NCBI RefSeq assembly: GCF_022899935.1
Contig: NZ_JALJCJ010000001.1
Span: 186,001 to 250,000, forward strand
DNA length: 64,000 bases
Direction of reading: 5' to 3'
Source: Shinella curvata
GTDB lineage: Bacteria; Pseudomonadota; Alphaproteobacteria; Rhizobiales; Rhizobiaceae
Notes under the pieces: model-generated
The model's database searches: none
Seen by the model: the letters and a program-made list of their open reading frames with translations, nothing else
What the model was told of the DNA's origin: nothing
In this document: piece by piece, positions 1 to 64,000 of the stretch
Numbering within the stretch: the stretch's first letter is position 1
Layout of the letters: every line of letters begins with the position of its first letter
Translations under genes and position numbers: made by a program

Positions 1-1
1 C

Positions 2-526
2 ATCACCCCGACCAGCAAGGCCTTCGATGGCGGCCATGACGAACCGCTGTCCGGTCAGGAAATCCTCGAGCAAGGCCTGCTGACGGCCGAGCAATGGGAA
101 ACGGTGTCCCGATATGCACTGGCGCTGTTTGCACGCGGCCAGGCCCGTGCGGCCGAACGCGGACTGATCCTCGTCGACACCAAATACGAATTCGGCACGG
201 ACAAGGACGGCCGCATCGTGCTGGCCGACGAGATCCACACGCCGGATTCGAGCCGCTACTGGATCGCCGAGAGCTATGAGAAGAGCTTTGCTGAAGGCGG
301 TCGCCCGGCGAGTTTCGACAAGGATTTCGTGCGTGCCTGGGTCACCGAGCGCTGCGATCCCTACAAGGATGCCATTCCTGAAATCCCGCGCGATCTCGTC
401 GAGCAGACCTCCAAGGTCTATATCCAGGCCTATGAGCAGATCACTGGCAAGACCTTCACGCCGGATCTGTCCGGTGCAACGGTGCTGGAGCGTATTCGTG
501 AAAATCTGAGACCCTATTTCGCCTGA
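2..526 (+). CDS. purC: Phosphoribosylaminoimidazole-succinocarboxamide synthase, C-terminal part (5' end outside window)
   Basis: This is the last ~174 codons of SAICAR synthetase, which joins aspartate to CAIR in de novo purine synthesis in the cytoplasm, using ATP. The reading frame is open from the window edge. It carries the family's conserved C-terminal half, including the segments [11 protein letters not shown] and [14 protein letters not shown], where a lysine and acidic residues line the active site. The frame ends in YFA then TGA. The length and the order of segments match the longer alphaproteobacterial PurC form. The 3' end overlaps the convergent MBL-fold gene by 13 bases, so no terminator fits between them. 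Start and regulation cannot be seen. Confidence 0.9.
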
Positions 527-1341
527 TCGTCCGAAAGCTCGATCTCGAAGCGAAGACCATCAAACGCCGGTTCGACATGATCCGGCGTTTCCTTTTGCAC
601 GGTGTCGTAGTCGAGCGGTACATGCATGTGGGTCAGGATGGCGCGTGCCGGTTTCAGCCGCTCGATCCAATCCAGCGCCTGACTGAGCGACAGGTGGCTC
701 GAGTGGAAGCGATACTGCAGCGCATCGACGATCAGAACGTCGAGATTCAGCAGCCTCGGCACGGTTTCTTCCGGAAAGTCGCTCACGTCGCTGCAATAGG
801 CGACATCGCCGATGCGGAAACCCAGCGAATGGATCGAGCCGTGGACCTGGAGATGCGGCTGGAAGGTTATGGAACCCCCTCGCCCATGGATCGTCACCGG
901 CGCATCCCGGGGTTCGATCAGGTTCTCGGTCACGATCGGCGGATATTGGCTGCCTTCGGGCGTCCTCAGGCAGTAACCGAAACCTTCGCGGATGCGCTCC
1001 ATCGTCGGCGTATCGGCCCAGATCGGCACCTGCCGGTGGTTCTGCAGCACGAACCCTCTGATATCGTCAATGCCGTGAATATGGTCGGCATGGGGATGGG
1101 TGTAGAATACCGCGTCGATGTCATCGACGCCGGCCGCAATCATCTGCATGCGAAAATCCGGCCCCGTATCGATGACGACTGTCGTCACGCCATCGGGCCC
1201 GAACTGTTCCACGAGGAAGGCGGCGCGTGTGCGGCGATTTTTCGGGTTGGTCGGATCGCAGGCGCCCCAGTCGCCGGTGATGCGCGGCGTGCCGGGCGAG
1301 GAACCGCAGCCGAGAATGGTGAAGCGCCGCCTGTAGACCAC
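514..1341 (-). CDS. MBL-fold metal-dependent hydrolase, PhnP-like
   Basis: A 275-aa cytoplasmic metallo-beta-lactamase-fold hydrolase. The N-terminus has the typical [14 protein letters not shown] strand, and the metal-binding signature [10 protein letters not shown] (HxHxDH) follows near residue 82. A later ILTHMH segment supplies another ligand. The overall form resembles the PhnP / cyclic phosphodiesterase branch, but no phn genes are near, so the substrate is unknown. It starts with GTG two bases after the tatD stop and is the last gene of the rlpA-to-tatD run, as is common in rhizobia. Its end overlaps purC convergently. Confidence 0.8.
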
Positions 1342-1343
1342 GG

Positions 1344-2123
1344 CTAGACCTGCGGCATCTTCGAGAAAATGCGGAAGGCGTTTTCCGTGGTGATTAGGGC
1401 GATCTCCTCGACGGTGACACCCATCGTTTCGGCAAGGACTGCCGCCGTATGCGCGACATAGGCCGGTTCGTTGCGCTTGCCCCTGAAGGGCTTGGGCGCA
1501 AGGTACGGCGCGTCGGTCTCGACCAGCATGCGCTCCGGCGGCACGGTCTTTGCGATCTCGCGCAACTCCTCGGACTTCGGGAAAGTCAGGATGCCGGAGA
1601 AGGAAACGTAACCGCCAAGCTCCACGCCGATACGGGCAAGCTCCGGGCCGGAGGAGAAACAGTGCAGCAGGAAGGGGAAGGCGCCCTTCCCCGTCTCCTC
1701 GGTCAGGATCGCCGCCATGTCCTCATCCGCGGAACGGCTATGAATCACCAGCGGCAGGCCGGTTTGCCGGGCGGCGGCGATGTGGTTGCGCAGGCCGATG
1801 GCCTGGGCGTCGCGCGGCGCATTGTCGTAGAAATAATCAAGGCCCGCCTCCCCGATCGCCACGACGCGCGGATGCTGCGAAAGCGCCACAAGTTCGTCGA
1901 CGGTGACGTCCAGTTCCTCATCCGCATTGTGCGGATGGGTTCCAACCGAGCAGAACACCGAGGGATAGCTCTCGGCGATCGCCAGGATATCCGGGAACTT
2001 TTTCACCCGCGTGGAGATGGTGATCATCTGCTTGACGCCGGCCGCGTGTGCGCGCGCGACGATGTCGTCACGTTCAACTGCAAAATCCGGAAAATCCAGA
2101 TGGCAATGGGTGTCGATCAGCAT
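1344..2123 (-). CDS. TatD family metal-dependent hydrolase
   Basis: A 259-aa TIM-barrel metal-dependent hydrolase of the TatD/YcfH type. In other bacteria these proteins act as 3'-5' DNases or D-aminoacyl-tRNA deacylases. The start chosen is the ATG giving MLIDTHCHLDF, where HxH binds metal at the very N-terminus; the open frame continues 36 codons upstream, but those residues are not TatD-like. Other family marks are AIGEAGLDYFY, LPLVIHSR, a HCFSSG segment and LVETDAPYLAP near the C-terminus. It lies 7 bases after metG and just before the MBL-fold gene, so it is very probably co-transcribed with both. Confidence 0.9.
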   Translation of the reverse strand: MLIDTHCHLDFPDFAVERDDIVARAHAAGVKQMITISTRVKKFPDILAIAESYPSVFCSVGTHPHNADEELDVTVDELVALSQHPRVVAIGEAGLDYFYDNAPRDAQAIGLRNHIAAARQTGLPLVIHSRSADEDMAAILTEETGKGAFPFLLHCFSSGPELARIGVELGGYVSFSGILTFPKSEELREIAKTVPPERMLVETDAPYLAPKPFRGKRNEPAYVAHTAAVLAETMGVTVEEIALITTENAFRIFSKMPQV

Positions 2124-2130
2124 CGCGGCA

Positions 2131-3681
2131 TCAAGCCTCGGGCGCGACGTAGCGCGGGAAGACCGGCGTCGGGGCCTCGAGCGGCGTGCCGGCAACAAGG
2201 CGGCCCGCTTCGCCGAGGGCGAAAAAGTCACGCTTTTCGACCGGCGCAGCGACGAGATCGAGCAGCTTGCGGCTCGACTGCGGCATGTAGGGCTGCAGCA
2301 GGATTGCGATCTGACGCACCACCTCCGCCGTCACATAGAGCACGGTGCCCATGCGCACGGGGTCGGTCTTCTTCAGTGCCCACGGCGCCTCGCCTGCGAA
2401 ATAGCGGTCGGCTTCCGAGACGACCGCGATGATCGCTGCCAACGCCTTGTGAATCTGCTGCTTGCCCATTTCCTCGCGGGTGATGGCGTGCAGCGCGTCG
2501 ACCGAGGCCAGCATCGCGCGGTCGGCATCCGAGAGATCGCCGCAGTCGGGCACCTTGCCGTCGCAGTTCTTCACGATCATCGACAGCGAACGGCTGGCGA
2601 GGTTGCCGATGCCGTTTGCCAGATCGGAGTTGATGCGGGTTGCAATGCCCTCTTCGCTGTAGCTGCCGTCCTGGCCGAAGGAGACTTCGCGCAGGAAGAA
2701 GTAGCGGATCGGGTCGAGGCCGAAATGTTTCACCAGATTGACCGGATCGACCACGTTGCCGAGCGACTTCGACATCTTCTCGCCCTTGTTGAGCAGGAAG
2801 CCATGGGCGAAGACGCGTTCCGGCAGCGGCACACCTGCCGACATCAGGAACGCCGGCCAGTAGACGGCATGGAAGCGGATGATGTCCTTGCCGATGATAT
2901 GGATGTTCGCCGGCCAGTATTTTGCGCGCGGCCCCTCGGGGTCGGTGAGGTAGCCGGTCGCGGTAACGTAATTCGTCAGCGCGTCGACCCAGACATACAT
3001 GACATGGGCCGGATCGCCGGGAACCGGAATGCCCCAGTCGAAGGTCGTGCGCGAGACCGAGAGGTCCTTCAGGCCCGATTTGACAAAGGAGACGACTTCG
3101 TTGCGGCGTTCGGCCGGGCCGATGAAGTCAGGGTTGTCCTCGTAGTGCTTCAGAAGCCTGTCCTGGTAGGCGGAGAGCTTGAAGAAGTAGCTCTCCTCCT
3201 CGACCCACTCGACGGGCGTGCCCTGCGGACCATAGCGCACACCGTCGTCGCGCTTCTCCGTCTCGTTTTCCTGGTAGTAAGCCTCGTCGCGCACGGAGTA
3301 CCAGCCGGCATAACCACCCTTGTAAATGTCGCCATTGGCTTCCATGCGGCGCCAGATTTCGGCGCAGGCCTCGTAGTGGCGCTCTTCGGTCGTGCGGATG
3401 AAATCATCGTTAGACGCATTAAGAAGAACGGCCATCTGCTTGAATTCCGCAGAATTTCTGTCGGCCAGCTCACGCGGCGTGATGCCTTCCTTGCGCGCCG
3501 TCTGCTGCATCTTCTGACCATGCTCGTCCGTGCCGGTCAGGAAGAACACGTCTTTCCCGTCGAGCCGCTGGTAACGCGCCATGGCATCCGTCGCGATCAG
3601 CTCATAGGCGTGGCCGATATGTGGCTTGCCGTTCGGATAGGAAATGGCGGTCGTGATGTAGAAGCGGTTCGTATCGGTCAT
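2131..3681 (-). CDS. metG: Methionyl-tRNA synthetase
   Basis: A class I aminoacyl-tRNA synthetase of 516 aa that charges tRNA-Met in the cytoplasm. The HIGH motif appears as HIGHAYE near residue 20 and the KMSKS motif as KMSKSLGN near residue 305; GTDEHGQK in the catalytic core is also typical. No C-terminal tRNA-binding EMAP-like domain is present, so this is the short MetG form usual in alphaproteobacteria. The start chosen gives MTDTNRFY, ten codons inside the longest frame, because similarity begins there. It sits between holB and tatD in the same direction. Confidence 0.95.
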
Positions 3682-3761
3682 GGCGGGTGCGTTCTGTCTT
3701 CGGTTGTGCAATGCCGCAAGGTATTAGACCATGCGAGCGCAGAGGGAAACAGCAAGTTGAC

Positions 3762-4793
3762 TTAAAGCGAGGCCCTGATGTCGTCGAGCACGGTGATGAT
3801 CGTCTGCTTGCGATCGAGGTTGTAGCCCTGGGCGATGGCGATGCGCTCCCCGAGCTGCGAGGTTAGCTGGGCGAGACGGTCGGCGCGGGACATGTCACCG
3901 GCAACGGCCGCCGCACGCGCCCTGTCGGTCACGAAGTCGCTGGCGTGCTGGCAGAAGAACGAAAACACCGTGTCGCTGTCCTTGGCGGACAGCACATCGG
4001 CAAGCTTGTGCACGTCACGTCGCGGCGGGTCGGCGGGCGATTCCACGATGGTGCGGAATGCTTCAACGATGTCGAAGCCGCCGTAGTTGGTCAGCTTCAG
4101 CGCTTCGGAGACGCTGCCGTGGGCCGCGGAGAGCACCTCCCCGGCCCGCGGCCCGCTCGGCGTCGCCCCGAGGCTGTCCAGCGCTGCGGCAAGATCGTCT
4201 TGCGAAAGCGGCGACAAGGCGAGCGGCAGGCAGCGTGAACGGATCGTCGGCAGCAGCTTTCCCGGTGCGTGGGTCAAGACGAGGAAGAGCGAGCGTTTCG
4301 GCGGCTCCTCGAGGATCTTCAGGATAGCGTTGGCGGCGTTGCGGTTGAGGTCGTCGGCGGGATCGATGATGACGATGCGCCAGTTGTCCGTGCCGGACGT
4401 CTGTGCCAGGAATTTTCCGGCCTTGCGCACCTCGTCCACCGTGATCGCCGCCTTCACCTTGCCGCTCTTCTCATCGACCGGACGCGTCAGGTGCAGCAGA
4501 TTGTGCGAAGCGCCGGCGGCGAGCTGGCGGGTGATTGGCGAAGCGGGCGACGGGTCAGCGATCTGTTCCGGCGCCTCCGCAGGTTCGGGATTGTGCAGCA
4601 CATGGTTGGCGAATCGGAAAGCGAGCGTCGCCTTGCCGATGCCTTCCGGTCCTTCGATCAGAATGGCGTGATGCCCTTTGCCGGAACGGTAGGAGCGAGC
4701 AAGAAAATCCTGCGCCTCGGCGTGGCCGAACAGCTTTGTCTGCTCGGCCGGATGCACGGCGCCATCGAGAATGCCGGGACGATCCTCGCTCAC
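3762..4793 (-). CDS. holB: DNA polymerase III delta' subunit
   Basis: A 343-aa clamp-loader subunit of the AAA+ fold, which with delta and gamma/tau loads the beta clamp. The region [12 protein letters not shown] resembles a Walker A loop but has Ala after the Lys, in keeping with the non-hydrolysing role of delta'. The segments [14 protein letters not shown] and LPTIRSRC carry the SRC sensor typical of the family. It begins with GTG, and its first bases overlap the tmk stop in a GTGA arrangement, so translation is likely coupled to tmk. A gap of 80 bases separates it from metG downstream. Confidence 0.93.
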
Positions 4794-5497
4794 GAGACCT
4801 GCTCCGGATCGGGGTGGCCATGTGCGTGGATGGGCAACAGTGGTTCGACGATGGCGAGCACCTGCGCGGCAATCGCTTCCGGCGTCAATGTCGCATCCAC
4901 CACGCGGCAGCGCAGCGGCTCGCGCTCGGCGATATCGAGAAAGGCCTCGCGGCGCTTCTCGTGTGTCTCCAGCTCTTCCTTCTCGAAGCGATCGGGCTGC
5001 TCGCTTTCGCCCGGGCCGACACTGCGCTGTCGCGCGCGCTCCAGGCCGGTGGCGGCGGGAAGGTCGAAGATGATGGTCGAGTCAGGCGTCACGCCGTTGA
5101 TCGCCACGCGCTCGAGCGCTTCGACGAACGGCTGTTCGAGATTGCCCGTTATGCCCTGATAAACACGCGACGAATCCATGAAGCGGTCGCAGAGCACCAC
5201 CGTGCCGGCTGCAAGCGCCGGGCGGATGACCTGCTCGACATGGTCGCTGCGTGCAGCCGCGAAAAGAATGGCTTCCATGCGGATGCCATAGGCTTCGGCG
5301 GCCCCCGAAAGGAGTACATGGCGCACGGCTTCCGCGCCCCTGGAGCCGCCGGGCTCCCGCGTCATCAGCACGGCAAGGCCGCGCTCACGCAACGTTTCTG
5401 CCAGAAGCCGGATCTGGGTCGACTTTCCGGCGCCTTCGCCGCCTTCAAACGTGACAAACAAACCGGGTGCGGCTGCCAAATCGTGTTTCCGTTCCAT
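4790..5497 (-). CDS. tmk: Thymidylate kinase
   Basis: A 235-aa dTMP kinase, making dTDP for DNA synthesis. The P-loop is [13 protein letters not shown] near residue 18, the DR motif appears as [13 protein letters not shown], and TREPGG is the conserved substrate-contact segment. It is coupled to holB through a 4-base overlap, the tmk-holB pairing found widely in proteobacteria. It lies 123 bases downstream of the DacA-like gene. Confidence 0.95.
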
Positions 5498-5620
5498 CGA
5501 CCGCGTGCGGCCCTTCCCACGATATCCGCCAAGGCGGAGACGAGTCGGATCACTACTAGCCGATGTTTTGGGCCGGCGAAACGCTTTTCGGTTCGCCCCG
5601 CCCGCTACCGCCCAGGCAAG

Positions 5621-6784
5621 TCAGATCCAGAAGAAGAAGAGCTCGATCAGTGCGTCCAGCGCGCGGGCGCGCAAGGTCCCCTCGCCCACCGTGCCAGCCG
5701 TTTTCACCGGCACCTCGCGCAGCAATTGCTTGTCGTTCCAAATCTTCAACGTTCCGACGGCCTTGTCCGGCTCGACCGGTGCGCGCACCGGCCAGGTATA
5801 GACGACCCGCGCCACCAGCCGCTGCGAGTTGTCCTTGGGCAGGAACACGTCGACCTGTTCGCCGGCGACGAGCGGCACCGTCGAAGCATCGCCGCCATAG
5901 ACGGATGCATCGGCGATCGCCTCGCCCTGCTTGAACAACGTGCGCCGCTCGAACGAGGAAAGCGCCCATTCGATGATGCGCCGCGACTCCTCGACACGCG
6001 CCTTGTCGCTTTCCATGCCCCCCATGGCGAGCAGCAGATGTTTACCGTCACGGTTGACGGAAGCTACGATGGAATAGCCGCCCTCCTCGGAAAATCCGGT
6101 GACGAAGCCCGTCACGCCGATATTGAGCGCCAGGAGCGGATTGCGGTTGCGCTGCTTGATCTTGTTCCACTCGAATTCCGGCTCGACGAAATAGCCCATG
6201 CGCTCCGGATAAGTCGTCTGCAGATGCCGGGCAAGCAACACCATTTCGCGCATCGTCACCCTGTTGCCGGGGTTCGGCAGACCGGTCGCGTTGGCGAAGG
6301 TGGATTTGGAGAGGCCGAGCTCCCGCGCTTGGCTGTTCATGCGTTCGACGAAAGCGGTTTCCGAGCCGGCCATCCCTTCGGCCAGGATGATGCAGGCGTC
6401 ATTGGCGAACTGCACCGTCACGCCGCGAACCAGATCCTCCACCCGCACATTGGATTTCAACGCCGCAAACATGGTGGATGTGCGTGACGGTGCGCCGCCG
6501 GTGCGCCAGGCATGTTCGGTGACGGGATATTGCGTTTCGAGCGTGATATCGCCGCTGGCGAGCGCCTTGAAGACCGTCGCCATCGTCATCAGCTTGGCGA
6601 GAGAGGCGGCCGGCACCACCTCGTCCTCCGCACGGGCAAAAAGCACCGTGCCGGTCTCGGCCTCGATCAGGTAGACCTGTCTGGCCTTGACGTCGAAACC
6701 CGCCTGCGGCGCTGCCGACTGGGCATGCGCCGCGTTGAGCGTGGACAGAAAGACAATGAGAAAAGCGAACAGGCGGCGATGCAT
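5621..6784 (-). CDS. D-alanyl-D-alanine carboxypeptidase-like protein with altered SxN and KTG motifs
   Basis: A 387-aa exported member of the S11 penicillin-binding protein family. The signal peptide is residues 1 to about 22 (MHRRLFAFLIVFL...AHAQ), and this ATG is preferred over one 16 codons upstream because it places the signal at the N-terminus. The SxxK motif is intact (S61-L-A-K64). The second motif, normally SxN, reads F126-A-N128, and the third, normally KTG, reads V228-T-G230. Both differences are clear in the DNA (codons TTC and GTC). Known enzymes of the family use that Ser and Lys in catalysis, so activity may be lost or changed. The gene lies between rlpA and tmk, and the C-terminal region fits the PBP5-like domain plus a terminal hydrophobic stretch. 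Confidence 0.85.
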   Translation of the reverse strand: MHRRLFAFLIVFLSTLNAAHAQSAAPQAGFDVKARQVYLIEAETGTVLFARAEDEVVPAASLAKLMTMATVFKALASGDITLETQYPVTEHAWRTGGAPSRTSTMFAALKSNVRVEDLVRGVTVQFANDACIILAEGMAGSETAFVERMNSQARELGLSKSTFANATGLPNPGNRVTMREMVLLARHLQTTYPERMGYFVEPEFEWNKIKQRNRNPLLALNIGVTGFVTGFSEEGGYSIVASVNRDGKHLLLAMGGMESDKARVEESRRIIEWALSSFERRTLFKQGEAIADASVYGGDASTVPLVAGEQVDVFLPKDNSQRLVARVVYTWPVRAPVEPDKAVGTLKIWNDKQLLREVPVKTAGTVGEGTLRARALDALIELFFFWI

Positions 6785-6854
6785 GGCGACTCCGGATGTC
6801 GTCACACTCCCACAGCCGCAGGCATTGCGCAAACGGATGTGATGCCGCAGGCCA

Positions 6855-7874
6855 TCAGCCTGCGTTGTCGGGAAGCGCAGAGAGCGGCGTCAGTTGTCCA
6901 TCCAGTGTAAGAATGGCATCGAAGGCCCCGGCGGCGTCGCGCACGCGTTCGTCCGCATAGGCGGCCGCATAGCTCGGCTCGGCAGAAAGCTGCGGCACGT
7001 GGTTCGGCCGCTCGATCGGCAACGGACCGATTTCCGGGAGCAGCACGAACTGCTGCTCCATCGCCTCGAACGCCCCCGAAGCGGCCTGCGTCTCGTTAAG
7101 CGCCGTCATGGTGCTTTGATTCGGTACCTTCAGAACGTTCTCCTCCGCCCCGACGCCCGGCAGGGACCGGCTGTCGGCGGAAGCCACCATCACGCCCGTT
7201 GCGATCTGGCCGCCCGGATCGACGACGGGAACACGCGATCCTTTCGTGACATAGGACGCCATGAGATAGGGCGTGTCGTTACCCTCCAGCGGGGCCTTGC
7301 CGACATACTGCACGCGCACCTTGGCCGTGCCCGTGCGTTTCATGTCGAGCAGGTCGGCCGTTTTGGACGAAACGTCGATGACACGCCCCTCATGGAACGG
7401 ACCACGATCGTTGACACGCACGATGACAGACGTGCCGTTCTCCATATTGGTGACCCGCGCATAGCTGGGAAGCGGGAACGTCGGATGAGCGGCGGAAAGA
7501 TGGTAGCGATCGTAAATCTCGCCATTGGCCGTGCGGCGGCCATGGAACGCCGAGCCGTACCAAGAGGCAAGACCGGTCTTGTTGTAACCCGGCTCCTCTT
7601 TCGGCTTATACCACTTGCCGCGGACCTGATAGGCCTTGCCGAGCTGGTAGCGACCGCCGCCCTTCGGCACGGCCTGCCCTTCCTCGACGACGCGCGGGCT
7701 TGCCTTCACGCCGTATTCGGACTCGGAGAAAAATTCCTTGCTGCGGACCTTTTTCTTCGGAGCTGGGGTGGTCGTCGCGCAGGCGGCGAGGCCGGCGCAG
7801 ACCAACGGAATAGTCAGCAACCTCAAGCCCATGCCGAACCGAGTTGCATTCTTCGAGATAGTATTATGTCCCAC
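6855..7874 (-). CDS. rlpA: RlpA family septal-ring lipoprotein (DPBB domain)
   Basis: A 339-aa predicted lipoprotein. The lipobox GLAAC places the lipidated Cys at residue 32, counting from the GTG start. An ATG 14 codons later (position 7832) gives a more compact signal and could be the true start. The double-psi beta-barrel domain spans about residues 100-195, with the RlpA marks GLASWYG, NGEIYDRYHLSAAHPT and VRVNDRGPF. Some RlpA proteins are lytic transglycosylases for peptidoglycan stripped of stem peptides, and the neighbouring DacA-like protein is in the same business. I see no obvious SPOR domain at the C-terminus, which is low-complexity and acidic. Confidence 0.88.
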   Translation of the reverse strand: MGHNTISKNATRFGMGLRLLTIPLVCAGLAACATTTPAPKKKVRSKEFFSESEYGVKASPRVVEEGQAVPKGGGRYQLGKAYQVRGKWYKPKEEPGYNKTGLASWYGSAFHGRRTANGEIYDRYHLSAAHPTFPLPSYARVTNMENGTSVIVRVNDRGPFHEGRVIDVSSKTADLLDMKRTGTAKVRVQYVGKAPLEGNDTPYLMASYVTKGSRVPVVDPGGQIATGVMVASADSRSLPGVGAEENVLKVPNQSTMTALNETQAASGAFEAMEQQFVLLPEIGPLPIERPNHVPQLSAEPSYAAAYADERVRDAAGAFDAILTLDGQLTPLSALPDNAG

Positions 7875-8095
7875 GCCGCTATTGTCCCCGACGGTGCGCC
7901 AGCCAACTGCCTTGCCCCTGCAAGTTGGCCGTCAATGCCACTCAGTAAATAACAGTACGTTAATCATGCCAGTAACATGGCAAAATTGCGAATGAATGGG
8001 AATCCGAAGGCCATCTTCAGTGATTTATGGTTTCCGCTTGGTTAATTCATGGCGGGACGGCCGGGAAGCGCCTGCCTGCGATGAGAGGAACGTCG

Positions 8096-8311
8096 TCAGG
8101 ACGCCCGCACCTGCAGGACATCGAACAACTGTTCCGGGTCACGTACACCATGGCGGTACAGCGTGATGATCGACCGCGCGAGCGCACGCGCCCGCATCTC
8201 GTCGAACATCGGCGATTGAATGGAGGTCAATCGGACAAAAACACCCTGCAGAATATCAAGATCCTGAGGTTCGAACATGCCGATATGCGTGGGGTCTCGA
8301 AGCACGTCCAT
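8096..8311 (-). CDS. Small conserved-looking protein of unknown function
   Basis: A 71-aa frame with a good ribosome-binding site (GGGAGG, 8 bases before the ATG), which decides this start over one nine codons upstream. The product begins MDVLRDPTHIGMF and is predicted soluble and helical, with no motif I recognise. It reads like a small rhizobial hypothetical protein. It stands alone upstream of the left att repeat and so is probably chromosomal, not part of the inserted element. The ribosome-binding site and coding character are the only support. Confidence 0.55.
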   Translation of the reverse strand: MDVLRDPTHIGMFEPQDLDILQGVFVRLTSIQSPMFDEMRARALARSIITLYRHGVRDPEQLFDVLQVRAS

Positions 8312-8551
8312 ACTGCTGCCTCCCCTGTTTGCATCCATCCGGCGAGATTGCTTTAGGGTGCATCGTGAAGCTACGAGTACAATGCGTCAGCAACAAGTCG
8401 GGAAAAGTTGCAATGGGTCACCGACGCCTCTAAATAGCGGCATCCCTCTTTGACGATACGATCAGAGCTGGTAAAGAGCCGCGACATCGAGATGATGAAC
8501 CGAAAGCGCGGTTCTGCGGCTTTTCCGAAACCAGGAAAACACCGCCTCTCA

Positions 8552-8590
8552 ATGGAAGAGTGTCCGAGTGGTTTAAGGAACCGGTCTTGA
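8552..8590 (+). repeat. Left attachment repeat (attL): 5' half of tRNA-Ser
   Basis: A 39-base sequence identical to 13964-14002, covering two bases before tRNA-Ser(UGA) and its first 37 bases, up to the anticodon loop. After base 8590 the two copies diverge and no anticodon-stem partner, T arm or acceptor follows, so this copy is not a tRNA. With integrase remains next to the right copy and phage-like genes between, I read it as the left end of an integrated element. Confidence 0.75.
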
Positions 8591-9275
8591 GATTCGGTTG
8601 CGCCGTCCCCGGTTAATTACACTTTGTTCCGCAAAGTACGGTGATATCAAGGCCCCTGCGGTCCTCACCCCCTGCCCGCGGGCGGCCCATTTGCTTCTGC
8701 TTTCGTCCGGGAGAATTTAGACGACCTGCTAGAACAAGAAACAATGGCCATAGGCAAAGTCAGGGTTCCGAAATCTCTTGGCTACGCGCTTCCCGGACTG
8801 GGTGAGATAGTCAGGAGCGAGGAAAAGAGACGAACAAGGTCCGCCAAAAACGGTTGGTCCTCCGATGGTCCTCGGTTCGATCGCCCATTTAGGAATTGGC
8901 ATGGGGCAGCACTGGCTCTCAAGATTGGTTGAGCGCCTTGCCATTAGATGAAATCGTTTGACTGTCGTATGCAGTTGAGCCCCGCGGATGTACCGGGCTC
9001 ATCAATCTACACAGGCCGGGAACATACGCGCGCCGTTCGCGTCTGCCTTCTCATAGGAAGCCCCGGCCCTTCCGGAAAACAGGTGCCTCCGCGTCTGCGG
9101 ATACCGTGTGCTCCGGTATAAGCCTGATCTTCACGCCCTCGATTTCAAGCTCCGCAATAAAGCCGGCCTTCGCAGGGCGTTAAGCCTAACTCCTATTAAC
9201 CCGGCGTGTTTGGTTCACACATTTACTCTTTGGGCCTAATTAGTCTTTCGTCTTCGAACGAAAGCTCTTCTCTCC
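8591..9275. other. Left end of the element: no supported gene
   Basis: About 685 bases between attL and the RTX gene. Two short opposing frames (8729-8944 minus, 8744-8932 plus) have no recognisable product and no good ribosome-binding site. On the minus strand about 9055-9177 is an open stretch without a start codon, reading roughly AGFIAELEIEGVKIRL onward. It has the feel of the C-terminal end of an IS66-type TnpA, but that is a guess. The stretch looks like decayed mobile DNA. Confidence 0.4.
9245..9264 (+). promoter_or_regulatory. Hairpin in the leader of the RTX gene
   Basis: A 7-bp perfect inverted repeat, CTTTCGT / ACGAAAG with a 6-base loop, ends 11 bases before the ATG at 9276. It would occupy the usual place of the ribosome-binding site, which is itself not evident. 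It could limit translation or be an operator; there is no further evidence. Confidence 0.3.
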
Positions 9276-10274
9276 ATGGCAAAAATTACCGGTACCGCGT
9301 CAAACGACCTCCTCTATGGCACCGACGCCATCGACATCTACAAAGGGCTGGGTGGCGATGACAAGTTCGTCTGGAGCAAGGGGAACGACCTGGTCTACGG
9401 AGGTGATGGCTGGGACACGATGTCCTACTATCATTACATCGGCGACGTGACGGTAAAGCTCGCCGGCGGGGGGCGTGGCGCCGCTATCGGCTCTCTCGGC
9501 GATACGAAATATCTTTACTCCATCGAGGCGGTCATTCTCGGCAACGGCAGCGATGTGGCCACTGGTGATTCCGGCGCAAACACATTCTTCGGGCGGGGTG
9601 GCGACGACCGCTTCATCTATTCGCCCGGTGAAGATATCATGTACGGCGATGACGGCTGGGATACGCTCGATTACTTCGCCTACGCTGGCAATCTCACGAT
9701 CAAAATGAACGGTGAAAAAATAGGCACGGTCAAAGCCTCTGATGGCGACCTGCAATACTTCTATTCGATTGAGGCGATCATCCTCGGCCGCGGAAACGAC
9801 GTTCTAACAGGTGATGCCGGCACGAATTCGATCTGGGGCGGCGCAGGCAATGACAATATAAACGGCGGTAAAGGCAATGACATCCTAGACGGCGGTTCCG
9901 GTAACGACGTGCTGCGCGGAAACATTGGCGCCGATCGCCTGACCGGCGGCAAAGGCGCAGATCAGTTCATTTTCAAATCGATCGGTGAATCGACTGTTGG
10001 CGCTTCGGGCCGTGACTTCATAACCGATTTCAGCCGATCGCAGGGCGACAAGATCGACCTGTCTGCCATCGACGCCCGCACCGCCACGAGCAAGAACGAT
10101 GCCTTCACCTTCATCGGCGAGAAGGCGTTTTCTGACAAGGCCGGCGAGCTTCGCTACTTCCACAAGAGCGGCGACACCTTCGTCTCCGGCGACGTGGATG
10201 GCGACGGCAAGGCCGATTTCGCGCTTCGCCTCGACAAGACAATCGATCTCGTCAAGGGCGATTTCATCCTGTAG
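9276..10274 (+). CDS. RTX-type calcium-binding protein with M10-like C-terminal secretion region
   Basis: A 332-aa protein with hemolysin-type GGxGxDxL nonapeptides, clearest at about residues 185-230 ([17 protein letters not shown]). It lacks a Sec signal and ends like type I secretion substrates of the serralysin C-terminal class (FITDFSRSQGDKIDLSAID, then FVSGDVDGDGKADF and a hydrophobic tail). Residues about 15-97 and 98-182 are an imperfect duplication, each carrying GDDKF/GDDRF, GWDT and YSIEAxILG. No enzymatic domain is visible. No type I secretion genes are in the window. It lies inside the tRNA-Ser element and is probably carried cargo. Confidence 0.8.
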   Translation: MAKITGTASNDLLYGTDAIDIYKGLGGDDKFVWSKGNDLVYGGDGWDTMSYYHYIGDVTVKLAGGGRGAAIGSLGDTKYLYSIEAVILGNGSDVATGDSGANTFFGRGGDDRFIYSPGEDIMYGDDGWDTLDYFAYAGNLTIKMNGEKIGTVKASDGDLQYFYSIEAIILGRGNDVLTGDAGTNSIWGGAGNDNINGGKGNDILDGGSGNDVLRGNIGADRLTGGKGADQFIFKSIGESTVGASGRDFITDFSRSQGDKIDLSAIDARTATSKNDAFTFIGEKAFSDKAGELRYFHKSGDTFVSGDVDGDGKADFALRLDKTIDLVKGDFIL

Positions 10275-10373
10275 AGTTCGGCCAGCGCCGATCGTCAACT
10301 CGCTCTGAGGAACAAACACAAGCAAGGCTGGTTTGTGACGGCGGCGGGCTAAGCTTCCCCCCCGAGCCCGACC

Positions 10374-10407
10374 AAAAACAAAAAAACGGCCCCGATCCCT
10401 CGGGGCC
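10374..10407 (-). terminator. Rho-independent terminator after the tailspike gene
   Basis: On the minus strand an 8-bp GC-rich stem (GAGGGATC region; GGCCCCGA/TCGGGGCC with loop TCCC on the plus strand, 10388-10407) is followed by a long T run (10387-10374). It lies about 65 bases past the tailspike stop. On the plus strand the T run is poor, so it serves the RTX gene less well. Confidence 0.8.
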
Positions 10408-10471
10408 TCTTACTTCGAGATCAGACGCTGCATGGTTGTCGGCGGCCAAAGCTCAGAATTTCTAAGCTGAA

Positions 10472-12777
10472 CTATAGGTTACCCTTGCTCGCCCAAGTGC
10501 CAGGTGTGCCCGAAACTGTGCACATGCCGCCAGCCGGCTGGCCGACTGTGGGAGTGGTATTAAACCACTCCGAGCCAGCACGATGGAAGCCACGGGTTGG
10601 CGCTGCGGTGCCATGGTAGCGGACGATGCCGTTGTTCAGGATTTCGTACCACGCAGTGGGACCACTGATCGGGCCGCCGTCCTTACGATAGTTCCCGGAG
10701 AACTCGTTGAACTGAGAAGCATCTAGGCGGGCGTTGCTCTGTGTCGCAAAGGACACCTCGGCATTTATTGACGCCCCCAAGGCATTGTCTTTGATGCGGA
10801 GATTGCCACTGTCCGTGCTTGTTTGAACCAATATATCGATATACGTAGCATTGATTCCGAAATCATTATCTCGCAGCGTGACGCTCTCGGCCCCAGCAAC
10901 GAGCAGTACGTTTCGGCTGGCGTAAGCCGCATCCGTTAGGCGATACTGCCCTCCGCGCACAAAACGATTATTCGATATGAATCCGCCTTTCGGGGCGCCC
11001 GTCACACCCTGTTTGGCGATGTCGATGAACTCGGATCCCGAAATCTCGACTCCCTTGCACCCGGTAAGCGACGCCCCGAAATCGTAGAGCGCAATTTTCC
11101 CGTGGAATTTGGGCACTGAGCGCTGATCGACATAGACTGTAGCGCCGGAGGAGGCAGTCCAGGTTGCCGCATCGATGGGAACGGCAGTCTCTGTGGCTCG
11201 GATCTGGCGCGTGCCGGCAACCTTCACATTGTGACCGCCTACCAAAATGGTATCGCCTGGGCTTAGGACCGCTCCGAGAGCAGCGACAAGCGAAATCGAA
11301 GTGTCACCTGAGTTTTTCGTGGCGCTGAGGGTGGTGGTGTACTCAGTTCCGGTTACGGCCAAGCCTGTCAGGTCACCCGCAAGCCCGGAACGATCTCTCA
11401 TCGTGGCATCCATGTTGATGCAGCGCACGCCCCACGAACGCACCCAATCGATGCCCGTAGCCGAACCGACTGTGACGTTATCGACTATGATGTTTCCGCG
11501 ATTATCGGCCAGGCGAAGGCCCGTGGTTGAGCGTGCCACTTCCGAACAATCGATATTGCGCAACGTGATAGTGCCAACAGCGCCCGTGAGGTCGATCCCA
11601 CGAAAGACGTTGTCGGCCCCGGCGATCTTCCCGTTCTCAATGATTACGCTCCTCCAGTTGAGTAGCCGACGAGTGCCGAGGCCGGTTTCCGGATCGTCGT
11701 CCGCTCGGCTAGTTCCGATTGACGCAATCCGCAACGCGGCGATGTTATTCACTAAGGAAGCCCCTGAAAGCAGGAAGTCAGAGATATGGATCACGCCACC
11801 GACCAGAGGCTTGTCGTCCGCATTCGAATAGAAGTTGGTTTCGTCCCCGGGGATGAGTTCACCGAGCCGCTTGCAGTTGATGCCGCGTAGACCGCTCGCA
11901 CTGACGTCGTAATTGGACGAGAACGTGAAAAGCCGTCCGCAGCCGACCGCTTTGACATTCCGAACCGAAATCTTGTTTGGGTGGTAAGTCGCGTCAATCG
12001 GGTTTTCGACGCCAATTCCATCGGCGCCCCAATGGAAATGAAGCGCCGCACCGGCAAAGCCGATCACCTCGATATCTTCGGCGTCCACCTCTGCGACACG
12101 GCCGATGCCATTGAACCCATGCGCGGGCAGGTTCGGTGTTCCTGGAGCGACATAGAAGCCCATGCGACGTACGACAATGCCACGTGTATCGATTGGCACA
12201 CCGTCGGTGAAATAGCGGCTCATAGTGACGCCTGAGCCGAACTCGCCATCATCAGGGCCGAGCGCACCTGTTAGGTGAATGATATGGCCAACGTCCTCAA
12301 TACGGACATGTCGAGCCTCAATGCGAGCACCTGCCATGGTGTTGTCGATCTCGATATAGAACTGGCTGGTGAGGCGGCTACTGCCGAAAATCCGAAGGCC
12401 ACCCGGATAGTTCAGTTCGCCCAGATGATAGAATACACCACACCAGTGCGCAGATTGCAGTTTAATGCAACTGCAGCGTCGAACGCAGCCTGGATGGATA
12501 TGGTATCGTTGGTGCCCGTTCTGGTGGCCGGATCCCAATTACCGCGAGCACCGGCCATCGCCAAATAGATCTCAGGTTCGGCGATTTCCCACCACCCTCC
12601 GTTCTGGAACTTGAGAGAGTGGCTCGGTTCGCTAGGTACCCGTTTGTAGTACGCTGCGTCGTTTTTTGCCGAGATTGCAACATCGTAAGACTCAACCAAA
12701 ATCCGGTTGGTTGTCGACGGGATTACTGCAGAGGCAGCGTCTACAAACGAGGGGATGCTGTAAACATTTGCCGCCAT
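10472..12777 (-). pseudogene. Phage tailspike / pectate-lyase-like beta-helix protein, frameshifted
   Basis: Two minus-strand frames together make one protein of about 765 aa. The first, starting MAANVYSIPSFVDAA at 12777 with a good TAGGAG site, carries the tailspike N-terminal pattern ISIQAAFDAA and ends at 12412. The second takes over near 12430 in the -1 frame (GELNYPGGLRIFG) and runs to 10472 through a right-handed beta-helix with many turns rich in Asn and Gly. The shift is what a one-base deletion near 12425-12445 would give. The C-terminus (TVSGTPGTWASKG) is typical of phage appendage proteins. Such spikes bind or cut surface polysaccharide. Sequencing error or programmed frameshifting cannot be excluded. 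Confidence 0.75.
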
Positions 12778-12892
12778 TGCAATCACTCCTAATGACCGAA
12801 GATCCGACCATTCCACGACGGCAATAGGCACACAAGCTTAGATTGAGCGAGCAGCATTTATCGTCAAAAAATGGTCAAAGGTTCATGAGTCC

Positions 12893-13339
12893 CTAGGGCC
12901 GGATGTGCCGTTCTTGCTGTCCGGCGTCGATGCGCTGAAGAATTTCGCGAACGACCTTGATATCGCCCGCCTGCTGACTGACGAGGTTCTGGAGATCCCG
13001 GATGGTGACCGCCGTTGATGTGGTAGACTGCTCAGTCGCCGTGACGCGGTAGGCAAGGTTCTCGATCTGGGAAACCGCCTTGCGGGTATCAGCCTCCAGG
13101 CTGCGAAACCGCTCTTCCGAGCGCGCCTCACCAGCCTTGACTTCGACGAGCCGTTCCTTGTGGACTTGCTCGTGGCCCGTCCGCCAAGTCTGCAGATCCT
13201 CGATATCGCGGCTCTTGTCGATCCAGATGGCGACCCCGCCGACACACATACCGACGAGGGTGATGAGCTGGATGACCGTATTCAAATTCCATTCCAGCGT
13301 TCGTGCACGGGTAATGCCCATGGTCTTCTCCTCGGTCAT
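12893..13339 (-). CDS. Membrane-anchored coiled-coil phage protein (holin-like position)
   Basis: A 148-aa product with one transmembrane segment at about residues 20-40 (VIQLITLVGMCVGGVAIW), followed by a long heptad-rich helix with many Glu, Arg and Gln. The longest frame starts at 13354, but the ATGs at 13339 and 13321 have better ribosome-binding sites (AGGA and GAGGAG). The size and single membrane anchor fit a phage lysis or tail accessory protein. It lies between the tailspike gene and a gene remnant. I do not recognise a named family. Confidence 0.55.
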   Translation of the reverse strand: MTEEKTMGITRARTLEWNLNTVIQLITLVGMCVGGVAIWIDKSRDIEDLQTWRTGHEQVHKERLVEVKAGEARSEERFRSLEADTRKAVSQIENLAYRVTATEQSTTSTAVTIRDLQNLVSQQAGDIKVVREILQRIDAGQQERHIRP

Positions 13340-13361
13340 CCGCTCGTCCTGCATGCTTGCG

Positions 13362-13434
13362 TCAATCTGCGTTCTTCGGCGCGAGATAGCCGTACCAGGG
13401 CGTATCGGCCGTCATCGCTTTCACCCGGAGCGCC
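13362..13434 (-). pseudogene. C-terminal remnant of an unidentified phage gene
   Basis: About 23 codons on the minus strand read ALRVKAMTADTPWYGY then LAPKNAD and stop. The fragment meets the integrase remnant, which reads the opposite way, at about 13430-13435. This looks like a deletion junction that removed the rest of both genes. The position beside the membrane protein would suit an endolysin, but that is only a guess. Confidence 0.35.
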
Positions 13435-13890
13435 GAGCAAGTTGGAACAGAGGCTCGCTACAAAGAGACGAAATCTGGAAAGGCACGTACCATAGCGCTT
13501 TCATCGACCGTTCTCGAGGAACTAAAGCGTCACCGCCTCGCCCAGCCTGAGGAGCAATTGAAAATCGGGATACGACCGGAAGAAAATTCTTTAGTAGGCG
13601 CGCAAATCGATGGATCGCCGCTAAAACCGGTTTCTCTCACACACGAACGGACGCACCTCCTTGCGAAGACCGACCTCCCTCGAATTCGCTTTCATGACCT
13701 TCGCCACTCACACGCAACGCAATTGTTCGCCGTCGGCGTCCATCCGAAATCGCGAGCGAACGGCTCGGGCATTCGGACAATCGGGATCACGCTCGACCTC
13801 TATTCGCACATCATCCCGGGAATGCAGGCGAATGCAGCAGAGCAAGTTGACGCGGCAATCAAAGCTGCTAAAAAGCCGGCGAGCGAATGA
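13435..13890 (+). pseudogene. Tyrosine-recombinase integrase, C-terminal remnant with internal frame excursion
   Basis: About 151 codons of a phage integrase catalytic domain. The similarity starts abruptly at EQVGTEARYKETKSGKART, without N-terminal domain or start codon. HDLRHSHATQL holds a catalytic Arg, and GITLDLYSHIIPGM holds the nucleophile Tyr. Between them the expected IASERLGHS, with the second catalytic His, is lost. The region 13747-13776 reads that peptide in the +1 frame, as if one A was deleted near 13749 and one G gained near 13775. The remnant is inactive on two counts. It ends 75 bases before tRNA-Ser, the usual int-att arrangement. Confidence 0.85.
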
Positions 13891-13963
13891 TATGGTAGCA
13901 AAGCGGTAGCAAACGCCGTTTTTGGGAAATCTCGAAGCCAAAGATTTCTTAATCATATCAATC

Positions 13964-14002
13964 ATGGAAGAGTGTCCGAGTGGTTTAAGGAACCGGTCTT
14001 GA
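13964..14002 (+). repeat. Right attachment repeat (attR) within tRNA-Ser
   Basis: Identical over 39 bases to 8552-8590. It runs from two bases before the tRNA to the anticodon loop, so integration replaced the 5' half of the gene and its upstream region with element DNA while keeping the tRNA whole. Confidence 0.75.
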
Positions 14003-14055
14003 AAACCGGCGTGCGGGAGACCGTACCGTGGGTTCGAATCCCACCTCTTCCGCCA
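13966..14055 (+). tRNA. tRNA-Ser(UGA)
   Basis: A 90-base gene with encoded CCA. The acceptor stem is GGAAGAG/CTCTTCC, the anticodon stem CCGGT/ACCGG encloses loop CTTGAAA with anticodon TGA, a long variable arm marks it as serine-type, and the T loop is GGTTCGAATCC. Its upstream region is element-derived, so its promoter must lie in or near the integrase remnant. Confidence 0.95.
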
Positions 14056-14167
14056 ATTTTCGCTCCGCCCATTGGAACTTGTCTCCAATCCGGGTTTGGC
14101 TATGGCGAAAACGTTCTTTCGGAAAAAAACAACACGACCTTGATTTCACCATATTGTCCTCCCATAT

Positions 14168-14317
14168 AACGCTCATCGGTAATTGCTTGAGAGCGCTGGA
14201 AGGCCTCTGCCGCTCGCAATGGCCGCCATCACCTGATGCCCTTGACCACGGATGTACTGGCACTGGTGAAAAGGTGATGATGAGGAAGGTCGGTGCGTTT
14301 TCGCCCCGGCCTTTTTT
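14168..14317 (+). ncRNA. Possible small RNA ending at an orphan terminator
   Basis: No gene is seen in 14056-14397, yet a strong terminator ends at 14317. A TATAAC box lies at about 14164-14169, with a TTGATT-like box about 19 bases upstream, so a transcript of roughly 140-150 bases is possible. The alternative is that the terminator belongs to the tRNA-Ser transcript. No known RNA family was recognised. Confidence 0.25.
14286..14317 (+). terminator. Strong Rho-independent terminator without a preceding CDS
   Basis: A 12-position stem (AAGGTCGGTGCG with CGCCCCGGCCTT; one wobble, one mismatch) and loop TTTT are followed by four or more T. The nearest upstream plus-strand gene is tRNA-Ser, 230 bases away. 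Confidence 0.7.
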
Positions 14318-14397
14318 GTTGTCTGAACTCTCTTTCAGCGTCTGGAACAATCGTCGCGCCCTTCCTGTTTCACACCAGGCATCGAAGGAGGCTGGCC

Positions 14398-14610
14398 ATG
14401 GAAGAGACACCGACCGCAAAGCTCGCCGCAGAATATCTACGTCTCGGCGGAGCGCGACTGGCGAAGATCGACGACAACAAGATCAGCACCCGGCAATGGG
14501 TACACGAAACGCGCGATGCCGAAGAATTCTGGAATGCGCATATCGCACCCCTCGACGAGGCGCGTCGCGAGGAGGTCATTCTGCATCTTCCCACGATCAA
14601 TCGCGTGTGA
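14398..14610 (+). CDS. Small conserved-looking protein of unknown function
   Basis: A 70-aa product starting MEETPTAKLAAEYLR, chosen because GAAGGAGG lies just upstream; the open frame reaches 35 codons further but with unlikely coding. The protein is charged, mostly helical and soluble, without motif or signal. I do not recognise it beyond its likeness to small rhizobial hypothetical proteins. Confidence 0.55.
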   Translation: MEETPTAKLAAEYLRLGGARLAKIDDNKISTRQWVHETRDAEEFWNAHIAPLDEARREEVILHLPTINRV

Positions 14611-14754
14611 CCGCAAAACGACGGCGCGGCATGTTCCTGTCGGTTGAATTGAGTTTGCCCCTACTCCGCCACGATCTTCGCCATCAGATGACAAGCGGCC
14701 GGGAACCAATGCACCGGGTTCGCCATTATCGTGCCAGCTAGAAGGAGAGCACAA

Positions 14755-15282
14755 ATGAACAAGAAGCTTGGAGCGGTCCTCGCCCTCACCCTGGCGCAGA
14801 CGCTGGCATCGACAGCCGGTGCGGCCGACATGGTCATCCGCGACCGGGAACCCGTCTACGTCGAACGCGGTGGCGACCGCGACGGTGTCAAGATCGGCGT
14901 GCTGACTTGCGAAGTGGGCGGCGGCCTTGGTTATGTCCTCGGTTCGGCGAAGTCCATCGATTGCGTCTTCAAGTCCAACCGCGGCCGGCAGGACGTCTAC
15001 AGCGGCGTGATCCGAAAGATGGGTGTCGATGTCGGCTTCACCACGCAGGGACGTATCGTCTGGGCAGTCTTCGCCCCGACCGCCGGCTATCACGATGGCT
15101 CGCTCGGCGGTCTCTACCAGGGCGCGACGGCCGAGGCGACCGTCGGGGTGGGTATCGGTACTAACGTGCTCATCGGCGGCACCTCCGGCTCGATCCAGCT
15201 GCAGACGGTCAGCATCAGCGGCCAGATCGGCCTGAACATCGCCGCGACCGGCACCTCCGTGACCCTGACACCCCAGGGCTGA
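14755..15282 (+). CDS. DUF992 family exported protein
   Basis: A 175-aa product with a clear signal peptide (MNKKLGAVLALTLAQTLAS...AGA) and a ribosome-binding site AAGGAGAG before the ATG; the upstream in-frame ATG at 14731 would spoil the signal. The mature part has the DUF992 pattern: VLTCEVGGGLGYVLGSAKSI, then CVF, with two Cys that could pair in the periplasm, and a glycine-rich beta C-terminus. The function of DUF992 is unknown. It is a single-gene unit closed by a terminator. Confidence 0.8.
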   Translation: MNKKLGAVLALTLAQTLASTAGAADMVIRDREPVYVERGGDRDGVKIGVLTCEVGGGLGYVLGSAKSIDCVFKSNRGRQDVYSGVIRKMGVDVGFTTQGRIVWAVFAPTAGYHDGSLGGLYQGATAEATVGVGIGTNVLIGGTSGSIQLQTVSISGQIGLNIAATGTSVTLTPQG

Positions 15283-15289
15283 CATCACG

Positions 15290-15321
15290 GGCCGGGCGGT
15301 TCCTCCGCCCGGCCTCATTTT
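15290..15321 (+). terminator. Rho-independent terminator after the DUF992 gene
   Basis: A perfect 10-bp stem GGCCGGGCGG/CCGCCCGGCC with loop TTCCT, followed by TCATTTT, eight bases after the stop codon. Confidence 0.8.
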
Positions 15322-15395
15322 AAGTTAGGTCGCCTTGGCCAGGATCTTCGATCCACCGACGTGCCCGAATCGGGTAGGTCTGGGAGGAACAGGCA

Positions 15396-15755
15396 ATGGA
15401 GGCTGATATGCTCGAGAGTACCGACATCGAACTCGAAGACGAGCGGCTGAAGCAGCTCGATATCCTGGCTGCAGAGCGCTCCATGACGCCTCCGGACTTG
15501 CTCGCCCACTATTCCTCCGGCTCCTTCGGCTTTCACGAGGCGGTGCACACGACCTCCATCGTGCTCGATCTCGTCGATGACCAGCTGCTCCATCATCCGG
15601 CGATCGCAGGCAACAGCGAATGGTTTCGGCTGGCTGCAAAGGCGAGCGAAGCGCTGTTCAATCTCTACCAGGTGATGGGCGCGGCCCAACTCGCGACACG
15701 CAGCCTCGATGAGGGCACGCGTCCGGAAGATCTCAACGCCAGCAACGACGACTGA
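15396..15755 (+). CDS. Protein of unknown function
   Basis: A 119-aa soluble, helical product. The ATG at 15396 has GGGAGG upstream; another ATG at 15408 has GGAGG at good spacing and could be used instead. It begins with an acidic segment and has no signal or membrane span. No family was recognised. It precedes the Kef-type gene by 77 bases and reads the same way. Confidence 0.6.
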   Translation: MEADMLESTDIELEDERLKQLDILAAERSMTPPDLLAHYSSGSFGFHEAVHTTSIVLDLVDDQLLHHPAIAGNSEWFRLAAKASEALFNLYQVMGAAQLATRSLDEGTRPEDLNASNDD

Positions 15756-15832
15756 TCGTTTCCGCCTTGCGCGGACCGGATGGTCACCCTACCCTATCTT
15801 CTTGAATTCACAAGAAGTCAGGATAGACGCGC

Positions 15833-17635
15833 TTGCCTCACGCGACACCACTGATCGCGACCCTGGTCGCCGGTATCTGTCTCGCCTTCATCGCGGGTCT
15901 CGTCGCACATCGCTTTCGCCTGCCGCCGATCGCCGGCTATCTCCTCGCCGGCGTGATCATCGGGCCCTTCACGCCGGGTTTCGTTGCAGACCAGAGCCTG
16001 GCAAACGAGCTGGCGGAGATCGGCGTCATCCTCCTGATGTTCGGCGTCGGTCTGCATTTCTCGCTGAAAGATCTTCTGTCCGTCCGGGCCATCGCCATCC
16101 CCGGCGCGATCGGGCAGATTGCCGTGGCAACGGCCTTCGGCCTCCTGCTCGGCCTCGCCATGGGTTGGTCGGCCGGCAGCGGCTTCGTTTTCGGCCTGTC
16201 ATTGTCCGTCGCCAGTACCGTCGTGCTTCTGCGGGCCCTGCAGGAGCGGCGCATGGTGGAGACGGAGAAAGGACGCATCGCCGTCGGCTGGCTGATCGTC
16301 GAAGACCTCGTGATGGTGCTGACGCTCGTTCTCCTGCCGCCGCTTGCCGGCATGCTGGGCGGCACGGCGCAGACGGCCGATGTCGATCCCGACCTTACGC
16401 GCGCGCTGGGTCTTGGCGCGGTCTGGACGGCGGTGGGTGTCACCGCAGTCAAGGTGTCGGCCTTCATCGCTCTGATGCTCGTCGTCGGTCGCAAGATCAT
16501 TCCGATGATCCTGCACTATGTCGCCCATACCGGGTCGCGCGAACTTTTCCGCCTTTCGGTGCTCGCCATCGCGTTGGGAGTGGCTTACGGTTCGGCAAAG
16601 CTCTTTGGCGTCTCCTTCGCGCTCGGCGCGTTCTTTGCCGGCATGGTGCTGGCGGAATCGCAGCTCAGCCAGCAGGCGGCGCGCGAAACGCTGCCGTTGC
16701 GCGATGCTTTCGCGGTGCTGTTTTTCGTGTCCGTCGGCATGCTGTTCGACCCGGTCAATCTGCTCGAACGTCCGCTTGCCATCCTCGCGACGATCGTCAC
16801 CATCGTCGTCGTCAAGTCGGCCGTCGCTTACCTTATCGTCAAGGCCTTCGGTTACCCGCGCACGATTGCGCTGACGATCGCAGCGAGCCTTGCCCAGATC
16901 GGTGAATTCTCCTTCATCCTCGTCGTGCTCGGCGTGGGCCTTAAACTGCTGCCGTCGGTTGCACAGGATCTCATCGTTGCCGGCGCGCTGTTTTCCATTC
17001 TTGTCAATCCACTGCTCTTCATCGCCGTCGATCGCTATGGCGCAAAACTGGATGCGCCAGCGGCCGCAACGGAGCCCTTGGAAGGGGCGGATGCCACGCG
17101 GCGACCCGAAGAGTCAGCGGGCACGGAAGACATGGCCGAACCCACCACCCTCGCCGATCATGCGGTCGTCGTCGGCTATGGTCGTGTCGGACGGCGCATC
17201 GTCGAGCGGCTGCGAGCCGCAGGCACTCCCCTGCTGGTTATCGAGGAACGGGCCGGTGTCGCGGAGGCTCTGCGAGAGGCGGGTATCGAGGCGATCGGCG
17301 AGCCGGCCGGCAATCGCGGCGTGCTCGCGCAGGCCAATATTGCCGGCGCACGCTGGTTCGTCACCGCCATTCCCGATGCCTTCGCCGCAGGCACACTGAT
17401 CGAGCAGGCGCGGGCGGCAAATGGTGCGCTTTCCATTCTTGCACGCGCTACATCGCAGGCGGAAGCCGATCATCTGCGCCAATTCGGCGCCAATCATATC
17501 GTGATTGCAAAGGATCAACTTGCCGCGGCCATGGCCGAGACGCTGCTTGCGAGTGATAGGGCGCGAAAGCCAAATCCAGACACGGATGGGCAGGGAGAGC
17601 TCGATCTGGCAGGCCATCCGCCTGCAGGCGGCTGA
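15833..17635 (+). CDS. Kef/YbaL-type monovalent cation:proton antiporter with TrkA-N domain
   Basis: A 600-aa inner-membrane protein. Residues 1 to about 400 form 12-13 membrane segments of the CPA2 family, with LPPIAGYLLAGVIIGPFTPG early and ALGAFFAGMVLAES later. A linker of charged residues leads to a cytoplasmic RCK/TrkA-N domain (about 445-565) with the nucleotide-binding pattern VVVGYGRVGRRIVERL. The order matches YbaL-type proteins, which exchange K+ or Na+ for protons. The start is a TTG with AGGA upstream; no ATG is placed better. Confidence 0.85.
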   Translation: MPHATPLIATLVAGICLAFIAGLVAHRFRLPPIAGYLLAGVIIGPFTPGFVADQSLANELAEIGVILLMFGVGLHFSLKDLLSVRAIAIPGAIGQIAVATAFGLLLGLAMGWSAGSGFVFGLSLSVASTVVLLRALQERRMVETEKGRIAVGWLIVEDLVMVLTLVLLPPLAGMLGGTAQTADVDPDLTRALGLGAVWTAVGVTAVKVSAFIALMLVVGRKIIPMILHYVAHTGSRELFRLSVLAIALGVAYGSAKLFGVSFALGAFFAGMVLAESQLSQQAARETLPLRDAFAVLFFVSVGMLFDPVNLLERPLAILATIVTIVVVKSAVAYLIVKAFGYPRTIALTIAASLAQIGEFSFILVVLGVGLKLLPSVAQDLIVAGALFSILVNPLLFIAVDRYGAKLDAPAAATEPLEGADATRRPEESAGTEDMAEPTTLADHAVVVGYGRVGRRIVERLRAAGTPLLVIEERAGVAEALREAGIEAIGEPAGNRGVLAQANIAGARWFVTAIPDAFAAGTLIEQARAANGALSILARATSQAEADHLRQFGANHIVIAKDQLAAAMAETLLASDRARKPNPDTDGQGELDLAGHPPAGG

Positions 17636-17680
17636 CGCAGGAGAAAAGGCACTCTCCGGCCAAGGCAAATGCTGAACGCG

Positions 17681-18424
17681 CTACGTTCCTTCGCGCAATG
17701 CCTGTACGACGCGCTCTCGGCCGACCCGGATGACATTCTCCATCGCACGGCGCGCGCCCTCCTCGTCCCGCTTGTCGATCTCCTCGACGATACGGATGTG
17801 GGTCGCCGCGACATCGCTGATCTTGCCGCGATCCGCCGCTGGTGAGCTCAGCTTGAACGCGCCGACAAGGCCGGCCTCGATCAGGCTGCCGACGGTACGC
17901 AGGAAAGGGTTGCGCGAGGCCTCCAGCACCGAAAGGTGGAACTTCAGGTCCGCCATGGCGAGCGTTTCGGCCGTATGTTCGGGATCGCCCATGGCGACGG
18001 CAAGACGCATCATCTGGCTGATATCGGCCTCCGAGGCATGCCTTGCGGCGAGTGCGGCGGCATGGGGCTCGAAGGCAAGGCGCACTTCGGACAGGTGCGT
18101 CAGAAAATCCTCGTTGACGCCGACGGCGAAGTACCAGGTGAGGATATCGCTGTCGAAAAGGTTCCACTGGACGTTGGGCGTCACGCGCGTGCCAATGCGG
18201 GCGCGCGGCACGACGAGGCCCTTGGCGGCCAGCGTCTTCATCGCTTCACGCAGCACTGTGCGCGAGACCTTGAAGCGCGCAGCCAGTTCGGCATCGCCCG
18301 GTAGCGTCGATCCCACGGGATATTCGCCCGCGATGATCGACCGGCCAATCGCATTGACCACCTGCGCATGACTGGTGCGCGTGTTCGCCCCGCTGATGAC
18401 CGTTTCAAGCAAACTCTTGCGCAA
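17681..18424 (-). CDS. GntR/FadR-family transcriptional regulator
   Basis: A 247-aa regulator. The winged helix-turn-helix is about residues 18-80 (GSTLPGDAELAARFKVSRTV and LREAMKTLAAKGLV), and the helical FCD ligand-binding domain follows (about 100-230), with acidic and His residues that bind metal in this family. The start is TTG with a strong GGAGGGG site. It lies downstream of the BMP importer on the same strand but after a terminator, so it may be transcribed separately. Control of the importer is a plausible but unproven role. Confidence 0.85.
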   Translation of the reverse strand: MRKSLLETVISGANTRTSHAQVVNAIGRSIIAGEYPVGSTLPGDAELAARFKVSRTVLREAMKTLAAKGLVVPRARIGTRVTPNVQWNLFDSDILTWYFAVGVNEDFLTHLSEVRLAFEPHAAALAARHASEADISQMMRLAVAMGDPEHTAETLAMADLKFHLSVLEASRNPFLRTVGSLIEAGLVGAFKLSSPAADRGKISDVAATHIRIVEEIDKRDEEGARRAMENVIRVGRERVVQALREGT

Positions 18425-18531
18425 AAGTCCCCTCCTCCGTTCCGCATCGCCCCTCTAGATACGGAACATCCGGCAGGTATAGAGCGCCGCATCGATTCCG
18501 CAAAGCCTGAACGCGTCACACAACGTTCGCA

Positions 18532-18559
18532 AACGAAAAAGGCGCCCTTGGCGGGCGCC
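18532..18559 (-). terminator. Rho-independent terminator after the BMP gene
   Basis: A 7-bp stem GGCGCCC/GGGCGCC with a 5-base loop, followed on the minus strand by TTTTTCGTTT. It lies 27 bases past the BMP stop and separates the importer from the GntR gene. Confidence 0.8.
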
Positions 18560-18585
18560 TTTCCGTTTGTTTTGTGCGTTTTCAC

Positions 18586-19656
18586 TTACTTCGGCAGCTG
18601 GTCGTCGACGCCGGCGATGTAGAAGTTCATGCCGAGCAACGTGCCGTCGTCGGACACGGCGCCATCAGCAAGCCAGTCGGAACCGTCCTGCTTCTTGATC
18701 GGGCCGGTGAATGGATGCAGTTCGCCGGATCGGATTTTTGCTTCGGTTTCTTCAGCCAGCTTCTTCACGTCGTCGGGCATGTTGGTATAGGGCGCCATGG
18801 TCAGGATGCCGTCCTTCAGACCGTCCCAAACCTGTTCGGACTTCCATGTGCCGTCGAGCACGGCCTTGGTGCGCTTGATGTAATACGCGCCCCAGGTGTC
18901 GACGATCGCGGTCAGCTGCGTTTCCGGGCCGGCCTTGATCATGTCGGATGCCTGGCCGAAGGCCTTGATGCCGCGCTCGGCGGCGACCTGCATCGGCGCG
19001 GTCGTGTCGGTGTGCTGCGTCAGGATATCGACGCCCTGGTCGATCAGTGCCTTGGCGGCATCGGCTTCCTTGCCGGGGTCGAACCAGGTGTTGGCCCAGA
19101 TGACCTTGACCTTGAAGTCCGGGTTCACCGACTGCGCGCCGTGCACGAAGGCATTGATGCCCATCACGACTTCCGGGATCGGGAAGGAAGCGATGTAGCC
19201 GGCGACGCCCTTCTGCGACATCTTGGCGGCAATGATACCCTGGATGTAGCGGCCTTCATAGAAGCGCGAGTTGTAGGTCGCGACGTTCGGAGCCGACTTG
19301 AAGCCGGTGGCGTGCTCGAACTTCACGTCCGGGAACTTTTCGGCGACCTTGATGGTGGCATCCATGAAACCGAACGACGTGGTGAAGACGAGAGCGCAGC
19401 CGGAGCGCGCCATGCGCTCGATCGCGCGCTCGGCATCCGGGCCTTCCGGCACGCTTTCCAGGAACGGCGTCTCGATCTTGTCACCGAACTCGGCCTGCAG
19501 CGCCTGGCGGCCGATGTCATGCGCCTGGGTCCAGCCGCCGTCGGTCTTGGAGCCGACATAGATGAAGCAGATCTTCGTCTTGTCCTGAGCGCTGGCAGCA
19601 GCGGCGAAACCCAGCACGGCGGCCGATGTTGCGAGAGCGAGAATGATTTTCTTCAT
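18586..19656 (-). CDS. BMP-family ABC transporter substrate-binding protein (probable nucleoside type)
   Basis: A 356-aa exported binding protein with signal peptide MKKIILALATSAAVLGFAAA ending ASA-Q near residue 24. The fold is the periplasmic BMP/Med type (PF02608), whose known members bind purine nucleosides or related compounds. Typical segments are KICFIYVGSKTDGGWTQAHD and the later PIPEVVMGINAF. AGAGGAT precedes the ATG. It is the last gene of the ATPase-permease-permease-binding protein order, 51 bases after the second permease. The ligand is not provable from sequence alone. Confidence 0.88.
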   Translation of the reverse strand: MKKIILALATSAAVLGFAAAASAQDKTKICFIYVGSKTDGGWTQAHDIGRQALQAEFGDKIETPFLESVPEGPDAERAIERMARSGCALVFTTSFGFMDATIKVAEKFPDVKFEHATGFKSAPNVATYNSRFYEGRYIQGIIAAKMSQKGVAGYIASFPIPEVVMGINAFVHGAQSVNPDFKVKVIWANTWFDPGKEADAAKALIDQGVDILTQHTDTTAPMQVAAERGIKAFGQASDMIKAGPETQLTAIVDTWGAYYIKRTKAVLDGTWKSEQVWDGLKDGILTMAPYTNMPDDVKKLAEETEAKIRSGELHPFTGPIKKQDGSDWLADGAVSDDGTLLGMNFYIAGVDDQLPK

Positions 19657-19707
19657 TTTATCCTCTGTGGTTATTAGGAGTGGTCGTTTCCCGTCTTCTT
19701 GTTCTTC

Positions 19708-20628
19708 TCACCGATCGGGCACGAAGGGCTTGCCGAGGCAGGCCGGCGTGTTGATCTGCGTCATGCGTCTGTTATGCGAGATCAGAATGAGTACGACAAC
19801 AGTGGCGATGTAGGGAAGTGCGGACAGGAACTGGGACGGGATACCGATGCCGAAAGCCTGCGCATGAAGCTGGCTGATCGATACCGCACCGAAAAGATAG
19901 CCGCCGGCCAGCACCCGCCAGGGACGCCAGGAGGCAAAGACCACGAGGGCAAGCGCGATCCAGCCACGCCCGGCCGACATGTTTTCCACCCATTGCGGCG
20001 TATAGACCAGCGAGAGCTGCGCGCCGGCAAGCCCCGCACAGGCGCCGCCGAACATCACGGCGAGATAACGCGTGCGGATGACGTGGATGCCGAGCGCGTG
20101 GGCCGAGCCGTGATTGTCGCCGATGGCGCGGATTTTCAGGCCGGCACGGCTCTTGAACAGGAACCAGTTGACACCGATTACCAGCGCGATCGACACGTAG
20201 AAGATGATATCCTGCTTGAAGAGCAGTGGGCCGAGGAACGGAATGTCCGACAGGAGCGGAACGACAATCGGCTGGAGCTTGGTGCCGGACATACCGACAT
20301 AGGGCTCGCCGATCTGGCCGGAAATGCCGAGACCCAGAATGGTCAGCGCCAGGCCTGTCGCCACCTGGTTGGCGACGAGCGTCAGGGTCAGGAAACCGAA
20401 GAGCAAGGAGAAGAGCCCGCCGCCCGCAATGCCGGCGAGAATGCCGATATAGGGCGAGCCGGTCATCTGGGTTGCGGCAAAGGCGATCGCCGCGCCCATC
20501 ACCATCATGCCCTCGACGCCGAGATTGAGAACACCCGCACGCTCCGTCACGAGTTCGCCGATGGAGGCAAGCACCAGCGGCGTCGCGGCGGTGATGACGG
20601 TGAGGAGGATCGCTTCGACGATACCCAT
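19708..20628 (-). CDS. ABC transporter permease, BMP-type importer (second subunit)
   Basis: A 306-aa inner-membrane permease of the simple-sugar/nucleoside class (BPD_transp_2), with about nine membrane spans. The segment ELVTERAGVLNLGVEGMMVMGA is the conserved loop of the family (quoted in two parts: ELVTERAGVL, NLGVEGMMV). Its ATG overlaps the first permease's stop by one base (TGATG), showing coupling. Confidence 0.88.
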   Translation of the reverse strand: MGIVEAILLTVITAATPLVLASIGELVTERAGVLNLGVEGMMVMGAAIAFAATQMTGSPYIGILAGIAGGGLFSLLFGFLTLTLVANQVATGLALTILGLGISGQIGEPYVGMSGTKLQPIVVPLLSDIPFLGPLLFKQDIIFYVSIALVIGVNWFLFKSRAGLKIRAIGDNHGSAHALGIHVIRTRYLAVMFGGACAGLAGAQLSLVYTPQWVENMSAGRGWIALALVVFASWRPWRVLAGGYLFGAVSISQLHAQAFGIGIPSQFLSALPYIATVVVLILISHNRRMTQINTPACLGKPFVPDR

Positions 20629-21722
20629 CAGTGCGCTCCCCCTTCATTGGATTGGCCAAGGCGGGAAAAGACCAGCCGGATCTTGTACTGGATAAGCGTA
20701 TCGCAGGAGAGCACGAAGAAGAGCAGCAGGCCCTGGAAGACGCGGGTGACCTTGTCGGAGACGCTGAGCGTCAGCTGCACGGCCTCGCCACCCACATAGG
20801 TCAATGCGAGGAACAGACCGGCGGCGATGATGCCGAGCGGATTGAGGCGCCCGAGGAAGGCGACGATGATGGCGGTGAAACCGTAGCCGGGTGAAATGAC
20901 CGGCTGGAGCTTGCCGATGGTGCCGCTCACCTCGGCAATGCCGGCAAGGCCTGCAAGACCGCCGGAAAGCAGCATCGAGAACCAGATCATGCGCTTTGAG
21001 GAGAAGCCGGCAAAACGCCCTGCCCGCTCCGACTGGCCGAGCACGGTGATCTCGAAGCCCTTGAGCGTGTAACGCATCATGATCCAGAGGCCGACGGCCG
21101 CGACAATGGCCAGCGCGAAACCGAGATTGGCGCGGCCCGACGCGATAAGTTCAGGCAGGATCGCCTCGGGTGCAAAATCCCGTGTGACCGGGAAGTTGTA
21201 GGCATCCGGGCTGCGCCAGGGGCCACGCACCAGCCAGTCGAGGAACAGCTGGGCGATATAGACCAGCATGAGGCTGGTCAGGATCTCGTTGGTGTTCATA
21301 TGCGCCTTGAGGAAGGCGGGGATGGCGGCATAGAGCGCGCCGCCGATTATGCCGAAGATCAGCATCAACGGCAGCACGAGCGGAGAATGCCAGTCGTGGA
21401 AGACGACGGGCACGATGGCGCCGGCAATGGCGCCGGCGATGAACTGGCCCTCGGCGCCGATATTCCAGTTGTTGGATCGATAGCAGACCGACAGGCCCGC
21501 ACCGATAAGGATCAGCGGGGCGGCCTTGATGGCGATCTCGTGCAGCGACCAAACGTCGAGCAACGGCTCGATGAAGAAGCTGTAGAGCGCCGAACCCGGA
21601 TCCTTGCCGAGCAGTGCGAACATGATGCCGCCGGCCACCACCGTCAGCGCCAGCGCCAGGAACGGCGAGACGATGGAGTAGAGCGTCGATGGATTGGCGC
21701 GCTTTTCAAGTTCAATGCGCAT
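20628..21722 (-). CDS. ABC transporter permease, BMP-type importer (first subunit)
   Basis: A 364-aa inner-membrane permease with about ten spans, partner of the previous entry. The segment YRSNNWNIGAEGQFIAGAI marks the family. Its start overlaps the ATPase gene by 11 bases and its stop overlaps the next permease by one base. The N-terminus has a short cytoplasmic stretch rich in Glu and Lys before the first span. Confidence 0.88.
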   Translation of the reverse strand: MRIELEKRANPSTLYSIVSPFLALALTVVAGGIMFALLGKDPGSALYSFFIEPLLDVWSLHEIAIKAAPLILIGAGLSVCYRSNNWNIGAEGQFIAGAIAGAIVPVVFHDWHSPLVLPLMLIFGIIGGALYAAIPAFLKAHMNTNEILTSLMLVYIAQLFLDWLVRGPWRSPDAYNFPVTRDFAPEAILPELIASGRANLGFALAIVAAVGLWIMMRYTLKGFEITVLGQSERAGRFAGFSSKRMIWFSMLLSGGLAGLAGIAEVSGTIGKLQPVISPGYGFTAIIVAFLGRLNPLGIIAAGLFLALTYVGGEAVQLTLSVSDKVTRVFQGLLLFFVLSCDTLIQYKIRLVFSRLGQSNEGGAH

Positions 21723-23283
21723 GAGCCACCTCGCCTTCCGTCTTGCCGTACATGCCGCCCATCAGGAGGCCGATCTTTTCCCGCGTCAGATCGTGAGCCG
21801 GATAAGCATCCGAAAGTCGCCCTTCGCTGATAACGGCGATTTCGGTGGCGACCTCGAAGATTTCGTCGAGATCCTGACTGATCACCAGCACCGCCGAGCC
21901 TGATTTGGCGAGATCGACGAGCGCTTGGCGAATACGGCTTGCCGCCCCCGCATCCACCCCCCAGGTCGGCTGGTTGACGATCAGCACCGCAGGCTGGCGA
22001 TCCAGCTCGCGGCCGACGATGTATTTCTGCAGGTTGCCGCCCGAGAGCGAGCCTGCGGCCGGGTTCTCACCGCTCTTGCGCACATCCATTGCCTCGGAAA
22101 TGCGCGTGGAGGCGATGCGCACGACGGCCTGTCGGATGATGCCCAGCAGGCCACCGGCCAGAAAGGTCTTCCGGTCGGACTGGCTGCGCGCCAGGACAAG
22201 ATTATCGGACAGCGGCAACGTCGTCACGGCGGCGTGGCCATGGCGCTCCTCCGGCACGAAACCGGCTCCCATCAGACGCCGTGCGGTAATGCCGAGATTG
22301 CCGGCCGCCTTGCCGCGGATGGAAACCGCGGCCGGATCCGCCACGGGATATTCGCCCGAGAGTGCGTCGAAAAGCTCGCCCTGCCCGTTACCGGCAACGC
22401 CGGCGATCGCAAGAACCTCGCCGCTGCGAACCTTGAGACAGACATTTTTCAGGGCGACGGCAAAGGGCGTGCGCGACGGCACGGTAAGGTGCTTGGCCTC
22501 GAGCAGCACGTCGCCCTTGGTATTGGTACCCGCCGCGCTCACCGAGGCGACGTCGCTGCCGACCATCATGCGTGCCAGCGATGCCGGTGTTTCCTTGCGC
22601 GGATCACAGGCACCGGTGACCTTGCCATGGCGCAGCACGGTCGCCCGGTCGCAGATGCGCTGCACTTCCTCCAGCCGATGGCTGATGTAGAGCACCGAGC
22701 GCCCCTCGGCCTTCAGCTTGGCGAGAGTCTCGAACAGCCGGTCGGCCTCCTGCGGTGTCAGCACCGAGGTGGGTTCGTCGAGGATGATGAGTTCCGGATT
22801 CTGCAACAATGCACGCACGATCTCGATGCGCTGGCGCTCGCCGACCGAGAGATCGGCGACATGCGCGTTCGGATCGAGCGGCAGGCCGTAGAGATGGGAG
22901 AGGCGCGAGGCCTCCTCGGCGACTTTGGAAAGCGAAATGCCCGGGCTCAGCGACAGCGCGATGTTTTCGGCCACCGTCAGTGCTTCGAACAGCGAAAAAT
23001 GCTGGAAGACCATGCCGATACCGATGCGACGCGCGGCACCGGGGCTTGGAATGCGAACGGATTCGCCCTTCCACAGGATCTGGCCGCTCGTGGGCGCGAG
23101 AACACCGAAAAGCATTTTGACGAGCGTGGATTTCCCGGCACCATTTTCGCCCAGCAAGGCATGGATTTCACCGGATTTGATATCGAGGTCGATGCCGTTG
23201 CACGCGGCAAAAGACCCGAACAGTTTTGTCAGGCTGCGGACAGCCAGCAACGGGCTGCCCTCGGATGATCCAACGGCTGACAC
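21712..23283 (-). CDS. ABC transporter ATP-binding protein, two fused domains (BMP-type importer)
   Basis: A 523-aa cytoplasmic ATPase with two nucleotide-binding domains. The first (about 12-245) has Walker A GENGAGKST, signature LSVGERQR and Walker B LIILDEPTS. The second (about 265-505) has a degenerate Walker A region (AGVAGNGQGEL), signature LSGGNLQK and Walker B-like LIVNQPTWGVD. This pattern, with the second site altered, is normal for simple-sugar and nucleoside importers. It is the first gene of the importer operon, 51 bases after the quinone oxidoreductase gene. Confidence 0.9.
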   Translation of the reverse strand: MSAVGSSEGSPLLAVRSLTKLFGSFAACNGIDLDIKSGEIHALLGENGAGKSTLVKMLFGVLAPTSGQILWKGESVRIPSPGAARRIGIGMVFQHFSLFEALTVAENIALSLSPGISLSKVAEEASRLSHLYGLPLDPNAHVADLSVGERQRIEIVRALLQNPELIILDEPTSVLTPQEADRLFETLAKLKAEGRSVLYISHRLEEVQRICDRATVLRHGKVTGACDPRKETPASLARMMVGSDVASVSAAGTNTKGDVLLEAKHLTVPSRTPFAVALKNVCLKVRSGEVLAIAGVAGNGQGELFDALSGEYPVADPAAVSIRGKAAGNLGITARRLMGAGFVPEERHGHAAVTTLPLSDNLVLARSQSDRKTFLAGGLLGIIRQAVVRIASTRISEAMDVRKSGENPAAGSLSGGNLQKYIVGRELDRQPAVLIVNQPTWGVDAGAASRIRQALVDLAKSGSAVLVISQDLDEIFEVATEIAVISEGRLSDAYPAHDLTREKIGLLMGGMYGKTEGEVAHAH

Positions 23284-23334
23284 GCTTCCCCTCTTTCCCG
23301 CGATCCCGATCCCCTGCGCCCATTCGGGTCGTTG

Positions 23335-24306
23335 TCAGGGAATGAGCAATGTCGTTCCACTCGTTTTTCTGGCTTCCAGATCCGCGTGCGCCTGCCCGGC
23401 ATTCGCCAACGAATAAGTCTGATTTATATTGATACGCACTTTGCTGCTCTGCACAATATCAAACAGCGAGTTTGCACACGCATCCAGCGCCGCGCGTGTC
23501 GCGATATACGCAAACAGCGTCGGGCGGGTGGCGTAAAGCGACCCCTTCTGCGCGAGCAACCCCATGTTGAATGCCTCAACGGGGCCGGAAGAATTGCCGA
23601 AGCTGACGAAAAGGCCGCGGGGCTTCAGGCAGTCCAGCGACTGCGGGAAGGTGTCCTTGCCGACGGAATCGTAGACGACGTCGACGCCAGCCCCGTTGGT
23701 CAGTTCGCGCACCCGGGCGACAAAGTCGTCCTTTCCGTAGTCGATGACATGGTCATAGCCATGCGCCAGCGCCAGATCGATCTTCGCCTGCGAGCCCGCC
23801 GTGCCGATGACCGTGGCGCCCAGCGCCTTGGCCCATTGTCCCGCAATGAGGCCGACGCCACCGGCCGCGGCGTGGAACAGGATCACGCTGCCGGGCTTAA
23901 CCGGAAAGGTCTGGAGCAAGAGATATTGCGCGGTCATGCCCTTGAGCATCATAGCCGCCGCCGTTTCCAGCGAAATGCCATCCGGCACCTTCACCAGATG
24001 CTTGGTCGCGACGTTGCGCTCCGCCGCATAGGCGCCGTCCGCCGAGGCGTAGGCAACGCGGTCGCCGATCGCGAAATCCGTCACTCCCGCGCCGAGAGCG
24101 GTGACCGTGCCCGCACCTTCCTTGCCCGGAATGAACGGCGGCTCGGCCTTGTAGAGGCCGGTACGGAAATAGACATCGATGAAATTGAGCCCGATTGCCG
24201 CCTGGCGGATCTGGACCTCTCCCGGGCCTGGTGCGCCGAGCTCGACGTCTTCGAGCTTGAGAACTTCAGGTCCGCCAAGCGTGCGGACTACGATCGCTTT
24301 GGTCAT
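23335..24306 (-). CDS. NADPH:quinone oxidoreductase, zinc-less MDR family
   Basis: A 323-aa cytoplasmic medium-chain dehydrogenase/reductase of the Qor type. The start gives MTKAIVVRTLGGPEVL and has GGGAGAA upstream; the frame extends seven codons further but with worse context. The segments GLNFIDVYFRTGLYK and IPGKEGAGTV are family marks, and the nucleotide-binding loop is AAAGGVG near residue 150. No zinc ligands of alcohol dehydrogenases are present. It follows pcs by 17 bases. Confidence 0.88.
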   Translation of the reverse strand: MTKAIVVRTLGGPEVLKLEDVELGAPGPGEVQIRQAAIGLNFIDVYFRTGLYKAEPPFIPGKEGAGTVTALGAGVTDFAIGDRVAYASADGAYAAERNVATKHLVKVPDGISLETAAAMMLKGMTAQYLLLQTFPVKPGSVILFHAAAGGVGLIAGQWAKALGATVIGTAGSQAKIDLALAHGYDHVIDYGKDDFVARVRELTNGAGVDVVYDSVGKDTFPQSLDCLKPRGLFVSFGNSSGPVEAFNMGLLAQKGSLYATRPTLFAYIATRAALDACANSLFDIVQSSKVRININQTYSLANAGQAHADLEARKTSGTTLLIP

Positions 24307-24323
24307 ATCAGTTCTCCCGACAG

Positions 24324-25049
24324 TCACGACCGGCCGAGTTTTGGAAAAGCCTGCAGCACGGCGCCGACACCATAGAGGTAAAGCCCCGTCACCACGACGC
24401 CCCAGACCACCCAGTCCGGCGTGTCGAAATGCAGAAGCAATGCATAGCCGCTGAGAAGAGACCAGAGGAAGAAGACGCCGAGATTGAGCGGCCGCAGCCG
24501 CTGAACGCGCACGGGATGCAAAAAGTTGATCGGCATGAAGGTGAGGAAGACGGAGACGAAAACGATGATCGATGCCGTTAATCCGCTCGCCTTGATGACG
24601 AACAGCGTGAACACCACCATGTTCCAGACGACCGGGAAACCGGAGAAGAAATACTCGTCGGTCTTCATGCCCATATCGGCATAGTAGATGGCGCTCGATA
24701 CCACGATGGCACCGGCGGCCACGAAGGACCAGGGCTCACCGATCATGCCGCTCTGGTAAAGTGCAAAGGCCGGCAGCAGCACATAGGTCACGTAGTCGAT
24801 GACGTTGTCGAGCGTATCGCCGGACCAGTTGGGCAATACTTCCTTGACGCGCACCTTTCGCGCGATCGGACCGTCGATGCCATCGACGAGAAGCGCCAGC
24901 CCGAGCCACCAGAACATATCGACAAAACGGTGCTCCGCCGCCGCCACGACACCGAGGAAGGCCAGGAACGAGCCGGATGCCGTCAGGATATGAACGGAAA
25001 AGGCACGGATTTCCGCGTAGGGCACGCGCTTGTAGTTGAAGAACTTCAT
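24324..25049 (-). CDS. pcs: Phosphatidylcholine synthase
   Basis: A 241-aa integral inner-membrane enzyme that condenses choline with CDP-diacylglycerol, the direct route to phosphatidylcholine known from rhizobia, brucellae and some host-associated bacteria. The CDP-alcohol phosphotransferase signature is visible near residues 56-80: DGIDGPIARKVRVKEVLPNW followed by SGDTLDNVIDY, with the expected Asp residues. About eight membrane spans are predicted. It begins the minus-strand run pcs-qor-importer; no promoter was identified. Confidence 0.92.
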   Translation of the reverse strand: MKFFNYKRVPYAEIRAFSVHILTASGSFLAFLGVVAAAEHRFVDMFWWLGLALLVDGIDGPIARKVRVKEVLPNWSGDTLDNVIDYVTYVLLPAFALYQSGMIGEPWSFVAAGAIVVSSAIYYADMGMKTDEYFFSGFPVVWNMVVFTLFVIKASGLTASIIVFVSVFLTFMPINFLHPVRVQRLRPLNLGVFFLWSLLSGYALLLHFDTPDWVVWGVVVTGLYLYGVGAVLQAFPKLGRS

Positions 25050-25300
25050 TGCCGTTCGCTGTCCATTCCTTGGGGCTTAGATCTCGGCCGCGACCCGCCA
25101 GACACGCCCTCTTGTGCCGTCACGTCAGGTAATATGCATTGATTGCCCGGCACCGCCAGTGGAAATCGGTTGCTCCCCAAGCGCTTCGGTCGCCTGCGCG
25201 GATTCATCCCATGGAAATTGCCTCTTTGCCGGCCTAGTTTGCATCGGGTAGAAGCGCTGCAAATCTGTGGGTAACACGTGGGCTCTTTCGGAGGTCGGTC

Positions 25301-26509
25301 ATGAGGGAATTCGATATTGCGATCGTCGGCGCCGGCCTTGCTGGAAGCCTCGCGGCGCTTGCGCTGTCCGATTCGGGCCGAAGCGTCGCGCTGATCGCAC
25401 CGCCCGCCCGCGTCACAGATGGCCGCACCACGGCGCTGATGGATCAGTCCATCGTGTTCCTGAAGGCGCTCGGTCTCTGGGACGACATCGCCCCGCATGC
25501 TGCGGCGCTTGAGACGATGCAGATTCTCGACGGGACGGCCCGCCTCCTGCGCGCGCCGCCTGTTGCCTTCCGCTCCGGCGAAGTCGGCCTGAGCGCCTTT
25601 GGCTACAATATTCCCAACGCCCCCTTCCTCGACGTTCTCGATAACCGCATTGCCGCCGATGATGGCATCGTTCGCCTGCCGAACGGCGTGACCGCCGCCA
25701 CGGCTTTCGAAAACGGCGTAGAACTGGCACTCGACGACGGCGCGCGCGTGCTCGCCCGCCTCGTCGTCGGCGCCGATGGCCGGAAGTCGAAAATCCGCGA
25801 GAGCGCCGGCATCGCTGTCCGTGCCTGGTCCTATCCGCAGGCGGCGCTCGTTCTCAATTTCTCGCATGACCGACCGCACGGCAATGTCTCGACGGAATTT
25901 CATACGGAAAGCGGCCCCTTCACCCAGGTTCCCCTGCCCGGCCGCCGCTCCAGCCTCGTCTGGGTTCTGCCGCCAAAGGAAGCCGTGCGGCTGAGCGGCC
26001 TGTCGGATGCCGAACTCAGCCAGGCTGTCGAGGCGCGCATGCAATCCATGCTCGGTAAGGTCGCCGTCGAGGGCGGTGCGCAGAGTTTTCCGCTGTCGGG
26101 CATGACGGCCGATCGTTTCGGCAAGGGCCGCATCGCCCTGGTCGGCGAGGCTGCGCACGCCTTTCCGCCGATCGGCGCCCAGGGTCTCAATCTCAGCCTG
26201 CGCGATATCATGGCTCTGAAGGACCTGCTGCAAGCATCCGAGCCCACTGCCTATGATGCGATTGGTGACCATTTCGACCGCAAGCGTCAGGTGGATGTCC
26301 GCTCACGCACGCTCAGTGTCGACCTGCTCAACCGCTCGCTGCTGTCGGATTTCCTGCCCGTGCAATTCCTGCGTTCGGCGGGGTTGCATCTCCTCTCGGC
26401 GCTCGGTCCTCTGCGCAGCGTCGTCATGCGCGAGGGTATCGAGCCAGGCGGTTCGTTCAAGGCGTTTCGCGATACGTTACGGGAACGGATCGCCCGCAAG
26501 CAGGCCTGA
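25301..26509 (+). CDS. UbiH/UbiF-family FAD-dependent monooxygenase
   Basis: A 402-aa flavoprotein hydroxylase. The N-terminal dinucleotide-binding motif is IAIVGAGLAGSLAAL, the DG motif is VVGADGRKSKIRESAGI near residue 155, and the second FAD motif is GRIALVGEAAHAFPPIGAQG. These place it with the ubiquinone-ring hydroxylases; alphaproteobacteria often use one broad enzyme (UbiL) here, so the exact ring position is not decided. It overlaps the convergent AEC gene by 33 bases. The 250 bases upstream hold no gene. Confidence 0.85.
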   Translation: MREFDIAIVGAGLAGSLAALALSDSGRSVALIAPPARVTDGRTTALMDQSIVFLKALGLWDDIAPHAAALETMQILDGTARLLRAPPVAFRSGEVGLSAFGYNIPNAPFLDVLDNRIAADDGIVRLPNGVTAATAFENGVELALDDGARVLARLVVGADGRKSKIRESAGIAVRAWSYPQAALVLNFSHDRPHGNVSTEFHTESGPFTQVPLPGRRSSLVWVLPPKEAVRLSGLSDAELSQAVEARMQSMLGKVAVEGGAQSFPLSGMTADRFGKGRIALVGEAAHAFPPIGAQGLNLSLRDIMALKDLLQASEPTAYDAIGDHFDRKRQVDVRSRTLSVDLLNRSLLSDFLPVQFLRSAGLHLLSALGPLRSVVMREGIEPGGSFKAFRDTLRERIARKQA

Positions 26510-27439
26510 TTTGATGAGATAGAGCAGCACCGTGACCGTCGCGACCGACAACACCGTCGTGATGAGGATGGTTGCCGACGCCCGCTCCTGCCAGACATTG
26601 TATTGCTGGCCGATCACGAAGACATTGGTCGCCGTCGGCAGGGCAGCCAGCAGCACGGCTGTAAAAACCCAGACCGGATCGAAATTACCGGCCAACCCGA
26701 GCACGAGATACATCGTCACCGGCAGCAGCAGGAGTTTCGCCGGCACGATGTAGCCGATCTCGACCGGCACGCGCTTAAGCGGCCGAAGCGCCAGTGTCAC
26801 CCCCATGGCAAAAAGGGCGCAGGGCGCTGCCGCCTGGGCCAGATAGTCGATCAGCCGCTGCAATGGCGCCGGTGCCTCAAAACCGGCAAAAGCGGCGACA
26901 AAGCCGGCCGCCGTCGCGATGATGAAGGGATGCGTGACGATTTTTCTCGCGACACCGGCAACGATCTGCAACGGCGCCTGCTTTTCTCCGCCGCCCAACG
27001 CCATCAGCGCGGGCGCGACCATGAAATGCAGCATGTTCTCGAAGCAGAAGACCAGCGCGACCGGCACGGCCGCCGGCTCGCCGAAGGCCAGCAGCGCAAG
27101 CCCCGGCCCCATGTAACCGATATTGCCATAGGCGGCCGCCAGTCCCTGGACCGTTGCCTCGCCTATCGTCGCGCGCCGCAGGACGAGGCCGATAGCGAAG
27201 ATAAGGCCGAAAACGAGATAGGTTGCGCTGATATTGGCAACGATGAAGTCGATACGCGTCAGCTGCTCGATCGGCGTCCTTGCCACCAGCTTGTAGAAAA
27301 GCGCCGGCAGCGCGATGTAGATGATGAATGTATTGAGCCAGCCAAGCGCCTCGATCGGCTGTTTGGTGATCCTTGCAACCACATAACCCAGGAGGATCAT
27401 GCCGAAAAAAGGCAGAACCAGTCCGATGATGTCAGCCAT
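26477..27439 (-). CDS. AEC-family transporter (auxin efflux carrier family)
   Basis: A 320-aa inner-membrane protein with about ten spans in two inverted halves, the AEC/Mem_trans pattern. Marks include a Pro-rich broken helix early (YIALPALFYKLV) and AAYGNIGYMGPGLALLAF. Bacterial members move malonate, malate or other organic acids; the substrate here is unknown. It converges on the UbiH-family gene and overlaps its end. Confidence 0.85.
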   Translation of the reverse strand: MADIIGLVLPFFGMILLGYVVARITKQPIEALGWLNTFIIYIALPALFYKLVARTPIEQLTRIDFIVANISATYLVFGLIFAIGLVLRRATIGEATVQGLAAAYGNIGYMGPGLALLAFGEPAAVPVALVFCFENMLHFMVAPALMALGGGEKQAPLQIVAGVARKIVTHPFIIATAAGFVAAFAGFEAPAPLQRLIDYLAQAAAPCALFAMGVTLALRPLKRVPVEIGYIVPAKLLLLPVTMYLVLGLAGNFDPVWVFTAVLLAALPTATNVFVIGQQYNVWQERASATILITTVLSVATVTVLLYLIKSGLLAGDPFP

Positions 27440-27483
27440 GAGCCGAAGCCTGCTCCCGCTCTGTTCCGAGGATGATATCCCGA

Positions 27484-27590
27484 CTAGAGCATTTCCGGTG
27501 AACTCTGGTTCACCGGAAATGCTCTAGGATTTTGTTTTTACCGCATTATCCGACGCCGAAGCAAAGTCGCTTCGACTGGAAATGCTCTAG
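27484..27590. repeat. RIME-like palindromic intergenic repeat
   Basis: A 107-base element. Its first part is a perfect 20-bp inverted repeat (27484-27503 with 27508-27527, starting CTAGAGCATTTCCGG) around a 4-base loop. The second part holds a smaller palindrome, CGAAGC/GCTTCG (27557-27574), and ends with the same GGAAATGCTCTAG. The size and two-palindrome form resemble the RIME1 elements described in rhizobia. Its final CTAG supplies the stop codon of ccdA. It lies between two minus-strand genes and could form a stable RNA hairpin. Confidence 0.75.
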
Positions 27591-28336
27591 CCGATTTGTG
27601 AGAGAATGGGAAACGTTTGCTGGAACCAGATGGCGACGGCGCTGATATAGCCGAAAATGAAGGCGAGACCGGTGAGGATCAACAGAACGCCCATGATCTT
27701 TTCCACCGCGCCGAGATGGCGGCGAAAACGCACGAGGAAGCGCATGAAGGCTCCGGAGAAACCAGCCGCGATCCAGAACGGAACGGCAAGCCCGAGCGAA
27801 TAGACCGCCAGCAGGATCGCCCCGTCGCCCACCGTTTCGCGCGCCGCGGCAATTCCCAGAATGGCGCCCAGCACCGGTCCGATACACGGCGTCCAGCCAA
27901 AGGCGAAGGCAAGCCCCATGATATAGGCGCCCGACGCCGTCGCCGGTTTGCCGCCACCCTGGAACCGCGCTTCACGCGCAAAAAGCCCGATGCGCAGAAG
28001 CCCGAGAAAATGCAGGCCCATCAGGATGATGATGACGCCACCGATCTGGGCGAGCAGGTCGAGATGCCGCCGCAGCACCATGCCGATGGTCGAAGCCCCT
28101 GCCCCGAGCGCCACGAAGACGGTCGCAAAGCCCAGCGTGAAGAAGAATGCCGCAAGCAGCACCGCGCCGCGCGTATCCCGCCGCACCGCCGCCGCTTCCC
28201 CGCCGCGGAACTGATCCACCGAGATGCCGGCCATGTAACAGAGATAGGGAGGCACGAGCGGCAGCACGCAGGGCGACAGGAACGAGAGCGCACCCGCCAG
28301 AAGCGCGCTCCAAAGGGAAATATCGGCAATCGACAA
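27587..28336 (-). CDS. ccdA: Cytochrome c biogenesis / thiol-disulfide membrane protein CcdA
   Basis: A 249-aa inner-membrane protein with six spans that carries electrons from cytoplasmic thioredoxin to periplasmic thiols, needed to keep apocytochrome c cysteines reduced. The redox Cys pair is visible in LSPCVLPLVPP (near residue 23) and GWTPCIGP (near 150). The start is TTG with GGAG at good spacing. The stop TAG lies in the last bases of the RIME-like repeat. It lies about 7 kb from the tetraheme cytochrome gene, whose maturation would need this function. Confidence 0.9.
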   Translation of the reverse strand: MSIADISLWSALLAGALSFLSPCVLPLVPPYLCYMAGISVDQFRGGEAAAVRRDTRGAVLLAAFFFTLGFATVFVALGAGASTIGMVLRRHLDLLAQIGGVIIILMGLHFLGLLRIGLFAREARFQGGGKPATASGAYIMGLAFAFGWTPCIGPVLGAILGIAAARETVGDGAILLAVYSLGLAVPFWIAAGFSGAFMRFLVRFRRHLGAVEKIMGVLLILTGLAFIFGYISAVAIWFQQTFPILSQIG

Positions 28337-28555
28337 GGGCTACTCCGAGACGTCCTGAGGGGCGCCGGCAAAACCGCCTCGCCACCCCTGCGTGGGTGTC
28401 ATCTGATAGACCCGGTTCACCCCTCCCGCCAATCACCTTTTGGAGAACGCGACGAAATGTCGTGGCGCAGTGTCGACTTTGCAGTCAGTGCCGCGATCAA
28501 GCCGAAATGTAGTTTGAAGGAAGACCACCGCCACTTCGTGTCAACACGACGGAGG

Positions 28556-28631
28556 TGGTGAGCGCGCAGGGATTCGAACCCTGGACCTACTGATTAAAAG
28601 TCAGTTGCTCTACCGGCTGAGCTACGCGCTC
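28556..28631 (-). tRNA. tRNA-Lys(UUU)
   Basis: A 76-base gene with encoded CCA. The acceptor stem is GAGCGCG/CGCGCTC, the anticodon stem CTGA/TCAG region encloses TTT, and the T loop reads GGTTCGAATCC. It lies between ccdA and the caspase cluster, all on the minus strand. Confidence 0.95.
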
Positions 28632-28779
28632 CCAAGCGGTGCGAAGGCGCCCCGCGGAAGTGGGCGGAACATATGCATGCGGTTCTGCCGGGTCAACCCG
28701 GAAAATGTAGAGAAAAACAGCTTTTATAGTGGCTCGACGACCGGGCCGCTTTGTCGTTGCGGGTGCGTGGCTGCCGGGC

Positions 28780-30348
28780 TCAGTAAACCGTGTACTTCAA
28801 GAGCCCCAGCGACCAGTTCACGCTGCGGTTTTCCGTATCCCGCGTCCAGGTCTGTTTCAGCGTTCCGGCGATGTCGGCGATGGTGGTGCGCGCGTCGAGT
28901 TCCTTCTGCAGGCCGTAGTCATTCGGCGCGACCTTGGTCAAATCGACATCATCGGCGACGACGATGGCGACCAGAACATTTTCGCTCGGGCCAGCGGCTT
29001 CGAAATCGAAGCCGTAATAGTCGTCCGGGATTGTAAGCGGGCTGTTGGCGGCAAGCGGGGTGATCTTCTTGGCCGCCTCGTTCGGGAAAATCTGCGTCGC
29101 CTTCCCGTCCTTGTCGACGTCGTAGAGGATGAGGTGGCCGCCGGTGCTGCTCGTCACGGTGATGCGGAAGGAATCGCCGGTATTCAGATGATCGGACGAG
29201 AGCGAGACATGGACGTCACCGCTCTGCGGCTTGCCGAGGATATCGCTGACGGCATCGACCGGGTCCGCCGCGACATAGGCCGTCTGCTGGGTGTTTTCCA
29301 CTTTGACCTTTTCGACCTTACCGTAGTCCGCACCCTGTTGCTGCGTATCACCGCTCGTCTGCGGCTGTTCATCCTGCTGGGTCTGCTGCAGGCCGGTCGT
29401 ATCGGCCGCCGTCGGCGTCACGGCGGCGGCACCGAGCAGCGCGTAGTTCACCTCGAGCTGCGGATCGAGGCCCTGGCATTGTTTCTGGCTCGCACAATAG
29501 GTCTGCGACTGTTTCTTCACATATTCCAGAAGCTCGGCGTTCGAGACGATGCCGTTGCCGTTGCTGTCGGCGGCGGAAACCTCGTGGCCGTTGACATAGG
29601 AGAGCGTGAAGACGCCATGGCGCTCTTCCGGCGGCAGGCGCGTATCGTCCCAGGCGACCTGATAGGACGAAGCGGCGCTCCAGGCCTCTATACCGTTCTG
29701 CTTGACGATCTCCGGTTTGTCGACAACCGCCACATCGATGCGCAGGCCGCGCATTTTCACCTCTTCCACCGGCTTGGCGAACGGTCGCGGCAGGAAGCGC
29801 GCGCTTTCCATGGCGTCGGCGACCTGGGTGGAGAGAGAGCGTGAAATCGTGCCGGAATGGCAGGCATCGATGACGATCGAGACGGCACGGTCCTTCAATT
29901 TCTCGAGCATCGCATCGATTTCGTCGTCGAGAATAACGTTCGTCCAATCGCCATCGCCGGCGGCGATATCGTAAGTCGAAAGCGCTTCGTCGAGACCGTC
30001 CTCTTCGTCACCACTCGCATCCTTCACCTGTAGGCCATGGCCGGAGAAGTAGAAATAGACCCGGTCGCCCGGCTGCGTACCCTGGATCAGCCATTCATCG
30101 ATATTGGCGAGGATGGCAGCGCGACTCGCATCCTTGTCGAGCAGAACGCGAATCGAATCGGCCGCATATCCCTGCTTTTCCCTGAGGAGCTTCTCGATGA
30201 GCGGAACGTCGTTCTTCGGTCCTTCGAGGAACATCTTTTCCGGCAGCGACGCATAGGTGCCGATACCGACGAGCAGCGCCCGGTCGGCCGCCGCGGCGGC
30301 CGAAAACACGGAGAGCGAGAGGACCAGCGCAGCGGCGTAGCGGATCAT
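28780..30348 (-). CDS. Exported caspase-like protease with EF-hand loop and DUF4384-like domain (caspase B)
   Basis: A 522-aa protein with a signal peptide of about 21 residues (MIRYAAALVLSLSVFSAAAA). The C14 caspase-like domain covers about 23-180: the catalytic His is H104 in YFSGHGLQ, the Cys is C163 in VIDACHSGT, and the acidic GDEEDGLDEAL segment is typical of metacaspase-type enzymes. An EF-hand loop at 261-272 (DSNGNGIVSNAE) has all usual ligand positions. A Gln-rich linker (about 318-345) leads to a DUF4384-like domain (about 360-475). It is the last gene of the cluster and overlaps caspase A by one base (TGATG), so both should be made together. Its target is unknown. Confidence 0.85.
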   Translation of the reverse strand: MIRYAAALVLSLSVFSAAAAADRALLVGIGTYASLPEKMFLEGPKNDVPLIEKLLREKQGYAADSIRVLLDKDASRAAILANIDEWLIQGTQPGDRVYFYFSGHGLQVKDASGDEEDGLDEALSTYDIAAGDGDWTNVILDDEIDAMLEKLKDRAVSIVIDACHSGTISRSLSTQVADAMESARFLPRPFAKPVEEVKMRGLRIDVAVVDKPEIVKQNGIEAWSAASSYQVAWDDTRLPPEERHGVFTLSYVNGHEVSAADSNGNGIVSNAELLEYVKKQSQTYCASQKQCQGLDPQLEVNYALLGAAAVTPTAADTTGLQQTQQDEQPQTSGDTQQQGADYGKVEKVKVENTQQTAYVAADPVDAVSDILGKPQSGDVHVSLSSDHLNTGDSFRITVTSSTGGHLILYDVDKDGKATQIFPNEAAKKITPLAANSPLTIPDDYYGFDFEAAGPSENVLVAIVVADDVDLTKVAPNDYGLQKELDARTTIADIAGTLKQTWTRDTENRSVNWSLGLLKYTVY

Positions 30349-31916
30349 CAGAGTGTTTCCCGCGTATAGAGAGGTTGAATGGCCACGCTAGCCTCCTTGC
30401 CGTCGAGCCGCGTCAAGAGCGCCTGCAGCAACGTGGCAGCCGTCACGTTCTTGTCGGAGAGTACGGCTCCGATCGCATCGACCGGTTCACCTGTCCAGAT
30501 GGTGATGAGATGGTCGGCACCGAAAGGTTTGACGATCTCGACATCCGTCAACTTGAATTCGGAACTGCTCGTTCCCGCCGCCTGCATGTCGAGGAACTGT
30601 ACCTCGCCGGTATTGGCGAGATTGAAGACCAGCATGTTCGGGTAGCGGCCGGGCGGTGCATCGAACCGCAGCCGTTGGCCGGCGGCATAGATATCCTTGA
30701 CGGGCGCCAGTGAGACCGTGCCGGGATTCTGGCTTGCCATGGCTTTGAGGAAATCCAGCAGGACATATTTGTCGACGACCGGCTGGATACGGTCCGCGCC
30801 GACATTCTCCGCCGCTACATCACCGTTCGGCGTGTAGAACGTGCCGGTCGCCACGTCCCAGCGAAACGGCGTTCCGGTGCCCTCGGCATCCGTCGGCCGC
30901 GCCGCCTCGCCATCGATCTGCAGGGCGATCTTGCCTGTCCAACCAAGCTCCTTGACGGTCTTGATGGTTTTCGGGATCGTACCGGCGTCATTCGTCGTTG
31001 TCGCCGTATCACCAGTGGCGGCCGGAATGCCGCGGGTCAGCGTCACCACGACCTCGCTCTCCGAGCGGGCCACCTGGGGCATGAAGTTCGGAACCTGCAA
31101 CGCCTCCGAGCGGTTCTTCACATTGCTGAAGATGTAGTCTTCGAGTTCGATTCGCGTGATGATGCCGTTGCCGTCGCGGTCGGCGCTGCCCTCAACGGCG
31201 CGGGCAAAGCTCCAGCTCAGCGCCCCGCGCGGCTCGCCGTCGATGATGACCTCCGGCGTCGGCTGGCTTTCCAGCGAGGCTGCAAGCACCGTCACCTGCT
31301 TGAAATTGATCTCCTTGAGGGCCGCGCCAGCAACGGCCTCCTGCGAAGGCGGCGCCAGCTTGACCGTCACCGCCGGCGCCAGTCGGCTCTTGCCCTTGAT
31401 CGAGCGGCTCATGCCGCCGGAAAAGCAGCTGTCGGAGACGAAGAGCACGTGCACGCCCTTGCCTTCCGCCTCGGCAAACCAGGCGTTCATCTCGTTGTCG
31501 ACGATGATCTCCTTCGACGTTTCCTCGTAACGGTTGCGATCGAAGCCCGGAAGCTGAAGGAATTCGTCAAGCCCGTCGGCTTCGTCACCGGCAATCAGTT
31601 CAGGCATCTGCGCGCCGTGTCCTGCATAGGTGAAAATGATCGTGTCGCCGGATACCGCCTCGGCCACCATGTCGGTCCAGGCTTTGCGCAAATCGTCCTT
31701 GCGAGCCTCTGCATTGGTGAATTTCTTCACCTTGAAACCGGCCGCACTCATCGACGCATAGACGTCCTCGGCGTCGCGCACGGCGCCATCGAGACTGACA
31801 TCGTTCGGATACTGGTCCACGCCCACGACGAGCGCATAGGTCTGCGCCGCAAAGGCCGGCAGGGGAAAGGCAGCCGAGAGCGTAAGCGCCAGCAGACGGG
31901 GCAGCAGCGTTCTCAT
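30348..31916 (-). CDS. Exported caspase-like protease with EF-hand loop (caspase A)
   Basis: A 522-aa protein with signal peptide MRTLLPRLLALTLSAAFPLP ending AFA-A. The C14 domain covers about 25-170, with H100 in TYAGHGAQ, C164 in VSDSCFSGG, and the acidic segment GDEADGLDEF. An EF-hand loop at 246-257 (DRDGNGIITRIE) is canonical. The C-terminal half (about 380-500) has the DUF4384-like pattern: IYAAGQRLRFDAPPGRYPNM, then PFGADHLITIW. It shares its domain order with caspase B, but the sequences differ widely, so the duplication is old or the genes were recruited separately. It overlaps the OmpA-family gene by four bases. Confidence 0.85.
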   Translation of the reverse strand: MRTLLPRLLALTLSAAFPLPAFAAQTYALVVGVDQYPNDVSLDGAVRDAEDVYASMSAAGFKVKKFTNAEARKDDLRKAWTDMVAEAVSGDTIIFTYAGHGAQMPELIAGDEADGLDEFLQLPGFDRNRYEETSKEIIVDNEMNAWFAEAEGKGVHVLFVSDSCFSGGMSRSIKGKSRLAPAVTVKLAPPSQEAVAGAALKEINFKQVTVLAASLESQPTPEVIIDGEPRGALSWSFARAVEGSADRDGNGIITRIELEDYIFSNVKNRSEALQVPNFMPQVARSESEVVVTLTRGIPAATGDTATTTNDAGTIPKTIKTVKELGWTGKIALQIDGEAARPTDAEGTGTPFRWDVATGTFYTPNGDVAAENVGADRIQPVVDKYVLLDFLKAMASQNPGTVSLAPVKDIYAAGQRLRFDAPPGRYPNMLVFNLANTGEVQFLDMQAAGTSSSEFKLTDVEIVKPFGADHLITIWTGEPVDAIGAVLSDKNVTAATLLQALLTRLDGKEASVAIQPLYTRETL

Positions 31917-32824
31917 TGCACGTCCACTTCAACGCGGCGGTTCAACTGGTTCAGTGTCTCCGTGTCATAGGCGCTGGCGTCATCCGGCTTGAAAGGTTCG
32001 TCCTCGCCCTTGCCGATCGTGGTGATCGTGCCGGCATAACCGGTATCGTGGAGATAGGCCTTCAGCGTATCGGCGCGCGCGAGCGAAAGCGCGTAATTGG
32101 CATCCGCCCCGCCCACCGGATCCGTGTGGCCGATCAGCTTGATGGCGGACGGCTTCACGGCCTTCAGGCACTCGGCGAGATCCTTGGCCGCCTCGACACC
32201 CTCGGGCGTGAAATCGGCCGTGCCGAAGACATAACGAACCGGCGTCGATTTCTTCTTTATCGCCACGCCGCGGAAGGAGACCTTGCAGCCGCCGCGCATC
32301 GCGAGCTTGACAGGGCGCGGCGCGGCAAGGCGCATCTCGCCGGCAAGCCGGTCGAGACGCAGGATGTACTGCTCGTCCGGCGCCATCCAATCCGGTGTCA
32401 ACGTCGTGTTCGAGCCGTCCTCCAGAGCGATCTGGTAGAGTTTCGCGGCTTCCTCGTAGTCCTTGCGCTCGCGGGCAAGATCGCCCAGCGCATCAAAGAC
32501 CTGCCAGGGGCCGCCATACTTCTTCTGAAGCATCTCCAGGTCGGCGCGGTGATCCACCAGCTTGCCGCCGTTGCCGACGTCGGTTGCGATGCGATTGAAG
32601 CTGGAAAGCGCCGCGACACGGCCGACGAGCGTACGCTCATTGGCGCTGCAATTGGCGGTGCCGGCGGTTTCGGCGATCGACTGGGCCTTCTGTTCGTCGC
32701 CTGCGTTGAACGCCTCGATGACACCGGTGAAGGCATCACAGGCCGCCGCGGCCGGGGCCACACCGGCCATTACGAAGAGTGTCGCTGCCAGAGATCGCAT
32801 CAGCATTGTCGGTTCAGCCCTCAT
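31913..32824 (-). CDS. OmpA-family peptidoglycan-binding protein
   Basis: A 303-aa exported protein. The signal peptide ends near residue 28 (APAAAAC; that Cys is not in a lipobox context I trust). A helical N-terminal half has repeat-like segments (ALGDLARERKDYEEAAKLYQ) that resemble one TPR. The C-terminal OmpA domain (about 190-303) has GHTDPVGGADANYALSLARA and a terminal NRRVEVDVQ, with the Asp and Arg that bind diaminopimelate. No beta-barrel is present, so it should tether partners to the cell wall. It follows the cytochrome gene by 48 bases and overlaps caspase A by four, placing the anchor in the same transcript. Confidence 0.85.
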   Translation of the reverse strand: MRAEPTMLMRSLAATLFVMAGVAPAAAACDAFTGVIEAFNAGDEQKAQSIAETAGTANCSANERTLVGRVAALSSFNRIATDVGNGGKLVDHRADLEMLQKKYGGPWQVFDALGDLARERKDYEEAAKLYQIALEDGSNTTLTPDWMAPDEQYILRLDRLAGEMRLAAPRPVKLAMRGGCKVSFRGVAIKKKSTPVRYVFGTADFTPEGVEAAKDLAECLKAVKPSAIKLIGHTDPVGGADANYALSLARADTLKAYLHDTGYAGTITTIGKGEDEPFKPDDASAYDTETLNQLNRRVEVDVQ

Positions 32825-32872
32825 GTCTTCTCGAAACGAATAGGCAGGGGCCTGTGGCCCCTGCCCTTGTTG

Positions 32873-35800
32873 TCATTTGATTTCGAACGTCACCATCTGG
32901 AGACCGCTCGCACCGTTGTCCTGCTCGGCCTGCCTGGCGAGGTTGACTGCCAGTCCACGGGTTGGCGGCAGCTTGGAGGTCGCCACCAGCTGCCTGGCCT
33001 TTTCCGCCGTCATCTTCTGGTCGCCAAGTCCGCCGATGCGGCAGAAGGCGATCATCGTTTCACCGGGTGACGGCGAATCGAAGGTCAGGTTACCAGAACC
33101 CGGCTGCGGAATAAGGCGGCTTTCGCCAGCATTCAGCGTCGTATTGCCGATCATCACGTCGGGGATGATTTCGACCGTGCCGGTATCCTCGACATACATC
33201 ACCTGCAGCTCGCAGCTATGGTTCGTGCTGAGTTCAAAGCTGAGGTAATCGCCGACCTTTGCCGCGGTGCTCGGCACACGCAATGCCAGCTTCACCTTCT
33301 CGGCCTGCGCCTTGTCGTCCTGCTTGTAGGCCGGCACGACATAGGCGGTATCAGCCTGCCCGGCGTATTGGTCCGTATTGGCCACCTGGCCCTGTGACTG
33401 TTGCTGGCTTGCGGCGGCATCACCGGTATTGGCGGCGACGTCGGGGTTGACCCCACGCTTCAGCGGTTCGAGTTGCACGAGCGGTTGCAACATGAAGGCA
33501 TACTGTTCCTCTACCTCGGTGCGCGGGATCGTAGCGCCGGCTTCGAGCGTCGCAACCCAGTCGAGGCCGATGCGCAGGGCATTGACGTCGGTGAGGCGAC
33601 GGATGTCGGACGAAAACTCTTCCGGCGTCATGTCGAACTCGGCCGCAAGCTGTTCGAAGTTCAGCTCGTCCTCGTACTGGTCAGCGAAGTAGGTAAAGAT
33701 CTCGGCGCCGCCGGGAGCCTTCAGGCTGGTCTTGCCGCCGCCAGCCGTTGCTTCGGTAATGCCGAGACGATCGAGTGCGCCGACGAACCGGTCAGTGTCA
33801 CGCTTGTAAACCTCGTTCAGCTCCTCCTGCGGCACATAGACGGCGAGAAGCTCGTCCTGCTGGTCCTTGGAGAAAAGCGTGGACGTCTCGATATGCTCGC
33901 GCAATTGGTCCCGCTTGGAGAGAATGCCGTCGAAATGGCAGTCGAAGCAGGAGCGAGCGTTGATGATCTCGACCCCCTTGCCGATTGGCCGCTTGCGGAA
34001 GGAGACGATCGCCGTCGGGCCGATGTCGAGCTGGTCGCCCTTGTTGGTCGACAGATAGTAACCCTGCATGCCGTTCGGAAGCGAGAAAATCATTTCGCCG
34101 CCGTCGTGCTCGAAAGGTTCCAGACCCGCCTTCAGCTTCACGCCATCAGGCCCCGCCGGGAAGCGTTTCAGCACCTGCCTGCCGACGTCGCCCGCGAAGT
34201 CATAGGACTTCCAGTAGTAGCCGCCGAAAGGCATATCGTGGCGTTCCAGCATACGGTTGTGGTCGGAGACGCCGGACGAGCCGTCGGCAAAGCCGGCGCG
34301 GACGATACGGCGGCGTTCGATGTTCTGATCGACCGGCACACCGAAGCGCTTTTCCAGTTCGGCGATGTTGGTCGGCAGCTTCATGAGGCGGTTATAGACC
34401 TTCGGCCGGGCGCCGTTGCTCATGAACCAGTCGACACGCATGATCGGCAGTTGGCTCTGCGTCGCCTTGGCAAGGGCGTGCAGTTGCGCATTGCTCGTCG
34501 GGTCGACGCCGTAGAAGTACTCGTTGATCAGGAAGTCGTAGTCTTCCTGGTTCCATTCGAGATCACGCAGATCGACACGAACGAGCAGACCGTCGGAACC
34601 GTCCACTTCCTCGGGCAGGACAAGCTCAGGCCCGTAGGAAAGCGAGTTCAAGAGTTTCTTGAAGCCGCCGGCCAGAACCTTCATGCGCTTCAGGAAGGTG
34701 TCGTGCGTCTCGCAGCTCATCATGCCGTTATATTGGTCGCGATAGCTGAAATAGCGCATGAAGGGTTGGTCGTGTTCGTCGACCTTGGAGATGTCCTGCA
34801 AGGCGAGTTCGACGAAATCGAGATATTTCAGCATGGGGCGCGAGCGCTTGACCTGCGTGGCCGAAACCGCCGTGGGAATGGCCGCCTGGTTGAGCGAGTT
34901 GATCCAGTCGGCCAGGCCCTGCACCTCGGCATCGGCCGGGCGCTTTCCGAGCGGCATGCGGCCGCTGGTGACGCTGGTGTAGAGCAGCGACTTGGACGCA
35001 TCGCCGGGGGTCACGAAGGCCGGGTTCGCGGCAATCGACGCAAGATCGCCGGATGGGAACGAGCCCTGCGAGCTCTCGCCAGGGCCATGGCAGTTGCGGC
35101 AATACTTGCCGATGAAGGCATCGGCCGCGGAAGCGAGCTCCGCATTGCCGCCGCCAACGCTGAGCGCGCTCTCGGCGGTCGCCTCGCTGCAGACGGGCGC
35201 CGTGCTGGTTTCGACCGGCGTCACCTTCACCTCGCGGTCGGAAAGGAACGCGTACATGGCCTGCTTGTCCTCGTCCGACAGAGCCGAAAGGCCCTGCGCG
35301 ATGCGGCGCATGACGGGATCGGCGAGCGGCGAGCCGGAGAGCTTCTTGCCCTCCTCGATCAGGCCCTTTGTGAAGACTTCATGCGAGGCAAGACCGGCCA
35401 TGCGCGCCTTGGTGATATCGGGCGCGACCGCGCCGGTCAGCCCTTTCTCGCCCTCATAGGCACGGGCGAGGTCGAGCCCGTAGGTCGTGGTGCGCGGGGT
35501 GTGGCAATCGCCGCAGCCGCCGACATTTTCCACGAGGTAGCGGCCGCGCTCCATCTGCGTTTCCTCGCGCGGCTGATAGGCCTGTACGGTGAAATGGCTG
35601 CGCTTCCAGAGCGTGATCGTGGTTTGGCGGCTGAAGGGGAAGGCGATCTCGTGTTCCTTCGACGCGGCATCCGTCTGCGGCAGCGTCTCGATATAGGCTT
35701 TGATATCGAGCACGTCTTCCGGCTTCATGCCGCCATAGGAGGTGTAGGGCATGACCGGATACAAATTGTTGCCATCCTTCTTGAGGCCGACCATGACGGC

Positions 35801-36127
35801 GTTCAGGAAGTCAGCGTTGGACCAGCCGCCGATGCCGTTCGGATGGGCCGAAATGTTCGGCGCGAAGAACTTGCCGATCGCCGTCTGCATTTCCATGCCG
35901 CCGGAAAGCAGCTCCATATTGTCGCCCGAGCCATGGCAAGCGCCGCAACCGGCCGCGCCGAACATGATTTTGCCATTGTCGGCATTCGCCTGGTAGGTGC
36001 CGTAGGCATCCGCCGCGAACTGGTCGATGGCGAACGCACTGGCGGGACAGAACAGCGCCATGGTCAGACCGAGCGCCGCAGCAAGGCGGGAAACCGGTCG
36101 CAGAAGTGATGTCTTGAACACGCGCAT
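32873..36127 (-). CDS. Large exported tetraheme c-type cytochrome with DUF4384-like C-terminus
   Basis: A 1084-aa protein starting at the ATG preceded by GAAGGGAAC (31 codons inside the longest frame), with a signal peptide ending AFA-I near residue 33. Four CXXCH heme motifs are visible: C61-H65, C205-H209, C343-H347 and C727-H731. The first three sit in cytochrome c-like domains. The fourth (SCFDCHFDG) lies in a large region I do not recognise (about 420-890). A Gln-rich linker near 905-925 leads to a DUF4384-like domain (about 940-1035). The architecture resembles no standard oxidase or peroxidase. It is 119 bases after the NOX-like gene and is the probable periplasmic electron acceptor or donor in the cluster. 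Confidence 0.85.
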   Translation of the reverse strand: MRVFKTSLLRPVSRLAAALGLTMALFCPASAFAIDQFAADAYGTYQANADNGKIMFGAAGCGACHGSGDNMELLSGGMEMQTAIGKFFAPNISAHPNGIGGWSNADFLNAVMVGLKKDGNNLYPVMPYTSYGGMKPEDVLDIKAYIETLPQTDAASKEHEIAFPFSRQTTITLWKRSHFTVQAYQPREETQMERGRYLVENVGGCGDCHTPRTTTYGLDLARAYEGEKGLTGAVAPDITKARMAGLASHEVFTKGLIEEGKKLSGSPLADPVMRRIAQGLSALSDEDKQAMYAFLSDREVKVTPVETSTAPVCSEATAESALSVGGGNAELASAADAFIGKYCRNCHGPGESSQGSFPSGDLASIAANPAFVTPGDASKSLLYTSVTSGRMPLGKRPADAEVQGLADWINSLNQAAIPTAVSATQVKRSRPMLKYLDFVELALQDISKVDEHDQPFMRYFSYRDQYNGMMSCETHDTFLKRMKVLAGGFKKLLNSLSYGPELVLPEEVDGSDGLLVRVDLRDLEWNQEDYDFLINEYFYGVDPTSNAQLHALAKATQSQLPIMRVDWFMSNGARPKVYNRLMKLPTNIAELEKRFGVPVDQNIERRRIVRAGFADGSSGVSDHNRMLERHDMPFGGYYWKSYDFAGDVGRQVLKRFPAGPDGVKLKAGLEPFEHDGGEMIFSLPNGMQGYYLSTNKGDQLDIGPTAIVSFRKRPIGKGVEIINARSCFDCHFDGILSKRDQLREHIETSTLFSKDQQDELLAVYVPQEELNEVYKRDTDRFVGALDRLGITEATAGGGKTSLKAPGGAEIFTYFADQYEDELNFEQLAAEFDMTPEEFSSDIRRLTDVNALRIGLDWVATLEAGATIPRTEVEEQYAFMLQPLVQLEPLKRGVNPDVAANTGDAAASQQQSQGQVANTDQYAGQADTAYVVPAYKQDDKAQAEKVKLALRVPSTAAKVGDYLSFELSTNHSCELQVMYVEDTGTVEIIPDVMIGNTTLNAGESRLIPQPGSGNLTFDSPSPGETMIAFCRIGGLGDQKMTAEKARQLVATSKLPPTRGLAVNLARQAEQDNGASGLQMVTFEIK

Positions 36128-36246
36128 GGCTTGTTCCCTTCGCTCCAAGAGGCCGGTGGACCGGCTGGAAATTTCAAGCATTCCCGCTTTTCTTAGAAAC
36201 GCGGAAGCACCCGATTTCATTCACGCAATTCCGTACGCGCCCGGCC

Positions 36247-37506
36247 CTATCGAAACTCGAAACGCTCGAACTCGACGCGCCGTGGCGCCTTTCCGAGCTC
36301 TCTCAATCCCTTTTCGATGGCGAGCCGCAACGGCGGCGGGCCGCAGAACCACAGGTCGGCTTCGGCCGGGTTCATGCTGGTGCCGGAGACGAGCTTCGAC
36401 GCATCGAGGCGTCCGTCGGTCGCCGAGTTGTGCAGCACGAAGCTGAAATTCCCGAGTTTTTCGGCCTGGGCGCGAAACGTCTCGAGGCCGATCGCCTCGG
36501 CGCTGTCGCGCACACAGTAGACCATGTGGATATCCTGCCCCTCGTCGCCTTTCAGCCGACTCGCCATGGCAAGGAACGGTGTGACGCCGATGCCGCCGGC
36601 AAGCCAGATCTGCTTCTTGCCGCCGCGCTTGTGATTGAAATGGCCGTAGCCGCCCTCGAGCGTCAGCGCGTCGCCAACCGCCACGCTCTCGCGCAGCGCC
36701 TTCGTATAATCGCCCAGCGGCTTGATGGCGAAGCGAACCGAACCATCGTCCTCGATGCCGGCGATCGTGAAGGGATGCGGCTCGCGCAGGCCCGGCTTAT
36801 TGACCCGGAAGAAACCGAACTGGCCGGGCATCGCCCGAAGCTTGCGGTTGATAGGCTTTGCCGAAATGATGGTCGCGCCATCATGCCGCTCGACATTCAC
36901 CACCTCGTAGCGACGGGTGCGCAGCCACGGCAGGAGCTGCGTATAGGCGTAGCTCACGATACCGATCAAAGCGAAAATATTGAGGTAGGTTGCCAGAAAC
37001 GCCGTGCCGTCATAGGGCCGCTTGATGAACATCTGGTGGAAGGCGATCAGCACGAAGAGCAGGCCGATGAACCGATGCGTAATGCGCCAGTATTGGTAGG
37101 GAACCTGAAAACGCGTTTTCGGGATGACCTTCACAAGGCTCAGAACCAACAGGAAGACGAAGCCGTAGAAGGCCCATTCCCCCATCGTCTTGGCGAGCAG
37201 ATTGAGGCCGCTCGTGACCGACAGGCCCTGGAAATCCGGCGCGATGAAGTAGTGGAAGAGGATAAGACAGAGCACCGCGATGCCGATCTTGCGGTGGAAC
37301 TGGTAAATGCGGTCGAGCCCGCCGAACAGCCTTTCGACGAAAGGCGGGCGCGTCGCCATGAATTGCGCGATCGCCATCGCGACGAAGGCCATGGACGAAG
37401 CCACGAGAGAAAAGGTGGTGCCCGCATTGGTATGGCTGACGGCCGGTACGGCCAGCAGGCCGGCAAAGACAATCAGAAGTGTCGCGACGATGGAACCCGC
37501 AGTCAA
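36247..37506 (-). CDS. NOX-like flavocytochrome b (ferric reductase transmembrane plus FNR domains)
   Basis: A 419-aa inner-membrane electron carrier. The N-terminal six-span domain has two bis-His pairs: H71/H85 (14 apart) and H144/H157 (13 apart), the same spacing as in NADPH oxidases. A cytoplasmic FAD domain with HPFTIAG and an NAD(P) domain with GGIGVTPFLAM and FCGPP near the end complete the form. Such proteins take electrons from cytoplasmic NAD(P)H across the membrane to oxygen, iron or a protein. The start is TTG with a GGGGG site. It is the first gene of the caspase cluster. Confidence 0.88.
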   Translation of the reverse strand: MTAGSIVATLLIVFAGLLAVPAVSHTNAGTTFSLVASSMAFVAMAIAQFMATRPPFVERLFGGLDRIYQFHRKIGIAVLCLILFHYFIAPDFQGLSVTSGLNLLAKTMGEWAFYGFVFLLVLSLVKVIPKTRFQVPYQYWRITHRFIGLLFVLIAFHQMFIKRPYDGTAFLATYLNIFALIGIVSYAYTQLLPWLRTRRYEVVNVERHDGATIISAKPINRKLRAMPGQFGFFRVNKPGLREPHPFTIAGIEDDGSVRFAIKPLGDYTKALRESVAVGDALTLEGGYGHFNHKRGGKKQIWLAGGIGVTPFLAMASRLKGDEGQDIHMVYCVRDSAEAIGLETFRAQAEKLGNFSFVLHNSATDGRLDASKLVSGTSMNPAEADLWFCGPPPLRLAIEKGLRELGKAPRRVEFERFEFR

Positions 37507-37741
37507 CGTATGCCCCCAAATGCAAACTGGACGGTCCGAATTTCAGGGTATGCTGGCAAGGCCCATGACGTTCGTCAACCGCAATCGTCCTATCGACGGG
37601 TGGGCTAATGGCTTTATTCGGGTCTTTTCGGAGAGGATGCGAAGAAGACGCAGAAAACTGCTCGAGGTCGCTAAAATAACAATGGAATAAAAGAGATACG
37701 GGATAAATCCACAATGTCTTTCTGATGTGGTCAGTCGATAT

Positions 37742-38008
37742 TCAGGGATTGAGCCGCTGCAACTCCTCCTTCGCTTTCGCCGCGAGCGGATGATCCGGGT
37801 GCCTTGCGATGAAGAGTTCAAGCGCCTCCCGCGTTCCCCGGCCTTTAAGGGCCTCATATTCGGATTTGACAGCCTCTTCCGGATCGCCCGGCTTCTGCAT
37901 GACCACCCTCACGATCGTCGGCTGCCGCACAGACGCAACCCCGGAATCGGACAGCCCCGAACCATATGCGCACAATGCACAACAAACTGCGAATAGCATA
38001 GCGATCAC
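37742..38008 (-). CDS. Small exported protein with a TPR-like C-terminus
   Basis: An 88-aa product with a hydrophobic N-terminus (IAMLFAVCCALCAYGSG). It could be a signal peptide or, with Cys in this place, a lipoprotein, although no clean lipobox is seen. The C-terminal half (EALELFIARHPDHPLAAKAK) resembles one tetratricopeptide unit. The start is GTG at 38008 or ATG at 37999; neither has a strong ribosome-binding site. It lies 235 bases upstream of the NOX-like gene on the same strand, so it could head that operon. Confidence 0.55.
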   Translation of the reverse strand: MIAMLFAVCCALCAYGSGLSDSGVASVRQPTIVRVVMQKPGDPEEAVKSEYEALKGRGTREALELFIARHPDHPLAAKAKEELQRLNP

Positions 38009-38116
38009 GCGCGTCTTAGAGGTGGTTGCCGTGATAGTGTATTAGCACTGAGGCATTTTTGGGAAGCCGCGCCGATTCCGTAGCCGGCGGCACCCAGCCA
38101 AAATCCGGGGGGAAAC

Positions 38117-39979
38117 ATGTCGGGTTCAGCAACGCCTACCAAAACGATCAACGCAACTGGTTCGATCTTTGTGGATTCAGTCCTTGTCGGCAAGGGCTGG
38201 AGCGTGTCCACCGTTACCTACGCCTTTCCCACAGTGTTGACGGACTACAGCTATACGAAATACGACAGCGGCTTCAACAGCATTTCCTACACGCAGAAGA
38301 ACGCCGCCCTGTTCGCGATGGAGACATCCTTTGGCGGGAAAGCGAATGACGGCTTTTCCGTGGAGGGCTTCACCAATCTCAACTTCACAGTGGGAAATTC
38401 GACCAACGCGACATTTCGCTTTGCGCAATCCAGCGTCCCCGCCACGGCGGAGGTTGCCGATTTTCCCGGTAACGTTATCAACACGGACAGCGCGGACGAT
38501 GGCGATATCTGGTTCGGAACCGCCGCCGCGGGCACGATCTACGATCTGCGCAAGCCGGTGGCCGGCAACTACGCCTGGCACACGCTGATCCACGAGCTCG
38601 GGCACGCCCTGGGCCTCAAGCACGCGCAGGAAAATGTGGTCTATGGCAAGATGCCGGATGCCACCAACAGCATCGAATTCACGGTCATGAGCTACCTGAG
38701 CTACATCGGCGACACAGGCAACTCCTACTCTTATGAAGAATTCGGCGCGCCGCAGACGTTCATGATGGCCGATATCGCGGCGCTCCAGCACATGTACGGT
38801 GCGGACTATTCCACCAATTCCGGTGCCACCGTCTACAAATGGACACCGGGAAGCGGCGATACGCTCGTCAATGGCGAACTCGCCATCGCCCCCGGCGAAA
38901 ATCGCATCTTCGCGACGCTCTGGGATGGCGGCGGCAATGATACCTACGATCTCAGCGCCTATTCAAACGGCGTCAAGGTCGATCTCCGCCCAGGGGAGCA
39001 CTCCGTCTTCGACGCTACGCAGCTCGCCTATCTCGGCGGCGGGCCGAATGGCGGCTTCGCGCGAGGCAACATTTTCAATGCGCTGCTTTTCAAGGGTGAT
39101 CTTCGCTCGCTCATCGAAAACGCCACGGGTGGCAGCGGCAATGATACGATCGTCGGCAACCAGGGCGCCAACATCCTGTCCGGTAATGCAGGCGCCGACC
39201 AACTCGACGGCGGCAGCGGCAACGACACGCTGATCGGCGGCGCCGGCGCCGACAAGCTCATCGGCGGCGCGGGCGCAGATACCGCGTCGTACTCCACGGC
39301 TGCGGCGGGTGTCGTCGCCAACCTCATCAAGCCTTCCGACAACGTCGGCAACGCGGCGGGTGACACCTATTCCTCCATCGAAAACCTGGTGGGAGGCAAT
39401 TTCGTGGACAAGCTGGTCGGCAATACGGGCAACAACAACCTGCAAGGCGGCGCCGGTGCGGATACGCTCGACGGCGGAGCCGGCAATGATACGTTGAACG
39501 GCGGCACGGGCGGCGACAAGCTGATCGGTGCTGCCGGCGTGGATACGGCGAGCTACCTGCTGGCGACGGCGGGGGTAACGGCAAGCCTGGCAAGTGCCGC
39601 AATCAATACCGGCGAGGCGATCGGCGACACCTATTCCTTGATCGAAAACCTCCTCGGCAGCGCCTTCGGCGACAAGCTGACAGGCAATACCGGCGCAAAC
39701 AGGATCAATGGCTACAAGGGCAACGATACCCTGACCGGGGGAAGCGCGGCCGACGTCTTCGCCTTTGCGAGCGGCTACGGACGGGATACGATCACCGACT
39801 TCCAGAACAATGTCGATGACATCGATCTGCAGTCCTACAACTTTTCGTCGGCCAGTTCCGTTCTCAGCAAGGCCGTACAGGTCGGCGCCGACCTCGAAAT
39901 CCGCCTGTCCAGCGCTGACGTCGTCATCCTGAAGCTCTTCAACAAGGCAAGTCTTGTCGCGACCGACCTCATTCTCTGA
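38117..39979 (+). CDS. Serralysin-like RTX metalloprotease (peptidase M10)
   Basis: A 620-aa type I secretion substrate. The zinc site is [11 protein letters not shown] (H159, E160, H163, H169) and the Met-turn is VMSYLSY near 191, as in serralysins. RTX nonapeptides begin near 340 (GGSGNDTI) and recur to about 545. Two ~110-residue blocks (about 370-545) repeat the order DTASY, GDTYS-IENL, GDKL/VDKL, NTG. The C-terminus ([13 protein letters not shown], then hydrophobic tail) is the expected secretion signal. GGGGGG precedes the ATG. Its ABC exporter is not in the window. It is divergent from the small exported protein, with 108 bases between them. Confidence 0.9.
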
Positions 39980-40142
39980 GCGCGGGAGATGGAATGCGGA
40001 CCAAGACCTGATATCGGCCTTGGTCGTGTGCAGGATGGACATTTTTTCGGGACTGGTCACGAACGGCGCTTCGCCGCAGCTCTTGTGACCAGTCGCCTAG
40101 CAGCCCCGTCCGCCACACCGATTGTTTCAGAAGCCCCTTGCG

Positions 40143-40157
40143 GAACACATATCGAAC
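40143..40157 (+). promoter_or_regulatory. LexA operator (SOS box)
   Basis: GAAC-N7-GAAC (GAACACATATCGAAC), the direct-repeat LexA site known in alphaproteobacteria, 48 bases before the lexA start. It indicates autoregulation by LexA. Confidence 0.85.
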
Positions 40158-40205
40158 ATATAGTGTCTGTTCTGGATTTGTTTCACGATTCTCGGTGGAG
40201 AGGCC

Positions 40206-40934
40206 ATGCTGACGCGCAAACAACAGGAACTGCTCCTGTTCATTCATGAGCGTATGAAGGAATCCGGCATTCCGCCGTCTTTCGACGAGATGAAGGATGC
40301 ATTGGATCTCGCCTCCAAATCCGGCATCCATCGCCTTATAACCGCGCTGGAAGAGCGCGGTTTCATCCGCCGCCTGCCGAATCGTGCCCGCGCGCTGGAA
40401 GTCATCAAGCTTCCTGAAGCCTATTCGTCGAGCCTTCAACCACGTCGCGGCTTCTCGCCCGCTGTCATCGAAGGCAGCCTGGGCAAACGGCCGGCACCCG
40501 CGACACCGCCGCAGCGCACCGTCACACCGCAGGCAGATGTGATATCCGCCTCGGTATCCGTTCCCGTGATGGGCCGAATCGCCGCCGGCGTGCCGATTTC
40601 GGCCATCCAGAACAACACGCACGAAATCACCGTGCCGGCAGAGATGATCGGCGGCGGCGAGCATTATGCGCTAGAGGTCAAGGGCGATTCTATGGTCGAG
40701 GCCGGGATCTTCGATGGCGACACCGTCATCATCCGCAACACCAGCACCGCGAGCCCCGGCGAAATCATCGTTGCGCTTGTCGATGATGAAGAAGCCACGT
40801 TGAAACGGTTCCGCCGAAAGGGGGATTCCATTGCGCTGGAAGCCGCAAATCCGGCTTACGAGACCCGCATCTTCGGTCCGGACCGCGTGAAAATCCAAGG
40901 CAAGCTGGTGGGGCTTATTCGGCGTTATCACTGA
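40206..40934 (+). CDS. lexA: LexA repressor
   Basis: A 242-aa SOS repressor. The winged helix-turn-helix (about 1-65) has [20 protein letters not shown]. The self-cleavage site is A127-G128 in GRIAAGVPI, with S162 ([10 protein letters not shown]) and K200 (EATLKRF) as the catalytic pair. The N-terminal and linker length (about 60 residues of Pro and Ala) is the longer alphaproteobacterial form. The ribosome-binding site GGAGAGG supports the start. It converges on comEC. Confidence 0.95.
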
Positions 40935-41049
40935 TCGTTCGTGAGCACGACAAGCGTATTCCGTTTTTCTCCCGCCTGATGTTGCAATCGTTGGCCGGGG
41001 GACGGGACACGGGAATGTCTTGATTTCACGACATATGGCGCGGCCATGA

Positions 41050-43587
41050 TCAATGTGTAGACCACCGCAGATCGGTGGTTTTCGCCGCGTCCCCCTCCCC
41101 GTCCCGGTGTTCGCTGCCGACATGTTTTTGATCGGTCCCTTCACCCGAATAGGCGCCTGTCCGCCAATCATAAATGCGGTGTCGTGACCAGGGACGATCC
41201 AGCGTGTCGATAGCCGACGTGAAGCGGGCATCGGAGAAGCTCTTTTCGTTCGCTTGTTCGCCGGGCCGGATTTCCAGTGCGCCGGTTCGGCGCAGGTGGC
41301 GGGCCGTGACAAGCCGTGCGCCGGAACGGCAGGCGGCGATCCGTAGCGGCGCCGGTGTGACGACAAGGTCCGCAGCATCGCAGGCCGTGCCGAGAAATGC
41401 AACATCCTCAAGCGTGACAATACGCCAGCCATTTGGCGAAACGGCCACGCAGAAAGCCTTTGCCTCACAGAGAAAGCCGGCTTGAAGCCTTGCTGCCGCA
41501 AAGGCGGAAGAAATCGCCTCCCTGGCTTTCTCGCGGTTCGCCCGACGGCGCGGCCATATCCGCTTCTTCGCGGTCTGCGTGGCGGCGGCGTCTTCTTCGA
41601 GTGTCAGCCCGCTGGTCTTCCTTACGTCCGGTTTCACGAGTTCACCCAGGCGCAGGGCCCTTCGCCATTGCGCGTAGACGAAGTCCGGCGGGCGGGCGCG
41701 GTTCGCTGCGGCACGCCCATCGCGCAACACGGCGACGAGGCGACCATCTTCGGAAATCACGACTTCCGGCCTCACGGGGTCATTCGGCAAGAATGCGAGG
41801 GTTGTGCCCAACAGAACCAGCAACGTCCCGGCGTGGCGGAGGCGTGTCCGCAGGATACAGACAAGCCCGCCCCCGAGGCCGATGAGCAGGAACGTGCCGG
41901 GGGAAATACGACCGGTGACGATCTCGCCGTTCCAACTCGCAACCCAGGTGGAAAGCGTGATCATCCACTCGATCCCCTTGCCCATGATGGCAAAGGGGAC
42001 GGCATCGAGGCCGAACGGCACCAGCAGCACGGCAGCCAGACCAAAGGGCATGACGACGGCGCTGATGACGGGCATGGCGAGCAGGTTGCCTGCCAGCCCA
42101 TAGGCCGGGATGCGGTGAAAATGGCCGATCGAATAGATAAGCGTCGAGAGGCCGCCGATCAGCGAGGAAAGCGTCAATCCCCCGAGGAAGCGGCCAGCCG
42201 AACCACCAACGTTGCGAAATGCGCCTCCCCGGCTCTCGCGGCGTATCGGGCGCTCGCGCCAAGCCGCATAGCCAGCGACCAGCCCAAGCGTGGCGGCATA
42301 GGACATCTGGAAGCCGGGATTGGTGATGGCCGATGGCGTGATCAAGAGGATGAGGATCGCCGAGAGCGCGACATTGCGCAGGCTGATCGCCGAGCGGCCG
42401 AGCAGCACGGCGACGAGCATGACGCAAATCATGATCCAGGAGCGCACCGCGGAAATGGCGCCGCCCGAGACGAGGATGTAGAGCGTCACCATGACGAGCG
42501 CTCCGGCCGCTGCGATTTTCTTCGCCGGATAGCGCTCGGCAAAGCCGGGGATCAGCGCCATCACCATGCGTGCGCCCACCAGAAAGGTGCCGGCTGCCAG
42601 CACCATGTTCAACCCCGAAATGGCCAGCACATGGGCGAGCCCCGCCTGCCGCAGCGCCTCCACGGTCTCGTCGCTGATCGCGCGCTGCTCGGCGGTCACC
42701 AGCGCAGCCGCTATCGCTCCGGCATCCCCATCGATCCTGCCCTTGATATGCTCGGTCAGGTTGTTTCGCCAGGTCGCGATTTCCTGACGGATCCGCTCCG
42801 CCAGGCCGGGTGGCGTCGTCAAAACGCTTTGCGGCGCCTTGTAAAAATATCCGACCGCTCCGTTGCCAGCAAAATAGGCATCGAAGGCAAAATCGTTGAG
42901 GCCGGACAGCGCCGGACCTGACGGCGGACTGAGGCGCGCGCGACCGGCGATGCCGCCACCAATCGCGATCGGCTCGTGTCGGCTGCGGGCTAGGATGGTG
43001 ACCACACGCGGCGCGCGCTTCAGGACGGGATCGCGCGTGGTCTCCAGGACGATGCGATAGCGGATTGCGCCGCGTCCGTCGCTTTCGCGGGAAAGCACGC
43101 GGCCGGTGATCTCCGTGGTCACGGGCGCATCCAACAGAACGGTGTCGAGGCGCGCGGTTTCAAAACCCGCAAGAAGCATGCCCAGGGGCACGAGGAACGC
43201 GCCGCCGGCGACGAGCGCCAACCAATCTTCCCGGTGCCGCAAACGCCAGGCCGGCCAGAAGGCGGCGACGGCGACGAACATGAGGGCAACGGTGGAGGGA
43301 TCGGACGGGGCTGCAAACCAGAGGGCCGCCCCCAGGCCTAGGAAAACCGGCACGAAGAGAAAGAAGTGGCCATGTTGGCGTTCATCGCCCCAAGCGGCCG
43401 CCATGCCTCGCCGAGCGATGAAAGCGTGCGACAGCCGCCCCGCAAACCGGCGCGCAAATCCAGGCGGCCCGATAGGCCGCGGCAGATCGGCGGATCCCGT
43501 CACCGGCATCCGCGCATCCGGCGGCATCCGCCAGGCCTCAGCCTCGCGCATCGCCTCCCGTCTCTCCGCTCCATCCACCCCGGCCAT
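41050..43587 (-). CDS. comEC: ComEC/Rec2-family competence protein
   Basis: An 845-aa inner-membrane protein of the DNA-uptake channel family. A DUF4131-type N-terminal region (about 75-225) is followed by the Competence domain (about 275-545) with LAHVLAISGLNMVLAAGTF, the segment that defines the family, and about ten spans. The last ~230 residues occupy the place of the metallo-beta-lactamase-like domain, but the HxHxDH metal motif is absent, so that domain is degenerate, as in many alphaproteobacterial relatives. Whether the cell is naturally transformable cannot be said. It converges with lexA. Confidence 0.88.
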   Translation of the reverse strand: MAGVDGAERREAMREAEAWRMPPDARMPVTGSADLPRPIGPPGFARRFAGRLSHAFIARRGMAAAWGDERQHGHFFLFVPVFLGLGAALWFAAPSDPSTVALMFVAVAAFWPAWRLRHREDWLALVAGGAFLVPLGMLLAGFETARLDTVLLDAPVTTEITGRVLSRESDGRGAIRYRIVLETTRDPVLKRAPRVVTILARSRHEPIAIGGGIAGRARLSPPSGPALSGLNDFAFDAYFAGNGAVGYFYKAPQSVLTTPPGLAERIRQEIATWRNNLTEHIKGRIDGDAGAIAAALVTAEQRAISDETVEALRQAGLAHVLAISGLNMVLAAGTFLVGARMVMALIPGFAERYPAKKIAAAGALVMVTLYILVSGGAISAVRSWIMICVMLVAVLLGRSAISLRNVALSAILILLITPSAITNPGFQMSYAATLGLVAGYAAWRERPIRRESRGGAFRNVGGSAGRFLGGLTLSSLIGGLSTLIYSIGHFHRIPAYGLAGNLLAMPVISAVVMPFGLAAVLLVPFGLDAVPFAIMGKGIEWMITLSTWVASWNGEIVTGRISPGTFLLIGLGGGLVCILRTRLRHAGTLLVLLGTTLAFLPNDPVRPEVVISEDGRLVAVLRDGRAAANRARPPDFVYAQWRRALRLGELVKPDVRKTSGLTLEEDAAATQTAKKRIWPRRRANREKAREAISSAFAAARLQAGFLCEAKAFCVAVSPNGWRIVTLEDVAFLGTACDAADLVVTPAPLRIAACRSGARLVTARHLRRTGALEIRPGEQANEKSFSDARFTSAIDTLDRPWSRHRIYDWRTGAYSGEGTDQKHVGSEHRDGEGDAAKTTDLRWSTH

Positions 43588-43892
43588 GGCTTCGGCCCCG
43601 CTCTAGGCCACCATAGTGCAATCCAGAGGAAAAATCTTCAATCAACAGTAGGCATGGGAAATACTAAGTGACACAGAAAGGATGCCACCTCCGCATTCTG
43701 GTGACCACTCTCAAAGGTTGCTTGCAACTTCGCGGAAACGGTAGATATTGCGTTGCCGGAAAGCCTATTTCCGCAGTGCACAATTTGCCTTTGGTATCGC
43801 TTGGCAGCGCGCCGTAAATGGGCTAGCAAAACGAGCATGTTCATGGGTGCGGCACAACTGCGTGCCACCATTCGAAACAACGGAGGATCGTC
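43588..43892. other. Divergent intergenic region between comEC and gltA
   Basis: About 305 bases, presumably with the promoters of both genes. I see no clear -35/-10 pair, no terminator and no open frame worth naming. Confidence 0.4.
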
Positions 43893-45182
43893 ATGACAGG
43901 AACAAGCGCGGGTGTATCGATCGGTGGCAGGACAGTCGAGCTGCCGACGCGATCCGGGACGATCGGCCCCGATGTGATCGACATCGGTACGCTCTACAAG
44001 AATACCGGCGCCTTCACCTATGACCCCGGTTTCACGTCCACCGCTTCGTGCGAATCGAAGATCACCTATATCGATGGCGACGAAGGCGTGTTGCTGCACC
44101 GCGGCTACCCCATCGACCAGCTGGCCGAGCATGGAGACTTCCTGGAAGTCTGCTACCTCCTGTTGTACGGCGAACTGCCGACCAAGGCGCAGAAGGATGA
44201 TTTCGATCATCGCGTGACGCACCACACCATGGTGCACGAGCAGATGAGCCGCTTCTTCACCGGCTTCCGTCGTGACGCCCATCCGATGGCCGTCATGTGC
44301 GGCTGCGTCGGCGCTCTCTCGGCCTTCTACCACGACTCGACCGACATCACCGATCCGCACCAGCGCATGGTCGCTTCGCTGCGCATGATCGCCAAGATGC
44401 CGACGATCGCTGCCATGGCCTACAAGTATCATATCGGCCAGCCCTTCGTTTACCCGAAGAACGACCTGGACTATGCGTCGAACTTCCTGCGCATGTGTTT
44501 TGCTGTTCCGTGCGAAGAGTATGTGGTCAATCCGGTTCTGGCCCGCGCGATGGACCGTATCTTCATCCTGCACGCTGATCACGAGCAGAACGCTTCGACC
44601 TCGACCGTGCGTCTCGCCGGCTCCTCGGGTGCCAACCCATTCGCTTGCATCGCGGCCGGCATCGCCTGCCTCTGGGGCCCCGCGCATGGCGGCGCCAATG
44701 AGGCGGCGCTCAACATGCTGGCCGAAATCGGCTCGGTCGATCGTATCCCGGAATATGTCGCAAAGGCCAAGGACAAGAACGACCCGTTCCGTCTGATGGG
44801 CTTTGGCCATCGGGTTTACAAGAACTACGACCCGCGCGCCAAGATCATGCAGAAGACGACGCACGAGGTCCTGAGCGAACTCGGCGTGAAGGACGATCCG
44901 ATGCTGGAAGTCGCGATGGAACTCGAGCGCATCGCGCTGACGGACGAGTATTTCATCGAGAAGAAGCTCTATCCGAACATCGACTTCTATTCGGGTATCA
45001 CGCTGAAAGCGCTCGGCTTCCCCACGACCATGTTCACCGTGCTTTTCGCGCTCGCCCGCACCGTGGGCTGGATTGCCCAGTGGAACGAGATGATCGAGGA
45101 CCCGGAGCAGCGCATCGGCCGTCCGCGCCAGCTCTATATCGGCGAGCCGAAGCGCGATTACATGCCGGTCTCGAAGCGTTAA
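43893..45182 (+). CDS. gltA: Citrate synthase
   Basis: A 429-aa type II citrate synthase, the first enzyme of the TCA cycle. The catalytic residues are seen in GPAHGGANE (His), [14 protein letters not shown] (His) and YPNIDFYSG (Asp). The N-terminal extension with [20 protein letters not shown] is the NADH-sensitive type common in Gram-negatives. GGAG precedes the ATG with good spacing. It converges with lpxB and shares a terminator with it. Confidence 0.96.
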
Positions 45183-45201
45183 GCGTAAGGCATACGAAAT
45201 C

Positions 45202-45233
45202 AAAAGCCCGGTCAGTTTTGACCGGGCTTTTTT
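45202..45233. terminator. Bidirectional terminator shared by gltA and lpxB
   Basis: A perfect 13-bp stem AAAAGCCCGGTCA/TGACCGGGCTTTT with loop GTTT; T runs follow on both strands. It lies 20 bases past gltA. The lpxB stop codon (45212-45214) and its last codons lie inside the stem. Confidence 0.88.
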
Positions 45234-46390
45234 GTTGCAAGAAGATCGAGGATCACCGCCGCGCCGGTCACGCCGGGCGGTTGCTCGGTCTGCATGCGGT
45301 CATGGACGAGATCGTAGCCCTCCAGCATGGCGCGGCGTTCTGCGGTGTCGAATGCGAGCCGTTCGAACCAGCGTGCCAGGCTACCGGGGCGGACCTGCTC
45401 ATTCAGATATTCCGGCACCACGGCGTAGTCCGCGATGATATTGGGAATGGCGGCCGTCCAGATCTTTACCTTGCGAAGGAACAGATTGGCCAGCCAATCG
45501 AATTTGTAGGTGGAGACGACAGGCACGCGGGCAAGTGCAAGCTCCAGGATAACCGTGCCGGAGGCGGCCAATGCAGCATCTGCCTGCGCGAAGGCTTCCC
45601 ACTTTTCCTCCGGCGACACGGTGATGGTCGGCTTCACCTGCCAATCGGCTGTCAACCGCCGCACCAGCGCCTCCTGGCGCGGCACGGTGGGCAAAAGGAA
45701 GCGGATGCCGGGGTTGCGGGCGCAAAGTTCTTTTGCCGTATCGCCAAAAACCGGGAGTAGCCGGCTAATCTCCGTGGAGCGCGACCCCGGCAGCAGCAGG
45801 CACACTCTCTCGCCATGGTCACGATCTGGTCGGCCGAGCCGTGCATCCCGAATCTGACGGATCTGCCCGTCGCCGATTAGACGATGCCCGACATAGATTG
45901 TCTGAGGGCCTCCGAGGCGCTCCATGACGGCAGGCTCGAAGGGCAGCAGGGCAAGTACGCGATCGACATAGGCGCGCATGCGCGGCGCGCGCTCTTCCTT
46001 CCAGGCCCAGACGCTCGGGCAGACATAATTGACGACCGGCAGGTCCGGCATGGCGTTGCGCACGCGCCGTGCGACGCGGTGGGTGAAATCCGGGCTGTCG
46101 ATGATGACAAGTACATCCGGCCGCGCGGCGATCAGGGCTTCCGCTGTCTGGCGGATGCGGCGCAGCAGCGACGGCAGGCGCTTCAGCACCTGCGAAATGC
46201 CCATGATGGAAAGCTCGGAAAAGTCGAAGAGGGATTTTAGCCCTTGACGCTCCAGGGCCTCGCCACCGACGCCGACGAGTTCGATCGGGCCGGAATAGGC
46301 TGTGCGCAACGCCGCGACGAGATCGCCGCCCAGAAGATCGCCGGAGACCTCGCCGGCGATGATGCCGATCCTGAGTGGTTTACCGCTCAT
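45212..46390 (-). CDS. lpxB: Lipid-A-disaccharide synthase
   Basis: A 392-aa peripheral membrane glycosyltransferase that joins UDP-diacylglucosamine and lipid X. The start MSGKPLRIGIIAGEVSGDLL is chosen because GGAGGAG lies upstream; 18 more open codons precede it. The segments LIDSPDF-like (VLVIIDSPDFTHRVA) and LLPGSRSTEIS are family marks. It overlaps lpxI by 11 bases. Its last seven codons run through the shared terminator stem. Confidence 0.95.
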   Translation of the reverse strand: MSGKPLRIGIIAGEVSGDLLGGDLVAALRTAYSGPIELVGVGGEALERQGLKSLFDFSELSIMGISQVLKRLPSLLRRIRQTAEALIAARPDVLVIIDSPDFTHRVARRVRNAMPDLPVVNYVCPSVWAWKEERAPRMRAYVDRVLALLPFEPAVMERLGGPQTIYVGHRLIGDGQIRQIRDARLGRPDRDHGERVCLLLPGSRSTEISRLLPVFGDTAKELCARNPGIRFLLPTVPRQEALVRRLTADWQVKPTITVSPEEKWEAFAQADAALAASGTVILELALARVPVVSTYKFDWLANLFLRKVKIWTAAIPNIIADYAVVPEYLNEQVRPGSLARWFERLAFDTAERRAMLEGYDLVHDRMQTEQPPGVTGAAVILDLLATKKPGQN

Positions 46391-47264
46391 GATGCTCCTC
46401 CGTTCGCGACGGCACGATGCCGGTAACAAAAAGACCGCGCGCATTCGCCTCCGCCACCAGGGATTCGCGCTCGAGCACGAGGGATCGCCCGGCCTCGACA
46501 GCGATACCGGAAAGGCCGGCGACCTGCGCCTGCCGCAATGTCTCGAGGCCGATCGACGGCAGGTCCGCCCTGAGGTCCTGTTCCGGCTTGCAGAGTTTTA
46601 CGAGGACGCCCTTGCGGCGTTGGGAAATGCGCCCGTCTGCGCGCAGCCGTGCCACGCGCTCCAGCATGGCATCCGTGCCCTCCGCGCCTTCCAGCGCCAC
46701 CACTCGTCCCCCGACGGCCACTGCGCCCTGCCCTACATCCAACCGGCCAAGGGCCAGGGCGGCGGCGGCAGCGGCGGTGATATCGGCCTCAGCGGCTGAA
46801 TCCGGCGCGATCGCGCCAAGCGGCCCCTCGGTGCCCAGAAGATCCGGCGCGATGTCATGCGCGCCGACGACGCGCACGCCCTCACGCTCGATCAGGCGGA
46901 TGACCATCTTCAGCACGGTATCGTCACCGCCCTTCAGGAGTGTGCGCACGACGGCAGGAAGGGCAAACAGCGCTTTCCACGGGGCACGGATATCACGCCA
47001 TTCCGGCCGGCGGCGCACGAAACCGGACAGCACGGCGCGACCAATGCCGTTCGCCTGGAACGCGGCGCCGATGCCGGCATAGTTGCCGATGGAAATCACT
47101 TCGTGGTCGAAGCCGGACCAGTTCTCGCTGGATTCGTTGCTGAGAGCGAGGATATAGGGATTTTCACCCCGAGCGCGGGCGGCATCCGCCACATAGCGCG
47201 GCAACAAGCCACCGCCGGCGATGATGGCAAGCCGGTCGCGCGTGTCGGCCCGGCCGTCCGCCAT
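46380..47264 (-). CDS. lpxI: UDP-2,3-diacylglucosamine diphosphatase, LpxI type
   Basis: A 294-aa enzyme that makes lipid X from UDP-2,3-diacylglucosamine, replacing LpxH in many alphaproteobacteria. The pattern LAIIAGGGLLPRYVADAARA at the N-terminus and the KLCKPEQDLRADLPSIGLET region (with Asp ligands, near 220-245) are typical of LpxI. It lies between lpxA and lpxB, its usual place, with a 5-base gap from lpxA. Confidence 0.92.
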   Translation of the reverse strand: MADGRADTRDRLAIIAGGGLLPRYVADAARARGENPYILALSNESSENWSGFDHEVISIGNYAGIGAAFQANGIGRAVLSGFVRRRPEWRDIRAPWKALFALPAVVRTLLKGGDDTVLKMVIRLIEREGVRVVGAHDIAPDLLGTEGPLGAIAPDSAAEADITAAAAAALALGRLDVGQGAVAVGGRVVALEGAEGTDAMLERVARLRADGRISQRRKGVLVKLCKPEQDLRADLPSIGLETLRQAQVAGLSGIAVEAGRSLVLERESLVAEANARGLFVTGIVPSRTEEHHER

Positions 47265-47269
47265 GGAAC

Positions 47270-48079
47270 TCAGCCCTTGCCCCGGTTCGGCGAGGACAGC
47301 GCACGGTCGCTGTCGGCCGCGATGAAGTCGAGGATATGCATGACCGGTACGCTGCCGACATACTGCTCTCGGATTGCAGCGGCATTGGTGCGGATCGATC
47401 CCTCACCTTCGAAGATCTGCTTGAAGGCACGGCGCACTTCGTGGATCGTCGCCTTCTCTATTCCCGAACGGCTCATACCGACGACATTGAGGCCGCCGAG
47501 GATGCCTGGATTGCCGTTCAGCATGCCATAGGGAATGACATCGTAAGAGACCGCAGAAAGCCCGCCGATGAACGCATGACGGCCGATGCGGGTGAACTGA
47601 TGCACCGCCGAGCCGCCACCGAGGATCACGCGGTCCTCGACCGTCACATGTCCGGCAAGCATCACATTGTTCGACAGGATGATATGATCGCCGAGCTGGC
47701 AGTCATGGGCTACGTGGGAGTTGGCAAGAAACAGATTGTTGCTGCCGACGACAGTTTTGCCGCCGCCCTCGGTCGTGCCGGTGTTCATCGTCACGCCTTC
47801 GCGGATAACGCACATCGACCCCACGGTCAGCGTCGTCTCGGCGCCGTCGTGATGCACGCTCTGCGGATCGCCGCCGATCACTGCATTGGCGAAAATGCGC
47901 GTGCCGCGGCCGACAACAGTCCGGCCGGTAACGACCACATGCGTCAGAAGCTCCACATCATCTTCGAGAACGACCTTGGGTCCGACATGGCAGAAGGGAC
48001 CGACGACGACGTTTTCGCCGATGATCGCTCCGTCTTCCACGACGGAGAGCGGATGGATCTTCGCGCTTGCGGCAATCAT
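47270..48079 (-). CDS. lpxA: UDP-N-acetylglucosamine acyltransferase
   Basis: A 269-aa left-handed beta-helix enzyme that starts lipid A synthesis. Hexapeptide repeats run from about residue 5 to 190 (for example [20 protein letters not shown]), and the catalytic His lies in the [17 protein letters not shown] segment. The C-terminal helical domain follows. It starts two bases after the fabZ stop. Confidence 0.95.
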
Positions 48080-48081
48080 TT

Positions 48082-48549
48082 TCAGGCGTCTTCCTTTTTT
48101 ACGATCATCGCGCCGATATCAGCTTCCGCGACAAGTTGCCCATCAACTTTTGCATCGCAATGAAACTTCCAGATATTGCCGCGCTGCTTCTGCTTGACGA
48201 CATGGAACTCGACGCGGTCGCCGGGAACGACGGGCTTGCGGAAACGGGCATTGTCGATCGTCATGAAGTAGACGAGGTTCGAACCCGAACGCGACTTCCG
48301 CGCGCAGATCGCGCCGGCGGTCTGCGCCATGCCTTCGATGAGAAGCACCCCGGGCATGATCGGGTGATCGGGGAAATGGCCCATGAACTGGGGCTCGTTC
48401 ACCGTGACATTCTTGATGCCGATCGCCGAATTGTCGCTGTCGATCTCGATGATCTTGTCGACGAGCAGGAACGGATAGCGGTGGGGAAGCAGCGTGAGAA
48501 TCTCACGCAGATCAGCCACGCCGAGCGTCGCCTTGGTTTCTTCACTCAT
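48082..48549 (-). CDS. fabZ: 3-hydroxyacyl-ACP dehydratase FabZ
   Basis: A 155-aa hot-dog fold dehydratase of fatty acid synthesis. The catalytic His and Glu lie in [20 protein letters not shown]. The start [14 protein letters not shown] overlaps the lpxD end by 8 bases; the open frame runs 44 codons further upstream through lpxD in another frame, which is not coding. The lpxD-fabZ-lpxA order is the classic balance point between fatty acid and lipid A synthesis. Confidence 0.95.
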
Positions 48550-49609
48550 CGTTGCCCCCCTTCTTCTGGACTCGAGTGCTGGAACGCATGGCGATCTCCG
48601 CCATGTCGCGCAAGAAATCGCGCATTGGGCGGGCCGGAACGCCGCCGTATTTTTCACCCGCCGGAATATCGGCAACGACACCGCTCATGGCGGCGATCTG
48701 CACGCCGTCCCCGATGGTGATATGGCCGTTGATGCCGGATGCACCGCCGATCATCACGCCATCGCCGATGCGCGTGCTGCCGGCGATACCGACCTTGCTG
48801 ACGATGCCGCAATGGCGGCCGATGCGCACATTGTGGCCGACCTGAACCTGGTTGTCGATCTTGGTCCCCTCACCGATCACGGTATCGTCCATCGTGCCGC
48901 GATCAATCGTCGTGTTGGCGCCGATTTCGACGTGGTCCTGGATTATGACGCGGCCGATCTGCACAATCTTGATCATGCCGGGCTTAACGCCGGGCGCATA
49001 GCCAAAACCGTCTTGGCCGATACGGGCACCGGGATGGATAATCACGTTGTTGCCGACGAGCGCGCACTGAACGGTTGCACCCGCTGCGATGGTGCAGTCG
49101 CGCCCGATCTTCACATTCGCCCCAATGATCGCGCCGGCCCCGATATGGCTGCCTTCGCCGATCTCCGCACCGGCGCCGATGACAGCCATGGGCTCGACGG
49201 TGACGCCGGGTTCGAGGCGTGCGGCGGGATCGACATAAGCTGCCGGGGAAATCGAAGCGGTTGCGGAGGTCATCGCTTCCGGACGCATCGCGGACGGATA
49301 CAGAAGTTCCCCTGCCCGGGCGAAATCGGTGTGCGGACGCTTCGAGACCAGGACAACAATGTGCGCGGGAATCAGAGACACCAGCGCGCGATCGCAAAGG
49401 ACCGCCGTTGCCTCGCTCGTCTCAAGCTCGGCGCGAAATTTGCGGGAAAGGATATAGCAGAGATCGCCATCTTTCGCCCGGTTAACGGGCGAGACGCTGC
49501 GCACGACGCGGTCGGCATGCGCAGAATCGGCAAGTTCCGCCCCAAGCGCGTCGGCCAGGTCACCCAGACGAATACCGTCGTGGGGCGGAAAAAACCAGGT
49601 ATGCTCCAT
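48542..49609 (-). CDS. lpxD: UDP-3-O-(3-hydroxyacyl)glucosamine N-acyltransferase
   Basis: A 355-aa trimeric beta-helix enzyme, the third step of lipid A synthesis. The N-terminal uridine-binding domain covers about 1-105; hexapeptide repeats follow (for example [17 protein letters not shown]), with the catalytic His near 245 in [14 protein letters not shown]. The start is ATG (MEHTWFF) with GGAGTC upstream, two codons inside an open TTG. It lies 50 bases after bamA. Confidence 0.94.
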
Positions 49610-49659
49610 CGGCAAGACTCCAGAACGTCCGTGTTCTCTGAGGTTCTGGACGGCCGTCG

Positions 49660-52008
49660 TCAGAACTGCGTAGCGATGCCGAACTTGAAGCGCTGAACTT
49701 CGTCGAACTGTTCCTTCTTGATCGGAATAGCATAGTCGAAGCGCAGCGGGCCGAATGGCGAGGCCCAGATCACGCTGGCGCCGACGGAGGCGCGCAGGCT
49801 CATACCGGTTCCTTTCAACCCGTCACCGGTAGTCGGCGTTGGGTCTGTCGCCACATCATTCCCATACAGCGTTCCGGCATCAACGAAGACAGCGCCACGG
49901 AAGCCAGAGTCACGCGGAATACCGGGGATCGGGAACGATGCCTCGGCCGAAGCCGTGAAATAGGTCGTACCACCGAGTGAATCGCCGGTCCTAGTTGCAC
50001 GCGGGCCGATACCGCCGGACTCAAAGCCTCGCAGGTCATTGGCCGAAAGCGTGAACTGGTCGTAGACCCGTGTTGTACCGAAGCCCCACATGTGGCCGCC
50101 ACTGACGGCGAGAGAGCCGATGACGTCTGCATCCTCCATCAGCGTATGGAAGTAACGCGCCTTACCGTAGATCTTGTAGTATTCGGAATCGCCACCGAGG
50201 CCCGCCACTTCCTGCGTGATCTGGGCAAAGATACCCTCGCGCGGCAGCGTGCGATCATCGACCGTGTCATAGGTCAGGCTATGCGCAACCGCAGAACGGA
50301 CCCACGGACCGTTTTCCACGACATCCTGATAGGGCGTGGACAGCTCGTCGAGATCGCTGGAATTGTAATCCAGGCGCGCATAGCTGTAGCGAAGCGTCGT
50401 CGACAGGTCCTCGGTAATCGGCGCCGTTACGCGCAGATTGAAGCCCTTCGTGTTGAGCGTGTAGTAATCTTCGCTCTCGTCCTTGTTGCTGAAGATATCG
50501 AAACCGGCAGCAAGGCGATAACCGAGGAAATATGGCTCGGTGAACGACAGGGCGTAGTCGCGAGAATTGCGGCCCGTACCGGCAGACACGCGAATGTACT
50601 GACCGCGACCGAGGAAATTCTTCTCTTCGATCGAGGCTTCGATCTTGAATCCGCCGTTCTTGCCCGTCTCGTAGCCGGCGCCGATACCGAACGAACCAGT
50701 CGACTGGTCCTGAACGTCGACGACAAGCACAACGCGGTCGGATTGGCTGCCCGGAGCGGTCGTCACGTTGACGGCCGAGAAATAGCCGAGCGCTTCGAGA
50801 CGACGCTTGGCGCGCGTAATGACTTCCTGGTTGAAGGCGTCGCCTTCACCAATATCGAACTCGCGGCGAATGACGTAATCGCGCGTGCGGGTGTTGCCAC
50901 GAATTTCGATACGCTCGACATAGGCGCGTTCGCCTTGGTCGACGAGGTAATCGACTGCGATCGTGCCATTGCCGAGATCACGGTTGCCGCGCGGCGTCAC
51001 GCGGGCGAACGGATAACCATTGGCGGCAACGCGCTGGGAAATCGCGGACATCGTGTCCTGCACGTCCTTGGCGCGATAGGTCTTGCCTTCGCGGCTCTCG
51101 ACGAGACCCTTCAGCTCCTCCGAATCGATACCTTCGACGGTCGATTCGACGTTCACGCCACCGAAATTGTAACGCTGCCCTTCGTTCACCGTGAACGTGA
51201 CGACATATTCGTTCGAGGCTTCGTCGAGCACGGCTTCCGATGAAATCACCTGGAAGTCGGCAAAGCCGTTGTTGAAGTAGAACTGGCGCAGCGCCTCTTC
51301 GTCGGCGCGCAGCTTCTCTTCGCTGTAAACGTCCTTGCGGGTCAGGAACGACAGGAAGTTCGACTTCTTGGTGACAATGACCGCTTTCAGGCGGCTGTTG
51401 CTGAAGGCTTCGTTACCGACGAAGTTGATCTGCGAAATCTTCGTGCGATCACCTTCATCGACGACGAAGGCAAGGTTCACGCGGCCATTGCCAAGAGGAT
51501 AGGTCTGTGTGGTGACCGTCGCATCGCTGCGGCCGATCGAGGCATAGGCATCGCGAATCGTCTGCTTGTCGGCTTCGATCGCGGTTTCGCTGTACGGACC
51601 GAGCGACTGCGAGCGCAGCAGGCCGACGAGCTTTTCGTCCTTGATCTTCTTGTTGCCGTTGATGACGACCTGGTTGATCAGCTGATTTTCATTAACGACG
51701 ACGACGAGCGTGCTGCCGGAAACCGAGATCTTCACATCCGAGAAATAGCCGGTCGCGAAGAGACGGCGCACGGAGGCGTCGATATCGGCGTTCGAGAAGC
51801 TCTTGCCGGGCACGATGGTGACGTTGGCCTTGACCGTTTCAGCACTCACACGGTCCGCACCGCGAACCTGGATGCTGCGGATCGTGGCCGCTTCCGCGAC
51901 GGATGCGGAGACAAGCGTGGCAAAAGAGCCGCCCGTGACAACCATACTAGCCGACAATGCAACGGCCGACACGGCGTTCAAAAAGTTTGAACCAGCTTTC
52001 ATCTTCAC
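49660..52008 (-). CDS. bamA: Outer membrane protein assembly factor BamA
   Basis: A 782-aa outer membrane protein that inserts beta-barrels. The signal peptide ends near residue 40 (VAEA-A). Five POTRA domains fill about 40-430, and the 16-strand Omp85 barrel the rest, ending in a C-terminal Phe (FGIATQF), as outer membrane proteins do. The barrel carries the motif VRGF-like [13 protein letters not shown]. The start is GTG at 52008 with AAGG well placed, or ATG two codons later. It follows rseP by 232 bases, which hold no gene. Confidence 0.95.
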
Positions 52009-52240
52009 TACTTACCTTCGTTTCAACGTCCCGGCGGGCGTGCACCCGAGTCCGGTCACGTTTGCCGTTTTAACCGCTTTTGCCATACAAGCAAGGTCAC
52101 GCGTTAATTTCTGTTTACTTCAATTCAAACCGTGGCCTGAAGGCCACTACCTGAGTTTCATTACGGTAAACAGACTCTTAGCATTCACACCTGCGGCGAG
52201 CGGCTCCCCTTATATTCCTCACCGGCCGAAGCCGGCACTC

Positions 52241-53374
52241 TCAGCCCAGAAGCATCGAAATATCGTTCCAGGTCGCAAAGACCATCAGCATGAGCACCAG
52301 CGCCATGCCGATGCGAAATGCGATCTCCTGCGCCCCGGGCCCGACAGGTCTGCCCCGGATAGCTTCCACCGCATAGAACATCAGATGGCCGCCATCAAGT
52401 ACCGGAACAGGCATCAGGTTCAAAAGTCCAATGGAAACAGAGAGAACGGCAGCCAATTGCAGCAGCGCTGCAACACCGAGCGTCGCCATCTGGCCGGAAG
52501 CCTGTGCCACGCGGATGGGGCCGCCGAGCTGATCGGCCTTCATGCGGCCCATCACGAGGTTCGACAGATAGTCGAACGTGCCCGTCACGATATGCCAGCT
52601 CTGGAGCACGCCCTGCCCCACGGCTTCGAGCGGTCCGTATTCCACGACGCGGAAATTGCCGGTTTCCTGGTTGGTGACGATGCCGATCAGACCGAGCTCG
52701 ATCTTGTTGCCGAACTGGTCGGTGATTTCGGTGCGCTGCGGGGTCATCGGCAGGTCGAGATCCGCACCGTCGCGGCGCACGGTCACGGTGATCTTCAATT
52801 CCGGCCGCACGCTGACATAGCGGCGCACGTCGTCGAAGGTCGCGACCGGATTGCCGTCGAGCGCCACGAGAAGATCACCGGGGCGCACGCCGGCGGCTTC
52901 TGCAGCGCTGCCGGGACGCACCTCCGCGACGATCGGGTCGGCGACCTGGCGACCGTAGATGGAAAACATCACCGCAAAGATGGCGATCGCCAGGAGGAAA
53001 TTGGCGATGGGGCCGGCCGCGACCGTGATCGCGCGCTTCCACAGGGCCGCCCCCAGGAACGTGCGCTTGCGCTCGGCCTCGGGCAAGGCTGCCAGGGCGT
53101 CGTAGTCCGGAATGGAGGCTGCGTCTTCGTCCCCGAGAAACTTCACATAGCCGCCGAGAGGAATCGCCGACAGCTTCCAGCGCGTGCCGTGCCGGTCGTT
53201 GAAGCCGATGATCTCGGGACCGAAACCGATGGAAAAGGCCGTGATTCCGATTCCCGACCAGCGGCCGGCTAGATAATGCCCGAGCTCGTGAATGAAGACG
53301 ATCAGCGTCAGCACGATCAGGAAGGGAACGATATAGCCCGTCAAAAAGCCGACGGAGCTAGCCAGCATGTCCAT
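52241..53374 (-). CDS. rseP: RIP site-2 metalloprotease RseP
   Basis: A 377-aa intramembrane protease. The zinc motif HELGH (FIHELGHYLAG, near residue 30) and the LDG-type motif PVPVLDGGHLMFY near 325 are both present. One PDZ domain is seen (about 125-210), not two as in E. coli RseP. In other bacteria it cuts anti-sigma factors after envelope stress and removes signal-peptide remnants. It lies between cdsA and bamA, its usual place, 36 bases after cdsA. Confidence 0.93.
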   Translation of the reverse strand: MDMLASSVGFLTGYIVPFLIVLTLIVFIHELGHYLAGRWSGIGITAFSIGFGPEIIGFNDRHGTRWKLSAIPLGGYVKFLGDEDAASIPDYDALAALPEAERKRTFLGAALWKRAITVAAGPIANFLLAIAIFAVMFSIYGRQVADPIVAEVRPGSAAEAAGVRPGDLLVALDGNPVATFDDVRRYVSVRPELKITVTVRRDGADLDLPMTPQRTEITDQFGNKIELGLIGIVTNQETGNFRVVEYGPLEAVGQGVLQSWHIVTGTFDYLSNLVMGRMKADQLGGPIRVAQASGQMATLGVAALLQLAAVLSVSIGLLNLMPVPVLDGGHLMFYAVEAIRGRPVGPGAQEIAFRIGMALVLMLMVFATWNDISMLLG

Positions 53375-53410
53375 GATTCAGTCCCCAGTCATTCGTGAGT
53401 TCGGTGCGGC

Positions 53411-54244
53411 TCACGGGCCAAAGAGAAACACGCCGGCCGGCGCGTTTGCAGCCCCCGACACGATGGCATCGCCAAGTGCAATGAGGAACGCGGCGAAGCA
53501 GGCGAAAACAAGGCCATCGACGCGGTCCATGACGCCGCCGTGACCCGGAATGAGACGACTGGAATCCTTGACGCCGAACCGGCGCTTGATGAAGGATTCG
53601 AAGAGATCGCCGATCTGGCTGCAGACGGACAGGACGAGCGCGATGACCGGGATCCACAAACCATTCAGCGGGAAGAACGCGGCATGCACGAGCGTGCCGG
53701 CAATGACGGCCGAAACCGCGCCGCCAATGGCGCCCGACCAGGTCTTGCCAGGAGAGATCGGCGGAGCCAGCTTCGGGCCGCCGATGGCGCGTCCGACGAA
53801 ATAGGCCAGGATGTCCGTCGCCCAGACGACGGCGAAGATGAAGATCATCGCGGCAAAACCTTCGCCGCTGTCGCCGCGGATGGCGGCGAGCGAAATCGCG
53901 GTCAGGCCGGAATAAACGATACCGCCTGGCAGCCAGCCGCTTTTCGTGAAGGCGAAGGCATAGAGGATGCTGGCCACGGTCGCGCCGATGAGCACCGGCA
54001 GCGCCAGTTCGTCGAAGCCGAAGATCACAAGGCCGGCAATGCCGGCGACGGTCGCCCAGCCGAAGGCGTTGCCACGGAAATCCGAATCGGGAAGCCGTGT
54101 GATGGTCGACCACTCGTAGTAGACGAGGACGGAGATCGCGGCAGCAAGCAGGCGGAAGGCAATGCCGCCATACCAAGTGGCTGCCAGAACCAAGGCGGCA
54201 AGCACGATGCCGGAAATGATACGCAGGCGAAGTTCAGTCTGCAT
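53411..54244 (-). CDS. cdsA: Phosphatidate cytidylyltransferase
   Basis: A 277-aa inner-membrane enzyme that makes CDP-diacylglycerol, the substrate of Pcs (also in this window) and all other phospholipid routes. The signature near residues 215-245 is visible: KRRFGVKDSSRLIPGHGGVM followed by DRVDGL. About eight spans are predicted. Its ATG overlaps the uppS stop by one base. Confidence 0.95.
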   Translation of the reverse strand: MQTELRLRIISGIVLAALVLAATWYGGIAFRLLAAAISVLVYYEWSTITRLPDSDFRGNAFGWATVAGIAGLVIFGFDELALPVLIGATVASILYAFAFTKSGWLPGGIVYSGLTAISLAAIRGDSGEGFAAMIFIFAVVWATDILAYFVGRAIGGPKLAPPISPGKTWSGAIGGAVSAVIAGTLVHAAFFPLNGLWIPVIALVLSVCSQIGDLFESFIKRRFGVKDSSRLIPGHGGVMDRVDGLVFACFAAFLIALGDAIVSGAANAPAGVFLFGP

Positions 54245-54990
54245 CAGGAACCAACCGCAAGTGTGGCGGCAGGCTGCAGGCCGCCGAAACGGCGTTCCCG
54301 TGCAGCATAACGCGCCAGGGCCGTACGGAACGTGTCGCGCGTGAAATCCGGCCAGTATTCGGGAACGAACATGAGTTCGGCATAAGCAGCCTGCCAGAGC
54401 AGGAAGTTCGACAGGCGCTCCTCCCCGCTGGTGCGGATAACGAGGTCGGGATCGGGAATATCGGCCGTGTCGAGCGAGGCGCTGATCCGTTCGGAAGTCA
54501 GCTGCGACGGGTCAAGGCGACCGGCGGCGACCTCCTCGGCAAGCTTGCGCACGGTGCGGGCAATCTCGTCACGGGAACCGTAGTTGAAGGCGATGACCAG
54601 CGTGATGCCGGAATTGCCGCGCGTTGTCTCCTCCGCCTCGAGCAACAGCGGCAGGATATCGCTTGCGAGATTTGCCCGGTCGCCGATCACACGGATGCGG
54701 ACATTCTGCTTGTGCAGTACCGCGAGGTCGCGCCGGATGAAGGTCTTCAGCAGACCCATGAGGTCGGAGACCTCGCTTTCCGGCCGATTCCAGTTCTCCG
54801 AGGAGAAGGCGAAGAGCGTGAGGTACGAGACGCCGCATTCAGCCGCCGTCTTCACCGCCTCGCGCACCGCCTCGACACCCTTGCGATGCCCCATGGCGCG
54901 CGGCAGGCCGCGTGCGTTCGCCCAGCGTCCGTTGCCATCCATGATGATGGCGACGTGTGCCGGTACGGTGCTGGGCGAAAGCTGGTTCAT
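54244..54990 (-). CDS. uppS: Undecaprenyl diphosphate synthase
   Basis: A 248-aa cis-prenyltransferase that makes the C55 lipid carrier for cell-wall and surface polysaccharides. The conserved [20 protein letters not shown] is near residue 18; [11 protein letters not shown] and [19 protein letters not shown] are the other family motifs. The start is ATG (MNQLSPS); an open TTG two codons earlier is less likely. It overlaps cdsA by one base. Confidence 0.95.
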
Positions 54991-55031
54991 GAACAATCCG
55001 GAAAAGAGAAAAAATACAGGTGGCGAAAGCC

Positions 55032-55592
55032 TTAAACCTGCATGATTTCCTTTTCCTTCTCGGCAAGCAAGCGATCGACGTCCAAAATCGTCTCGTCCGT
55101 CATCTTCTGCACCTTTTCGGATTGGGCGCGGCTCAGGTCCTGGCCGATATCGCCATCCTTTTCGGCTTTCTTAAGGTCATCCATTCCGTCACGGCGGACG
55201 TGGCGGATCGCGACCTTGGCCTTTTCGGCATAGTCATGCGCGACCTTGACGAGCGACTTGCGGCGCTCCTCGTTGAGTTCCGGCAGCGGGATACGCAGAT
55301 TCTGGCCGTCGATGATCGGGTTGAGGCCGAGATTCGATTCGCGAATACCGCGTTCGACGGCGCCGACCATGCCCTTGTCCCAGACGGAGACCGAGAGCAT
55401 ACGCGGTTCGGGAACCGAGATGTTGGCGACCTGGTTGAGCGGCACGCGTGAACCATAGGCCTCGACCTGCACCGGATCGAGCACGTTGGCCGAGGCACGG
55501 CCGGTGCGCAGCGACGCGATGTCGTTCTTGTATGCGGTGATCGCGCCATCCATGCGGCGCTTCAGTTCCTTCAGGTCGATACCTTCACTCAT
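55032..55592 (-). CDS. frr: Ribosome recycling factor
   Basis: A 186-aa factor that splits the post-termination ribosome together with EF-G. The family's three-helix-bundle head and tail are seen, with [20 protein letters not shown] early and [11 protein letters not shown] later. It lies between pyrH (60 bases upstream) and uppS (41 bases downstream). Confidence 0.96.
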
Positions 55593-55652
55593 CGGAATAC
55601 TCCTATTTTCTCACAGAACGGCTGCACCTATGACGCGTGCGCCGACTCAGAA

Positions 55653-56375
55653 TCAGTTGTCGGTTACGATGGTCCCGCGTCCGCCACCGGTCAATATTTC
55701 GGCGAAACCACCCTTTTCATGGATGGAGAAGACGATGATCGGGATGTGGTTTTCACGCGCCAGCGCGACGGCCGCGACGTCCATGACAGCAAGGCCCTTT
55801 TCGAGTACTTCGCTGTGCGTCAGGCGATCGAAGCGGGTCGCCGTCGGATCCTTCTTCGGATCGGCGGAATAGATGCCGTCGACCTGCGTGCCCTTGAAGA
55901 TTGCTTCCGCGCCCATTTCGGCGGCGCGAAGGGCGGCAGCGCTGTCGGTCGTGAAGAACGGGTTGCCCGTTCCGCCGGCGAAAATCACCACGCGGCCGAG
56001 CGACAGATGGTAGAGCGTCGCGCGCTGCGAAAAGCTTTCGCAGATTTCCGGCATGGCGATGGCCGAGAGCACGACCGTATCGATGTCGAGTTTGCGCAGC
56101 GAGGTGGCGAGCGCCAATGCGTTGATGACGGTCGCGAGCATGCCCATGTGGTCGCCGGTGACGCGATCGCCGCCCTTGGAGGCCACGGCCACGCCGCGGA
56201 AGATGTTGCCACCGCCGACGACGACGCCGACTTCAACGCCCATGGCGCGGGCTTCGGCAATATCGGAGGCGATACGGTCGGCAACCGCGACATCGATACC
56301 GAAGCCCTGCGACCCCATCAGGGCCTCGCCGGAGCATTTCAGCAGAACACGTTTATAGATTGGCTTGGCGGTCAT
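55653..56375 (-). CDS. pyrH: UMP kinase
   Basis: A 240-aa amino-acid-kinase-fold enzyme that makes UDP. The start MTAKPIYKRVLLKCSGEALM is chosen because similarity begins there; 43 open codons upstream are not coding. GVVVGGGNIFRG and GTGNPFFTTDSAAALRA are typical motifs. It follows tsf after 205 bases that include a hairpin. Confidence 0.96.
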   Translation of the reverse strand: MTAKPIYKRVLLKCSGEALMGSQGFGIDVAVADRIASDIAEARAMGVEVGVVVGGGNIFRGVAVASKGGDRVTGDHMGMLATVINALALATSLRKLDIDTVVLSAIAMPEICESFSQRATLYHLSLGRVVIFAGGTGNPFFTTDSAAALRAAEMGAEAIFKGTQVDGIYSADPKKDPTATRFDRLTHSEVLEKGLAVMDVAAVALARENHIPIIVFSIHEKGGFAEILTGGGRGTIVTDN

Positions 56376-56504
56376 TGTCGCTCCTGAACTCGTGCACCTG
56401 CTCACCCGATCCGGCCGCCCGGGCGGCAACCGGGGCGGTTGCGCAAGGGGCAGCCATGGCCGCAGAGAAATTTCGGGGCAGGCATATCGGCAAGCCGGAT
56501 ACAC

Positions 56505-56536
56505 GAAGGGCGCCGCGTTGTCACGCGGCGCCCTTC
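56505..56536 (-). terminator. Hairpin between tsf and pyrH (terminator or attenuator)
   Basis: A perfect 13-bp stem GAAGGGCGCCGCG/CGCGGCGCCCTTC with a 6-base loop, 44 bases after tsf. The T run after it on the minus strand is weak (GTGTAT), so it may only partly stop transcription into pyrH, or stabilise the rpsB-tsf message. Confidence 0.55.
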
Positions 56537-56580
56537 TGTTTTCCCAAACGGCCCACTATTTCCCAACAAAAATAGGAAAA

Positions 56581-57507
56581 TCAGCCCTTGGCGACGGCTG
56601 CAACTTCAGCGGCGAAGTCCGACTCTTCCTTCTCGACGCCTTCGCCGAGCAGGAGGCGGGCCATGCCGACGACTTCGATCGGCGCGCCGACGGTCTTTTC
56701 AGCTTCCTTGACGGCAGCGCCAACCGTGAGGTCGGGGTTCATGACGAAGGCCTGCGACAGCAGGGCGACTTCTTCGAAGAACTTGCGCATGCGGCCTTCA
56801 ACCATCTTTTCGATGATCGCGTCCGGCTTGCCGGAAGCGCGCGACTGCTCGATGAAGACGTTGCGTTCGCGTTCGGCGACGGCAGCATCGACTTCTTCGG
56901 CGCGGATGGCGAGCGGTGCCGTTGCAGCAACGTGCATGGCAACCTGGCGGCCGATGGCAGTCAGGGCTTCCTTGTCGCCGGTCGACTTCAGCGCGACGAG
57001 AACGCCGAGCTTGCCGAGGCGATCAGCGGCAGCGTTATGGATGTAGGTCGCGACGACGCCGTCTTCGACCGACAGGGCAACCGAGCGGCGCAGGTTCATG
57101 TTTTCGCCGATGGTGGCAACCGCGTCCTTGATCGTGTCGGTGACCGACTTGCCGGTTGCCGGATAGGTGGCAGCACCTACGGCTTCAACGGTACCGTCGG
57201 TGGTGAGCGCTACGTCGGCAACGCCGCGAACGATCGTCTGGAAGGCGTCGTTACGGGCAACGAAGTCGGTTTCCGAGTTGACTTCGACGACGACGGCCTT
57301 GGTGCCGGCGCTGGCGATGCCGATGAGGCCTTCAGCAGCCGTGCGGCCCGACTTCTTGTCGGCCTTGGCGATACCCTTGGCGCGCAGCCAGTCGATCGCT
57401 GCTTCGATGTCGCCGTCGTTTTCAGCCAGCGCCTTCTTGCAGTCCATCATGCCTGCGCCGGACTTTTCGCGCAGTTCCTTCACCAGTGCAGCGGTGATTT
57501 CAGCCAT
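56581..57507 (-). CDS. tsf: Elongation factor Ts
   Basis: A 308-aa nucleotide-exchange factor for EF-Tu. The N-terminal [20 protein letters not shown] and the core segment [12 protein letters not shown] are conserved. It lies 245 bases after rpsB, with a hairpin between them. Confidence 0.97.
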
Positions 57508-57667
57508 TGTGAGCCTCTTGTCGGTTGTTGCGTGCCGCCGGAAAACCGCGGCGAACTCAAGGTTTTGGGAACGAATGTACCCGGAAATGTGACAGGGTGA
57601 TGAATATCACCGCTGGCCTGCCGTTTTGAAACCGCGACCCTTGAGGGTCATCGAAAAGCAGGACCTT

Positions 57668-57709
57668 TATAAACAAGCCGAGGCCAGGGATCGTCTCTCT
57701 GGCCTCGGT
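57668..57709 (-). terminator. Hairpin between rpsB and tsf (terminator or attenuator)
   Basis: A 10-bp stem CCGAGGCCAG/CTGGCCTCGG with an 11-base loop, followed on the minus strand by CTTGTTTATAAA. It lies 43 bases past rpsB and probably sets the rpsB to tsf ratio. Confidence 0.6.
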
Positions 57710-57752
57710 TGATCAGGAAAGAAGGAGCGAAGGTGTCGCTCCGACCTTTGCC

Positions 57753-58514
57753 TTACGCTTCGGCTTCGAGAGCCGGCTCGACCGGAACTTCAGCCGAGGC
57801 GCCGAGGTCACGGCCCGAAGCGCCCTGCTGGCGCGCGATGCCGTCGATGGCAGCGCGGGCGATCAGGTCGCAGTACAGAGCGATGGCGCGCGAGGCGTCG
57901 TCGTTGCCGGGGATCGGGAAATCGATCGGATCCGGGTCGCAGTTGGAGTCGATGACGGCGACGACCGGAATGCCAAGACGCTTGGCTTCTTCGATCGCGA
58001 TCGATTCCTTGTTGGTGTCGATGATGAACATCAGGTCCGGCGTGCCGCCCATGTCGCGGATACCGCCGAGAGCCTTTTCAAGCTTTTCGCGCTCGCGCTC
58101 AAGGTTCAGGCGCTCCTTCTTCGAATAGCCAGAGCCTTCCGAAGCGAGGATTTCGTCGAGCTTGCGCAGGCGCTGGATCGAGTTGGAGATGGTCTTCCAG
58201 TTCGTCAGCATGCCGCCGAGCCAGCGGGCGTTGACGTAGTACTGGGCCGAACGCTTGGCAGCGTCAGCGATGATGTCGGAAGCCTGACGCTTCGTGCCGA
58301 CAAACAGAACGCGGCCGCCGCCGGCAACCGTGTCGGACACGACCTGAAGGGCGCGCGACAGCATCGGAACGGTCTGGGCCAGGTCGATGATGTGAACGTT
58401 GTTGCGATCGCCGAAGATGTACGGCTTCATCTTCGGGTTCCAGCGGTGCGTCTGGTGGCCGAAGTGAATGCCGGCTTCGAGAAGCTGGCGCATAGAGAAA
58501 TCGGGCAATGCCAT
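57753..58514 (-). CDS. rpsB: 30S ribosomal protein S2
   Basis: A 253-aa ribosomal protein. [20 protein letters not shown] and [20 protein letters not shown] are diagnostic. The C-terminus has an Ala/Glu-rich tail, as in other rhizobia. The 188 bases upstream hold no gene and should contain the promoter and the leader of this operon, which starts the long minus-strand locus down to lpxB. Confidence 0.97.
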
Positions 58515-58702
58515 GCCTAGTTATCCTTTTCCGGTTGAACCTCCGCAAGGCGAACAGCACTTCCTGGGAAATGCCACCGGGCGGAACGATCCGGATTTCT
58601 CCCGGACAATCCCATGCCTCACGTGTGGAATGAGCGGCCCTTTACCCTCCGTTTCCCGGAAAATCAAGGGCCGCACGGTAAAAAACACGCAGAATGCCGC
58701 GC

Positions 58703-59530
58703 CTACTTGCATTCCTGCGGCTTGAACATCTCAAGCTTGGCGAGCTTGCCGGTCAGCACGAACTCGCCGTAATCCATGGTGAGGTCCCGTGTGACGCCGT
58801 TCTCGTAAAGCTTGAACGCCATGCGGTAGACGGGCAGCGCATCGCCGTCATTGGTGTCGTTGTAATAGGCGATGGACACCGGCCAAAAGGCCTGCTTGGC
58901 GAATTTTCCGGCCTTGTCGGCATCCGGATCGCCCGCCTTCGGCATTTCCTTCTTGCCGACGACGGAGGTCGTCATCAGCGTCTTGTCGCCCGCATCCGAG
59001 CCGTCATAGAGGCGTGATTCGAAGAACCGGTCGCCCTTCTTGGCGTGCTCGATCACCTCGAGCATGTGCTCGGTCGGAAAACGGCTCTCCGCCAGTTCCA
59101 GCTTGCGCGCATCGGGCGATGTCAGGTCGACGCTGACGCCCGTCTTGTCGTCGCGCGCCGTGCCACGCACTTCCTTGTCCAGCTTCTCGTCGGTGAAGGA
59201 GCGGGTGAGGAAGCGGAAGCTGCGGCTCTTCAGATCCTCGTACGTCGTCGTCTGTTGGTCGGTGAGGCGCGTTTCCTCGCCGGTATTGACCTGCGTGACG
59301 AAGCGGAAGCTCACCGTGTAGCCGTCGCAGGGGCTGCCGTTGAACTCGTAGACCATGCGGCCGTACATGCCGGCGATGCCGGAGCGCTCGGTGGCGTCCT
59401 TGAGCTGGAGGTCGTAGACGGCGCGGTGCGGCGCAAGCCCGCTCGCCGGTGAGGCAAAGGCGCTGGTCACGCCGCTGCCGGCGAGGCATGTCCCGGCCGT
59501 GATGGCCACGACAAAGGCTGAACGAAACAT
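58703..59530 (-). CDS. eipB: EipB-family periplasmic envelope protein (DUF1849)
   Basis: A 275-aa exported protein with signal peptide MFRSAFVVAITAGTCLAGSG and AGGAGG before the ATG; 21 open codons upstream are not used. The mature protein fits DUF1849/EipB, known from Brucella as a beta-spiral protein needed for envelope integrity. The two Cys, in SPCDGYT and in the terminal PQECK, match the pair that forms a disulfide in EipB. It is monocistronic between rpsB and the divergent RidA-like gene. Confidence 0.88.
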   Translation of the reverse strand: MFRSAFVVAITAGTCLAGSGVTSAFASPASGLAPHRAVYDLQLKDATERSGIAGMYGRMVYEFNGSPCDGYTVSFRFVTQVNTGEETRLTDQQTTTYEDLKSRSFRFLTRSFTDEKLDKEVRGTARDDKTGVSVDLTSPDARKLELAESRFPTEHMLEVIEHAKKGDRFFESRLYDGSDAGDKTLMTTSVVGKKEMPKAGDPDADKAGKFAKQAFWPVSIAYYNDTNDGDALPVYRMAFKLYENGVTRDLTMDYGEFVLTGKLAKLEMFKPQECK

Positions 59531-59710
59531 CCGTTTCCTCCTGTTGAAGTCGAGCGCGATGTTATATGAACTCTTTCGGCAAAAGCGAGGCAATATCCAC
59601 GCGATGCCATATTCATTTCCAACATTGCGACAGGCCTTGCCGCAATGCCCCTCACAGCCGCAGCGCGCCGTCCCTATCTATCAAGCCGGCGATCAAGAAT
59701 GGAGACCGCA

Positions 59711-60175
59711 ATGTCCGCTGAAATCGAAAAACGCGTCAAGGAGCTGGGTTACGACATTCCAGTGGCTGCGGCCCCCGCGGCGAACTATGTGCCCTTCGTC
59801 ATCAGCGGCAACGTGCTTCACATTTCCGGCCAGCTCCCCATGCTCGATGGCAAGCTCGCGGTCACCGGTCATGTCGGCAAGGATGTTGACGTCCCTGGCG
59901 CCCAGAAAGCCGCCGAACTCTGCGCGCTCGGCCTGCTCGCCCAGGCAAAGGCCGCGCTCGGCGATCTCTCGCGCATCAAGCGCGTCATCAAGATCAACGG
60001 TTTCGTCGCCTCCACGCCCGATTTCGTCGAGCAGCACCTCGTCATCAACGGCGCCTCGAATTTCCTCGTCGGCGCACTCGGTGACGCCGGCAAACATGCA
60101 CGCGCCGCCGTCGGCATGGCCTCCCTGCCCCTGAATGCCGCCGTCGAGATCGACGCCATCATGGAAATCGCCTGA
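59711..60175 (+). CDS. RidA-family (YjgF/L-PSP) protein lacking the deaminase arginine
   Basis: A 154-aa small trimeric-type protein. The start MSAEIEKRVKELGYDI has GGAGA upstream. FVISGNVLHISGQLP and the terminal LPLNAAVEIDAIMEIA are typical of the family. At the place of the RidA catalytic Arg (ARLP in the E. coli protein) it has MASLP, with Ser. Known imine deaminases need that Arg, so this belongs with the Rid groups of uncertain function. It begins a tightly coupled run: its stop overlaps the next start by one base. Confidence 0.85.
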   Translation: MSAEIEKRVKELGYDIPVAAAPAANYVPFVISGNVLHISGQLPMLDGKLAVTGHVGKDVDVPGAQKAAELCALGLLAQAKAALGDLSRIKRVIKINGFVASTPDFVEQHLVINGASNFLVGALGDAGKHARAAVGMASLPLNAAVEIDAIMEIA

Positions 60176-60900
60176 TGCACAAATTCAACTGGCTGACCGA
60201 GCGCCCGATTGCGCATCGCGGCTATCATGATCTCAACCGGGCCATCTGGGAAAACACCCTTTCGGCCTTCGCTCGCGCGGTCGAGGCCGGTTTCGCCATC
60301 GAATGCGACCTGCAATATGTCGCCGATGCCATTCCGGTCGTCTTCCATGACGATGACCTGAAGCGTCTTTGCGGCATCGAGGGTGACGTGCGCCAGCGCA
60401 CCGCCGCCGAGCTCGGCCTGCTGACCATCGGCGGCACGGCCGACAAGGTGCCGACGTTGCGCCAACTGCTCGACCTCGTGAAGGGCCGCGTGCCGCTCGT
60501 CCTGGAGCTGAAGGGCCGCAAGGGCGACGACGACGGCTTCGCCATGGCCGTGCTCGACGCCATCGAGGGCTATGAAGGGCCGATCGCCCTGATGAGCTTC
60601 GACACGTGGCTGTTGAAGGATCTGAAGGAGATCGGCACCACACGCCCGGTCGGCCTGACAGCGGACGGCGCGCGACCGGAGAATTTTGCCGTGCATGAAG
60701 AGGCGATGCAGTACGGTCTCGACTTCATCTCCTATTACTACGGTCACCTGCCGAACGCCTTCATCAGCCGCCAGCGCGACCTTGGCAAGCAGGTCATCAC
60801 CTGGACGGTGCGCGATGACGAGGCGCGCACGATCACGGCGCTCAACGCGGACCAGATGACCTTCGAAGGCTTCGATCCGCGCGAAGCCCTGACGGCCTGA
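60175..60900 (+). CDS. Glycerophosphodiester phosphodiesterase
   Basis: A 241-aa TIM-barrel enzyme that cuts glycerophosphodiesters to glycerol 3-phosphate and an alcohol. The catalytic pattern is complete: IAHRGYHDLN and ENTLSAF near the start, ECDLQYV and VVFHDDDLKR later. No signal peptide, so it acts in the cytoplasm. Coupled to the RidA-like gene (TGATG). Confidence 0.9.
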   Translation: MHKFNWLTERPIAHRGYHDLNRAIWENTLSAFARAVEAGFAIECDLQYVADAIPVVFHDDDLKRLCGIEGDVRQRTAAELGLLTIGGTADKVPTLRQLLDLVKGRVPLVLELKGRKGDDDGFAMAVLDAIEGYEGPIALMSFDTWLLKDLKEIGTTRPVGLTADGARPENFAVHEEAMQYGLDFISYYYGHLPNAFISRQRDLGKQVITWTVRDDEARTITALNADQMTFEGFDPREALTA

Positions 60901-60901
60901 G

Positions 60902-62089
60902 GTGACGGTGCGCATCCGCGTCGAAACGAGCTTTGCCGATATTTCGGCCGAAGACTGGGGGCGCCTCGCAGGCGCCTCCAGGGCGGATGCGCAAACGCCC
61001 TACAATCCCTTCGTCAGCCATGCCTTCCTGTCCTCGCTGGAAGAATCGGGCTGCGCCACGGCCGATACCGGCTGGCTCGGTCAGCACATGCTTCTGGAAA
61101 ACGACGAGGGCGCCCTCATCGGCGCCCTGCCCGTCTATCTGAAAAACCACAGCCAGGGGGAATATGTCTTCGACCACGGCTGGGCCGATGCCTTCGAGCG
61201 GGCCGGCGGCAGCTATTATCCGAAGCTGCAGTCCTCCATCCCTTTCACGCCCGCCACTGGCCCGCGCCTCCTGCACCGGACCGATCAGCCAATCATCGAG
61301 ACACAGGCAGCCCTTGCCGGCGGCCTGAAGGAACTCGCCAAGCGCCACGGCGTCTCCTCCGCCCATGTCACCTTCGTGCCGGATGCGGAAATCCCGGTCT
61401 TCGAGGCCGCCGGCTATCTGCACCGCACCGACCAGCAGTTCCATTTCGTCAATGACGGCTACGGCTCATACGATGCCTTTCTCGAAACGCTGGCGTCGCG
61501 CAAGCGCAAGGCGTTGAAGAAGGAGCGCCGGGCGGCGCTGGAGCACGGCATCGAAATCGACTGGATGACTGGCAAGGATCTGACCGAGGCGATCTGGGAC
61601 CAGTTCTTCGCCTTCTATATGGACACCGGCAGCCGCAAATGGGGCCGCCCCTATCTCAACCGGGACTTCTACAGCCTGATCGGCGAACGCATGGCCGACG
61701 ACATCCTGCTTGTCATGGCCAAACGCGACGGCCGCTATATCGCAGGCGCGATCAACTTCATCGGCGGCGACACGCTCTACGGCCGTCACTGGGGCTGCAT
61801 CGAGGACCACCCCTTCCTGCATTTCGAGGTCTGTTACCATCAGGCCATCGATTTCGCGATCGCCAGGGGGCTGAAGCGCGTCGAAGCCGGCGCGCAGGGC
61901 GAGCACAAGTTGGCCCGCGGCTACCTGCCGACCATTACCCATTCCGCCCACTACATCACCCATGCGGGCCTGCGCCGCGCCGTTGCCGAGTATCTCGAGC
62001 GCGAGCGCAAGGACGTGGAGATGATGGGCGACTATCTGGCCGAACACGGCCCCTTCCGCCGCGGCGAACACAACAACGAGACAGAGTGA
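60902..62089 (+). CDS. GNAT-fold protein, COG3146 / DUF482 type
   Basis: A 395-aa protein of the family related to FemAB-like and GNAT acyltransferases, usually annotated as peptidogalycan biosynthesis protein. Marks are ARKRKALKKERRAAL-like (SRKRKALKKERRAA), WDQFFAFYMDTGSRKWGRPY and GLKRVEAGAQGEHKLARGY near the C-terminus. The start is GTG at 60902, one base after the GDPD stop. The reaction is not established. Confidence 0.85.
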   Translation: MTVRIRVETSFADISAEDWGRLAGASRADAQTPYNPFVSHAFLSSLEESGCATADTGWLGQHMLLENDEGALIGALPVYLKNHSQGEYVFDHGWADAFERAGGSYYPKLQSSIPFTPATGPRLLHRTDQPIIETQAALAGGLKELAKRHGVSSAHVTFVPDAEIPVFEAAGYLHRTDQQFHFVNDGYGSYDAFLETLASRKRKALKKERRAALEHGIEIDWMTGKDLTEAIWDQFFAFYMDTGSRKWGRPYLNRDFYSLIGERMADDILLVMAKRDGRYIAGAINFIGGDTLYGRHWGCIEDHPFLHFEVCYHQAIDFAIARGLKRVEAGAQGEHKLARGYLPTITHSAHYITHAGLRRAVAEYLERERKDVEMMGDYLAEHGPFRRGEHNNETE

Positions 62090-62104
62090 GACCGGGAGAC
62101 GAGC

Positions 62105-62524
62105 ATGAGCTACGACACCAACAACATTTTCGCAAAAATCCTGCGCGGCGAAATCCCCTCGCACCGCGTCTATGAGGACGAACACACATTCGCCTTCATG
62201 GATGTCATGCCGCAGGCAAACGGCCACACGCTCGTCATCCCCAAAACCCAGTCGCGCAATATCCTCGATGCCGATCCGGAAACGCTGGCCCGCCTGCTGC
62301 CCGTCGTGCAGAAGGTCGCCGTCGCGGCCAAGGAAGCTTTCGAGGCCGATGGCGTGACGGTCATCCAGTTCAACGAACCGGCCGCCGGCCAGACCGTCTA
62401 TCACCTGCATTTCCACGTCATCCCGCGCGTTGAAGGCCTGCCGCTCAAGCCGCATACCGGCACGATGGAAGACCAGGGCGTGCTTGCGGCAAATGCCGAA
62501 AAACTCCGCAAGGCACTGGCGTGA
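62105..62524 (+). CDS. HIT-family nucleotide-binding protein
   Basis: A 139-aa histidine-triad protein, probably an AMP-lysine-type hydrolase like HinT. The triad is seen in YHLHFHVIPR near residue 100 (HxHxH). The N-terminal IFAKILRGEIPSHRVYEDE is typical. GGGAGACGAG precedes the ATG. It lies 15 bases after the GNAT-like gene, and its stop overlaps the next start. Confidence 0.92.
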   Translation: MSYDTNNIFAKILRGEIPSHRVYEDEHTFAFMDVMPQANGHTLVIPKTQSRNILDADPETLARLLPVVQKVAVAAKEAFEADGVTVIQFNEPAAGQTVYHLHFHVIPRVEGLPLKPHTGTMEDQGVLAANAEKLRKALA

Positions 62525-62970
62525 TGGCTGCCCTCACCCGCCGCACCCTCCTGCTCGGCCTCGCCAGCGTCGCGCTGGCCGCAGCCCTGCCGGCGTTTCC
62601 CGTCTTTGCGGCCGAACGGCCGGAGCAGATCATCGAGAAGGTCTATGCGTCCTATGCCAATGACGGCAACGGCCCGCAGGACGTCCCCTATCTGGCGGAT
62701 GTCGCCGAGCAGCTGTCGGGCGAAAACCATCCGGGCTTCGATTTCTTCATCGACGCGCAGGATTTCGACAAGGTCTCTGCCGTCGTCACGCTGGTTTCGG
62801 AGAGCGACAAGGATGCCGTTGTACGCGCCGAGATGACGAATTTCGGCACGACGAAGACGGTTGAGATCGACTTCGTGAAGAACGGCGGCGCCTGGAAGAT
62901 CGGCAATGTCCGCTATCCCGTCGCCGGCGGCTTTGATCTTCGCCAGAGCCTCGGCCTCAGCGCGCTCTAA
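62524..62970 (+). CDS. Exported DUF3828-like protein
   Basis: A 148-aa product with a twin-arginine-like N-terminus (MAALTRRTLLLGLASVALAA) and a cleavage site near residue 29 (FA-A). The TRRTLLLG segment would suit Tat export, but it lacks the full consensus. The mature part resembles DUF3828: VYASYAN early, then DFFIDAQDF and VEIDFVKNGGAWKIGNVRYP. Function unknown. ATG at 62524 (TGATG overlap with the HIT gene); a GTG one codon earlier is also open. It overlaps the convergent azlD end by four bases. Confidence 0.65.
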   Translation: MAALTRRTLLLGLASVALAAALPAFPVFAAERPEQIIEKVYASYANDGNGPQDVPYLADVAEQLSGENHPGFDFFIDAQDFDKVSAVVTLVSESDKDAVVRAEMTNFGTTKTVEIDFVKNGGAWKIGNVRYPVAGGFDLRQSLGLSAL

Positions 62971-63311
62971 GCGCCGATTATCGCAAGTCCCGCGGCCAGG
63001 AAGGCAATGGCCGCGGCAATGCCCAGAATCTGGCGGAAGCGGCCGCCGAAGAAGAAAAAGAGCGCACCGGCCAGCACCGCGCCCAGCCGCAGCCAGAGCG
63101 GCGAGCTTTCCAGCGTTCCCGTCGGAAAGAAGATCAGCTTGGCGATGACGGCCGCCACCAGCGCCGTAGCAACCGCCCGCACCCAGTTCAGCACTTCGGA
63201 CTTTTCATCGATGCGGTTGCCTGCAATCACGCCGGACCAGCGCCAGAAATCCGTGGCGAGCCAGCCGGCAATGGCGATGTAGATATAGGGCCAGGGACCT
63301 TCGAAGCTCAT
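62967..63311 (-). CDS. AzlD-family branched-chain amino acid exporter small subunit
   Basis: A 114-aa membrane protein with four spans, the AzlD form (short partner of AzlC). The N-terminus PYIYIAIAGWLATDFWRW and the LNWVRAVATALVAAVIAKL segment fit the family, which exports branched-chain amino acids or analogues. It overlaps azlC by four bases and ends convergently against the DUF3828-like gene. Confidence 0.8.
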   Translation of the reverse strand: MSFEGPWPYIYIAIAGWLATDFWRWSGVIAGNRIDEKSEVLNWVRAVATALVAAVIAKLIFFPTGTLESSPLWLRLGAVLAGALFFFFGGRFRQILGIAAAIAFLAAGLAIIGA

Positions 63312-63991
63312 CGCTTTCCCTCCCTCTGCCGCAACATCCGTTCTCCCAACCAGGCGAGCGTGCCGCCGATGATGCCGGTGAGCAGGATGTCGTATTCAGG
63401 CGCAATCACCGCGAAGAGATAGCCGAACGCAAGGCCGATGCCGAGCGCCCAGTAGATCACGCGGTGGCGCGCGGAAATCCAGATCGAGGTCAGGAAATAG
63501 ACCGGCGTCAGGAAGAACAGGCAGCCGGAGACGATGGGCGGGAATTCCGAGACCGCGCCATAGACGAGACCGACCAGCACGATGTTGGTGAGCGTCAGCG
63601 TGATGCCGAAGCCCGCGAAGAAGGCCACGCGGCCGTAACGCGGCACGTCGCGCACATGTTCCATGGCAAAGACCCAGGCGGTGATGGCGACGAAATGCGA
63701 GACGATGAGCAGGAGCCAGGTCGGCGTCCGACTGGTGCGGATTTCCGGGATCAGCGCAGCCACCATCGGCATCATGCGCACGGAGGAAAGCGTCACGGCC
63801 AGGAACGCCGTCGCGATATGCGCACCCGACAGCATGGAGCCGACAAGGATAACTTTTGCCGGCAGTGCCCAGACCATGCCGGTCATGAACATGACCTGCC
63901 CGACCGGGATTTTCGCCTCCGCGGTGAAGGCGGCGAAGCCAACGAAGGAGAGCATGAGGATGATTGCCGGCAGGCTGAACAGCCCGCGCAT
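63308..63991 (-). CDS. AzlC-family branched-chain amino acid exporter large subunit (start near or beyond window edge)
   Basis: A 227-aa inner-membrane protein, partner of AzlD. It has about seven spans, with the AzlC order of a first helix (LPAIILMLSFVGFAAFT), MFMTGMVWALPAKVILVGSM and then RMMPMVAALIPEI. The ATG at 63991 is the first in the window, but the frame stays open to the edge, so the true start could lie further out. Coupled to azlD by a 4-base overlap. Confidence 0.82.
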   Translation of the reverse strand: MRGLFSLPAIILMLSFVGFAAFTAEAKIPVGQVMFMTGMVWALPAKVILVGSMLSGAHIATAFLAVTLSSVRMMPMVAALIPEIRTSRTPTWLLLIVSHFVAITAWVFAMEHVRDVPRYGRVAFFAGFGITLTLTNIVLVGLVYGAVSEFPPIVSGCLFFLTPVYFLTSIWISARHRVIYWALGIGLAFGYLFAVIAPEYDILLTGIIGGTLAWLGERMLRQREGKR

Positions 63992-64000
63992 GCCGATAAG

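Follow-up and report, generated by a model that had tools for sequence, protein, structure and literature searches.

A cluster of five genes, all on the minus strand at positions 28780–37506, was identified in a 64,000-nucleotide window (the whole stretch of DNA analysed) from the soil bacterium Shinella. The predicted products (Table 1) are a flavocytochrome of the SpNOX type, a tetraheme cytochrome and a protein with an OmpA domain, followed by two caspase homologues that appear to be exported. We consider it quite possible, if short of probable, that these proteins assemble in the periplasm into a protease complex that is anchored to peptidoglycan and receives a redox input. Low dN/dS values, synteny beyond the genus and the presence of caspase-fold genes near the cytochrome core argue that the cluster is more than a chance arrangement, and synteny, co-occurrence and selection together indicate that the genes belong together. 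The pairing of cytochrome c with a caspase recalls apoptosis as an analogy only. The earlier note, made from the sequence alone, knew of no described precedent for this combination of genes; our literature search likewise found none, nor any link of a cytochrome or NOX to OmpA-metacaspase operons.

Table 1. Features of the five-gene cluster and its surroundings (positions within the window).
Feature	Coordinates	Strand	Description	Basis or remark
Gene 1 (P0001, 419 aa)	36247..37506	-	NOX-type flavocytochrome	Pfam, PDB match
Gene 2 (P0002 from Met32)	32873..36127	-	Tetraheme cytochrome, predicted exported	Pfam, structure comparison
Hairpin	32842..32866	-	11 bp, within the 48-bp spacer from gene 2 to gene 3	Covariation; no good T run
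Gene 3 (P0003, 303 aa)	31913..32824	-	OmpA-domain protein, predicted exported, TPR-like N-terminal part	Pfam
Gene 4 (P0004, 522 aa)	30348..31916	-	Caspase A	C14, His100/Cys164, EF-hand-like loop
Gene 5 (P0005, 522 aa)	28780..30348	-	Caspase B	C14, intact dyad, EF-hand-like loop, DUF4384
Possible sixth gene (85 aa)	37742..37999	-	ORF preceding gene 1, exported-looking	Membership uncertain

Recomputing the ORFs and coordinates reproduced the previously noted gene spacing of 119, 48, −4 and −1 bp, the 119-bp gap running from 36247 (end of gene 1) to the gene 2 ATG at 36127; the start of gene 1, a TTG at 37506, is uncertain. Pfam also bore out the parts as they had been named (Ferric_reduct, Cytochrom_C, OmpA, Peptidase_C14 and DUF4384). 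The five-gene order was kept in 12/12 Shinella loci; as these were found via the cytochrome, they show that the four partner genes stay, not that every Shinella has the cluster. In five of these loci, with gene starts picked by homology, the spacing was 87–119, 32–184 and −4 to 146 bp, and the last was −1 in 5/5. All five genes gave dN/dS values of 0.04–0.19 in five comparisons of Shinella loci, which denotes purifying selection. The one scan of genome contigs covered close relatives only. The same order was also found in a genome of another family (G197), at 39–49% identity. By the earlier note, its reading would fall if the genes occurred together in no relative; the synteny search it proposed found them together both in Shinella and outside the genus, with the order intact in the 12 loci and in G197. 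Sec signals had been noted on genes 2–5, and the signal-like N-termini, judged by eye, do indicate export. Our own signal-peptide rule fired outside Shinella on 26/27 OmpA, 29/34 caspase and 22/42 cytochrome frames and also on 89/400 control frames; this is weak evidence, unconvincing in the case of the cytochromes.

The first gene provides the putative redox input. The membrane domain of its product is ferric-reductase-like and carries four histidines for heme; the protein also has FAD and NAD(P)H domains (Pfam Ferric_reduct, 44.9 bits; FAD_binding_8, 27.2, and NAD_binding_1, 27.4, both above 22). The best PDB match was SpNOX of Streptococcus pneumoniae (8qt6, E 5e-39), with which it aligns near full length, including both histidine pairs and the FAD and NADPH domains. 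SpNOX makes superoxide, and it reduces cytochrome c under argon with lower efficiency, the authors observing that the assay left its FAD exposed as well; the portion of the paper available leaves open the in-cell acceptors of bacterial NOX proteins (PMC5676040). Unlike SpNOX, gene 1 adjoins a tetraheme cytochrome, which is a plausible acceptor; superoxide production here is putative. Homologues of gene 1 with at least 45% identity adjoin the fused cytochrome in 6/6 genomes. A comparable arrangement is MsrPQ, in which a membrane heme protein supplies a periplasmic partner, there a molybdopterin protein and here a multiheme cytochrome. MsrPQ is named in the SpNOX paper (PMC5676040).

Gene 2, whose residue numbers refer to the 1115-aa ORF, matched Cytochrom_C and Cytochrome_CBB3 in Pfam, and its translation contains four CxxCH motifs (CGACH, CGDCH, CRNCH and CFDCH). 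Residues ∼59–421 resemble the triheme subunit of fructose and alcohol dehydrogenases (7w2j, 8gy2). Unlike these enzymes, gene 2 has additional CORE and DUF4384-type domains, and no Pfam domain of a dehydrogenase partner subunit was detected in any of the five proteins. CORE (residues ∼462–935) is a heme domain of an undescribed sequence family, with CFDCH at 758–762; its CxxCH was invariant in an alignment of 36 rows and its model reached a pLDDT of 91. It gave no sequence match over any cut-off, Pfam included, and no clear fold match. The best E values were 1.3 and 0.56 in Foldseek against the PDB and 0.24 in a viral fold library. The top two of a second-look structural comparison were cytochrome P460/c′-beta, with weak Z scores and an aligned range in which the CxxCH lies. 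For a profile comparison, 27 proteins of 30 PF16694 loci were taken from the 49/150 genomes with a match; the best HHalign alignment, located at the CxxCH, was 15 columns long (28.6%, E 6e-4), against 12.2% and E 0.0024 for a diheme control and E 0.25–0.70 for 20 column-shuffled controls. With no Pfam match and a profile likeness confined to the heme motif, the assignment of CORE to cytochrome P460/c′-beta was not adopted and is left as a hint. Searches for CORE covered the order, class and phylum of the source; it was found in 3/398 phylum genomes and 2/385 class genomes (source genome counted), counts that may miss remote members because few candidates per genome were scored.

These heme proteins might themselves be the point of the system. 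Redox would then be the main function, with a periplasmic reductase or a gas/peroxide heme enzyme fed by NOX or diheme cytochromes, and the caspases would mature or recycle that enzyme with no response to redox. We regard this explanation as rather unlikely.

In the complex that we favour, attachment to the cell wall would be provided by gene 3, in which the OmpA domain scored 42.7 bits (cut-off 27.2); peptidoglycan binding is putative, and all Pfam TPR matches were below cut-off. DUF4384, one of the families that the earlier note had named for searching, was recovered over the 27-bit cut-off in gene 5 (49.6 bits), fell below it in gene 2 (22 bits) and gave no match in gene 4 up to E 0.1. The gene 2 tail family aligned with the caspase B tail in HHalign at 98% and E 6e-14, so homology of the gene 2 tail to DUF4384 is likely, the missed cut-off notwithstanding. 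The caspase A tail is more remote (E 7e-8 and 2e-6 against the other two tails). DUF4384 and OmpA occur in one frame in two loci (L125 and L126), and other DUF4384 proteins can replace the cytochrome next to the caspase module in some loci. Our guess is that the DUF4384-type tail would serve as a docking part between the input and the protease.

Both caspases matched Peptidase_C14 (53.1 bits for gene 4 and 66.2 bits for gene 5), from which proteolysis is predicted. A p10 domain sets type I metacaspases apart from orthocaspases; the Pfam match, which has no p10 model of its own, spans profile positions 3–137 of 233 in A and 3–195 in B. In the alignment, both Shinella proteins have the His-Cys dyad, and the catalytic pair is retained in 41/43 caspase A rows and 19/27 caspase B rows, the dyad of B having been lost in the other 8/27 at no fewer than three separate places on the tree. 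The tree separates clade A (41 rows, support 99/98) from clade B (25 rows, 94/83); A and B are two ancient caspase paralogue classes. Its only Shinella rows are the window and L049; the rows of L060 (16389), L082, L122 (3259), L141 (19011), L144 and five own-genome paralogues stand outside it, and the caspases of L129 and L136, tagged 'B?' beforehand, fall in clade A and were counted as A. An acidic residue ahead of the catalytic cysteine is generally associated with cleavage after Arg/Lys, and from the residue present here such cleavage is expected. A control of proteolysis by calcium, proposed in the earlier note beside control by redox state, is a weak point, because EF-hand-like loops were seen in 27/27 module caspase rows of one set and in only 26/44 rows of another; the Pfam EF-hand match of gene 5 (19.2 bits) lies below its cut-off of 25.4. 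The pair resembles known metacaspases and orthocaspases in the p20 domain, the His-Cys dyad, the acidic residue two before the cysteine, the C-terminal DUF4384 and the existence of pseudoenzyme relatives; what sets it apart is the predicted export of both members, their descent from two ancient classes and the link to OmpA, to which a cytochrome and a NOX are added in this cluster. Alphaproteobacterial pseudo-orthocaspases with DUF4384 are described in the accessible portion of PMC6426788.

The available text of PMC3501461 tallies 14 OmpA-containing metacaspase operons in 2012 and notes multi-metacaspase operons in Alphaproteobacteria. The tallied operons share with the present cluster an OmpA-domain neighbour. 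The main text of that paper contains no instance of 'cytochrome', 'heme' or 'electron', and the available text describes neither the two caspase classes nor the common tail domain.

As judged from genome comparison, the cluster is modular: OmpA and caspases A/B recur in the order, in some genomes together with the cytochrome and in others on their own. NOX, cytochrome, OmpA and caspase A occur together in two further genomes (L060, L074), and the core with both caspases and OmpA was found in other gene orders (L065–L067, L077, L078, L080, L081 and L083). Around 39 caspase A genes, a same-strand OmpA gene lay within 5 kb in 25 loci, a second caspase in 23 (profile E < 1e-38), both together in 17 and a core or diheme cytochrome in 16; the 5-kb rule misses the OmpA gene of L067, L077, L078, L080 and L083, which is slightly farther away. 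The core itself was within 5 kb in 11/39 loci and not in 28/39, and NOX in 4/39. Among the matches listed, which include 32 CORE genomes, core and caspase A co-occurred in 16/297 genomes against 4.2 expected (p 5e-8), or by genus in 10 against 4.1 (p 0.001), with p values that treat related genomes as independent. A caspase-fold gene lay within ∼10 kb of the core in 18/26 genomes against 0.92 expected, where the expectation uses Pfam C14 counts that may miss diverged caspases and the observations, entered by hand, include other-class caspases and the L082 match, a caspase near the core without the dyad. The 26 comprise 24 genomes of the order, G368 and G598; besides our own genome they leave out G110, G141, G192, G214 and G234 of genus g37 (no nearby caspase) and G144 and G150 (fragmented contigs), and adding these seven gives 18/33. 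The caspase near the core in six loci (L051–L053, L068, L069, L073) belongs to another class and may lie there by coincidence.

Several of these observations count against a complex, namely genomes with the core and no caspase, caspase A without the core, the rarity of NOX near caspase A and the sub-cut-off tails. In genus g37 the cytochrome is present in 8/8 genomes, with OmpA nearby in 7 and no caspase in the compared stretch; the core likewise has no caspase in the stretch compared in L063, L064, L075, L076, L079, L084 and L086. Among genomes without a caspase near the core, four (G036, G037, G144, G150) have a class A caspase on another contig. Nine genomes with OmpA and two caspases gave no core match at all.

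NOX-cytochrome and OmpA-A-B could be two independent units that are merely adjacent in Shinella: many genomes have one of them and lack the other, and a conserved hairpin marks the border of genes 2 and 3. Across 13 sequences from Shinella, of which 12 are distinct, 96.2% of the hairpin cells pair and four pairs are changed on both sides; the element is a possible mRNA processing or attenuation point. We find this separation distinctly unlikely, as the two units meet in varied gene orders, in several families and above chance, and proteins of both carry one C-terminal domain type.

A cell-death or rival-killing system appears highly unlikely. Periplasmic superoxide from NOX would here accompany the destruction of envelope proteins by the caspases under stress or attack, consistent with superoxide production by SpNOX (PMC5676040), with the suggested part of extracellular metacaspases in death or fratricide (PMC3501461; both sources seen in part) and with the tight control that caspase/pseudocaspase pairs would suit. 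Purifying selection on the five Shinella genes fits a steady role at least equally, and PADLOC gave nothing beyond a match to a generic caspase profile and weak ZorB matches of the OmpA protein; on the same output a defence-system reading was set aside. VMAP/iSTAND ternary conflict systems are defined, in the section available, by a MoxR or STAND NTPase with a vWA component (PMC7159879), and none of these domains was detected in the five proteins.

Under the favoured redox-linked protease complex, electrons from NAD(P)H would pass through the FAD and two hemes b of the NOX-type protein to the first cytochrome hemes and on to the fourth heme in CORE. The DUF4384-type tails of the cytochrome, of B and, remotely, of A would dock this input onto the protease, and the OmpA protein would anchor the assembly to the cell wall. 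Caspase A would be the working protease. In Shinella, B would act as a further protease, whereas several other lineages would have it as a pseudoprotease that partners A. The state of the heme, through oxidation or a bound small ligand, may switch caspase A. In a broader and rather unlikely version, wall-held OmpA, A and caspase or pseudocaspase B would form a modular periplasmic caspase platform, with interchangeable DUF4384-tagged partners that signal the moment for cleavage. The Shinella version would couple cytoplasmic NAD(P)H and a ligand of the heme, such as NO or oxygen, to envelope proteolysis, with the cytochrome as NOX acceptor. Such partners would be trypsin, Sel1/peptidoglycan-binding proteins, tandem DUF4384 proteins and, here, a tetraheme cytochrome with a new heme fold, driven by NOX.

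If true, the complex would give bacteria a redox switch that spans the membrane and governs extracytoplasmic proteolysis of the caspase type, differing from the NTPase-driven caspase systems of PMC7159879, as far as its available text describes them. It would offer candidate answers on the electron acceptors of bacterial NOX proteins and the role of DUF4384, and a candidate role for exported alphaproteobacterial caspase homologues and pseudocaspases. CORE adds a heme domain of an undescribed sequence family that is ready for structure work.

The flanking DNA was also analysed. A horizontal island at the downstream tRNA-Lys (28556–28631) was set aside; of the five Shinella loci scanned, L044 carries this tRNA in inverted orientation and L040 showed none. 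No FNR/NnrR-type box was found between 37506 and 38150, near the operon start; the window holds 24 matches against 16.1 expected. The Bradyrhizobium caspase gene bll3611 belongs to an NO-responsive regulon, according to the accessible part of PMC6710368; a link to an NO regulon through this gene was dropped, no tie to caspase class A or B having been made. The 85-aa ORF upstream of gene 1 has no Pfam match; tblastn located it in 8/12 Shinella loci, and a divergent RTX gene was found in the same eight.

The cluster that the earlier note had described, five genes on the same strand, was confirmed by open reading frames and Pfam matches, which reproduced a NOX-type flavocytochrome, a tetraheme cytochrome, an OmpA-domain protein and two caspase homologues (A and B) with intergenic spacings of 119, 48, -4 and -1 bp, the cytochrome start being taken as the ATG at 36127. 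The nearest relatives place the source genome in Shinella, and seven C14 matches were counted in it, including the two in the cluster. A cytochrome-based scan of genome contigs yielded 12 distinct loci, all of them from Shinella, and the five-gene order was intact in every one of these cytochrome-retrieved loci; in one (L043), caspase A is broken into two frames, perhaps by a draft error. Comparison of the window with five of the Shinella loci gave dN/dS values of 0.04-0.19 for the five genes. The spacer separating genes 2 and 3 contains an 11-bp hairpin conserved in 12 distinct sequences; 96.2% of cells pair, and at four pairs both sides have changed. Of the flanking features in the table, the CcdA-like gene was present in 6/12 Shinella loci within the flank covered, and the tRNA-Lys was inverted in one (L044). 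The first 232 residues of the divergent RTX-like gene were matched in 8/12, and the small ORF occurred in the same eight.

Coordinates of the cluster, its flanking features and side features at homologous loci
Sequence	Coordinates	Strand	Feature
Window	28780-37506	-	Five-gene cluster
Window	28556-28631		tRNA-Lys, immediately downstream of the cluster
Window	27587-28336	-	CcdA-like gene (by eye), immediately downstream of the cluster
Window	37742-37999		Small ORF
Window	38117-39979	+	Divergent gene; HEXXH-type zinc protease motif and RTX-like repeats (from translation)
L081	12086-15464		Crp/Fnr-like regulator (by eye), CHASE2-cyclase and DUF928 protein, between core and caspases
L077	15578-16045		Cytochrome c' gene (PF01322) adjoining diheme cytochrome
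L080	15576-16001		Cytochrome c' gene (PF01322) adjoining diheme cytochrome
L064	11063-11548		Cytochrome c' gene (PF01322) adjoining diheme cytochrome
G113:C155	34695-35897		More distant NOX homologue (32% identity), roughly 8 kb past the module OmpA on the same contig
L136	5196-10281		Trypsin-DUF4384 protein and tandem DUF4384 protein adjoining class A caspase
L074 (G368)	1917-6072 and 13960-14394		Four further other-class caspases clustering around the module

Beyond the genus, the cytochrome was matched at E 1e-20 in 207/297 genomes of the order, mostly through its diheme part. Its undescribed heme domain (residues about 462-935, the core) was found in at least 32 genomes, its own included, from 18 genera among the matches listed. 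Outside Shinella, the full five-gene order was identified in one genome (G197, locus L050; 39-49% identity); the genes are found together in 12/12 Shinella loci and in this relative. Partial arrangements were NOX-cytochrome-OmpA-caspase A (L060 and L074), core-OmpA-A-B (L065 and L066) and diheme-A-B-core-OmpA (L067, L077, L078, L080 and L083), along with a core that has B, A and OmpA some 5 kb off (L081) and, in one genome, OmpA-core-B and diheme-A (L085/L141). A Neorhizobium plasmid carries caspase-OmpA-NOX-cytochrome, the caspase belonging to another class. As evidence against the grouping, no caspase was found within the stretches covered in 8/8 cytochrome-bearing genomes of one genus (g37), nor at L063, L064, L075, L076, L079, L084 and L086, some of which are contig ends; a class A caspase lies on a different contig in G036, G037, G144 and G150. 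By eye, the flanking genes vary from family to family.

Among the 26 core genomes counted, 18 had a caspase-fold gene no further than about 10 kb from the core, against 0.92 expected; the figure is 18/33 when the seven left out besides the source genome (five g37, G144 and G150) are included; by genus, the count was 12/18 against 0.55. Caspase A was detected in 39/297 genomes of the order (profile A4, E 1e-45). Core and caspase A occurred together in 16 genomes (4.2 expected, p 5e-8) and 10 genera (4.1 expected, p 0.001), these p values being rough because the genomes are related. Across 39 caspase A loci (38 from the order and one from the class, with the partial G048 match left out), the following were observed within 5 kb: a same-strand OmpA gene in 25, a second caspase in 23 (profile E below 1e-38), a core or diheme cytochrome in 16 (the core itself in 11), another DUF4384 protein in nine and NOX in four. 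OmpA and a second caspase were both present at 17 loci, and no core match was found in nine of these genomes (G005, G010, G023, G079, G114, G155, G156, G203 and G288). One genome (G087) holds a second class A caspase away from the module (L138, G087:C3), in a stretch without OmpA or a second caspase.

DUF4384 occurs in five papers of the open-access literature searched. The searches found no paper joining caspase-like proteins with a multiheme cytochrome or peptidase C14 with a c-type cytochrome and OmpA, and none under those terms joining an orthocaspase with OmpA; judged by titles and the starts of abstracts, none of the broader matches listed describes this gene set. A 2012 survey recorded OmpA in 14 metacaspase operons and tallied multi-metacaspase operons in Alphaproteobacteria; its main text does not contain the word cytochrome (PMC3501461). 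In agreement with the earlier note, the system as a whole is, as far as the open-access literature was searched, undescribed: no described system was found in which OmpA-linked exported caspases are joined with NOX and a multiheme cytochrome. It consists of known protein families and one undescribed heme domain, with a putative function. The grouping is real and conserved, and the earlier interpretation was supported in part.

The most likely reading, which we hold tentatively, is a redox-to-caspase route through NOX, hemes and DUF4384-type domains, with an OmpA anchor. NAD(P)H electrons would pass through NOX to the cytochrome hemes, the heme state would be relayed to caspase A by way of the DUF4384-type domains, and the OmpA protein would anchor the set. 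NOX homologues of at least 45% identity were found in six genomes including the source, and the fused cytochrome (core, triheme-subunit-like part and C-terminal DUF4384-type domain in one protein) adjoins in 6/6; 13 further genomes, G113 among them, hold homologues solely under 40% identity. Under argon, SpNOX reduced cytochrome c directly at lower efficiency, in detergent, where FAD was exposed as well, and its authors suggested that the NOX proteins of bacteria have other acceptors (PMC5676040).

The cytochrome and caspase B end in homologous domains (HHalign 98%, E 6e-14), to both of which the last domain of caspase A is remotely related (95% and 89%, E 7e-8 and 2e-6). This shared tail is the best sequence-level argument that the proteins may meet. 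Ten other DUF4384 proteins were scanned, including tandem DUF4384 proteins, a trypsin-DUF4384 protein (L136), one combining DUF4384, Sel1 and PG_binding_1 (L120), and DUF4384 and OmpA in one frame (L125 and L126). The trypsin form recalls the trypsin/pseudo-orthocaspase proteins in PMC6426788.

In a tree of 79 caspase domains, with class labels drawn from the C-terminal domains, 41 A rows were set off by one branch (99/98) and 25 B rows by another (94/83), with 13 other caspases apart (100/100). The catalytic His/Cys dyad was intact in 41/43 A rows (Cys missing in L130, both missing in L144) and in 19/27 B rows, one duplicate gene having been removed. B lost it in L067, in one genus (L077, L078, L080, L083 and L145) and in L125 and L126, where Gln replaces His and Cys is retained. 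Given the fact that intact relatives nest between the losing lineages, at least three losses occurred if none was regained. That one member stays active while the other may lose activity suggests that A and B could form a heteromer. EF-hand-like loops were present in 27/27 module caspase rows against 0/15 other rows in a first set, and in only 26/44 rows of a second. The Bradyrhizobium caspase family gene bll3611 is listed in the NO-responsive NnrR regulon (PMC6710368).
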